Below are positions 1 through 38,202 of a DNA stretch of 38,202 nt, piece by piece. The notes under the pieces are model-generated. The model saw nothing but the letters and a program-made list of their open reading frames with translations. It ran no database searches and was not told the origin of the DNA. Numbering within the stretch: the stretch's first letter is position 1; the number at the start of each line of letters is the position of its first letter. Where the stretch lies: positions 1-38,202 of the forward strand of contig JAISQK010000135.1 of assembly GCA_031274255.1 (NCBI GenBank), given 5' to 3'. The stretch is from Planctomycetaceae bacterium (GTDB taxonomy: Bacteria; Planctomycetota; Planctomycetia; Pirellulales; Thermoguttaceae). Made by a program: the position numbers and the translations under genes.

Positions 1-579
1 AAAAATCTCACGATAGATGCCGAAGCGAAAAACATCACCATTGATGCACATGGGAAATCGCGTATTTTCAACATCAAAGGGAAGAATGTCAAATCGGTCA
101 TTGACGTGACCGTCACCGGTGTGAACCTTGTCAACGGTTACAATTCCGTCAACGGCGGTACGGTGCTGACAAGTTATGCCAATGTGACGCTGGATTCCGT
201 CAGCATTTCCGGCGGCAAGGCGCTCCGCGGCGGTGCGGTTTATCAGACTGACGGGAAGCTCACGCTCAGTAACGTCACACTGTCGGGAAACACCGCCTCT
301 TGGGGTGGTGCGGTTTACCAGGCGGGCGGTACGATGGAGATCAGCAACACCGTTATTTCGGGGAACATGGCGAACTGGGGCGGCGCGGTTTATCAAGGCG
401 GCGGCAAAGCGGAACTTACCGATGTCACGCTTACAGACAACAAGGCCGTTCAAAAGTCCGGCAGTGCGGTTGCAAAAGTGCCTGGCTCACAGCTTACCGT
501 GAAAAAGACGGTCGGCACTTCAGTGAAAACCCTGGACATTGCGCTTGCCCGGTATCTGGACGAAAGATTGCTCGAATGA
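1..579 (+). CDS. C-terminal part of a secreted beta-helix / Pmp-like repeat protein (5' end outside window)
   Basis: The frame is open from base 1, so the start lies upstream; 192 residues are visible. Three copies of a Gly-Gly-Ala-Val-Tyr-Gln motif start at 229, 304 and 379, exactly 25 residues apart, and a worn fourth follows near 460. Between them are short alternating beta-strand stretches (for example LTLSNVTLSGN). This spacing and the GGA motif resemble the repeats of right-handed beta-helix and polymorphic outer-membrane proteins, which are surface exposed. The protein ends in a short Leu/Ala/Arg tail, and no autotransporter beta-barrel or sorting domain is visible. Exact family, partner and ligand cannot be told from this fragment. 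Confidence 0.75.
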   Translation, partial: KNLTIDAEAKNITIDAHGKSRIFNIKGKNVKSVIDVTVTGVNLVNGYNSVNGGTVLTSYANVTLDSVSISGGKALRGGAVYQTDGKLTLSNVTLSGNTASWGGAVYQAGGTMEISNTVISGNMANWGGAVYQGGGKAELTDVTLTDNKAVQKSGSAVAKVPGSQLTVKKTVGTSVKTLDIALARYLDERLLE

Positions 580-584
580 CCCGT

Positions 585-601
585 GTTGATATTTTATCAA
601 C
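585..601 (+). terminator. Short hairpin after the beta-helix gene
   Basis: A perfect 7-bp inverted repeat (GTTGATA / TATCAAC) with a 3-nt loop sits 6 nt after the stop codon. It is AT-rich and no T tract follows, so terminator function is a weak inference. Confidence 0.25.
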
Positions 602-740
602 GATTTCCCGTGAAGGACAGAAAGAAAAGAATAAACCGTCGTCGCACTGCAATGAATGAGGACATAAAATTTCAGGCGGCGGCGGAATTTAAGACTTAGT
701 CAGAAATCATTTTTCCGAACCGGGAAATGTCATCCTGTGT

Positions 741-756
741 GTTCCGTTTCCGGAAC
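741..756 (+). promoter_or_regulatory. Inverted repeat upstream of gltB
   Basis: GTTCCG-tttc-CGGAAC is a perfect 6-bp inverted repeat ending 38 nt before the gltB start. It could be an operator or a leader hairpin. No recognised regulator site matches it. Confidence 0.2.
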
Positions 757-794
757 AAATACAAAAAGTATCCTTTATTACTCAAGAAATCACT

Positions 795-3700
795 ATGGAA
801 ATAAGAAATCGCTTTGCACCTCAAGGAATGTACGACCCGATGTTCGAACATGATGCCTGCGGTATCGGTATGACAGTGGACATTGAAGGACGCCGTTCCC
901 GCAAAATCATCCAGGACGGCATCACCATCCTGGGAAATATGAGTCATCGCGGTGCGGCAGGAAGCGATCCCGACAGCGGCGACGGAGCCGGTCTGTTGAT
1001 GCAGATTCCTGATTTGTTTTTCCGCCACCGTCAGTCGGAATGGGGAAAAACGCTCCCGGAAACAGGAAAATACGCGGTCGGAATCGTGTTTCTGCCAAAA
1101 AAAGGAGACGCCTCCAAGATGATGGAACTGTTGGTCCGAACGATTGAGGAAAACGGTTGTTCCCTTCTCGGTGTGCGTGATGTGCCGACCAATCCGATGG
1201 CGGTCGGTGCGACCGCGAGAAAACTTTGTCCTGATGTCAAGCAGTTTCTCATTGCCAACCCGAATCTTGAAGAAGCCGCTTTTGAACGCCGGTTGTACGT
1301 GATCCGCCGGCTTGCGGAAAAAGCGGTTCAGCAAAGCGGCTTCAAAGATTCCGGCACGTTCTACATTCCGAGTCTTTCTTCGCGGACGCTCATCTACAAA
1401 GGAATGTTGATGGCCGAACAGATCGACAGTTTCTATCCCGACCTGCTCGAAAAGGACATGGAATCCGCCATTGCCGTGGTGCATCAGCGTTACAGCACCA
1501 ACACGTTTCCCAACTGGAAACTCGCCCAGCCGTTCCGTATGATGTGTCACAACGGGGAAATCAACACGATACGCGGAAATGTCGACCGCCGCAGTACGAC
1601 GCTTGAAATTTTAAACGGTCTTCAGCCGGGTTGCGAAACCGTATGGGGAGAAGACCTCGAAAAAATTCTGCCGATTTTTGATGACTCGTCCGCAAGCGAC
1701 TCCGCACTGTTTGACAACATGTTTGAGCTTCTTTCGCTGTCGGGGCGGAGCATGTCGCACTCGATTTTGATGATGATTCCTGAGGCCTGGGGCGGTGCCT
1801 ATGCCATGAGCCGCGATCTACGGGGATTCTTCGAGTATCACGCCACCTTTATGGAGTCCTGGGACGGTCCGGCGGCCATCGTTTTTTGCGACGGCAAAAG
1901 CGTCGGAAGCATTCTTGACCGTAACGGTCTTCGGCCTGCGCGGTACACGGTCACGAAAAGCGGCCGCGTGGTGCTGGCGTCGGAATCCGGGGTGCTTGAC
2001 ATTCCGCCGGAAGAGGTGCTTCATCACGGCAATGTCGCGCCGGGAAAGATGTTTCTGGTTGATACCGTGCAGCACAGAATCATCGGCAACGACGAAATCA
2101 AGGCGAAAATCTCCCGCAGCCGTCCCTACCGCCGCTGGGTGGAAGCCAACCGCGTGATGCTTGCCCGCGCCGGAACGGTCGGAGAGATTCAGACCGGTCA
2201 GGACTCGCTCTTCAAGCGGATGCTTTGTTTCGGTTACACCCGCGAGGAATTGAATATCATTTTGCAGCCGATGTATGAAACCGGAGCCGAGCCGATCGGT
2301 TCAATGGGATGCGATATTCCGCTGGCGGTGCTTTCCGACAAACCGGAACTCCTGTTCGACTATTTCAAACAGCGATTTGCCCAGGTGACGAATCCGCCGA
2401 TTGATCCGATCCGTGAAAAACTTCTGATGAGTCTGACGTCATTTGTCGGACCGCTTGGTTCGCCGCTGATTGAACATCCGGGGCACGCTCACCGTCTGAA
2501 ATTGATGACACCGATACTGACACCGCTTGACCTTGATCAGATTCTGGCGATGAAGGAGCCGAACCTTCATGCCGTCCGGCTTGACATCACTTTCAGCAAA
2601 CTCACGCCGGAGGGAATGCGTGAAGCGATGGAACGTCTCTATAACGAAGCGGATGAAGCGATCGCACGCGGAGCCGGAATTCTGGTGCTTTCCGACCGCA
2701 AAACCTCGAAAGACCGTGCGGCGGTTCCGTCACTCCTTGCGGCCGGCGGACTCGGACGTCACCTCCTTCAACGGGGAATGCGTAACAGAGCGGGAATTCT
2801 TCTTGAGTCGGCGGAGCCGCGTCAGGTGCATCATTTTGCGATGTTGATTGCATGCGGCGTCGATGCGGTTTGTCCGTACATGGCCGCTGAAATCATTGCC
2901 GGTGAGCTGCAGCGTCACGAAAAACAGCCGAAACTCACCGTGCAACAGGCGGTTCGCAACTACATTGAAGCGATCGACAAGGGACTTTTGAAAATCTTCT
3001 CGAAGATGGGGATTTGCACGATCCGTTCGTACCGGACGACACTCTCCTGCGAAGCGGTCGGGCTGAATCCGCGGTTTGTCGAGGAATATTTCGGACCGAT
3101 TCCGTCGCGGATTTCCGGACTTGGGTTTGAGGATGTCGCGCGCGAGACTTTGCTGCGGCATCAGGAGGCTTATGCGGACCGCCGCGGTTTACTGCCGGTT
3201 TTGCCGTACGGCGGAGATTACCGCAACCGGCGTGACGGCCAGCGTCACCTTTGGAGTGCCGAGGCGATTCAATTGATGCAGCGTGCGGTGCGGACGGGAG
3301 ACCGCAAACTCTATGACGAATTTGCCTCACTCATTAATCATCAGGACAACGGGCATTGTACCATTCGGAGTCTGATCACTTTTCGAACGGAGGCGGTACA
3401 AAAGACGGTGCCGTTGGAAGAGGTGGAATCCGCCGGCACGCTGGTGCGGCGGTTTATCGTCAGTGCCATGAGTTTCGGGGCGCTCAGCCGTGAAGTTCAC
3501 GAGACAATGGCCGTTGCGATGAACCGGCTCGGCGGAATGTCGAACAGCGGAGAAGGGGGCGAAGACCCTGTACGCTATACCCGGCGTGAAAACGGGGACG
3601 ATCCTTGCAGTGCCGTCAAACAGGTGGCGTCAGGACGGTTCGGGGTGACAATCAACTATCTTGCCCACGCCAGAGAGTTGCAGATTAAAATGGCACAGGG

Positions 3701-5363
3701 AGCCAAGCCCGGCGAAGGCGGTCATTTGCCCGGCCACAAAGTCAATGAGGAAATCGCCCGAATCCGCAACAGCACGCCGGGAGTCAGTCTAATCAGTCCG
3801 CCGCCGCATCACGACATCTACTCCATTGAAGACATTGCCCAGTTGATTTTCGACCTGAAAAACGCGAATCCCGAGGCGCGTGTCAGCGTCAAACTGGTGA
3901 GCATCGGCGGAGTCGGAACAATCGCCGCCGGGGTCAGTAAAGGAAAGTCGGATATGATTCTCATCAGCGGTTATGACGGCGGTACGGGAGCCAGTCCGCT
4001 CAGCAGTATCAAAAACGCCGGTGTTCCCTGGGAGCTTGGACTTTCGGAAGTTCAGCAGACGCTCGTCATCAATGACCTGCGGAGCCGCGTGAAAGTCCAG
4101 ACGGACGGTCAGATGCGGACCGGCCGCGATGTCGCGATTGCGGCACTGCTCGGAGCGGAAGAATTCGGGTTCGGAACCGGCGTTCTTGTTTCGATGGGAT
4201 GTGTTCTCATGCGGAAGTGCCACAAAAACACGTGTCCGGTTGGAATCGCCACACAGGATGTCCGGCTGCGGAGCCGTTTCAGCGGGGCACCGGAGTTTCT
4301 CATCAACTATTTCCGGTTTGTCGCGGAAGAGCTTCGGGAAATCATGGCGTCACTTGGATTCCGCACTCTCGACGACATGGTCGGTCATACGGAGTTTCTC
4401 CGGCAGCGGGAGGACATCACGCATTGGAAGGCGGAAAAACTCGATCTTTCGCCGCTGTTCCATGATCCGAATGTGCCGTCGCATGGAATTCATTGTGTGG
4501 AAAAACAGCAGGTGGAACGTTACACTCCGCTGGCGAAAGCGATTCTCGCGGATGCCGAAAAGACGCTTGCCAATAAAAAACCGGTGGAAAAAACCTATAA
4601 AATCAGTAACATCGACCGTACCGTCGGCACGCTTTTGGCGTATGAAGTGACCAAGGCGTTCGGTGCGGAAGGGCTTCCCGATGACACGATCCGTTACACG
4701 TTTCGAGGAACCGCCGGGCAGAGTTTCGGAGCGTTTTCCGCTCCCGGCATGACGATGATTCTTGAAGGAACCGCGAATGATTATGTCGGTAAGGGACTCT
4801 CCGGCGGGAAGCTGATTATCCGTGTGCCGAAAAACAGTACGATTGACGCCGCAGAGAATATTATCGCCGGAAAGACGCTTTTTTACGGAGCGACCGGCGG
4901 TGAAGCGTACATCAACGGCCGTGTCGGGGAACGTTTTTGCGTGCGGAACAGCGGAGCCACTGTTGTCGTGGAAGGGGTCGGCGATCATGGTTGTGAGTAC
5001 ATGACAGGCGGTTACGCCGTCGTGCTTGGAAGTACCGGAACCAACTTTGCGGCGGGAATGTCCGGCGGTGTGGCGTATGTTTACGATCCGCAGCAGGAAT
5101 TTGACCTGAAATGCAATCTGGAAATGGTCGATTTGGAGCCGATTTTCCTTCAGGAAGACGCCGACCGGCTGTACCAGATGATCCGCAATCATCACAAATA
5201 CACCGGCAGTCTCCGTGCACTCGACATGCTCGAAAACTGGGAGCGGACACGGAACCTGTTTGTGAAGGTCATTCCAATGGAATACCGTGCCGCCCTGGGA
5301 CTCACGAATCCGGTTGACCTTCAGTCGCGTCAGACCAAAGAACAACAGGTTCATCTGGCGTAA
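795..5363 (+). CDS. gltB: Glutamate synthase, large (alpha) subunit
   Basis: This subunit releases ammonia from glutamine and uses it to make glutamate from 2-oxoglutarate; electrons come from the GltD subunit encoded downstream. At 1522 residues it has the usual full length. The N-terminal amidotransferase nucleophile is Cys22 in the context EHDACGIG, which implies removal of a 21-residue propeptide as in the family. The central and FMN-binding domains follow, with the 3Fe-4S cluster ligands Cys1136, Cys1142 and Cys1147. The C-terminal Gly-rich beta-helix domain is complete. The ATG at 795 has only a weak ribosome site but fits the family N-terminus. gltD is not directly adjacent: an exported glycosidase gene lies between. 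Confidence 0.97.
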   Translation: MEIRNRFAPQGMYDPMFEHDACGIGMTVDIEGRRSRKIIQDGITILGNMSHRGAAGSDPDSGDGAGLLMQIPDLFFRHRQSEWGKTLPETGKYAVGIVFLPKKGDASKMMELLVRTIEENGCSLLGVRDVPTNPMAVGATARKLCPDVKQFLIANPNLEEAAFERRLYVIRRLAEKAVQQSGFKDSGTFYIPSLSSRTLIYKGMLMAEQIDSFYPDLLEKDMESAIAVVHQRYSTNTFPNWKLAQPFRMMCHNGEINTIRGNVDRRSTTLEILNGLQPGCETVWGEDLEKILPIFDDSSASDSALFDNMFELLSLSGRSMSHSILMMIPEAWGGAYAMSRDLRGFFEYHATFMESWDGPAAIVFCDGKSVGSILDRNGLRPARYTVTKSGRVVLASESGVLDIPPEEVLHHGNVAPGKMFLVDTVQHRIIGNDEIKAKISRSRPYRRWVEANRVMLARAGTVGEIQTGQDSLFKRMLCFGYTREELNIILQPMYETGAEPIGSMGCDIPLAVLSDKPELLFDYFKQRFAQVTNPPIDPIREKLLMSLTSFVGPLGSPLIEHPGHAHRLKLMTPILTPLDLDQILAMKEPNLHAVRLDITFSKLTPEGMREAMERLYNEADEAIARGAGILVLSDRKTSKDRAAVPSLLAAGGLGRHLLQRGMRNRAGILLESAEPRQVHHFAMLIACGVDAVCPYMAAEIIAGELQRHEKQPKLTVQQAVRNYIEAIDKGLLKIFSKMGICTIRSYRTTLSCEAVGLNPRFVEEYFGPIPSRISGLGFEDVARETLLRHQEAYADRRGLLPVLPYGGDYRNRRDGQRHLWSAEAIQLMQRAVRTGDRKLYDEFASLINHQDNGHCTIRSLITFRTEAVQKTVPLEEVESAGTLVRRFIVSAMSFGALSREVHETMAVAMNRLGGMSNSGEGGEDPVRYTRRENGDDPCSAVKQVASGRFGVTINYLAHARELQIKMAQGAKPGEGGHLPGHKVNEEIARIRNSTPGVSLISPPPHHDIYSIEDIAQLIFDLKNANPEARVSVKLVSIGGVGTIAAGVSKGKSDMILISGYDGGTGASPLSSIKNAGVPWELGLSEVQQTLVINDLRSRVKVQTDGQMRTGRDVAIAALLGAEEFGFGTGVLVSMGCVLMRKCHKNTCPVGIATQDVRLRSRFSGAPEFLINYFRFVAEELREIMASLGFRTLDDMVGHTEFLRQREDITHWKAEKLDLSPLFHDPNVPSHGIHCVEKQQVERYTPLAKAILADAEKTLANKKPVEKTYKISNIDRTVGTLLAYEVTKAFGAEGLPDDTIRYTFRGTAGQSFGAFSAPGMTMILEGTANDYVGKGLSGGKLIIRVPKNSTIDAAENIIAGKTLFYGATGGEAYINGRVGERFCVRNSGATVVVEGVGDHGCEYMTGGYAVVLGSTGTNFAAGMSGGVAYVYDPQQEFDLKCNLEMVDLEPIFLQEDADRLYQMIRNHHKYTGSLRALDMLENWERTRNLFVKVIPMEYRAALGLTNPVDLQSRQTKEQQVHLA

Positions 5364-5459
5364 AATGAAACAGCCCGCTAAATCCCGAAGCCGCCGGACA
5401 CGAGCGGTTCGGTTAAAATCAATACAAATATCTCACCATTAAAAAATAAAGACATTATC

Positions 5460-6482
5460 ATGAAAATGAACAAACGGGAATTTTTGAAAACAGCCGCTGT
5501 TCTCGGCGGTTCCCTTGCCGTTTCTTCGATGGTCACCGCTCAGGAACCGGAAAAGAAACCGCAAGAGCCGACGGTACTGAAAAACACGTCATTTTTTTGG
5601 GTACGCGGCTTCAACTATCAACCCGGTTACGGCTGCGGACACGGAATTGACACCTGGTGCAATTTCAAGCCGGACATTATCGAACGGGAACTTGCTCGCG
5701 GCAAGGAACTCTTTCCCGAAATGACCGCCGTGCGCATCTGGCTTTCATTTGACGCCTACCTCGCGGAGCCGAAAAAAATACCGGAGTATTTTACAAAATT
5801 CATCGAAATCATCGGAAAAAAGGGTCTCAAAGTGATGCCGGTTATTTTCAATGCATGGTCGGGAGTACCTCATTGGGGAGGCATTACACCGCAGGATGTC
5901 CTGCATCTGGGAGAAAAAGCATTCAGGAACGTTGCATTTCGTTTCGTGGATTCGTTATTGGACCGGCACGCCTCGGATGAACGGATTTTCGCCTGGGATT
6001 TATGTAACGAACCTTTTAACGCCAGAGGAATGCAGGAAGAATATCTGAAATGGCTGACGCAGGTTCATGCTCATATCAAAGAACGCAAGGAGAAAACCTG
6101 TCTGACAATCGGGATATGCAAAAACGAATTTCTGGAGCGGATTGAACCGATCTGCGATTTGTTTTCCGTTCATCCTTATTTCGGTTTGAAGCCGCAGCCT
6201 GTTGAAATCGCCAACAAATTTAACAAACCATTGGTCGGTTCGGAAACGGGCTGGGGGAGTCTCAACGATACGGAACGGGTCAATCGTCTGCACGGAGAAC
6301 TCGGTTCCTGTGTGGACAGGAAAGTCGGATTTTTGATTCATGCTTTGACTTACAGCCGTGTGGCCGATCTCCATTTGCCGGAAGACGGGCCGGTGTTGAG
6401 TGCCGGTTATATGGCGTGCATCAACAAAGACGGTTCGCTGCGTCCCGGTCACGAAATGATTCGGCCGTATCTGAAGCAATGA
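5460..6482 (+). CDS. Exported GH5-like glycoside hydrolase
   Basis: A 340-residue protein with an N-terminal Tat-like or general export signal (NKREFLKTAA, then a hydrophobic stretch and an Ala-rich end near residue 27). The body looks like a (beta/alpha)8 glycosidase of the cellulase/mannanase clan. The sequence WDLCNEPF gives the likely acid/base Glu184, and VGSETGWG gives the likely nucleophile Glu262, in the order and spacing expected for GH5-type enzymes. A conserved RIWLSF segment lies near residue 93. The substrate cannot be assigned; a beta-linked plant or microbial polysaccharide is an inference. It sits between gltB and gltD, with 96 nt before it and 111 nt after, which is an unusual place for a secreted glycosidase. 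Confidence 0.75.
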   Translation: MKMNKREFLKTAAVLGGSLAVSSMVTAQEPEKKPQEPTVLKNTSFFWVRGFNYQPGYGCGHGIDTWCNFKPDIIERELARGKELFPEMTAVRIWLSFDAYLAEPKKIPEYFTKFIEIIGKKGLKVMPVIFNAWSGVPHWGGITPQDVLHLGEKAFRNVAFRFVDSLLDRHASDERIFAWDLCNEPFNARGMQEEYLKWLTQVHAHIKERKEKTCLTIGICKNEFLERIEPICDLFSVHPYFGLKPQPVEIANKFNKPLVGSETGWGSLNDTERVNRLHGELGSCVDRKVGFLIHALTYSRVADLHLPEDGPVLSAGYMACINKDGSLRPGHEMIRPYLKQ

Positions 6483-6484
6483 GG

Positions 6485-6501
6485 AAAAACACCGTGTTTT
6501 T
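6485..6501 (+). terminator. A/T-rich hairpin after the glycosidase gene
   Basis: AAAAACA-ccg-TGTTTTT forms a 7-bp stem starting 3 nt after the stop codon, with the T-rich arm at the 3' side. It could attenuate transcription into gltD. The stem is weak. Confidence 0.35.
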
Positions 6502-6593
6502 TCGTATTTCCGGTGTGAAATCCAAACAGCATCTCATGGAAATTTCAACCGGCTTCAATCCTCCGTTTTCCTTAAATTTTAACACACCTCATT

Positions 6594-8027
6594 ATGAAAT
6601 CACCAAAACATTACCTCGACATCACCAGGCAGGACGCCGGTTACGTTTCTCCGCAGGACCGGCTGGCGGATTACAACGAGTTTCTCATTCCGCTCACGTC
6701 GGAACAGCTTTATGAACAGGCGTCGCGCTGCATGGAGTGCGGTGTGCCGTTTTGTCATAACCTTGGTTGTCCGATCGGCAATCCGATTCCCGAGTTTAAC
6801 GAACTGGTCGCCAGTGAAGACTGGAAACTTGCCAGCGACCTTCTTCATTCGACCAATAATTTTCCTGAGTGGACAGGCCGTCTTTGTCCTGCACCTTGCG
6901 AGGCGTCATGCGTGCATAAAATCAACGGCAATCCGGTGACGATCAAACAACTGGAGCTTGCCATTGCGGAATATGCGTGGGCGCATGATTTCATCAAGCC
7001 GGTCCTTCCCGCCGCCCGTACAGGAAAAAGCGTCGCCGTTGTCGGAAGCGGTCCGGCAGGACTTGCGGCGGCTCAACAGCTTGCCCGCGCCGGTCACAAA
7101 GTGGTCGTTTATGAAAAAGACCCGGCTCCCGGCGGAATACTGCGGTTCGGAATTCCGGATTTCAAGCTCGAAAAACACCTCATTGACCGCCGTATCAACC
7201 AAATGAAACAAGAGGGGGTCCGTTTTGAAGTGAATGTGGAGATCGGAACGGATATTTCCCCGAAGTATCTCCTTCGGCAGTACGATGCCGTTTGTCTGAC
7301 CGGCGGAGCGATGGTTCCGCGTGATATTGCGGTTCCGGGACGAAGCGCGGAAGGGATTTATTTCGCGATGGAATATCTCACGGCGAACAATCACGCCGTA
7401 ACCGAAAAGCGTCCGAGTTTGATCAATGCCGCCGGGAAAAACATTGTCATCATCGGCGGCGGCGACACAGGAGCCGACTGTCTCGGCGTTGCGTTGCGTC
7501 AGGGAGCAAAGCATGTCGAGCAGATTGAAATCATGCCGAAGCCTCCCGAGAACGAAAATCCGCGGACACCGTGGCCGAAATGGCCGAACATTTTGCGGAC
7601 GGGAACCTCGCACTACGAAGGAGGGAATCGCCGCTGGGCGGTCGGTACGAAAGGGTTCCGTGTGGAAAACAGTCATGTCACCGGTCTGGATTGTGTTCAG
7701 GTCAACTGGCAAAACGGCCGTCCGGAAGAGATCGCCGGGAGTGAATTTTCGCTCGACGCGGACATGGTGTTTCTCTCGCTTGGATTTGTGCATCCGAAAC
7801 ATGACGCTTTGCTGGAAGGCTTTGGCGTCACCTTCGACTCACGGGGAAACGTTCAGATCAATCCGGCAACCGGCATGACCAACACCGAAGGCGTCTTTGC
7901 GGCCGGCGACATGCAGACCGGAGCCAGCCTCGTCGTTCGGTGTATTGACGGAGGCCGCCGCATGGCCGCACGGGTTGACAAATACCTGATGAACGCCGCG
8001 TCGCTTCCCATCATGCCGCAAATGTGA
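6594..8027 (+). CDS. gltD: Glutamate synthase, small (beta) subunit
   Basis: This subunit oxidises NADPH (or NADH) through FAD and passes electrons by iron-sulfur clusters to GltB. At 477 residues it is full length. The N-terminal cluster-binding part carries Cys46, Cys49, Cys54 and Cys59, then Cys98, Cys102 and Cys106. The FAD-binding Rossmann motif VAVVGSGPAGLAAA begins near residue 147, and the NAD(P)H motif IVIIGGGDTGAD lies near residue 285. The terminal FAD motif GVFAAGDMQTG is present. The ATG at 6594 fits the family start, but no clear Shine-Dalgarno precedes it. It is co-directional with gltB and converges on the fliH-like gene. Confidence 0.96.
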   Translation: MKSPKHYLDITRQDAGYVSPQDRLADYNEFLIPLTSEQLYEQASRCMECGVPFCHNLGCPIGNPIPEFNELVASEDWKLASDLLHSTNNFPEWTGRLCPAPCEASCVHKINGNPVTIKQLELAIAEYAWAHDFIKPVLPAARTGKSVAVVGSGPAGLAAAQQLARAGHKVVVYEKDPAPGGILRFGIPDFKLEKHLIDRRINQMKQEGVRFEVNVEIGTDISPKYLLRQYDAVCLTGGAMVPRDIAVPGRSAEGIYFAMEYLTANNHAVTEKRPSLINAAGKNIVIIGGGDTGADCLGVALRQGAKHVEQIEIMPKPPENENPRTPWPKWPNILRTGTSHYEGGNRRWAVGTKGFRVENSHVTGLDCVQVNWQNGRPEEIAGSEFSLDADMVFLSLGFVHPKHDALLEGFGVTFDSRGNVQINPATGMTNTEGVFAAGDMQTGASLVVRCIDGGRRMAARVDKYLMNAASLPIMPQM

Positions 8028-8034
8028 AGATAGA

Positions 8035-8053
8035 AACAGGAACACAGCCTGTT
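8035..8053. terminator. Hairpin between convergent gltD and fliH-like genes
   Basis: AACAGG-aacacag-CCTGTT is a 6-bp inverted repeat in the 32-nt gap between two convergent genes. Its location suits a shared terminator, but the stem is short and there is no T tract. Confidence 0.3.
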
Positions 8054-8059
8054 ACGGGA

Positions 8060-8914
8060 TTAATTCAGTTCTTCCTGAATACGGGCGAGCCGTGATTCCA
8101 GCCGCTGGTCAATCATTCCCTGCGATGTCTCCAGATAACAGCCGCCGGGGGAGATTCGTATGTCGCTGACGATTTCCGTTTCCGCCGCCGGAGTGATTTG
8201 GCGGATCAGCCGGTCGATTTCCGGTTCCAGAAACTCGACATCGCGAGGATTCATGCGGATTTTCAACCGGACACTCCCGATGGCCAGTTCGAGCGCCTCA
8301 CGGAGAAGTTTCAGCGGTACGTCAGCCATGTTCGGAAGTTCACGCGAAATCGTCTGCCGGGCGATGGTTGCGGCCAGTTGAACCGTCTGTTGTTCCCAAC
8401 AGGCCAGAAACATCGCCTCCGACTCTTTGAGTTGGCTCACCGCAGCCTGAACCGCCGGGAAAAGCGTCTCCAGCCGGTTCGTTATGATGCTGTGACATTC
8501 CTGACTGAGCCGTTCATTGTAATCGGTGAGTGCCTGTTTTTCACCGGTTTCGTAACCTTGTTTGAATCCGGCGTCGTAACCTTCACGTTTTCCCTGTTCG
8601 AACGCCTCCTCATATTTTGCGGTTTCAATCGTTTTTTGACGGTCGCCGAGTTTGGCTTCTTCGGCTTTTACTTTTTCTTCCCGCGCAAGAATTTCCTTTT
8701 CTTTGATCTCAAGCACCTGACGCTGCGATGTCAAATCCGCGGAGATTTCCGTCCTGAGCCGTTCGATTTCCGCCTTGGTTTCCGCCGCGATTCGCGCCGC
8801 CTCACTTTTGACCTTCGCCAGATAGGCGTCCGCACTTTCGCGGATGTCCTGAAAATTGAATGCGACAGGCCGAAAAATCGGAAGCGGTTTTTCTGTTTCA
8901 GTGGAACTTGGCAT
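8060..8914 (-). CDS. FliH/SctL-like stator-type protein, solitary
   Basis: A 284-residue protein. Residues about 30-105 are a charged coiled coil (KVKSEAARIAAETKAEIE and on). Residues about 105-130 carry a GxxxG-type repeat (GKREGYDAGFKQGYETG) like that of FliH. The C-terminal domain ends with ISPGGCYLETSQGMID, the signature of the FliH / type III secretion SctL / V-ATPase E family. Such proteins form the peripheral stalk that regulates a rotary-type export ATPase. No fliI, fliF, fliG or secretion gene is near, so its ATPase partner must lie elsewhere or its role has changed. It is divergent from the parvulin gene and starts with the ATG at 8914. Confidence 0.8.
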   Translation of the reverse strand: MPSSTETEKPLPIFRPVAFNFQDIRESADAYLAKVKSEAARIAAETKAEIERLRTEISADLTSQRQVLEIKEKEILAREEKVKAEEAKLGDRQKTIETAKYEEAFEQGKREGYDAGFKQGYETGEKQALTDYNERLSQECHSIITNRLETLFPAVQAAVSQLKESEAMFLACWEQQTVQLAATIARQTISRELPNMADVPLKLLREALELAIGSVRLKIRMNPRDVEFLEPEIDRLIRQITPAAETEIVSDIRISPGGCYLETSQGMIDQRLESRLARIQEELN

Positions 8915-9030
8915 ACGGTACGTGAGTTAAAAAGGATATTTCCATCAGTTCTCCGCGTACTATACCAACAGAGGTGTTTTTTTTCCAGAGCAAAAAACGG
9001 CTGGTGAAAGTGTTTTTCCTGAAAATCCTC

Positions 9031-9060
9031 TTGACCGTGATACCGGCTTTTCGTTATACT
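9031..9060 (+). promoter_or_regulatory. Sigma-70-type promoter for the parvulin gene
   Basis: TTGACC and TATACT are separated by 18 nt, about 100 nt before the start codon at 9161. Both hexamers are close to the housekeeping consensus. Confidence 0.6.
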
Positions 9061-9160
9061 CCGCTCTCTGATTGTTGTGCCGGACCGGTTCGGATCACCG
9101 GCTTGCGCAGGAATCGCTGAAAATTCACGTAAAAGAATGCGAAAAACAAGGAAGTTGACA

Positions 9161-11029
9161 ATGAAAAAAAGACCTTTTTATCTGGGACAAATCGGTTTGT
9201 TCCTGGCGGTGTCATGCGTTGGTTCTCTGACAGCTCAGACATCTGTGCAGAAAGCCCCTGTACAAAACGGCGGAAAAAGTGCCGTTCTTCCCCCTGCGGT
9301 GACGTTTGCCGGTCTGCCGGATGTTGCAGCCGAAGTGAACGGCAGTAAAATCACCAAACAGCAACTCGCCGCGGAGGCACTGCGGATTCATGGCCGCGAA
9401 TATCTTACCCGGATCATCAACCGGTCGCTGATTGAACAGGAGTGTCACCGTCTCGGAATCCAAATCACTCAGGAGGAAGTGAATCAGGAGATCAAGTCGC
9501 TGGTACTGGAGCAGTTCGGTGTCCCGCTCGACGAATGGTTCAAGCGTCTCAAAGCGGAACGGGGAATCGACCCGCAGCAGTATGCCGACGAAATCATCTG
9601 GCCGAGACTCGCCCTGAAAAAAATCGCCGGACAAAGACTGACAATCACACAGCAGGAAATCGACCGCGAATTTGAGTCGCAGTACGGAGCTTCGGTACAG
9701 ATGCGGCAGATCGTGGCGTTTTCCCGCGACCGTGCGGAAAATTTTCTCAAACAGGTGATGCAAAACCCGACACCGGCAAACTTTGAAACAATCGCCAAAC
9801 AGCAGTCGGAAGATACGGTCAGTGCGTCGATGGGCGGTCTGATTGCTCCGTTTTTCCGCTACACACTGGAAGACCCGAATATCGAAAATCAGCTTTTCCG
9901 CATGCAGCCGGGGCAAATTTCCCAGGTCATCGAGATGCGGAAAGGGTATTTCGCGATTTTTCTTTGTGAGAGACATTTGCCTCCGCAAAACGTGGACCGC
10001 GTCAGATTGCAAAAGCAGATTGCGTTCATTGTGCAGGACAAAAAGCTTCAGGAACTTTCCGCTGAAATTTACACGTATCTGACCCGCAATGCACGGGTCG
10101 AAAACGCGTTCGATCAGGGGGACCTCGTTCAGATACCGGAAATCATCGCCCGCGTGAACAATCAGCCGATATCCAGTCAGGAAATCGCCGAACGGTGCGC
10201 CGTCCGTTACGGTTCAATGGTTCTTGCCGACATGATAGGCCGCAAAATGCTTGAGGTGGAATGTGCCAAACGGAACATTCCCATCACGCAGGACGACTTG
10301 AATCAGGAAGTGGCAAGTCTTGCCCTGAAGTATCTTTTCAGCCCGGACGGTACGCCGAATGTCAAAGGATGGATCGATCTGAAGTGCCGCGAAATGAATG
10401 TCACGCCGTCGGTGTATAGGAATAACACGATCTGGCCGGTGGTGGCACTGAAGAAAATGGCCGCCGGTTCCGTTCAGATTACCGAAGAGGATTTGCAGAA
10501 AAGTTTCGAGGCGAACTTCGGTCCGAAAGCCAAGTGCATGGTGATTATCCTTGACAGTCAGCGCAAGGCACAGGAAGTATGGGCTTTGGCACGGAAAAAT
10601 CCGAGTCCTCAAGCGTTCGGTGAACTTGCGGAGAAATTCTCCATTGAGCCGACAAGCCGTGCCCTTCGCGGTGAAATGGACCCGATTCAGAAAAACGGCG
10701 GAATGCCGGAACTGGAACGGGAAGCTTTCAATTTGAAGCCGGGCGACCTTTCCTCGATTATTCCGATGATCATCGGTAACGAACAGCGGTTTGTCATTTT
10801 GCTGTGTCAGGGGTTCACGGAACCGGTGACGGATTCCATTGCGGAAGTCCGCGAAATTCTCGAGCGTGACATTTACGAGAAAAAGCTGGAATTTGAGATG
10901 GAAAAAACATTCCAGCGGATTTACGCCGCCGCAACGGTCGATAACTACCTCGACGGTAAAATCATCAAGCCGAAAACGGGACAGCAACCGGCGCAAATCG
11001 CCTCGCCGCAAAATAATCCGATCCGGTAA
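9161..11029 (+). CDS. Exported protein with two SurA/PpiC-type chaperone modules
   Basis: I chose the ATG at 9161 because an AAGGAAG ribosome site lies 6 nt upstream and a signal peptide follows (KKRPF, then a hydrophobic core ending at SLTAQT). The mature protein contains two homologous halves. Each begins with a SurA-N-like helical part: AEVNGSKITKQQLAAEALR near residue 55, and ARVNNQPISSQEIAERC near residue 330. Each continues into a PpiC-like domain, such as FETIAKQQSEDTVSASMGG in the first and FGELAEKFSIEPTSRALRG in the second. The family folds outer-membrane or secreted proteins in the periplasm by peptidyl-prolyl isomerisation or holdase action. Whether both isomerase sites are active is not clear. 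The protein has 622 residues and ends in a Gln/Pro-rich tail. Confidence 0.82.
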   Translation: MKKRPFYLGQIGLFLAVSCVGSLTAQTSVQKAPVQNGGKSAVLPPAVTFAGLPDVAAEVNGSKITKQQLAAEALRIHGREYLTRIINRSLIEQECHRLGIQITQEEVNQEIKSLVLEQFGVPLDEWFKRLKAERGIDPQQYADEIIWPRLALKKIAGQRLTITQQEIDREFESQYGASVQMRQIVAFSRDRAENFLKQVMQNPTPANFETIAKQQSEDTVSASMGGLIAPFFRYTLEDPNIENQLFRMQPGQISQVIEMRKGYFAIFLCERHLPPQNVDRVRLQKQIAFIVQDKKLQELSAEIYTYLTRNARVENAFDQGDLVQIPEIIARVNNQPISSQEIAERCAVRYGSMVLADMIGRKMLEVECAKRNIPITQDDLNQEVASLALKYLFSPDGTPNVKGWIDLKCREMNVTPSVYRNNTIWPVVALKKMAAGSVQITEEDLQKSFEANFGPKAKCMVIILDSQRKAQEVWALARKNPSPQAFGELAEKFSIEPTSRALRGEMDPIQKNGGMPELEREAFNLKPGDLSSIIPMIIGNEQRFVILLCQGFTEPVTDSIAEVREILERDIYEKKLEFEMEKTFQRIYAAATVDNYLDGKIIKPKTGQQPAQIASPQNNPIR

Positions 11030-11205
11030 TTTGAAGAGAAAAGCCTTGGCCTGTCGAATTTACCGGTTTCCTGTTGTATTCAGGGAGAATAGCGGTATAA
11101 TGAATGAGATTGTTTGCGTTTAGGGGAAACCGGAAAGGCTCGGCAGGGGAACTTCCGAACCGTTACGAAAAGTCACCCATAGTATCAAGTCCAGGGAGAA
11201 ACATT

Positions 11206-12156
11206 ATGAAAAGAAAAGAATTTTTGAAGACCATTGCCGCAACAGGGGCTGTTGCCACTGTCGGCGGATTCATGAGGAACGTTGATCTCAGTGTTTTGGC
11301 ACAGGAGAAGGACGCTCCGGCGAAAGACGTTCCATGCGACCTCGTGGCCGTCATGGGAGGTGAGCCGGATGTCATGTTCCGGAAGGCGATTGCGGAATTT
11401 GGCGGAATGAAGGAGTTTGTCAAACCCGGACAAAAGGTCGTCATCAAGCCGAACATCGGTTGGGACCGCGCTCCGGAATTTGCCGCAAACACCAATCCGG
11501 TCCTTGTCAGTGAAATGGTGAAGCAGTGTCTTGCTGCCGGGGCGAAAGAAGTGGCCGTCTTCGATCACACCTGTGATGAGTGGCGGAAGTGTTATCAAAA
11601 CAGCGGCGTTGAAGAAGCGGTTATTGAAGCGGGAGGCAAAATGGTTCCTGCCGATGTCGAGTCCTACTACCGCGAGGTGAAACTTCCTGTCGGCAGCAAG
11701 CTGAAAACGACCAAAATTCACGGAGCAATCCTTGATTGCGATGTCTGGTTCAATGTGCCGATTCTCAAAACACACGGCGGTGCCAACATGACGATCGCCC
11801 TGAAAAATCTCATGGGCATCGTTTGGGACAGAAGAGCGTTTCACAGTATCGACCTCCAACAGACCATTGCCGACTGCTGCACACTGCAAAAAAGGGCGGC
11901 GTTGAATATCGTTGACGCTTATCGTGTCATGCAGGCGAACGGTCCGAAAGGAAAGTCTCTTGAGGACGCGGTGGTGACAAAAGCTCTGTTTATGTCGCGC
12001 GACATTGTTGCGGTTGATACGGCGGCGGTGAAGTTTTTCAATCAGGTGAAGGAAATGCCGCTCTCCAATGTTGCACACATTGCCAAAGCGTCGGAGCACA
12101 AACTCGGAACCATGAATCTGGAAAGTCTCAACGTCAAACGTATCCGTGTGGCGTAA
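11206..12156 (+). CDS. DUF362 family protein with export signal
   Basis: The ATG at 11206 follows a GGGAGA ribosome site and begins KRKEFLKTIAATGAVATVGG, a Tat-like signal with a single Lys-Arg pair. The 316-residue protein shows the DUF362 pattern: KVVIKPNIGWDRAPEFAANTNP near residue 80, then a Cys-containing SGVEEA region, VPILKTHGGANMTIALKNLMGIVWDRRAFH near residue 185, and a late IVAVDTAAVKF segment. DUF362 proteins are often annotated as iron-sulfur or uncharacterised redox proteins. Here no ferredoxin-type Cys cluster (CxxCxxCxxxC) is present, so it belongs to the cluster-free group. The function is unknown. Confidence 0.83.
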   Translation: MKRKEFLKTIAATGAVATVGGFMRNVDLSVLAQEKDAPAKDVPCDLVAVMGGEPDVMFRKAIAEFGGMKEFVKPGQKVVIKPNIGWDRAPEFAANTNPVLVSEMVKQCLAAGAKEVAVFDHTCDEWRKCYQNSGVEEAVIEAGGKMVPADVESYYREVKLPVGSKLKTTKIHGAILDCDVWFNVPILKTHGGANMTIALKNLMGIVWDRRAFHSIDLQQTIADCCTLQKRAALNIVDAYRVMQANGPKGKSLEDAVVTKALFMSRDIVAVDTAAVKFFNQVKEMPLSNVAHIAKASEHKLGTMNLESLNVKRIRVA

Positions 12157-12166
12157 TGCTGCAAGG

Positions 12167-12201
12167 CAAGGCGGTATACGGCGTGTTTCGTTACCGCTTT
12201 G
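12167..12201 (+). terminator. Hairpin just after the DUF362 gene
   Basis: CAAGGCGGTA pairs with TACCGCTTTG (9 Watson-Crick pairs and one G-T) across a 15-nt loop, 10 nt after the stop. The sequence that follows is AT-rich but has no clean T run. Confidence 0.35.
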
Positions 12202-12243
12202 TATCAATTCTATATGATATTCTATTCAAGCCGCCTGTGACAG

Positions 12244-12540
12244 CGCCAACGTAGCACGTTGGATCGCAATTGCCTCATGATCACTGCGTTCCATTCGGCT
12301 TCTTATTGTCCGCTTCACGTTGTTCCGCTCGTGGATTCCAGTGAGCAACGCGAACGGGTTCGTGGCTCTCGGAGCGGGCAACGTGCGGACGTTGCATCTC
12401 GGATTGCCTTCGGCCTCCAGTTGGAAAGATTTTTCTAACAGAAAGTGACCGCCTCGAAGAGGCTGGGAACAAACCGCCCGTCGCGGCTCGCGACCAATGC
12501 AGCGTGCCACGCTGCCGTGCACATTGGCGAAAAAACGGAA
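12244..12540. repeat. Dispersed multi-hairpin repeat, copy A
   Basis: This non-coding stretch is related to 23665-23965 and 24555-24750. Hairpins visible from left to right are CCAACGT-agc-ACGTTGG (12246-12262), GTTGGAAA/TTTCTAAC (12420-12439), GCCTC-gaa-GAGGC (12451-12463), GTCGCG-gct-CGCGAC (12480-12494) and GCAGCGTG/CACGCTGC (12499-12515). A shared linker reads ACGTTGTTCCGCTCGTGGA with its continuation (from about 12317). Short frames cross it but look like by-products. It lies directly downstream of the DUF362 gene. Confidence 0.75.
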
Positions 12541-12623
12541 AAAGCATGAAGATTCTCCCTGCCGTAATCCGATAGAATCCGCGAGGTCTGTATTGTAGTG
12601 GTTTTATGACAGGGGATGGTTTT

Positions 12624-12858
12624 ATGGGAATAAAACAGCAACAGAAATTTCGGCAATTTCTTGCCGTCCTTTTCGTCAACATTTTGTGCTTCGGTTCTTC
12701 CGGTTGTCTGAATTATCGGCGCCAAAGACGGTGAAGTCAAAGCCCGTGTCGCGATGCTCGAATCACGCATGGAAAATCTGGAACGGATCAGCGGCGTTAT
12801 CCCGTCCTCTTCAAATCAGTGTCTTATTGCGGAAAACATCGCGAAAGAAAATCAGTAA
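12624..12858 (+). pseudogene. Small lipoprotein gene with an apparent one-base frameshift
   Basis: From the ATG at 12624 the frame reads a lipoprotein signal peptide: basic MGIKQQQKFR, a hydrophobic core and a lipobox GSSGC, then CLNY. It runs into a stop soon after. In the +1 frame from about base 718 a coding-quality stretch continues, GAKDGEVKARVAMLESRM and on, ending LIAENIAKENQ at a TAA (12856-12858). Joined by skipping one base near 717 they would give a lipoprotein of about 78 residues with a short coiled coil. A GGGGA ribosome site lies about 9 nt before the ATG. It could be a decayed gene, a sequencing error or a recoded gene. No family is recognised. Confidence 0.45.
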
Positions 12859-12969
12859 AAAAGGCGGAAAACGGCGGCATTTTTCCTAAAAAATGCTAAA
12901 ATTGGTCAGATTTGCGATTTGTCTTCCTAATTAATCAAATTTTGGCATTCTGAATAATATGGTGAAAAA

Positions 12970-13230
12970 ATGTCTGGCGGGTATCTGGACTTGACGAGCG
13001 ACCCTAATGTGAACCCTGCATTGTATTCCACCGATGATGAAACTCCGGCCAAAACTCCGGCAGGACGGAAATTCATCGGAATCAAATTCACCTGTTGCGG
13101 CGTCTACGCAAGAATTTATGTCAATCAGAACAATACCGCCTACGAAGGCCGTTGTCCGAAATGCTTGCGGCCGGTCAATGTCAAAATCGGCAAAGGCGGG
13201 ACAAACACCCGATTCTTCGAAGCCGAGTGA
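12970..13230 (+). CDS. Small Cys-rich (possible zinc-ribbon) protein
   Basis: An 86-residue protein starting at the ATG at 12970. The first 35 residues are polar and probably flexible. The core reads FIGIKFTCCGVYARIYVN and then YEGRCPKCLRPVNVKIGKGG. Cys-Cys followed some 24 residues later by CxxC suggests a metal-binding ribbon with three or four Cys ligands. I recall similar small proteins in planctomycete genomes, but no function is known to me. It stands alone, 112 nt after the frameshifted lipoprotein gene. Confidence 0.75.
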   Translation: MSGGYLDLTSDPNVNPALYSTDDETPAKTPAGRKFIGIKFTCCGVYARIYVNQNNTAYEGRCPKCLRPVNVKIGKGGTNTRFFEAE

Positions 13231-13872
13231 GTTTCGGCGTCTTTTTTCTCATAACTTCGTCTAAGCATGTCTTCCTCGGAGGGTGTTCCCATGACATTGA
13301 CACTTGGTTCTTTTTCTTTTGTCATGGAAGCCGGTTGCAAAATAAGCAGACCGCATAAAATACGAGGTTTTTTACAATAACTTCAATTACAACATCTTGT
13401 AGAACCAATGGGGTATTACACAAAATATATAAATTTTGCTTATTTCGCATTGAGGCTCTTGAATGATACGCAAAGTTCCCGTAAACTTACACACATGACA
13501 AGCATTTCTCATCCCGAGGTGACAGTCGGGCGAACTTTTCATAAGAAATCAAAAGACAGAACAGAAAGAAAATCCTTTCGCAGTAAAAAGAAAAAGATTA
13601 CATAAATTGGGTGACAGCAATTCATGTGAAATTTTTCGGGTAAAAAAAGATACGCAAATTTCAGAGGATAAATCCTTTGCATTGAAAACAGGTTTTGCGC
13701 AAATCAGCGAGTTTTGTATAAAAACTTTTGTACGGTCAAAAAACGTAATATGAGTTGACAACAGAGTGCGTTCCGACTGAAGAAACTGCGATACATAATA
13801 CAACCATAACGGTTGCAAGGATTTTCACTTTTCCAGGTGTTGTGTCTGTTGATTTGGTCAGGAGAAAATGCA
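13231..13872. other. AT-rich intergenic stretch without a supported gene
   Basis: About 640 nt of low-GC DNA. An 8-bp stem CCATGACA/TGTCATGG with a 23-nt loop lies at 13289-13327 and could end the upstream transcript. The 10-mer GATACGCAAA occurs twice (about 13465 and 13650). TTGCGC and TATAAA spaced 16 nt apart near 13696-13723 may be a weak promoter for the next gene. The short frames here have no ribosome site and read as low-complexity Lys/Ser/Arg sequence. Confidence 0.5.
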
Positions 13873-14685
13873 ATGCTTTTTAGAAAACCGGTCATTGGAT
13901 TGAATGCGGATTTTCATGTTCACCTACAGCACAAAACAGAAACGGATCAGGGACAACGGTGGTGTTACAGTCACATTCAAAGCGGATATTATGACTCAAT
14001 AATGAAAGCAGGAGGTGTACCGGTTATCATTCCGCCCTGTTTAAGTGAAAGTGACCTGGACCAGCTTCTTGAGACCCTTGACGGAATGGTCATGGTCGGC
14101 GGAGCGGATTTGAACCCTGTCTTTGACGGATACATCAAACATTCTTTTGTCCGGCCTCTTCACGAACGGCGTGAACGCTTTGACCGCATGCTGATTCAAC
14201 AAGTCGCAAAACACCGTGTCCCCTTTTTCGGAATCGGCACGGGAATGCAGCTTCTCAATGTTTCTCAAGGCGGTACGCTTTATCTGCATATTCCCGAAGA
14301 CCTTCCTCGGGCACTTCCGCATCGCGACCCCAACAGTCTGGAACTTCGCCACACGCTTCTCGTCACTCCGGATTCTCTGATGAGACGTGTTTACGGAGAA
14401 CATGAAATCATCGTCAACAGCTCCCATCACATGGCCGTGGATGATGTCGCCGCGGGTTTTCTGGCGACCGCGCGAAGTCCTGACGGCGTGATTGAGGCCA
14501 TTGAGTCGATTCAGGAGGACTGGTTCGCGTTCGGCACCCAATTTCACCCGGAATCCCCATCCAATACCGCTGTGGACATTCGCGTCTTCTTCGAATTTAT
14601 TGAGGAAATCATGCGGCGGAAAGGAATGGAAATCCCGGAATTCACTGAAGAAATGCTCTTCAGCCGTTCCCGTGTCGGTGTGTGA
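13873..14685 (+). CDS. Class I amidotransferase-like (peptidase C26 type) protein lacking the nucleophile Cys
   Basis: The start is the ATG at 13873, after a CAGGAGA ribosome site. The 270-residue protein matches the gamma-glutamyl-GABA hydrolase (PuuD / C26) fold: GVPVIIPPCLSESDLDQLLE, then DGMVMVGGADLNP near residue 75, and the C-terminal FGTQFHPES, which carries the His and Glu of the triad. The nucleophile elbow, normally GxCxG with Cys, reads FGIGTGMQLLN, with Gly122 at the Cys position. Hydrolysis by the usual thioester mechanism is therefore not expected. It may bind gamma-glutamyl compounds or act as a scaffold or sensor. It lies 84 nt before an AnmK-like gene in the same direction. 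Confidence 0.8.
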   Translation: MLFRKPVIGLNADFHVHLQHKTETDQGQRWCYSHIQSGYYDSIMKAGGVPVIIPPCLSESDLDQLLETLDGMVMVGGADLNPVFDGYIKHSFVRPLHERRERFDRMLIQQVAKHRVPFFGIGTGMQLLNVSQGGTLYLHIPEDLPRALPHRDPNSLELRHTLLVTPDSLMRRVYGEHEIIVNSSHHMAVDDVAAGFLATARSPDGVIEAIESIQEDWFAFGTQFHPESPSNTAVDIRVFFEFIEEIMRRKGMEIPEFTEEMLFSRSRVGV

Positions 14686-14769
14686 AATTCCCTCTGTTCC
14701 CCAACGGGAATCGGGACTGTTTTGACAGCCGCAGTATCGAAACTCTCAACAAATTATTCCTGAATTGTT

Positions 14770-16065
14770 ATGTTTTTCCACTCTCGTTCGTCAGAAACTT
14801 TGAATAAAACATCGAATGTCCGGTGGTTTGTCGGTCTGTATCTGACCACAAACGGTCGGCGTCTTGAGGCGGGGTTGATCGGAATCCACGGATCGGGTTC
14901 CGGAGCCCCTATCGAGGTTTCACAAGGACTCACGGTGGTACTGCCGGAAAAAATCGTTTCGCAGGTGAGAGAGATTAATGAGAACAATGGATTGTGTTTC
15001 GGCAAGGATGCCTTTTTGAATCACGTTAAACAAGAGAAAAGTACCCCAAAGCATGAAAAAACGCAGAGACTCGTTCCAAAAATCTTACAGGAACAGATGC
15101 TTGAGATTCAGGTTGAACTGGTTCATGAGCTGTTGAACAAAAGCGGTGTGGCTCCCGACTCGGTGTTTGCTGTAGGGGTTCATGGTCCGGGAGACTTGGG
15201 AAACTTTCATTCCGATATTTTCTGGAATTCTGCAGCGGTTGCCTCCCGGACAGGTTTGAATATGGTGGATGGGTTTGCGGAAATGGACCGCGCCGTTTCA
15301 GGGAATGGAAGCCCGCTCATCCCCCTTCCTATGTGGATTTTGATGCACTCGGCGAGCAGACATCGGCTCCTGATTGATTTGGGACAGCAGATTCGTGTGA
15401 CATTTCTCCCGTCAGCGGGACACGCAACGAAAGAGCAAATCCAGCACGATATTCTAGGCCCATGCGGTCTCCTCATTGACCCGCTCGCGGCGAAACTCTC
15501 CGAAGGGGAACAAACCTTTGACGAAGGGGGACGTCTGACGGTTCAGGGGCTGTTGATTCCCGAACTGGCGGAATTTTGGAGCGATAATCTTGTGTTGCGG
15601 GATTCCAATTCCCTGCTGGCGGAGGGAATTCAAAAAGCAAAAGCAAAGGAATGGTCGCTCCGAGACTTGCTCTGTACAGCGGTACATTGTATTCAAAATA
15701 AAACAGCGACATTTATCAAAGAACATTATGAGCCGCTGTTGGAAGAGGTCGAGTTTTTTGTGACCGGCGGCTGTCAGCATCACGGACTTCTGATGAAACA
15801 GTTGCGGCAGGAATTACAGGTTCAAAAGTTGCAGCCTCTCGGCACAGCACAATTTTCGTGCAATACGTTTGATGCGTTATGTGTCGCGGTGCTGACGTAT
15901 CTGGCAGTGGATCAGATTCCCGGAAACCTCCCTCACCTGACTCATGCGGACACCACTGCGGTTCTGGGACGCTTCACTCCCGGAACGCCGCAAAACTGGC
16001 TCCGGCTGCTTCAGTGCATGGCGGGAGTCAAGCCCGCAGTACGGACTCTCCGCAGTGCTATGTAA
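14770..16065 (+). CDS. Divergent AnmK-like (anhydro-N-acetylmuramic acid kinase family) protein
   Basis: At 431 residues it is a little longer than typical AnmK (about 370). The C-terminal half matches best: FFVTGGCQHHGLLMKQLRQE, then FDALCVAVLTYLA and IPGNLPHLTHADTTAVLG, equivalent to the GNLPSVTGA end of AnmK. The segment HDILGPCGLLIDPLA aligns with the catalytic YDTGPGN region and keeps the Asp (Asp227). The N-terminal ATP-binding motif GTSLDG is not recognisable (VGLYLTTNGRRLEAG). AnmK phosphorylates 1,6-anhydroMurNAc during cell-wall recycling; this member may be altered or inactive. No Shine-Dalgarno is visible at the ATG at 14770. Its neighbour is another enzyme-like protein with a lost key residue. 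Confidence 0.68.
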   Translation: MFFHSRSSETLNKTSNVRWFVGLYLTTNGRRLEAGLIGIHGSGSGAPIEVSQGLTVVLPEKIVSQVREINENNGLCFGKDAFLNHVKQEKSTPKHEKTQRLVPKILQEQMLEIQVELVHELLNKSGVAPDSVFAVGVHGPGDLGNFHSDIFWNSAAVASRTGLNMVDGFAEMDRAVSGNGSPLIPLPMWILMHSASRHRLLIDLGQQIRVTFLPSAGHATKEQIQHDILGPCGLLIDPLAAKLSEGEQTFDEGGRLTVQGLLIPELAEFWSDNLVLRDSNSLLAEGIQKAKAKEWSLRDLLCTAVHCIQNKTATFIKEHYEPLLEEVEFFVTGGCQHHGLLMKQLRQELQVQKLQPLGTAQFSCNTFDALCVAVLTYLAVDQIPGNLPHLTHADTTAVLGRFTPGTPQNWLRLLQCMAGVKPAVRTLRSAM

Positions 16066-16159
16066 TATTATCAGCTTGATTATTATTGATCTGATTTTGT
16101 GATATTTTTTCAAAAACGGTGAAATCTCCTCAAGTTTGTGAATTTTCTCCTTTTTTCCC

Positions 16160-16188
16160 TTGCAATTCTTGCGTAACTTGGCTAATTT
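16160..16188 (+). promoter_or_regulatory. Possible sigma-70 promoter of the DUF1598-type gene
   Basis: TTGCAA and TAATTT are separated by 17 nt, about 110 nt before the start at 16300. The surrounding region is AT-rich. The -10 match is only moderate. Confidence 0.3.
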
Positions 16189-16299
16189 ATTAAATAGATG
16201 GGATTTTTAACCATGTAAACGGACAAGTGACGCGGTTTTATGTATCGCATTTCAATAAACCCTTGATTATTTACGGGCTTAGCTTCAACGAGGAAAAAA

Positions 16300-17643
16300 A
16301 TGATTCAGATGTCTTCAACCATGAAAAAATTGACACTTCTGCTTTGGGGAGGGCTTTTGCTCGTCTGCCTGAATTCTTCCGCATGGGCACAGTATTACGG
16401 TTACACGCAGGCCATCGGCGGTGTTTCCATTGACCGTGACATGGTGAAAAATGCAACCCAGGAGATGCGGAAGAGTCTGAAGCAAGAGGTGCTTTCCAAA
16501 CTTCAGGCCATTCCCGAAGGACTCGACCAAGTTTCTTCGGAACGCAAGGTTTCGTTGAAAAAAATGGACGCCGCTCTGAAAGAAGCGATGGAGAAAAAGT
16601 CACCAGTGCCGGACTCTGTCCGTTTTCTCGGCGGTTTGACTTCCATACATTATGTCGCGGCCCTGCCGGAAGAAAATGACATTGTTCTGGTCGGTCCTGC
16701 GGAAGGCTGGACGGTCGGCGATTTCGGAACGGTGATTGGAAAAGATTCCGGCAAACCGATCTTGTTGCTGGAAGACCTGATTACGGTTTTTCGTACATGG
16801 AATACCAGTCAGCCGGAACTTATCAGTTGTTCCATTGACCCGACACCGGAAGGCCGGACGCGATTGAATGAAAACCGTAGCGAATTACGTAGTATCCGCG
16901 ATCCCGAAACGCAGGCGGAAAAGATTCGCGACCTTCTTGGTGCGCAAGCCGTGACACTCACTGGAGTTCCGGCCGACAGCCGTTACGCGAACATCATGGT
17001 CGCGGCGGACTACCGGATGAAGCGTATCGGTCTGAAACTTGATCCGGCTCCGATTTCCCGTTTTCCAAGTTATGTCGAAATGGTTCGCTCTACCCGGGAA
17101 AGTACCGCTCCGCGATTCTGGATGGTCGGACAGATGAACCAAATCAAACATGATGAAAGTAAGATGGTTTGGGACATGGGCAGCGTGAAAATCATCACCT
17201 TGACGGCTCGTGAACACATTGACCAATCCGGCAACCGCGCCGAAGCGGTGAAAACGGACGCCGCCGCCAAACGCTGGGCCGACATGATGACCAAGCGGTA
17301 CAACGAGCTTGCTGATGTGGATTATTCTTTCGCGGAACTGCGGAATTGTGTTGATCTGGCAGGTGTCGTTGCGGTGGTTTATTCGCAGCAGCTTCATCAG
17401 AAAGTCAACTGTCCGCTCCCGACGATTCTGAATCAGAGTCTCAAACTTCCCGGCTACAACGCTCCGAAAACGGTTGCTACGGAGTACAGTATCGTTCAAC
17501 CGGTGCGCGGAAGTATTTTTGTCGGTTGCGGCGGTGTGGAAGTCAACCCGATGTCCGGTATTCTCGCTGCCAAACAGGACAACGCTCTTGCCGAAGTTGC
17601 CGAAAGGCTGAACTTTACCGGTGATGATTGGTGGAGCAATTAA
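16300..17643 (+). CDS. Secreted DUF1598-type protein
   Basis: The ATG at 16300 has a GAGGA site 5 nt upstream. A signal peptide follows (KKLTLLLWGGLLLVCLNSSA, cleavage likely after WAQ). The 447-residue protein has an N-terminal helical part (residues 40-105, KSLKQEVLSKLQAIPE) and a mixed domain with GWTVGDFGTVIGKDSGKPIL near residue 145. A conserved body follows, FPSYVEMVRSTRESTAPRFW near residue 250 and RCVDL-like RNCVDLAGVVAVV near residue 350. I associate this layout with DUF1598, a domain described from planctomycetes. The function is unknown. It converges on the Nudix gene. Confidence 0.7.
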   Translation: MIQMSSTMKKLTLLLWGGLLLVCLNSSAWAQYYGYTQAIGGVSIDRDMVKNATQEMRKSLKQEVLSKLQAIPEGLDQVSSERKVSLKKMDAALKEAMEKKSPVPDSVRFLGGLTSIHYVAALPEENDIVLVGPAEGWTVGDFGTVIGKDSGKPILLLEDLITVFRTWNTSQPELISCSIDPTPEGRTRLNENRSELRSIRDPETQAEKIRDLLGAQAVTLTGVPADSRYANIMVAADYRMKRIGLKLDPAPISRFPSYVEMVRSTRESTAPRFWMVGQMNQIKHDESKMVWDMGSVKIITLTAREHIDQSGNRAEAVKTDAAAKRWADMMTKRYNELADVDYSFAELRNCVDLAGVVAVVYSQQLHQKVNCPLPTILNQSLKLPGYNAPKTVATEYSIVQPVRGSIFVGCGGVEVNPMSGILAAKQDNALAEVAERLNFTGDDWWSN

Positions 17644-17674
17644 CTGACGGACAGGCAACTTTCCTGAACAGGAT

Positions 17675-18196
17675 TTATGATTTTGTCCTCATGCCGAGGA
17701 TGTAGTACATCAGAGCGGTCAGTGTTTTGGCGTCTTTGATTTCACCGTCGGAGATCATACGGCGAATTTCGTCCCATGGGACAATCATCAGTGAGATGTC
17801 TTCGCCGTCTTCGAGTGCTGTCGGCCCCGGAGTCAGATCCGTTGCGAGGAAAAGGTGAAGTTCCTCACGAAGGATTCCGGGCGACGAAAAAATCGTGGTG
17901 ATCGGTTCGATTTTTCCGGCAGTGTAACCGGTTTCCTCAATCAGTTCCCGCGATGCCGTCGCGATCGGCTCTTCATTGGGTTCGAGTGTTCCGGCGGGAA
18001 TTTCAATCAACCAATCGTTGACCGCCACGCGGTACTGGCGGATCAAAATAACTTGTGAGCCGTTCAAAACCGGCAGAATTCCGACCGCACCGGGATGCAT
18101 GATCACATGACGCTCCAGTTGTTTGCCGCTCCGACCGGTCTGAAAACGTTTCTCAATATAAAAAAGACGGCTTTGGAAAAGTTTTTCCTCTGACAT
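17675..18196 (-). CDS. Nudix hydrolase, ADP-ribose pyrophosphatase type
   Basis: The ATG at 18196 follows a CAGGAA site and gives 173 residues, the usual size of this group; a longer in-frame extension upstream lacks conserved sequence. The Nudix box is complete: GTLEPNEEPIATAS followed by RELIEETGY, matching Gx5Ex7REUxEExGU with the metal-binding glutamates. A preceding beta-strand QVILIRQYRVAVNDWLIEIPAG is typical of ADP-sugar pyrophosphatases, which split ADP-ribose into AMP and ribose 5-phosphate in the cytoplasm. It is the last gene of a minus-strand series and lies 61 nt after holB. Confidence 0.9.
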   Translation of the reverse strand: MSEEKLFQSRLFYIEKRFQTGRSGKQLERHVIMHPGAVGILPVLNGSQVILIRQYRVAVNDWLIEIPAGTLEPNEEPIATASRELIEETGYTAGKIEPITTIFSSPGILREELHLFLATDLTPGPTALEDGEDISLMIVPWDEIRRMISDGEIKDAKTLTALMYYILGMRTKS

Positions 18197-18257
18197 TGTT
18201 CCTGATTTCCTTTGACTATCGATTTGTATCACTCTATGTGACGATATGTCTGTTTCT

Positions 18258-19304
18258 CTAAATCTGCGGCAGTTCCTGCGTCCATGCGTCGATGATGTAC
18301 GGAATCTGAACATTCCGGTCAATCTGTTCGAGTGCCGTATGAGTCTGCTCCGCCGCACGGAAAACACGAGACAAGTCGTTCTGAAATGTCTGAGTTCCTC
18401 TCTGCAAATACGGGAGCAAGTCCCGCGACGGAAGGTTGGCCGCATCCATTCCGGCGAGGAACCGTCCGAGATTCCGGTAGAACTCCAGCGTCATGATCAG
18501 AATTTGCGTCAATCGGTTCCTTCGCAAAATCGCTTCTTTTCCGGCAGACTCCACAAATTCGTTGAGCTTTATTGCAAACGGCACCGGATTCGGCACACCG
18601 AGGGCAATCTCTTTGAAGAGGATGTCACGGATTTCGCTGAGCGAATCGTCACAGAACTGTCTGGCCTGTTCGAGTCCGCCGTCGGAGCGTTCCGCCAGCC
18701 GCAACGCCTGTTCCATTGACGCGGCAATCCCCTGATCCTTCAGCAGACGGGCAAGATCATTGACCGCAAGCGGCAAAAAACGGATGATTTTACAACGGGA
18801 ACGAATCGTCGGGAGCTGTTTGGCCGCGCTCGTTCCGATCAAAATGAAAATCGCCTTCGGCGGCGGTTCTTCGAGTGTTTTAAGAAGTGCATTGGCACCT
18901 TCCTGATTCAGATCATCCGCGTCGTCAATCACGGCAATTTTGTATCCGTTCGCAAACGCCTTGCGCGACATTCCGTAGCAGAGCCCGCTTTTTCCCCGTT
19001 TTTCTTTCTCACCAATCAGAAGATCGACCGGAATCGCCGACTTATCCTCCGGCTTGGCAATGGTGATGAAATCCGGATGGTTTCCCGTTTCAACCTGTTG
19101 ACACGCCGGACAAACACCGCAAGCGTCAAGCATCTCCGGCGGCCGGTTCCGGCAAAGTAACGACTTCGCCAACATACGGGCAAACATCCGCTTGCCGACC
19201 CCTTTCGGACCGACAAAAAGATAACTTCCCGGCAGACGGTTCCGCTGCGCCGCCCGACGAAACCGTTCCGCCACATGGTCATGTCCGATCATGTTCTGCC
19301 ACAT
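18258..19304 (-). CDS. holB: DNA polymerase III, delta' subunit
   Basis: The start at 19304 is supported by an AGGAGA site. The 348-residue protein shows the clamp-loader delta' layout: a P-loop-like GPKGVGKRMFA near residue 30, a zinc module with Cys in LLCRNRP and CGVCPAC, the Walker-B region IAVIDDADDLNQEGANALLKTLEEPPP, and the sensor motif TIRSRC. The P-loop has Arg where Thr/Ser is usual, consistent with delta' being a poor or inactive ATPase. It helps load the sliding clamp at replication forks. It sits between an EIIA-Ntr-like gene and the Nudix gene on the same strand. Confidence 0.93.
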   Translation of the reverse strand: MWQNMIGHDHVAERFRRAAQRNRLPGSYLFVGPKGVGKRMFARMLAKSLLCRNRPPEMLDACGVCPACQQVETGNHPDFITIAKPEDKSAIPVDLLIGEKEKRGKSGLCYGMSRKAFANGYKIAVIDDADDLNQEGANALLKTLEEPPPKAIFILIGTSAAKQLPTIRSRCKIIRFLPLAVNDLARLLKDQGIAASMEQALRLAERSDGGLEQARQFCDDSLSEIRDILFKEIALGVPNPVPFAIKLNEFVESAGKEAILRRNRLTQILIMTLEFYRNLGRFLAGMDAANLPSRDLLPYLQRGTQTFQNDLSRVFRAAEQTHTALEQIDRNVQIPYIIDAWTQELPQI

Positions 19305-19419
19305 GGTTTTCTCCTGCTTACTGATTTGACACCGACAACATGCGTTACCGCCGGAGCCAAACATGACTCTCCCATTTTCTTTCGACACGTGACAGCAGAA
19401 AGTGCGGACATTTCCGGAT

Positions 19420-20148
19420 TCACGGCTTACCTTCCGCCTTAGGATAGATTTCCGCCTCGGTATCGGCAATGAGTGCCAATATCTCGTCCGACGACTCAAG
19501 ACTCCGCAGCGATGTCAGGAATCCTTCCGCCGTGATGATACGGCTGAGCCGGGCGAGTATCCTCAGGTGCATCTGGTCGTCCGTGCTGCAAATGAGGAAA
19601 AAGATGTCGGTCAAGCCGCCGGTGTCGCCAAAATAAACTCCGTTCGGTGCGATTCCCAGAGCAATGAACGATTCTCCGAGAATGCTTCCCATCGGACGCC
19701 GCGGATGAAGCAGTGCCACTCCGTTGCCGAGCGCCGTCGGATGCAGTTCTTCACGTTTGCGGAGAGCCTCAATCATTTTCTCCGTGTCCCAAAGATAACC
19801 GGTGTTCGCCGCCAATTGCACCATCGAACGGATGGCGGACTCTTTCGTCCTCACCGGAAACGGCACCGCAATCGCTTCACGGGGAATGATTTTTGCTATC
19901 GGAATATTTTTCTGTCCGTCTGCCGGAGCCGCTTTTTCCAGAGCGTCCTCCATGCTGGCAAGTGTCCGGTCGTCGCTCAGACCGATCCGCTGTTCGAGCC
20001 AATGATGGATTTCCGCGTGAGCGAACTGCCAGTCCCCTTTGATTTTCCGTCCGGGAAGATCGCCTCGGTCCGCCAGTTTTTTCACTTGATTTTCCGGCAA
20101 ATGAAGGTATTTTGCCAATTGCGGCAGGTCAAATGTGGTATCAGCCAT
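19420..20148 (-). CDS. HTH (excisionase-type) plus EIIA-Ntr domain protein
   Basis: A 242-residue two-domain protein. Residues 5-52 form a winged-helix DNA-binding part of the MerR/excisionase helical type (LPENQVKKLADRGDLPGRK, ending AEIHHWLE). Residues about 85-235 are a PTS EIIA domain of the nitrogen/fructose type. The phospho-acceptor region reads TALGNGVALLHPRRP, with His148 at the active position. EIIA-Ntr proteins sense phosphotransfer status and link it to nitrogen, carbon or potassium control. The fused DNA-binding domain suggests that phosphorylation may control transcription directly. It is 24 nt downstream of the CxxxxCH gene and precedes holB, so is probably in an operon. Confidence 0.85.
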   Translation of the reverse strand: MADTTFDLPQLAKYLHLPENQVKKLADRGDLPGRKIKGDWQFAHAEIHHWLEQRIGLSDDRTLASMEDALEKAAPADGQKNIPIAKIIPREAIAVPFPVRTKESAIRSMVQLAANTGYLWDTEKMIEALRKREELHPTALGNGVALLHPRRPMGSILGESFIALGIAPNGVYFGDTGGLTDIFFLICSTDDQMHLRILARLSRIITAEGFLTSLRSLESSDEILALIADTEAEIYPKAEGKP

Positions 20149-20172
20149 GGAATACTCAAACCGCCCGGCGTG

Positions 20173-21381
20173 TCAGCGTTCCGTAGGGCCTGTGACACGC
20201 TCCGGGTGAAATTGTTGATTAAACACACCAGGGTCAAAAGGATTCCGCCCCTTTTGTTCTATAATACCTTCTCTTTGGATGGGGTCAACGATTCTCACAG
20301 GCAAATCCTCCGTTTGCGGTACAATTTCTCCATTTTCTTGCGGAAAAAGCCTCGTCCGACCTCCAAAACCGCTATTGTCTTCGGGAAAAAACCCTTCCGC
20401 AAGCGAATGTTTCACCGGAACCGCCTCCTCTGTTTTTTGACTGTTTTTCAAAAGCGGAACTCCCGGCTTTGGAAATTTTGCACGGTTCATTTCAGCACTC
20501 AAATCCGTAAAATTGGTCTGATTGATCCCCTCACCGTGATTTGTGCCGCCGGGAATCCCCTCACCGGCATGGATTTTGTCCCATTTCTCCACCACCTCCA
20601 TCGACCAGTAGTACAGAGTTTCGTACAGTGCAAGATTTTTAACGGTAAATATCTGTTTCGCTTTTCCGTGAGGCACGATCGGCTTGACCAGCAACGGGCT
20701 GTCGGCCGGACTGTCGGGATTGAGACGCCGAATCACCGCGGCAAGATTTTTGAGTGTTGCCGTTTTTTCCTTCGATTTGACCAAACTTTCGAGCTGGAAA
20801 GAAGTGACACTGTGAGTTCCGTGACATGCCAAACCATTGCACCGTTTGAAAAGGAGCGGCTGAATCTCCTCTTGGAAGGGGACATAAATTTCCGGTGGAA
20901 GCGACTTTTCCCAGTCGAGGAGTTTTTGCTCTTCTTCGGAAAGCTCTTTGATTAAAGGGGTTACGCTGTTTTCCTGACGCAGCAAAGTTTCCTTGCGCCG
21001 CTGCATTTCCGACGCCAGCGAGGAAGATTCCGTCAGTTGGATCGCGCGATCGTATTCGATTTCCCCTTCGGTCCTGAGGTCGTTTCGGAAACACCATTCC
21101 GCCAAAGTCATGAAATCATAAGATGTGACCGCTTTGGATTTTTTATGGCCGTAAACATCCGGCAGGGTTTTGCCGATAAAGTCGATGTCGCGTGTTTTGA
21201 AATCGATACTGCCGAACTGGGTGAGAACGGTCATTTCGTCATCCGTGACACGGAGTGCCCCTTGAATGATGCTGCCGTTTTTCAAGAGAATAAAGCCGGA
21301 TGACGGTATTTCCGCTTGTAAATTTTGTGCTGAAATCGCAAAAACTAGAAGAAAAACCCAAAGATCACGTTTCACGGACAT
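20173..21381 (-). CDS. Exported protein with a non-canonical CxxxxCH motif
   Basis: The start at 21381 gives a signal peptide (SVKRDLWVFLLVFAISAQNLQA). The mature part begins with a short SH3-like or Sm-like segment, GFILLKNGSIIQGALRVTDDEM, often seen in planctomycete exported proteins. A helical region leads to RCNGLACHGTHSVTSFQLE near residue 210. The Cys-x4-Cys-His spacing resembles the haem-binding CxxCH motif but is longer, and planctomycete exported proteins often carry such variants. The C-terminal 130 residues are Pro/Gly/Asn-rich. The length is 402 residues. Haem binding is not proven by sequence. The next gene starts 24 nt downstream. Confidence 0.7.
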   Translation of the reverse strand: MSVKRDLWVFLLVFAISAQNLQAEIPSSGFILLKNGSIIQGALRVTDDEMTVLTQFGSIDFKTRDIDFIGKTLPDVYGHKKSKAVTSYDFMTLAEWCFRNDLRTEGEIEYDRAIQLTESSSLASEMQRRKETLLRQENSVTPLIKELSEEEQKLLDWEKSLPPEIYVPFQEEIQPLLFKRCNGLACHGTHSVTSFQLESLVKSKEKTATLKNLAAVIRRLNPDSPADSPLLVKPIVPHGKAKQIFTVKNLALYETLYYWSMEVVEKWDKIHAGEGIPGGTNHGEGINQTNFTDLSAEMNRAKFPKPGVPLLKNSQKTEEAVPVKHSLAEGFFPEDNSGFGGRTRLFPQENGEIVPQTEDLPVRIVDPIQREGIIEQKGRNPFDPGVFNQQFHPERVTGPTER

Positions 21382-21527
21382 TTCGGAACCGCCGCTTGGA
21401 GGGAATGATGTTGATTCAATACCGCTTTCGCGTATCATCGGAAATTCCGTCCGCCGTGTCAAGGTGAAATATTTTTCCGAATGCTGATGCGGTTTGTCCG
21501 GTCTCCTCCGCGGACGTCTCCGAACCG

Positions 21528-22682
21528 TCACTGACATTCCAGATTCAGTGTCTTGAGCGAGTCAAGCCGGTTGAGGATTTCCATCATTTCGGGAGTCACC
21601 GACACGCAGGACAAATCAAGCGATGTCAACTCGCGGTACTTCTTCAGGGCCGTCACCCCTTCCAAAGTCAACAGCGTTTTGCGGAGTGAAAGCGTTTCCA
21701 GTTTCGGACGTGCCGTTTCTTCCGCCGCCAGTTTTTCGAGAAATTCGCCGCTTACCATCATGTCGCAAATGGTGAGCCGCCGCAGATTCGGAAAGTGCCG
21801 GAGCGACAGCATGGCTTCATCGAAAAGCTGCATGTCACGGTTGAAGACGAGTGTCGTGATTTTTGCGGCCCAATCCTTGTTCGACGCCATTTCCGCGAAC
21901 CCTGCCGGAGAAATCATGGCGTCGTCAATGGTCAAGCCGGTCAGATTCGGCAGCTTGACCATTGTTTTCAGCACCTCATCGGTAATGGAAAAACCTCCGA
22001 CTTTCAGGTCGGTCAACTGCGGCATTCCGGCAAGCAACGTGTAATCCTCCGAGGTCAGCGAACTGCAATCCCGCAGGTCCAGCCCTTTCACCGTCTTCAT
22101 CCGAAGGATTTCTTCAAGGCCGGCACGGCTCAGAGGGATGCCGATCAGCGAAAGCGACTTCAATCGGGAGTGAGCCGCAATGTGTGAAATCCCCTGATCC
22201 GTGACATTCGGCGAACTCCGCAAAGTCAACCGTGTCAGTTTGGGAAGTCCCGAAAGGATGACCTGCAAGTCCGCGTCCCGAACCGGCGTGTCCTGAAGAT
22301 AAAGCTCTTCCAATGACTTTTGTCCGGCGATTTTGCCCAGTGTCTCCTGAGAAACCGTTCCGCCCGCCGCTCGCAGTTTTCTGAGATTCGGAATCAATAA
22401 AGCCTGCTGCAAAATCTCGTCCGGCACCGAAGAGCGTCCCTTGGCAAGATTGACGCCGATAAGCGTTCCCTTCCGGTCGCGTTCCACTTCACCGAAGACG
22501 GCCTCAATCTGCAAAACAATGGAATCCGTATCCGGTTCGGAAACCGTTTTTTCCGGAGCGTCCGTCTTTTCAGGAGAGCTTTGCCCGGGAGAATCGGGAG
22601 AAGAGGGCTTCGGAGCTTTCGGACAACCGGCGGCCGACATGACAACCGCGGACAATAAAATCAGGAAAATTCGGTGTTTCAT
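21528..22682 (-). CDS. Leucine-rich repeat lipoprotein
   Basis: The ATG at 22682 opens a lipoprotein signal peptide with lipobox SAAGC, and Cys20 would be lipidated. A Pro/Ser/Glu-rich linker of about 40 residues follows. The rest is a series of LRRs of the RNI/cysteine-containing type (LEELYLQDTPVRDADLQVI, LTRLTLRSSPNVTDQGI, LKSLSLIGIPLSRAGLEEI, LTSLDLSCVSVTPEMMEIL). LRRs form curved binding surfaces, so a role in protein binding at the membrane is likely; the partner is unknown. The length is 384 residues. It is the first gene of the minus-strand series and diverges from the M23 gene. Confidence 0.83.
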   Translation of the reverse strand: MKHRIFLILLSAVVMSAAGCPKAPKPSSPDSPGQSSPEKTDAPEKTVSEPDTDSIVLQIEAVFGEVERDRKGTLIGVNLAKGRSSVPDEILQQALLIPNLRKLRAAGGTVSQETLGKIAGQKSLEELYLQDTPVRDADLQVILSGLPKLTRLTLRSSPNVTDQGISHIAAHSRLKSLSLIGIPLSRAGLEEILRMKTVKGLDLRDCSSLTSEDYTLLAGMPQLTDLKVGGFSITDEVLKTMVKLPNLTGLTIDDAMISPAGFAEMASNKDWAAKITTLVFNRDMQLFDEAMLSLRHFPNLRRLTICDMMVSGEFLEKLAAEETARPKLETLSLRKTLLTLEGVTALKKYRELTSLDLSCVSVTPEMMEILNRLDSLKTLNLECQ

Positions 22683-22723
22683 AAGAGGCAATGTCCTAAA
22701 AATCCCGTGAATTTGCAAATCCG

Positions 22724-22752
22724 TTGCAGAAAAACGGGGTTCCTGTTATACT
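22724..22752 (+). promoter_or_regulatory. Sigma-70-type promoter of the M23 peptidase gene
   Basis: TTGCAG and TATACT are separated by exactly 17 nt. The start of transcription would be near 22759, leaving a leader of about 165 nt. Confidence 0.6.
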
Positions 22753-22758
22753 TTTGTT

Positions 22759-22922
22759 TTTACCGCCCCGAACCGTTCGAACCAAGGCGGTACTCCATAG
22801 CCGAAAGGTATTATGGCACGGACTTGACCGGTTTTCAAGAGGGACTCATTAAAAAGATCCGCTTTCGTTTTCCGCATTCTCAAGGGGAAAGCGGTCGAGC
22901 GGAGGAAAGAAAGGAGATCAGG
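22759..22922 (+). promoter_or_regulatory. Structured 5' leader of the M23 peptidase gene
   Basis: The leader has three separate inverted repeats: TACCGCC/GGCGGTA (22761-22767 with 22786-22792), CTTGA/TCAAG (22823-22839) and CCGCTTTC/GAAAGCGG (22859-22894). The last ends about 14 nt before a strong AAGGAGAT ribosome site. It matches no riboswitch class that I can name. A thermosensor, protein-binding leader or unknown element are possible. Confidence 0.45.
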
Positions 22923-23645
22923 ATGGCAAAAAAGAGACGGATTTTGACTCGGATTTTGATTCTGCTGTGGATTCTTCCCGCCGGAATTGTTTCGGGCGGG
23001 GAGGAACAGGAAACGTCCCGGACGGCGGCCCGTGACGCGGGGCAATCTCCGGCGAGGCGGAATGTCACGAAACTCGGACTTCCGTTCGAGGGGGAATGGT
23101 CGGTTGTCTGGGGCGGCGACACCAAAGAGCTGAATTATCACGTGGAAAACGAGGCCCAGAAGCACGCCTTTGATTTTATCATTCGTGACACCGGCGGGAA
23201 ATCCTTCCGAACGGACGGACGCACCAACGAGGATTATTACGCATTCGGCAAGAAACTTTACGCTCCCTGTGACGGCGAGGTGGTTCTGGCGGTGGACGGC
23301 GTGAAAGACAATGTGCCGGGAAAGATGAACCCGTATTATGTGCCGGGAAACACGGTCATTCTCAGGACGGAGAACGGTGAGTATCTGTTTTTCGCTCATT
23401 TCAAGCAGCATAGTCTCAAGGTGAAACAGGGACAGCGGGTCGTCCGCGGAGACGTGTTGGGACGTTGCGGCAATTCGGGGCGTTCCTCGGAGCCGCATCT
23501 CCATTTCCATCTTCAGGACGCGGAAGAAATGACGGAGGCTTCCGGCGTGAAATGTTATTTCGACCGGCTTTTTGTCAACGGCGTGGAAAAATACGATTAT
23601 TCCCCGATTCAAAAGGACAAGGTCACGTTGGAATGGATAAGGTGA
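22923..23645 (+). CDS. Exported M23 (LytM-type) peptidase
   Basis: The ATG at 22923 follows AAGGAGAT, the best ribosome site in the window. The signal peptide is KKRRILTRILILLWILPAG. The LytM domain has the zinc ligands His81 and Asp84 in KHAFDF and His193 in EPHLHFHL, with His158 (FFAHFK) and His191 at the other active-site positions. Such enzymes cut peptide cross-links in peptidoglycan or other glycine-rich peptides; some members are inactive activators. All key residues are present, so activity is likely. The length is 240 residues. A hairpin-rich repeat starts about 20 nt after the stop. Confidence 0.9.
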   Translation: MAKKRRILTRILILLWILPAGIVSGGEEQETSRTAARDAGQSPARRNVTKLGLPFEGEWSVVWGGDTKELNYHVENEAQKHAFDFIIRDTGGKSFRTDGRTNEDYYAFGKKLYAPCDGEVVLAVDGVKDNVPGKMNPYYVPGNTVILRTENGEYLFFAHFKQHSLKVKQGQRVVRGDVLGRCGNSGRSSEPHLHFHLQDAEEMTEASGVKCYFDRLFVNGVEKYDYSPIQKDKVTLEWIR

Positions 23646-23664
23646 AAAAAGAAGGACCGGGGGA

Positions 23665-23965
23665 AGCGTGCCGCTGCACCGCAGTTGCCTTCGGCCTCAA
23701 TGCCCCGCTCCCGCTGGTCGCTGGAGTCCGGCGATATTTTTGTTTTATGTTCCAAGTGATTCGTTGGAAAGATTTTCCAACTGGCGGCGAACCGGCAGCG
23801 TGGCACGCTGCACCGCACTTGCCTCCCGGCTTCGCGTTCGGCTTCCAGTGATAACGTTGTTCCACTCGCGGATTCCAGCGAGCAACGTGAGCGGGTCATT
23901 GCTTCGGAGCGGTAGCTCCATCCGCCCGCCGCGGCTCGCGGCCCGCCGGAGGCATCCTGTTGACA
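23665..23965. repeat. Dispersed multi-hairpin repeat, copy B
   Basis: It is related to copies A and C. Hairpins are GTTGGAAA-gat-TTTCCAAC (23763-23781), GCAGCGTG-g-CACGCTGC (23795-23811), GGAGC-ggta-GCTCC (23906-23919) and GCCGCG-gct-CGCGGC (23928-23942). The linker ACGTTGTTCCACTCGCGGA with its continuation (from about 23851) matches copy A closely. The module order differs from copy A, so the family is mosaic. It lies directly downstream of the M23 gene. Confidence 0.75.
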
Positions 23966-24206
23966 ACAATATTCATCATTCATCGGTTTAATATCCTATT
24001 GTGTTTCGATCATCCTGAACGGCCTCCCTTGAATACCTGAATCATCCCCATTTCCTGTTACGGGAATCCCATAGGAAGAATCCTTGACTCCTTACGAGAT
24101 TCGTTCGATGCCGTGGACGGTTAGGGAATCAGAATATGGATTTCGAGGAGAAAAACGTCATAAATCCTTTACTCCGCATAAGTTGCACATTATTCCCGAG
24201 GTATCC

Positions 24207-24426
24207 GTACTCAAGTACGATCATTCCGCACTACAGTACAAGTGTTTCGTACTCAAGTACAAGAGTTACGCACTCCAGTGCGATTGTTCAGTACTCAAAC
24301 ACGAGGGTTATGTACTTAAGTACGATAATTCCGCATTCAAGTACGAGTTCTCTGTATTCAAGTACCAGGAGTTACGTATTCAAACACGAGAGTACAGGAA
24401 TTATATATTCAAGTACGAGAATTCCG
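24207..24426. repeat. 21-bp tandem array of short palindromes (10 units)
   Basis: Units begin at 24207, 24228, 24249, 24270, 24291, 24312, 24333 and 24354 (exact 21-nt steps), then 24376 and 24405. Each unit starts with a 12-nt near-palindrome of type GTACTCAAGTAC and continues with a variable 9-nt spacer. Unit 4 reads GCACTCCAGTGC, so both arms changed together, and unit 6 is a perfect palindrome, GTACTTAAGTAC. Two frames stay open across it because 21 is divisible by three, giving heptad-like peptides. The changes favour the palindrome rather than a peptide. Confidence 0.8.
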
Positions 24427-24554
24427 AAGAAGACAATAAGAATCGTGCAGCACAAATCAGAATCAAGAGGGAGAGCATGAAGTTGATGGCGGGAACCCAT
24501 TTCGGATTGGCAGAATACCGCGTAAAGAAATTTTTTCTCAGCAAGACATTAAAG

Positions 24555-24752
24555 GAATGCCTCCGGCGGGCAGCGTATCACGCAGCACCGCAGTAGGGAC
24601 TACCGTCCCGAGAGCCAAACCCGCTCCTATTAGTCGCTGGAATCAACCGGCGGAACAAAAAAAGAAAAACGGTGGGAAACGTTATCCAACCGAAGCCGAC
24701 CGTCTCGAAGAGACTGGGAAGCAAGTGCGGTGCAGCGTGCTACGCTGCCGGT
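24555..24752. repeat. Dispersed multi-hairpin repeat, copy C
   Basis: A worn copy starts with CGGGCAGCGTATCACGCAGC and ACCGCAGT, then the hairpin GGGAC-tacc-GTCCC near 24597. It continues with a degraded GTTGGAAA-type hairpin (24673-24690), GTCTC-gaa-GAGAC (24702-24714) and GCAGCGT-gct-ACGCTGC (24732-24748). The last hairpin ends 5 nt before the stop codon of the M50 gene on the other strand. Confidence 0.7.
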
Positions 24753-25457
24753 TTATCGCCAACTGCCGCGGGTCATGGATTGGTAATTTTCATAAGCCAG
24801 AATTCCAAACAGGATTGCGATGTAGTAATTTCCCTGAAATCGGGTCAGGCAAAGCACCACCACGCCGAGAGCCGCCACGAAAGAAATCCGCAGTGCGACG
24901 ATGTCACCCTGCCACGGGGAAAACCAGAGACAAAGCTCCCGGCAAATCTGACCGCCGTCTAACGGATAGACCGGGAGAAGATTGATGAATCCCCAGAAAA
25001 ATCCGATAAAGCAGATAAAATAAAGAATTTCCAGTAAATAATACAAATTCGAATCCCCGCCAGGAATCATGTAACGCAATAAAAAATAGCAGAGTCCTGC
25101 CAAAAGAAATCCCGCCAAAGGACCGCCGAGCGAAATCAGTATCTGTCCCCAAGTGCCGGGACGCTTTCGGGAATACTGCGGATGATGGCACGCCAAACCG
25201 CCGAAGGAGTAAAGGATAATCCAGGGCGACGCCCCAAAAATATAGCGGATAATCAAAGCGTGTCCCAGTTCATGAACCAGAATTGCGATAAAAACGGCAA
25301 CAACCCAGCACAAAATCCGTTGCGTACCATTTTCACTCTCTCCGAGGTTCAGTCCCATAAAAACAGACACCAACCAAAAAAACGGGTGAATCCGAACCGG
25401 AATACCGAAAAGTGTGAACCGGACATCGTAGGGGGTTTGTGAAGACTCATTGAACAT
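24753..25457 (-). CDS. M50-family (site-2-protease type) membrane metalloprotease
   Basis: A 234-residue integral membrane protein with about six hydrophobic segments. The zinc motif is HELGH (near residue 63) inside a membrane helix, and the third ligand region reads NLLPVYPLDGGQ (near residue 166), both typical of site-2 proteases. There is no PDZ or CBS domain, so it is a minimal form. Members cut transmembrane anchors, often of anti-sigma factors or small membrane proteins; the substrate here is unknown. The start at 25457 has an AAGGA site. It diverges from nikR and shares the intergenic region. Its 3' end abuts a hairpin repeat. Confidence 0.9.
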   Translation of the reverse strand: MFNESSQTPYDVRFTLFGIPVRIHPFFWLVSVFMGLNLGESENGTQRILCWVVAVFIAILVHELGHALIIRYIFGASPWIILYSFGGLACHHPQYSRKRPGTWGQILISLGGPLAGFLLAGLCYFLLRYMIPGGDSNLYYLLEILYFICFIGFFWGFINLLPVYPLDGGQICRELCLWFSPWQGDIVALRISFVAALGVVVLCLTRFQGNYYIAILFGILAYENYQSMTRGSWR

Positions 25458-25478
25458 AATGATTCCTTATGGTATACT
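25450..25478 (+). promoter_or_regulatory. Sigma-70-type promoter of nikR
   Basis: TTGAAC and TATACT are separated by 17 nt. The -35 hexamer overlaps the start codon of the divergent M50 gene. Confidence 0.55.
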
Positions 25479-25525
25479 GCTGTTTGAAAAAAGATAGAAA
25501 AACCGGAAACATAATATCATAAGGA
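25464..25525. promoter_or_regulatory. Spaced inverted repeat, possible NikR operator
   Basis: TCCTTATGGTAT (25464-25475) and ATATCATAAGGA (25514-25525) are inverted repeats with 11 of 12 matches. The left arm overlaps the nikR -10 box, a good place for self-repression. Both arms also contain the AAGGA ribosome sites of the two divergent genes, which may explain part of the symmetry. Confidence 0.3.
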
Positions 25526-25533
25526 TAACTCTT

Positions 25534-25947
25534 TTGGCAAAAATTACAAGAATGTCCATCTCCATTGAGGAAGATGTTCTCCGAAAATTTAACGCACTTA
25601 TCAAAGAAGAGGGGTTTCCCACACGGTCCGAAGCGATCAAACAACTGATTAAGTCTGCGTTGGTTCAAAAACAGTGGCAAAAAGGAGAAAACATTGCCGG
25701 TGTCATCACGATCATTTATGACCACCATAAATCCAATGTCCTACAGAAAATCGTTGAATCCCAGCATGATTTCAACGATTTGGTGATTTGCTCGCAGCAC
25801 GCCCATCTTGACCATACGAACTGCATGGAAAATATTATTGTCCAGGGAACGGTGGAAAAAATCAAATGCCTGCACAAAAGACTGGCGTCCGTCAAAGGAA
25901 TAAAGCATACCGTTCTTTCCATGACAACGACCGGCGGTGAGTTTTAG
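25534..25947 (+). CDS. nikR: Nickel-responsive transcriptional regulator NikR
   Basis: A TTG start at 25534 follows an AAGGA site by 8 nt. The 137-residue protein has an N-terminal ribbon-helix-helix DNA-binding domain (ITRMSISIEEDVLRKF, then GFPTRSEAIKQLI) and a C-terminal ACT-like nickel-binding domain. All four nickel ligands are present and spaced as in E. coli NikR: His in SQHDF, then His-x-His and Cys in QHAHLDHTNC, corresponding to His76, His87, His89 and Cys95. It forms tetramers and represses nickel uptake or enzyme genes when nickel is sufficient. It is convergent with nifK and divergent from the M50 gene, with no nickel transporter in view. Confidence 0.93.
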   Translation: MAKITRMSISIEEDVLRKFNALIKEEGFPTRSEAIKQLIKSALVQKQWQKGENIAGVITIIYDHHKSNVLQKIVESQHDFNDLVICSQHAHLDHTNCMENIIVQGTVEKIKCLHKRLASVKGIKHTVLSMTTTGGEF

Positions 25948-26027
25948 GCGGAACGGTTCCCCATAGGACTCACACCGGTTGAAATTTCCCCGTCAATTTG
26001 CGGCAACGCAATACGGCCGGAGTCACA

Positions 26028-27407
26028 TCACATGATCAGTTCGAAGTTTTCTTCAGGAGCGTCGCGGTCCAGACGGTCCATCAGAATGTTCAGGATTTTC
26101 AGCAGCAATTGCAGACTTCCGCGATAACCGGTCATCGGCACATACGACTGACCGATACGGTCGTAAATCGGGAATCCCATCCGTAAGAGCGGAATGTCCA
26201 TGTCGCGGCACATATATTTACAGTAGGTGTTACCGACAATCAGGTCCGGTTTGTCCGCCATGACCAATTGTTGGAACATGAACATGTCGCACTGCAAACC
26301 GGACCGGACCGTTACCTTTTCTCCGCAGATTTCGCGGATACGGTCTTCAAACCTGAATTTTCCGGACGGTGTTCCGGTGAGGACATGCAGCACCTCCATT
26401 CCGGCGTCTTTACAGAATTGAGCCATGGAAATCAGAATATCCGGGTCGCCCATCAGAGAGACTTTTTTACCATAGGTGTACTGGCACATATCGCACAACA
26501 CGTCAACCAGCTGACCACGTTCCACACGTAATGATTCCGGCACGGAAACGCCGGCGGCTTTACGGAGTGTATCGACAAACGCATCCGTGGCCGTGATTCC
26601 GAGAGGAATATCGACGATTTTGAACGGCACTTTGCATTGCGTGTCCAGGAGTTTGGCAGCAGCCTGGGCACCGTAAAGTCCGATGGCAATCGCATAATCG
26701 GAATCGCCGGATGCTTCAATCCATTCCTTTTTACAGCCTCCTTTGGGATACATGCGGAATTTGCCGTCGAGCGGACCGTTGACGACATCGCTGGTATCGG
26801 GGTACATGATGTAGGGAACATCCATTTCCGCAGCGATAGATTTGATTTCCGTCATGTCGCTTGGTTCGAGGAATGACGGAATCAATGTGATTCTGCCGTT
26901 TTTCCGGCCGGTCTTTTTGGCGAAATACTTGACCATCGCCGCGGCCATATTGGCGTAGCCAGTCACATGCGATCCGGTGAAAGACGGTGTGTTCGCATGA
27001 ATAACGATTTTCCCTTCGGGAATTTTTTTCTCTTCATACGCTTTTTTGATGATTTGCACCATATCATCGCCGATCACCTCCGAGAGACACGTTGTGTTGA
27101 CCGCCACAATGTCCGGATTGTAAAGCGTGAAAATATTATTGAACGCTTCGAGCAGGTTTGCCTGTCCGCCGAAAACCGAGGAACCTTCCGAAAAGGAGGA
27201 AGTGGAGGCCATAATCGGGTCGTTATAGTGCCGCGTCAGACTGCTGCGGTGATACGCGCAACATCCTTGTGAACCGTGACTGTGCGGTAAACAATTATGA
27301 ATTCCGAGTGCGGCATACATCGCACCGATAGGCTGACAGGTCTTGGCCGGATTGATCGTCAAGGCGTTCCTCTCGGAAAGCCCCGGCGGTGTGTGTCGAA
27401 GAAGCAT
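26028..27407 (-). CDS. nifK: Mo-nitrogenase MoFe protein, beta chain
   Basis: NifK forms the alpha2-beta2 dinitrogenase with NifD and shares the P-cluster. The P-cluster ligands are visible as Cys24 (KTCQPIGAMYAALG), Cys49 (HGSQGCC) and Cys107 (NTTCLSEVIGDD), with Ser146 in PSFTGSHVTG at the position of the redox-linked serine. The text matches NifK rather than NifN, AnfK or VnfK. The short N-terminus fits anaerobe-type proteins. I place the start at the ATG at 27407 because GAAGGAAAG lies just upstream; a TTG at 27443 would add 12 residues without a good site. At 459 residues it is full length. No nifD or nifH flanks it, and a sigma-54-type element lies upstream. Confidence 0.93.
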   Translation of the reverse strand: MLLRHTPPGLSERNALTINPAKTCQPIGAMYAALGIHNCLPHSHGSQGCCAYHRSSLTRHYNDPIMASTSSFSEGSSVFGGQANLLEAFNNIFTLYNPDIVAVNTTCLSEVIGDDMVQIIKKAYEEKKIPEGKIVIHANTPSFTGSHVTGYANMAAAMVKYFAKKTGRKNGRITLIPSFLEPSDMTEIKSIAAEMDVPYIMYPDTSDVVNGPLDGKFRMYPKGGCKKEWIEASGDSDYAIAIGLYGAQAAAKLLDTQCKVPFKIVDIPLGITATDAFVDTLRKAAGVSVPESLRVERGQLVDVLCDMCQYTYGKKVSLMGDPDILISMAQFCKDAGMEVLHVLTGTPSGKFRFEDRIREICGEKVTVRSGLQCDMFMFQQLVMADKPDLIVGNTYCKYMCRDMDIPLLRMGFPIYDRIGQSYVPMTGYRGSLQLLLKILNILMDRLDRDAPEENFELIM

Positions 27408-27521
27408 CTCTCTTTCCTTCTGAATAGGAGTGTAAGTAGGCAATGTGTTTCATGCGGTGAATCCTTTGTCTCCGACGGCAGGGTATTCCCGTCGGTGCCA
27501 TGAATTGTTGTAACTCATCTA

Positions 27522-27537
27522 TGCAATATCTATGCCA
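27522..27537 (-). promoter_or_regulatory. Sigma-54 (-24/-12) promoter of nifK
   Basis: On the minus strand the sequence is TGGCATA-gata-TTGCA, one mismatch from the consensus TGGCACR-N4-TTGCW. It lies about 115 nt before the nifK start at 27407. nif genes are commonly sigma-54 dependent, which raises confidence. Confidence 0.72.
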
Positions 27538-27548
27538 GACACCTGGCA
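27533..27548. promoter_or_regulatory. Inverted repeat over the nifK -24 element
   Basis: TGCCAG-acac-CTGGCA is a perfect 6-bp inverted repeat whose left arm contains the -24 TGGCA of the nifK promoter. It could be an operator that blocks sigma-54 polymerase, or chance symmetry of the promoter motif. Confidence 0.35.
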
Positions 27549-27822
27549 GACCGCTATTTTGTTCGGTGCGGCTGTCACTTTCAGGAATTATCAGCGGAAT
27601 CTGATGTCTTTGCCTTTCTGAAAAACTACAAAATCGTAAAACGGCACTTGCTCATACAAAAATGTAGAATTCGGAAAAAAGAAAAATTTCCCGACATCTT
27701 TGCAATAAGAGGAATTTTGGCGCAATTATAGAAAGGACGATTTTGTCTGAAGATAACAAGCTTTTCAAGCGGCTCTGTTTGTTCAGATGCCGGATTTTTG
27801 GAAATCTGAAAAAAGTAATGTT

Positions 27823-27838
27823 TGGCATGTTTTTTGCT
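27823..27838 (+). promoter_or_regulatory. Sigma-54 (-24/-12) promoter facing the DUF4175-like gene
   Basis: TGGCATG-tttt-TTGCT matches the -24/-12 consensus with one mismatch. It lies about 150 nt before the ATG at 27988 and is divergent from the nifK promoter. The 284 nt between the two elements is AT-rich. I found no TGT-N10-ACA NifA site in it. Confidence 0.6.
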
Positions 27839-27987
27839 TCGCATTTTAGGAGTAATAAATATCATCCTTCCAATGTTTTTCAAGCGGTCTTGCGTGACGC
27901 GGAAAAAAATGTCAAAATAGGAATGTACGGGACACCGTTATAAAACTTCATTTATCGACTCCTGTTTTACGCTCGACGTAGTTTTCC

Positions 27988-30900
27988 ATGTCACAGTCAC
28001 AATCCCCCAACCTATCCGGCGACGATCAGCAAATCATCCTCCGGAGGATCAATCAGATTCGCCGTGAAGTGAAACGGGTTGAACTCATCACAACTCTGGT
28101 CGTACTGCTGACTTGTCTGCTCGGTTTTTTCATGGTGTCAATGATACTCGACCATTGGATTTTCCGTTCGGGAACGCCGATAGGATACCGCGTTGTTCTC
28201 ATTTCAGGATTTCTGCTCGGCGGTGTTACGTATTTCATTCTGAGACTTTTACCACTGTTACGATTTTCCGTCAATCCGGCATACGCGGCGAAGATTCTGG
28301 AAAACAGTCATCCGGAAATGAAGAACCGGCTTCTGAACTGGGTTTTTTTGAAACAGGAAAAGCGGAGTTCGCTTCCCAACCTGCTTGAGCGGCACATCCT
28401 TGACGGCATAGACCGTGAAGCGGCGGTCAATCTGACCAGGATTCCGCCGGAGTTGATTGTTGACCACCGTCAAGCGGTTCGTTGGGGGATTGGTTTCACG
28501 GTTTTACTGGCGTTTTTTTTCCTGTACACCGTCTTCTCGCCGAAAAGTCCGATGGACTCGATCGTTCGGACCGTCAATCCGTTCACTTCGGTGGCGGCGC
28601 CGCAAAGTATTGTCATTAAAGAAGTTTCTCCGGGAGACATCACGGTGTTTCAAGGGGAATCGACGCAAATCACCGCCCGGCTCGACCGTGCGACCAAGTT
28701 TCCGGTCCATGTCGTTTATTCCACCAACGACGGTCGGTTCGTCGAACAGAGACTCCCCATGACGGCCAAAGAGGACAGTTATCATTTTGAGACGCGGTTT
28801 CCGCCGGGAAAAAAAGGATTTGAAGAAAGTCTTGTCTATTGGATTGAAGCGGGAAACAGCCGTTCGAAATCGTGGAACGTCACGGTTCGTCCTGCGGTTT
28901 ATCTGGAAACCAAAGCGGTGGAGTACCGTTTCCCGGAATATACCGGTCTGACCCTGCAACGCGTCGAAAATACCGGCGACATTCAGGCACTCGAAGGAAC
29001 CGAAGTGACACTGTATGCGGAGTCGAATGTGCCGCTCGGTCAGGCGGAAATTCTGTTCGACGGAAAACCGGACAAAACGGCCTCAATGACCATTTCGCCG
29101 GAACATCCGATGCAGGCAACCTTTACGTTCACGCTGCAGTGTGATCCCGCGAATCCTGAAAAGCCGCTTTTCTCAACATATACGCTCCGATGCCGCGACA
29201 AAGAAAAAAACGCCAATCCGCAGCCGGTGTACTACACAGTGAACATGATCCGTGATCTGCCGCCGGGGATCCGTTGGATTGATGAAGAGAAACTCCCGAA
29301 GGATGTGCCGCTCAACTCGCTGCTTTCTTTTCAAGCGGAAGCGGAAGATCCTGATTTCGGATTGCGGAATGTGCGGCTCAGAGCGAGCAAAATCGAACAA
29401 GGCGACAATCCGGCGGACATTCTCAATCAACCGTTTCCATCGGTCGAGCTGCTGACCGAACCTCATGCGGAAAAAGTCACTTTAGAAGGAAACATTTCGC
29501 CGCAGAAACTTGGTCTGAAGCCGGGGGACCGTGTTGATTATTTCGTGGAAGCCGCCGACACAAAACTTCCTGAAGCAAACATCACCGGCAGTTCCCTCAA
29601 GAGCTTTTTCGTCACCGACCCGGTCGACAATCCCAATCCGCAAAAGGATGCTCAGAATCAGTCCCCCAATCAGAACCCGCAGGGAAAAGAAGACGACTCC
29701 CAAAATCAGAGTGATCGTCAGAATAACGGCGGCGATCAAGGAAACAGCGGCGGAGAGAAAAGTCAAGGAGAAAAAGAAGAACAGGATAAAGGCGGTGAAA
29801 AGGAGAACTCCGGTCAACAGAATGGAAACCCAAACGGCTCCAATCCGCCGCAGCAAGGTGACCCCAATTCCGGCGGACAGCAAGAAAATCCTCCGCAAGA
29901 CACACAGCAATCGAATGATCCGGCGAAAGGCGGACAATCCGGTCAAGACAGTCAAAATTCGACGGAGGACGCCGACGGAGGACCGTCCCAATCCCAACAA
30001 AGGGAGGGAAACAAAGACGGCGACGGGGAATGCAGCGGAAATGTCGAAGAAAAAACGGCAAATGGGGAAAACAACAATGAAACCGGTGACACCGCCGAGC
30101 CGCAAAAACGTGAGAAACCCATTGACGGCGAGAGTAATCCGGGGGATGTTTTCCGTGAGGCTGTCAAACGGATGAAGGAAAAAGGGGAATATCCCGATGA
30201 TCCGATTGCTCAAAAGCCGTCCTCATCAGATGACCGAACGGAAAAAGAGCAACCTTCCGAAAAACAGGATGATTTGCCGCAGTCTCCAACACCGCAAGGA
30301 GAAAAAACATCGAAAGAGGGAACGCAGGATGTTCACGATAATGGGCCTTCCCTGGATGACCGCAAAACGGAGGAAGGAACCCCGCCGCAAGAGCGTCCGA
30401 AACAGCAGGGCGAAGATTCCCATGACCGCAGTCCCGCCGATGCTTATAACGCCAAACAAGGGGACAACTCCGGTACGAAACCTCTTGACCCGTCGGAAAA
30501 GGACAAGCCGATCTACACCGACCCGAACGATGCGGGCAAGAAAAATCCGAATCAAGGCAATCAGCCGTCCGATGGTGAGGGGCAAAATCCCGACGAATGG
30601 AACATGGAAAATCCTCCGAAAGGAGGAACGCCGAAAGAGCCGCAATCAGGGGAGCAAAAGTCTGATTTACCGGAAAATCCGCCTTCGCAAAAACCGAAGG
30701 AAAAGCCGGAAAACGGTTCCCAGCCGACAGCAGGAGATCCCTCCAAGTCCGCTTCCGACCCGCAATCGTCACCGGAGGAAAACGCTTTGACGCCGCAAAA
30801 TCCGCAGAATAACAACAAACATCGCGGTTCAGGAGCACCGCCTGACGGTAACGGTCAGGAGGATGCCGCTGTTCAAAACGCAAAAGATCCGAATCTGGAA

Positions 30901-31305
30901 TATACGGAAAAGGCCACTTCACTGGTGATTGATTATCTCGACAAGGAACTCGGCAAACAGCAGCCGGATCAAAAACTCCTTGACAAACTCGGCTGGTCAA
31001 AAGAAGACCTGAACCGTTTTGTGAGCCGGTGGAAAGAAATGCAAAGTCAAGCGTCTCAGGCACCGAAAAACTCCAAAGAGTCAAAAGAGTGGCTCGACAC
31101 GTTGCGAAATATCGGGCGGCTTGCTCCGAAAACGACGGAGCAAATCCGTGATGTTCAACGGAAGACTTCCACCGCGGCGGAATCACAGCGTTACGTACCG
31201 CCTGCCAAATGGCGTGACCGCGCGGAAGCGTATTCCCAGGGACTCAGTGGAGGAACTTCTTCGCACGGGAACTCTTCTTCCACCGGAGCAAAGACTCCGC
31301 CGTGA
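27988..31305 (+). CDS. DUF4175-like membrane protein with a long low-complexity tail
   Basis: An 1105-residue protein. Two membrane helices lie near residues 33-55 and 66-88 and a third near 163-181. A periplasmic region of beta-sandwich type follows to about residue 550 (VSPGDITVFQGESTQITARL, VEYRFPEYTGLTLQ, GDRVDYFVEAAD). Residues about 550-960 are almost pure Gly/Asn/Gln/Pro/Ser/Glu/Lys. The C-terminal 120 residues are folded-looking (VIDYLDKELGKQQPDQKLLDKLGWSKEDL). Planctomycetes carry such proteins, often near MoxR and von Willebrand-type genes, but none are here. The function is unknown, probably envelope related. A -24/-12 element lies upstream. Confidence 0.75.
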   Translation: MSQSQSPNLSGDDQQIILRRINQIRREVKRVELITTLVVLLTCLLGFFMVSMILDHWIFRSGTPIGYRVVLISGFLLGGVTYFILRLLPLLRFSVNPAYAAKILENSHPEMKNRLLNWVFLKQEKRSSLPNLLERHILDGIDREAAVNLTRIPPELIVDHRQAVRWGIGFTVLLAFFFLYTVFSPKSPMDSIVRTVNPFTSVAAPQSIVIKEVSPGDITVFQGESTQITARLDRATKFPVHVVYSTNDGRFVEQRLPMTAKEDSYHFETRFPPGKKGFEESLVYWIEAGNSRSKSWNVTVRPAVYLETKAVEYRFPEYTGLTLQRVENTGDIQALEGTEVTLYAESNVPLGQAEILFDGKPDKTASMTISPEHPMQATFTFTLQCDPANPEKPLFSTYTLRCRDKEKNANPQPVYYTVNMIRDLPPGIRWIDEEKLPKDVPLNSLLSFQAEAEDPDFGLRNVRLRASKIEQGDNPADILNQPFPSVELLTEPHAEKVTLEGNISPQKLGLKPGDRVDYFVEAADTKLPEANITGSSLKSFFVTDPVDNPNPQKDAQNQSPNQNPQGKEDDSQNQSDRQNNGGDQGNSGGEKSQGEKEEQDKGGEKENSGQQNGNPNGSNPPQQGDPNSGGQQENPPQDTQQSNDPAKGGQSGQDSQNSTEDADGGPSQSQQREGNKDGDGECSGNVEEKTANGENNNETGDTAEPQKREKPIDGESNPGDVFREAVKRMKEKGEYPDDPIAQKPSSSDDRTEKEQPSEKQDDLPQSPTPQGEKTSKEGTQDVHDNGPSLDDRKTEEGTPPQERPKQQGEDSHDRSPADAYNAKQGDNSGTKPLDPSEKDKPIYTDPNDAGKKNPNQGNQPSDGEGQNPDEWNMENPPKGGTPKEPQSGEQKSDLPENPPSQKPKEKPENGSQPTAGDPSKSASDPQSSPEENALTPQNPQNNNKHRGSGAPPDGNGQEDAAVQNAKDPNLEYTEKATSLVIDYLDKELGKQQPDQKLLDKLGWSKEDLNRFVSRWKEMQSQASQAPKNSKESKEWLDTLRNIGRLAPKTTEQIRDVQRKTSTAAESQRYVPPAKWRDRAEAYSQGLSGGTSSHGNSSSTGAKTPP

Positions 31306-31375
31306 CCGCGATCAAACGGGCAGACACATCGGCCTGCCCCTGCGGAAACGGAAAAAATACCTGTTAAACGCTAAA

Positions 31376-31396
31376 ACGCCGTTTTTAAAACGGCGT
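31376..31396. terminator. Bidirectional terminator hairpin
   Basis: ACGCCGTTTT pairs with AAAACGGCGT around one base, so in practice a 6-bp GC-rich stem with an A/T-rich top. It lies between the convergent DUF4175-like and prepilin genes, 71 nt and 25 nt from their stops. Confidence 0.6.
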
Positions 31397-31420
31397 CTTG
31401 TGACAACGGTAAAGTCTTCC

Positions 31421-32629
31421 TTATGGAACAGCAACACTTTCACCGCCGGCACGGGTTGCAAAACTTCCCCAAATACCGTAAATAGATGGTCCTGTATAAT
31501 GCTGCGGATCACTTTTAGAAGGGGAATAACCGGAAACAGCAACTTCAAGAGTTGTATCAAGGGTGCTGTTATTCAGATTTTGTGTTTGAACCGTTTCGGA
31601 AACAAAACGTACAGAGCCATCTGCAACAGCAGCATTGACGCCGCCGGTGTGTTCACTGCTTGCCGAAATCAATGAGACACCACCTTCCGTATCAGTACTG
31701 CCGGAACAATTGGGCGAATTTGGCGGCAAAATCGCATGGAATTGAGTATAAGGTGAGTGAGCATCCCCCCAACGGCGGCCAATCCCGGCACTACCGGTAC
31801 AGTAATCACCACTAAACGTACCGTTACCGGCTCTTCGTGCCAAACAAGGTCCCGGTATACCAAAATGAGTCCAACCCCTAGTCACATTAGCGGCCACTCC
31901 ACCCTTGATTTTGTTGGAGCCGCTCGTTGTGGAAGCAATCACTGCTTCAGAGAATATCATGGTGTTACTTGTACCGTCGGAAATCCCTTCAAGACCATAG
32001 GTTGCCTGTTTAGCTCCGTTAAGACCAATAGCCCCGCGTGCTTCATCATTATTCCAAGGCTGCCAGAAATCACTGACGCAAGCCCGGTAACTACAGAAAC
32101 CAAGATCAGTGGCACCAGCTTTGGCTCCTGATGAAGGACACATAACCGCCGATAATTTGGTTCTCCAGGGAGAATCCGCACCGGTGTCTGTCGTTCCGTC
32201 CCACGGTTTGCAAAGTCTGTCATTGACAGTCGTTTTGGTCGTGTTCAGACCTGTATCCGCGTTCTCCACGATAACAGCATAAAGTGCGGTTTGTTCAATA
32301 TATGGGAGCAACACGCAAACGTAACTCAATCGATCGCGGTAGGCATAATCCCCCCAACCGTTTTTAGCCCTCATATCAACCGCCAGACCTTTCTGATGTC
32401 CCGCAGAGGGCAAAAGTTTTGTAGCGTCCGCAAAAGTATGCACCGCAAGCCCAAGTTGTTTGAGATTATTGGAACACTGCATTCGGCGTGCAGCCTCACG
32501 TGCGGCTTGAACAGCCGGCATAAGAAGAGCAATCAAAATACCAATGATTGCAATCACCACAAGAAGCTCCACCAAGGTGAAAGCCGCTCTAGAACAGTAC
32601 AGGCAGCCCCCCCCCCCCCATTTTAACAT
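31421..32629 (-). CDS. DUF1559 prepilin-like secreted protein
   Basis: The N-terminus carries a type IV pilin-like signal, [22 protein letters not shown], which prepilin peptidase would cut before Phe. The C-terminal DUF1559 motif H-X9-DG is present ([15 protein letters not shown]). These are pseudopilin-like proteins very numerous in planctomycetes; their role is not settled. The uninterrupted frame begins at the ATG at 32629, which has no ribosome site. A much better start, the ATG at 32648 after AAGGTGA, reads [10 protein letters not shown] and then a 13-G tract; with 13 G it goes out of frame and stops, while with 12 or 15 G it would join the prepilin. The true product is probably about 408 residues. 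A lipoprotein gene precedes it. Confidence 0.88.
32607..32619 (-). repeat. Homopolymer tract of 13 G at the 5' end of the prepilin gene
   Basis: It is read as C13 on the plus strand. Such tracts change length by slipped-strand pairing. Here the length sets whether the Shine-Dalgarno-linked ATG at 32648 is in frame with the prepilin. Confidence 0.9.
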
Positions 32630-32694
32630 TTTTCAATAGTTTTTTCATAAAATCACCTTTCCTAAAAAATGGAACACGAAATTAAACCGCAACA

Positions 32695-33159
32695 TTACGG
32701 TTTTGACAACAATTCGATATTATGTGTTTGTTTTCCTTTAACAACCGTATAAGTTAAAGGCGTTGTACTGGCGTTCGTATAAACTTTGGGGATAAGCTCT
32801 TTTTGTGTAACATAGTAAGGGCGTCCCTGACTATCTTTGGGAGCTTTAGGATCACCCTCTTTATACTCTGTGACTTCTACTTTGGTAAGAGTGATTTTAT
32901 ACTCCCCTTCCAAAGCTCCTTTTTCCGCGTCTCCGTTGATGGAGGAAAGCTTATACCCCCCCTTTTCATCCGAATAACCGTTAGCCGATTCCCCTGCCGT
33001 TCCAGATGGAATAAAAGTCAAAGTCACATTGGAAATGGGCAGACCATCAAGTGTGACAACACCTTCAACATACTCTGTTTTTAATCTTCGGCTTTTTTCA
33101 CATCCTGAAATACCAACCAATACTAACAAACACAAACTCCAAGCAATCATTTGTTTCAT
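32695..33159 (-). CDS. Lipoprotein with a carboxypeptidase-regulatory-like (transthyretin-type) domain
   Basis: A 154-residue protein with a lipoprotein signal (MIAWSLCLLVLVGISGC, Cys20). The mature part shows VEGVVTLDGLPISNVTLTFIPSG, the start of a small beta-sandwich seen in planctomycete lipoproteins that accompany DUF1559 genes. SDEKGGYKLSSINGDAEKGALEGEY follows, as in regulatory-like domains. The function is unknown; binding or surface anchoring is plausible. It precedes the prepilin gene by 46 nt on the same strand, so the two are likely one operon. Confidence 0.82.
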   Translation of the reverse strand: MKQMIAWSLCLLVLVGISGCEKSRRLKTEYVEGVVTLDGLPISNVTLTFIPSGTAGESANGYSDEKGGYKLSSINGDAEKGALEGEYKITLTKVEVTEYKEGDPKAPKDSQGRPYYVTQKELIPKVYTNASTTPLTYTVVKGKQTHNIELLSKP

Positions 33160-33506
33160 AAAATAACAGTTCTCCTCAATCTATTGTTGAAAATATTTTC
33201 ATATCATTATCCATAATCTTCCAGCCTATCCGGAAGTGTGATAACGATAAATACTATTCTACTACAATTGATTTATAAAGTAAAGAGCTGATTCTATAAA
33301 AAAGGAAAAATTCTCCAAAAATTTTCCTCCGCTCACGGAGTAGTAAACAGACCCATATTTTTAGCGGATTCTTTAAGCAATGTCGATTTATTGATTGCGT
33401 TTATTAATTCTGCAGTAAACATTGTTGCTTGACACGTTGCGGCAAGAACAGCCATTTCTCCAGATACCATTGCAGAATGACGGTGTACCGTATAAAATGA
33501 GACGCT
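33160..33506. other. AT-rich intergenic region upstream of recG
   Basis: This holds the start region of the lipoprotein-prepilin operon: on the minus strand GAGGAG lies 12 nt before the ATG, and TTGTAG/TTATCA spaced 17 nt are possible promoter hexamers. A minus-strand frame of about 45 residues (MVSGEMAVLAATCQATMF and on, ATG near 33468) has coding-like composition but no ribosome site, and I do not call it. Confidence 0.4.
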
Positions 33507-35678
33507 ATGAATTGGGAGCCTGACGAATTTGATGTGACGCGGCACGATGAGACCTTCTCGATTTACGAAGAACCGCTTCCTCGTGAGCGTCCGAAGTTTG
33601 CAACGCCGTTACTTTCCGATGGTCTGACCTATCTCAAAGGGGTCGGACCGGCCCGAGCGGAATTGCTGACGAATATCGGTTTGAACCGCGTTTCCGATTT
33701 GCTTTTCTACTTTCCGCGGGATTACGTCGATCTCACCGACCGCCGCAAAATGGAAGACCTTTCTGAAGGACATCTCCAGACGATTTTGGGACGGATTGAC
33801 ACAACGGAACGAAAATCAACCCGGCGCGGTTCCATGCTGCGGATGGGAATGATTTGTGAGGAAGGAGGTTATGTCGAGGCGGTATGGTTCAATCAGATGT
33901 ATCTCGTCGAACAAATGGGACATGGCCGACGGCTGCTCCTCACCGGAAAACCGCGGCTCGATCAAAACCGTTGGGTTTTCACGCATCCCAAGGTTACCTA
34001 TCTTGAAGAGAATGACAACCCGAACGCGGCACTTGACCCGATAATTCCTATTTACAGCCTGACAAAAGGAATTCAGCAGCATCATTTCCGAAAAATTTTT
34101 CGGGAGTCACTCTCCATTTACGTGCCGTTATTGGATGAGATTTTCTCACCGGATTTTCGTGCCCAAAATGAACTCCTTCCGATTCACGAAGCGGTGCCGT
34201 TCATTCATTTCCCGCCGGACTTTGAGACACTTGAAAAAGCGAAACGCCGCTTCATTTTTCAGGAGTTTTTCATTCTTCAGGCGGCGTTGGCGATACGGCG
34301 GCTTCAGCATCAGACCATGTTGAGTGCTCCGCCGTTACCGGTATCGCAGAAAATTGACACGCGAATCCGTCGGCTCTTTCCATTCACGCTGACCGAAGCT
34401 CAGGAAAAAGTCATTCGCGAAATCACCGCCGACATGAGCGAACCGGTACCGATGAACCGGCTTTTACAAGGGGATGTCGGGAGCGGCAAAACCGTTGTGG
34501 CGGTTTATGCGATGCTTTTGGCGGTGGCGAATGATTATCAGGCGGTATTCATGGCTCCGACGGAAGTTCTTGCCCGCCAGCACCTTAGAACACTCACGCA
34601 AATGCTCGAAGAGAGCCGTGTGAAAATCGCACCACTTTTCGGAGGACAAAAACCGGCTGAGAGGTCGAAAGTCCTTGCAGAAATTGAATCCGGAGAGGCG
34701 AAAATGATTGTCGGGACGCAAGCCATTGTCGTGAATGACCTTACGTTTGACAAACTCGGTCTGGTGGTGATCGACGAACAGCACAAATTCGGTGTCCGGC
34801 AACGGGCAAAACTGAAGTCCATCGGCAAAACCGACCCGCATTTTCTCGTCATGACCGCGACCCCGATTCCGCGAAGTCTCACCATGACGCTTTTCGGCGA
34901 TTTGGACGTATCCGTCATGAATCAACTGCCGCCGGGACGTCAGAAAATCACAACCTATCTCGCGGACGAAAATCAAAGAGAGAAATGGTGGGATTTTGTA
35001 CGGAAAAAACTCACGGAAGGCCGCCAATGTTATGTTGTTGTGCCGCTGGTGGAGGAGTCCGATGTGTTCGATGTTCGAAGCCTTACTCAGGTGTATGAGT
35101 CGCTTGCCAACGGACCGCTTGAAGCGTTTTCGCTTGCCGTGCTGCACGGCCGCATGAGCAATGAGGAAAAAGAACATGTCATGATGAAATTCCGCACCGG
35201 TGAAACGCAGGTTCTTGTCTCGACATCGGTGATTGAAGTCGGGGTTGATGTGCCGAACGCCTCACTGATGACGATAGAAAACGCGGAAAGGTTCGGACTT
35301 GCCCAGCTTCACCAGCTTCGCGGACGCATCGGCCGCGGAAAACACCCTGGTTTTTGCACTGTTTTCTCCGATCCCAATCATCCGGACGCATTGAGCCGGC
35401 TTCAGGCATTTGCCAAAACCACCGACGGTTTCCAATTGGCGGAAACGGACTTTGAATTGCGAGGTCCCGGCGAGCTTTTGGGGACGCAACAGCACGGACT
35501 TCCGCCGTTTCGGATTGCCGATCTGAAACGTGACCGGGAAATTCTCCAGCAAACACGGACGGCAGCGACGGAATTTGTCCGTAATGATCCGGGACTGGCT
35601 CAGGAAGAACACAAAAAAATCCGCCGGCAGATTCTTTCGCGATACGGCAAAGTCCTGGACCTCGGCGATGTCGGCTGA
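33507..35678 (+). CDS. recG: ATP-dependent DNA helicase RecG
   Basis: RecG remodels stalled replication forks and branched DNA. The 723-residue protein has the N-terminal wedge domain (LTYLKGVGPARAELLTNIG near residue 38, then the OB fold), and the helicase core: Walker A GDVGSGKT near residue 323, APTEVLA (Ia), the DEQH box in VVIDEQHKFGVRQR, TATPIPRSL (III), and VSTSVIEVGVDVPNAS and QLRGRIGRG (V and VI). The C-terminal TRG-type segment follows (LAETDFELRGPGELLGTQQ). The start at 33507 is the first ATG in the frame, and its ribosome site is weak. All catalytic motifs are intact. Confidence 0.95.
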   Translation: MNWEPDEFDVTRHDETFSIYEEPLPRERPKFATPLLSDGLTYLKGVGPARAELLTNIGLNRVSDLLFYFPRDYVDLTDRRKMEDLSEGHLQTILGRIDTTERKSTRRGSMLRMGMICEEGGYVEAVWFNQMYLVEQMGHGRRLLLTGKPRLDQNRWVFTHPKVTYLEENDNPNAALDPIIPIYSLTKGIQQHHFRKIFRESLSIYVPLLDEIFSPDFRAQNELLPIHEAVPFIHFPPDFETLEKAKRRFIFQEFFILQAALAIRRLQHQTMLSAPPLPVSQKIDTRIRRLFPFTLTEAQEKVIREITADMSEPVPMNRLLQGDVGSGKTVVAVYAMLLAVANDYQAVFMAPTEVLARQHLRTLTQMLEESRVKIAPLFGGQKPAERSKVLAEIESGEAKMIVGTQAIVVNDLTFDKLGLVVIDEQHKFGVRQRAKLKSIGKTDPHFLVMTATPIPRSLTMTLFGDLDVSVMNQLPPGRQKITTYLADENQREKWWDFVRKKLTEGRQCYVVVPLVEESDVFDVRSLTQVYESLANGPLEAFSLAVLHGRMSNEEKEHVMMKFRTGETQVLVSTSVIEVGVDVPNASLMTIENAERFGLAQLHQLRGRIGRGKHPGFCTVFSDPNHPDALSRLQAFAKTTDGFQLAETDFELRGPGELLGTQQHGLPPFRIADLKRDREILQQTRTAATEFVRNDPGLAQEEHKKIRRQILSRYGKVLDLGDVG

Positions 35679-35699
35679 CGGAAAAGATGCGGCTTTCGT

Positions 35700-36155
35700 T
35701 CAAAACCGTATCTTTCCGGCTTCGCTGAGGATACGTTCCGTGACGGATTGCTCCTCGGATAACAGCGAACAGTAATGCCAGGAAATCGGCTCCACCAATC
35801 CGGCGAGTCCGCAAAATGTGGTGATGACAGCAATGCATCCCGCCTGATACAATAAAATCATCGCCGTTTGATACTCTTCCTGCGTCCGGCCCATCAGTTC
35901 CGGGTAATAAACCGCCGTCCGTACTTTTGGAAAATGATTTTTGACACGAAGAATAAAAGGCAAAAAATCGTTCCGGTTTTCGGAAGTCAATTCCGTCACA
36001 ATCAGCGAATCCGGAAAATCTTCGAGCCGTTCCAGTATCTCCGTGAAGGACTGGACGGTGAGACACTCCCATTCACCGGTTTTACGCAGTTTGTTGAGGA
36101 GAAAATCCTTCCACAGCGGCGTCTTTTCCAATACAAAAAACGAAAACGGCGTCAT
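35700..36155 (-). CDS. Small receiver-like protein coupled to the sigma-54 activator
   Basis: A 151-residue protein whose ATG overlaps the stop of the upstream activator by four bases (36152-36155), so translation is probably coupled. The order of strands and helices resembles a CheY-like receiver: a central strand SLIVTELTSEN, helix NDFLPFILRVKNHFP, strand RTAVYYP, and strand CIAVITT with a following helix. The phospho-accepting Asp is replaced (VTELT) and no clear acidic pair is visible at the N-terminus. If the fold is right, it would be a non-phosphorylated pseudo-receiver, perhaps a partner of the activator. This is inference; I recognise no family by name. Confidence 0.6.
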   Translation of the reverse strand: MTPFSFFVLEKTPLWKDFLLNKLRKTGEWECLTVQSFTEILERLEDFPDSLIVTELTSENRNDFLPFILRVKNHFPKVRTAVYYPELMGRTQEEYQTAMILLYQAGCIAVITTFCGLAGLVEPISWHYCSLLSEEQSVTERILSEAGKIRF

Positions 36156-38179
36156 GAATTCAGTTTATAGCGTTTGATTTTGCGGTCGAGTGTCGTCCGT
36201 TCGATTCCCAGAATCTTTGCGGCACTGCTTTTATTTCCTTCACAATATTCCAATGTAGCGAAAATCAGACGGTTTTCCATTTCCTCGATGGACATCGGCG
36301 TGAATGGCTCCGTTTCTGTCACAACTTTATTTGTGACGGTGTTTCCCGTCGTCCGAAGCACGGAAAGAACAAAGTCATCCTCCTCAATCTGACGGCTGGT
36401 TCCGAGAAGCACCGCCCGTTCAATGGTGTTTTTCAGCTCACGGACATTCCCCGGCCACCGGTGTTCCAGCATCCGTTTCATCGCGGCAGGAGAAAAACCA
36501 TGGATTTTACGTCCGGTTTCTTTGGAAAAACGTTCCAAAAAATGATTCGCCAGCACAGGAATGTCCTCTTTTCGCTTACGGAGCGGCGGAACCATGATTT
36601 CCAGAACACGGAGCCGGAAGAAAAGGTCATGCCGAAAGCGTCCCTCGGCGACTTCCTGTTCCAGATTTCTGTTTGTGGCCGCGACGACACGCACATCGAC
36701 GGTGATGGGCGTATTTCCTCCGACCCGCTCGAACGGGGCGCCTTCCAGAACACGCAGAAATTTCGCCTGAAGCGCCGGACTCATCTCACCGATTTCATCC
36801 AGAAAGAGGGTTCCTTTGTTCGCAGCCTCAAATTTTCCGATTTTCCGTTCCGTCGCACCGGTAAAGGCTCCTTTTTCATGACCGAAAAGCTCGCTGGCGA
36901 GCAGAGATTCCGAAATGGCCGCACAGTTCAGACAGACAAACGGCTTGTCTTTTCTCGGTCCGGCAAAATGAGCGGCACGGGCAATCAACTCTTTGCCGAC
37001 TCCGCTTTCTCCGTAAATTAACAGAGTCGCCTTTCCTTCGCTTGCTTTTTTCGCGAGTTGAGCCACGTGGCACATCGGCGGACTGACACCGATGATTTCC
37101 GTTTCCCTGGTCAAAAGTTCACGCAGGAGAATATTTTCCTGTCTGGCGTCTTTCAGGTCGGCGGAAAGTTCCTTTTCGCGGGTCAAATGCGACAATGCCG
37201 TGCCGAGTGTGTCGGCAACCGCAAGGGTGTACTCCAGATCGTCCGGTGTGAACAGCCGATGATTTGTCCCGTTATAAATATGAATCAGCCCGAGAACGCT
37301 GTCCTCAAATCGAATCGGAGCCGCAAGCGTGTGAAAAGGATGAAGCGTTGTCTCCTCCGGCGGTGTTTTGGAGTATCGGACCGTTTCCTGCATTTTCCGC
37401 TCGTCAACCAGAACCGCTTCACGGGAACTGATCACCGTTTTGGCCAAAGACTCGGAAATGTGCGAGTAGGTCATGTTGTCCGGCGCAATGTGCGCCACCA
37501 GCCGGAGCTGCGAAATACGGAATGTTGATTTCACCTCCTGCGGCAGCAGCCAAAGCCCGGCGGCGTCTCCATCCGTCGCGTTAAGGAGTCCTTCGAGAGC
37601 AAGTTTTGCCGTGTCGGAGAGGTGTTCCGCCTTGCCGAGCTGATAGGCGAGCTGACACAAATCCGCCGCATCATAACCGGTTCGGGTGACTTTCGCTGTG
37701 ACGGTCTGGCCGGGAGATTGCAAAAAAGAAGTCTGCTTCCGCCGGTCCACGATTTCGTCCGGATTGAAAAGCGAATCACTCGGAGCCGCTCCGGAGAGTT
37801 CCGAAATTCCGAAAACACCGGTTCCCGACGGGGAATCAAGCGGCTCTTCTCCCGTTGTTTCTGAATTTTCCGGTGTTTCGAGGAAAAAAGTCAATTGGGA
37901 ATGTCCGATTTTGATAAAATCGCCGTGATTCAACGGGGTCGGCTGCTCGATCAAACGGTCATTCACCAGCGTTCCGTTACGGCTTTTCAAATCGGTGAGA
38001 AACCAACGGTCTTTTTGAAAATGAATCACCGCATGTTTGCGGCTCGCCCGATCATCGGAAAGAATCACACGGCACTCCTGGGAACGTCCGAGGAATGTTT
38101 CCGACGAAGAAACCAGCGTGACCGTCCTGGTTTCACCATTTTCTTCTTCCAATATCAAATAGGAATGCTGACTTTCCAT
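36152..38179 (-). CDS. Sigma-54-dependent activator with FHA and GAF domains
   Basis: A 675-residue enhancer-binding protein. Residues about 10-100 are an FHA phosphothreonine-binding domain (FLGRSQECRV, SRKHAVI, SRNGTLVN). Residues about 175-345 are a GAF sensor domain (TLAAPIRFEDSVLGLIHIYN). Residues about 365-590 are the AAA+ module with Walker A GESGVGKE (390-397), the sigma-54 contact loop GAFTGA (437-442) and the Walker-B LFLDEIGEM. The last 40 residues form a Fis-type helix-turn-helix (NKSSAAKILGIERTTLDRKI). It drives sigma-54 RNA polymerase in response to a kinase and a small-molecule or redox signal. FHA-type activators recur in planctomycetes. The start is the ATG at 38179. Confidence 0.94.
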   Translation of the reverse strand: MESQHSYLILEEENGETRTVTLVSSSETFLGRSQECRVILSDDRASRKHAVIHFQKDRWFLTDLKSRNGTLVNDRLIEQPTPLNHGDFIKIGHSQLTFFLETPENSETTGEEPLDSPSGTGVFGISELSGAAPSDSLFNPDEIVDRRKQTSFLQSPGQTVTAKVTRTGYDAADLCQLAYQLGKAEHLSDTAKLALEGLLNATDGDAAGLWLLPQEVKSTFRISQLRLVAHIAPDNMTYSHISESLAKTVISSREAVLVDERKMQETVRYSKTPPEETTLHPFHTLAAPIRFEDSVLGLIHIYNGTNHRLFTPDDLEYTLAVADTLGTALSHLTREKELSADLKDARQENILLRELLTRETEIIGVSPPMCHVAQLAKKASEGKATLLIYGESGVGKELIARAAHFAGPRKDKPFVCLNCAAISESLLASELFGHEKGAFTGATERKIGKFEAANKGTLFLDEIGEMSPALQAKFLRVLEGAPFERVGGNTPITVDVRVVAATNRNLEQEVAEGRFRHDLFFRLRVLEIMVPPLRKRKEDIPVLANHFLERFSKETGRKIHGFSPAAMKRMLEHRWPGNVRELKNTIERAVLLGTSRQIEEDDFVLSVLRTTGNTVTNKVVTETEPFTPMSIEEMENRLIFATLEYCEGNKSSAAKILGIERTTLDRKIKRYKLNS

Positions 38180-38202
38180 TATGTGTCACCCCGCCGTTAC
38201 GC

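Follow-up and report, generated by a model that had tools for sequence, protein, structure and literature searches.

Three hairpin-rich, mosaic repeat copies, lying within a window of 38,202 nt (the whole stretch of Planctomycetaceae DNA that was analysed), are probably members of a seemingly undescribed family of short mobile DNA elements, non-autonomous, recognised by their shape and moved in trans, which spans one order and part of its class among Planctomycetota-like bacteria. The first-pass annotation had described the three as members of a dispersed family; when coordinates were checked in the sequence, all of them were present with every arm it quoted (Table 1). Moreover, a search of the bacterium's own genome (labelled G000) with a covariance model of the D and E hairpins returned at least 150 copies, far beyond chance, so the family is not confined to these three; the number is a lower bound, because all 150 scored candidates matched. 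BLAST searches of the same genome, with 40 candidates scored for each query, found 64 pieces with copy 3 and 76 with copy 2. The sequence of the core was met in no paper of the literature collection that was searched.

Table 1. Parts of copy 1 (12244-12540), copy 2 (23665-23965) and copy 3 (24555-24752), with the basis of each assignment
Copy	Feature	Positions	Strand	Basis
1	A hairpin, allele CCAACGT/ACGTTGG	12246..12262	+	exact coordinates, module parse
1	B module, CATGATCACTGCGTTCCATTCGG type	12272..12299	+	module parse, coordinates
1	D hairpin (12340-12357), allele GTGAGC-AAC-GCGAAC; E then replaced by another hairpin	12340..12398	+	covariance model R1, 38.6 bits, E 8.9e-8
1	Hairpin GCAACGT/ACGTTGC, where the E arm would stand	12378..12395	+	exact coordinates
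1	Short B module TTGCCTTCGGCCTC	12404..12417	+	module parse, coordinates
1	C hairpin GTTGGAAA...TTTCTAAC	12420..12439	+	exact coordinates
1	B hairpin, allele GCCTC/GAGGC, inverted	12451..12463	-	B-module pairing test, coordinates
1	P hairpin GTCGCG/CGCGAC, inverted	12480..12494	-	P-module pairing test, coordinates
1	A hairpin GCAGCGT/ACGCTGC, inverted	12499..12515	-	exact coordinates
2	D remnant, reverse orientation, core 23705-23722	23677..23722	-	model R1, 30.5 bits
2	Short B module	23685..23698	+	module parse, coordinates
2	C hairpin GTTGGAAA/TTTCCAAC	23763..23781	+	module parse, coordinates
2	A hairpin GCAGCGT/ACGCTGC	23795..23811	+	module parse, coordinates
2	B module, CCCGGCTTCGCG type	23821..23842	+	module parse, coordinates
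2	D hairpin GCGAGC-AAC-GTGAGC, tandem G·A mismatch	23877..23894	+	model R1, 58.6 bits, E 1.7e-12 (23877-23922)
2	E hairpin GGAGC-GGTA-GCTCC	23906..23919	+	alignment, model R1, coordinates
2	Third hairpin (P/F) GCCGCG-GCT-CGCGGC	23928..23942	+	P-module pairing test, coordinates
2	End motif Z GCCGGAGGCAT	23945..23955	+	module parse, coordinates
3	End motif Z	24557..24567	-	module parse, coordinates
3	Third hairpin (F) GCTGCGT/ACGCTGC, imperfect	24570..24586	-	exact coordinates
3	E hairpin GGGAC-GGTA-GTCCC	24596..24609	-	alignment, model R1, coordinates
3	D hairpin GCGACT-AAT-AGGAGC	24621..24638	-	model R1, 50.8 bits, E 1.2e-10 (24593-24638)
3	B hairpin, allele GTCTC/GAGAC	24702..24714	-	B-module pairing test, coordinates
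3	A hairpin GCAGCGT/ACGCTGC, adjoining the M50 peptidase gene (24753-25457) at its stop	24732..24748	-	exact coordinates

The family has a conserved core of 47 nt, made up of the hairpins D and E; the module list of the first-pass annotation had missed it, the D hairpin with its tandem G·A included. The D hairpin (AGCGACCAACGGGAGCGG) carries a conserved tandem G·A mismatch in its stem and an ANC loop, E has a 5-bp stem closed by a GGNA loop, and a third, more variable hairpin lies 3' of D-E. Module order varies from copy to copy, as had been noted, although the module parse of the own genome reveals a preferred grammar, A-B-C-D-E-F-Z. The allele that a copy carries at D is independent of its E hairpin (p 0.22) and of its third hairpin (p 0.92). 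A further repeat of the window (32522-32624), flagged by its k-mers, was set aside as a DUF1559 paralogue with a poly-G tract and not a member of the hairpin family; DUF1559 and DUF1598 genes, both typical of Planctomycetes, are present in this genome and help to place the host at phylum level, as does its glutamate synthase, whose best match (54%) is to a Planctomycetota MAG; the first protein tried gave no match.

Pairing between the arms is far more frequent than in shuffled sequences. A D-E alignment from 14 genomes (92 copies) has 97.7% of its cells paired, compared with 79% when shuffled and 25-47% when slid; both-sided changes occur in 7 of the 9 pairs, double-change cells number 150, and the covariation score is 0.486, whereas the shuffled control gives 0.152 and slid ones do not exceed 0.152. 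RNAalifold, unaided, recovers the same two hairpins, and all pairs of the D stem are complementary in 159 of 173 sites from a search that left those six positions free. Similarly, in a 380-kb sample of the own genome, 55 of 159 loosely anchored A-module sites are paired (mean of 200 shuffles 7.9, maximum 15), as are 38 of 39 P modules and 16 of 19 B modules. In the same 92 copies, the G·A/A·G mismatch and the asymmetric loops are nearly invariant. The first-pass reading is supported in that structure is kept through paired changes; selection for shape is proposed as the reason why the arms change in pairs while mismatches and loops stay constant.

The D motif was found in 68 of the 397 genomes that represent the order, at up to about 190 copies per genome, whereas a reversed control pattern gave at most 2 matches per strand in any genome; the D-E family also reaches a few genomes in other parts of the class, IMG/VR phage contigs and a phage-type capsid gene. 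Genome-wide, copy density is highest in convergent spacers, at 1.66 per kb, against 0.71 in codirectional and 0.20 in divergent ones, and 11 of about 196 located copies lie inside predicted genes, while coding density in the own-genome sample is about 76%, a setting that suits selfish DNA. The three copies of the window lie about 88, 20 and 3 nt from a stop codon, in agreement with the earlier statement that each abuts the 3' end of a gene, but across the genome this is a tendency and not a rule. Several copies are located at contig ends, a warning that such repeats fragment assemblies.

Whole elements are present or absent between syntenic regions of close relatives, most of these regions being 89-98% identical. 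Insertions within genes are also seen; for instance, a helicase gene (G003) contains a 102-nt in-frame insertion at a point where its homologues are contiguous, with no clear target duplication at the junction, and a squalene-hopene cyclase (G058) is interrupted in frame between the residues matching 462 and 468 of 1gsz. Further in-frame candidates are LpxB, PutA, an HD hydrolase, FliF-FliG and capsid. The genus g33 carries the element as a 150-bp inverted pair, while G000 and most other genomes carry single D-E units. Neither a target duplication nor a conserved insertion site was resolved, since the polymorphic spacers vary too much; at the syntenic sites of g33, hypervariable spacers kept the junctions from being fixed. 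As G000 has no close relative that could show an empty site, mobility in that genome is deduced from copy number and from the relatives.

Covariation could also arise without selection, through palindrome correction by template switching together with gene conversion and the exchange of entire hairpin cassettes between repeats. Palindrome correction is among the known mutational processes, whole arms do switch together among a few alleles, and modules shuffle freely; this explanation is nevertheless improbable, since correction would erase the G·A/A·G mismatch and lose the asymmetric loops, the near invariance of which counts against it, and the dispersal of the family would be left without explanation. 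Still less probable is a structured RNA, either of mRNA 3' ends or non-coding, for which the covariation would reflect RNA function. Strong covariation, conserved loops, the RNA-typical tandem G·A and the enrichment in convergent spacers of G000 would all suit such an RNA, yet codirectional spacers show no sense-strand preference (30 sense, 48 antisense; 12:13 in G000 and 18:35 elsewhere), a result that speaks against a function at mRNA 3' ends. In addition, copies inside genes lie in both orientations, the distribution is very patchy (0 to 190 copies among related genomes), and no known RNA family was matched, Rfam giving nothing at gathering level in the window (best E 0.25, below the cut-off, over copies 2 and 3).

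It is likewise unlikely that the repeats form a REP/REPIN family like those of enterobacteria and Pseudomonas, moved by a RAYT (a Y1 HUH transposase). Short imperfect hairpins, high copy number, mosaics and the REPIN-like 150-bp inverted pairs of g33 resemble such a family, some Y1 gene is present in 81 of 119 genomes of the family, and the conserved stem mismatch recalls the one that E. coli REPs need (PMC8266576). However, the printed copies have no conserved GTAG-type tag 5' of D, where the bases vary between and within genomes (CA, CC, GT, GA, TT and others). D occurs near Y1 genes about as often as density predicts; five genomes (G062, G063, G068, G069 and G077) hold 16-30 D copies with no Y1 hit, and two (G024 and G044) hold 16-17 Y1 hits with no D. 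The RAYT-type transposase suggested by the first-pass annotation was sought in the own genome, where the only Y1 gene found is flanked by a different repeat. Neither proximity nor genome co-occurrence thus supports an association with RAYT or Y1, and no cognate RAYT flanked by the repeats was found, with some doubt as the genomes include incomplete MAGs.

The preferred reading remains that of non-autonomous mobile DNA recognised by shape. The transmitted unit would consist of D, a spacer of about 10-14 nt, E and the third hairpin; one strand, most likely in the form of single-stranded DNA, would adopt the shape that is recognised, and an enzyme acting in trans, presumably a transposase, would then copy or move it. 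Copies would settle mainly in gene spacers, persist where they are harmless and also enter genes in frame; in the own genome, the unit now forms part of the larger mosaic, with hairpin modules shuffled from copy to copy. On the chromosome of G385, 12 of 13 copies lie on the G-rich strand, a pattern noticed post hoc; a pooled 15-genome sample showed no correlation with local skew (80 vs 81) and G705 was not clear, so this possible replication-strand bias is kept only as a weak hint of a single-strand route. A bolder proposal, possible although rather doubtful, is that tandem-G·A and GGNA hairpins define a new RAYT-independent class of mobile hairpin DNA, spread through the order and its phages by an as yet unnamed enzyme, its stems diversified by compensatory change, and repeatedly adding in-frame segments to proteins. 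If the preferred reading holds, the element is conserved in shape more than in sequence across an order, with natural compensatory alleles side by side within one genome. It would then lend itself to testing what features a single-strand transposase or an RNA partner recognises, and how non-autonomous repeats persist where no RAYT is detected; the in-frame insertions in enzymes would be natural examples, outside Rickettsia, of proteins that grow by repeats.

Among known systems, REP, BIME and REPIN sequences share with the family short imperfect palindromes, more than 100 copies mostly in spacers, mosaics and a conserved stem mismatch; palindromes of 20-50 nt, in high copy number and mostly extragenic, are found here as in REP/BIME elements, and the inverted-pair form of g33 resembles a REPIN. 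The earlier likening to REP/BIME thus stands for the general nature of a large, dispersed mosaic family but not for a RAYT partner; the family differs further in its two covarying hairpins plus a third, the lack of a visible GTAG-type tag, its copies inside genes and one core conserved across an order. The ends of IS200/IS605 elements and derived MITEs are also asymmetric single-strand hairpins with mismatches that serve as recognition sites, whereas in the present family neither a flanking transposase copy nor a left/right pair of ends was recognised. Small dispersed repeats, known from cyanobacteria, are tiny mobile sequences that nest within other repeats and are shuffled among them. By description, the family is both likened to these repeats (named in PMC3116915), being very small, mobile, nested and shuffled, and set apart from them by its paired hairpin modules, preferred order and conserved D-E core. 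Rickettsia palindromic elements, of about 100-150 bp, interrupt unrelated protein genes in frame and occur in spacers too (PMC10969869); the present family, likewise palindromic and in frame in unrelated genes (helicase, squalene-hopene cyclase) as well as in spacers, is likened to them by mode of insertion and not by sequence, and differs in its unrelated hosts, its preponderance in spacers and the structure of its conserved core, in which the stems covary and the loops are of GGNA/ANC type. It is concluded that the element works like REP/REPIN sequences and Rickettsia palindromic elements, and it is assigned to neither.

The hairpin arms listed by the first-pass annotation are all present in the window, and the mosaic organization attributed to the three repeats was borne out, with module order differing from copy to copy; moreover, a gene 3' end adjoins each of them. 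Between copies 2 and 3 lies a 21-bp tandem array based on the palindrome GTACTCAAGTAC, for which one other site only was found in a 380-kb sample of the same genome (G000).

Coordinates of the repeat copies and of other features (window positions unless a contig is named)
Feature	Position	Strand	Organization or content	Gene context
Copy 1	12244-12540		opens A-B-C-D, closes with inverted modules	~88 nt past stop of DUF362 gene
Copy 2	23665-23965	+	B-C-A-B-C-D-E-P-Z	~20 nt past stop of M23 peptidase gene
Copy 3	24555-24752	-	A-B-C-D-E-F-Z	~3 nt past stop of M50 peptidase gene
Examples of A and F modules	12499-12515; 24570-24590		motif GnG-R-TnnA-R-CG
Palindrome array	24206-24445		21-bp tandem units	between copies 2 and 3
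Nitrogenase-type gene	26028-27443		component 1 type domain (Oxidored_nitro, E 3e-118)
G-run	32607-32619		13 G right after AAAATG	start region of DUF1559/N_methyl gene (31421-32629, - strand)
Y1 locus L083	C344:11385-11729 (G000)		IS200-like Y1 gene	flanked by own palindromes

The best conserved part of the repeat in cross-genome alignment is AGCGACCAACGGGAGCGG, the D hairpin, comprising GC, a G·A/A·G tandem mismatch, two further pairs and an ANC loop; the E hairpin follows about 10–14 nt downstream and carries a GGNA loop. Unguided RNAalifold predicts the same two hairpins. An alignment of 92 distinct copies from 14 genomes, picked by a D-like pattern (two substitutions allowed) and the GGNA loop, has 97.7% of cells paired and two-sided changes in seven of the nine pairs of the D-E unit, and its covariation score reaches 0.486, compared with 0.152 after shuffling, which overstates significance because related copies share history, and at most 0.152 after the arms are slid. 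The claim that arm changes are paired is upheld, and for the D-E unit the argument is carried by the slid control and by the number of genera with differing stems. Selecting copies in this way enriches motif sequence; in E, pairing between variable positions is not enriched, and when the loop was picked without regard to pairing, its flanks paired at 87–98% per position versus 30–45% when slid. E stems differ by genome, each with its complement (GGAGC, GGGAC, GGTGC, GGCGC, CGAGC, CGCGC, CGCGT, TGCGC). For D, the alignment pattern favours known alleles, so a pattern that leaves all six stem positions unconstrained is the cleaner test; all three pairs were intact in 159 of its 173 sites, with CC/GG, GC/GC, CT/AG and AC/GT alleles and an outer C/G or T/A pair. 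Separately, the two purines of the motif shared by the A and F modules are nearly always identical in an own-genome sample (AA 83, GG 58, AG 2, GA 7), and they match in 55 of 55 paired A hairpins.

The family is dispersed well beyond the window: a D-E covariance model yields at least 150 matches in G000, a floor because the scan scores 150 candidates only, and the D core alone occurs 101 times with at most one mismatch. Similarly, BLAST with copies 3 and 2 as queries recovered at least 64 and 76 pieces, respectively (40 candidates scored per query). Within G000, D alleles combine freely with those of E (p 0.22) and of the third hairpin, P/F (p 0.92), and E and third-hairpin alleles are linked (p 0.0007). 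Tandem arrays occur in G000 (~97 bp), G051 (~105 bp) and G402 (109 bp). Elsewhere in G000, G9–G14 tracts occur, several ahead of the same pilin-like start as the 13-G run in the window, and such tracts, the one in the window included, are candidates for slippage-based phase variation.

Across the order, the D pattern is present in 68 of 397 genomes and is very uneven: four species of the genus g33 carry 140–190 copies, G263 carries 168, G402 carries 53 and many neighbours carry zero; in the genus of G000, the family is nearly absent outside the species of G000 itself. In a phylum-wide sample, the exact pattern is nearly limited to the class (27 in G665, 3 in G705) plus two sporadic genomes. 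Good matches to the D-E model also occur on roughly a dozen IMG/VR contigs or more; the viral contigs L354, L356, L377 and L380 hold at least two units each and may offer a route from one species to another.

Whole elements are present in some and absent in other syntenic regions of g33 genomes (G057–G060), which are mostly 89–98% identical, and many copies in this genus form REPIN-like 150-bp inverted pairs. Its gene spacers are hypervariable (L335–L337) and rich in short tandem units, for example, GGCAGTA and GTTGCGA. Insertions also fall inside genes: a helicase gene of G003 carries 102 nt in frame, containing D, E and a third hairpin, at a site where more than 10 homologues are contiguous, and the squalene-hopene cyclase of G058 has a 40-residue insertion between segments that correspond to positions 462 and 468 in the enzyme of known structure. 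Further candidate in-frame copies lie in three G263 genes (lipid-A-disaccharide synthase, PutA, HD hydrolase), a FliF-FliG fusion (G059) and a phage-type capsid gene (G039). Preservation of frame is in part an artefact of detection, since a gene whose frame was broken by an insertion would go unrecognised.

In G000, copies per kb reach 1.66 in convergent, 0.71 in codirectional and 0.20 in divergent spacers, as counted on contigs sampled because they hold copies and with approximate gene edges owing to prediction by a simple codon-usage script; the contrast is weak in other genomes. No sense preference was found in codirectional spacers (30 sense, 48 antisense). This pattern fits insertion combined with clearance from promoters and genes rather than a role at the level of transcripts. 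The tandem G·A occurs on one strand only, so recognition probably concerns a single strand. Of the 13 copies on the G385 chromosome, 12 sit on whichever strand is richer in G in their chromosome half. This would suit insertion into single-stranded DNA at the fork but is no more than a hint; copy strand and local skew showed no correlation in the pooled sample.

The expected RAYT-type (Y1) transposase partner did not emerge: the sole Y1 gene found in G000, at L083, is flanked by a different repeat, with palindromes such as CTGCCCTGTAAGGGCAG, and is possibly a separate REP system. A D-like copy lies within a few kb of 3 of the 30 Y1 loci examined, close to the density expectation. A search for Y1 genes in G062, G063, G068, G069 and G077 gave no match despite 16–30 copies each, MAG incompleteness being the main limit, and Y1-rich genomes such as G024 have zero copies of the element.

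The family is filed as non-autonomous palindromic mobile DNA. Of the proposed REP/BIME-like nature, the part that stands is what is shared with REP/REPIN elements (PMC3116915, PMC8266576), namely mismatch-bearing hairpins, high copy number and mosaics; however, no conserved GTAG-type tag 5' of D and no RAYT association were found, and on both counts the family falls outside REP. The Rickettsia palindromic elements (PMC10969869) likewise insert in frame, a likeness of behaviour.
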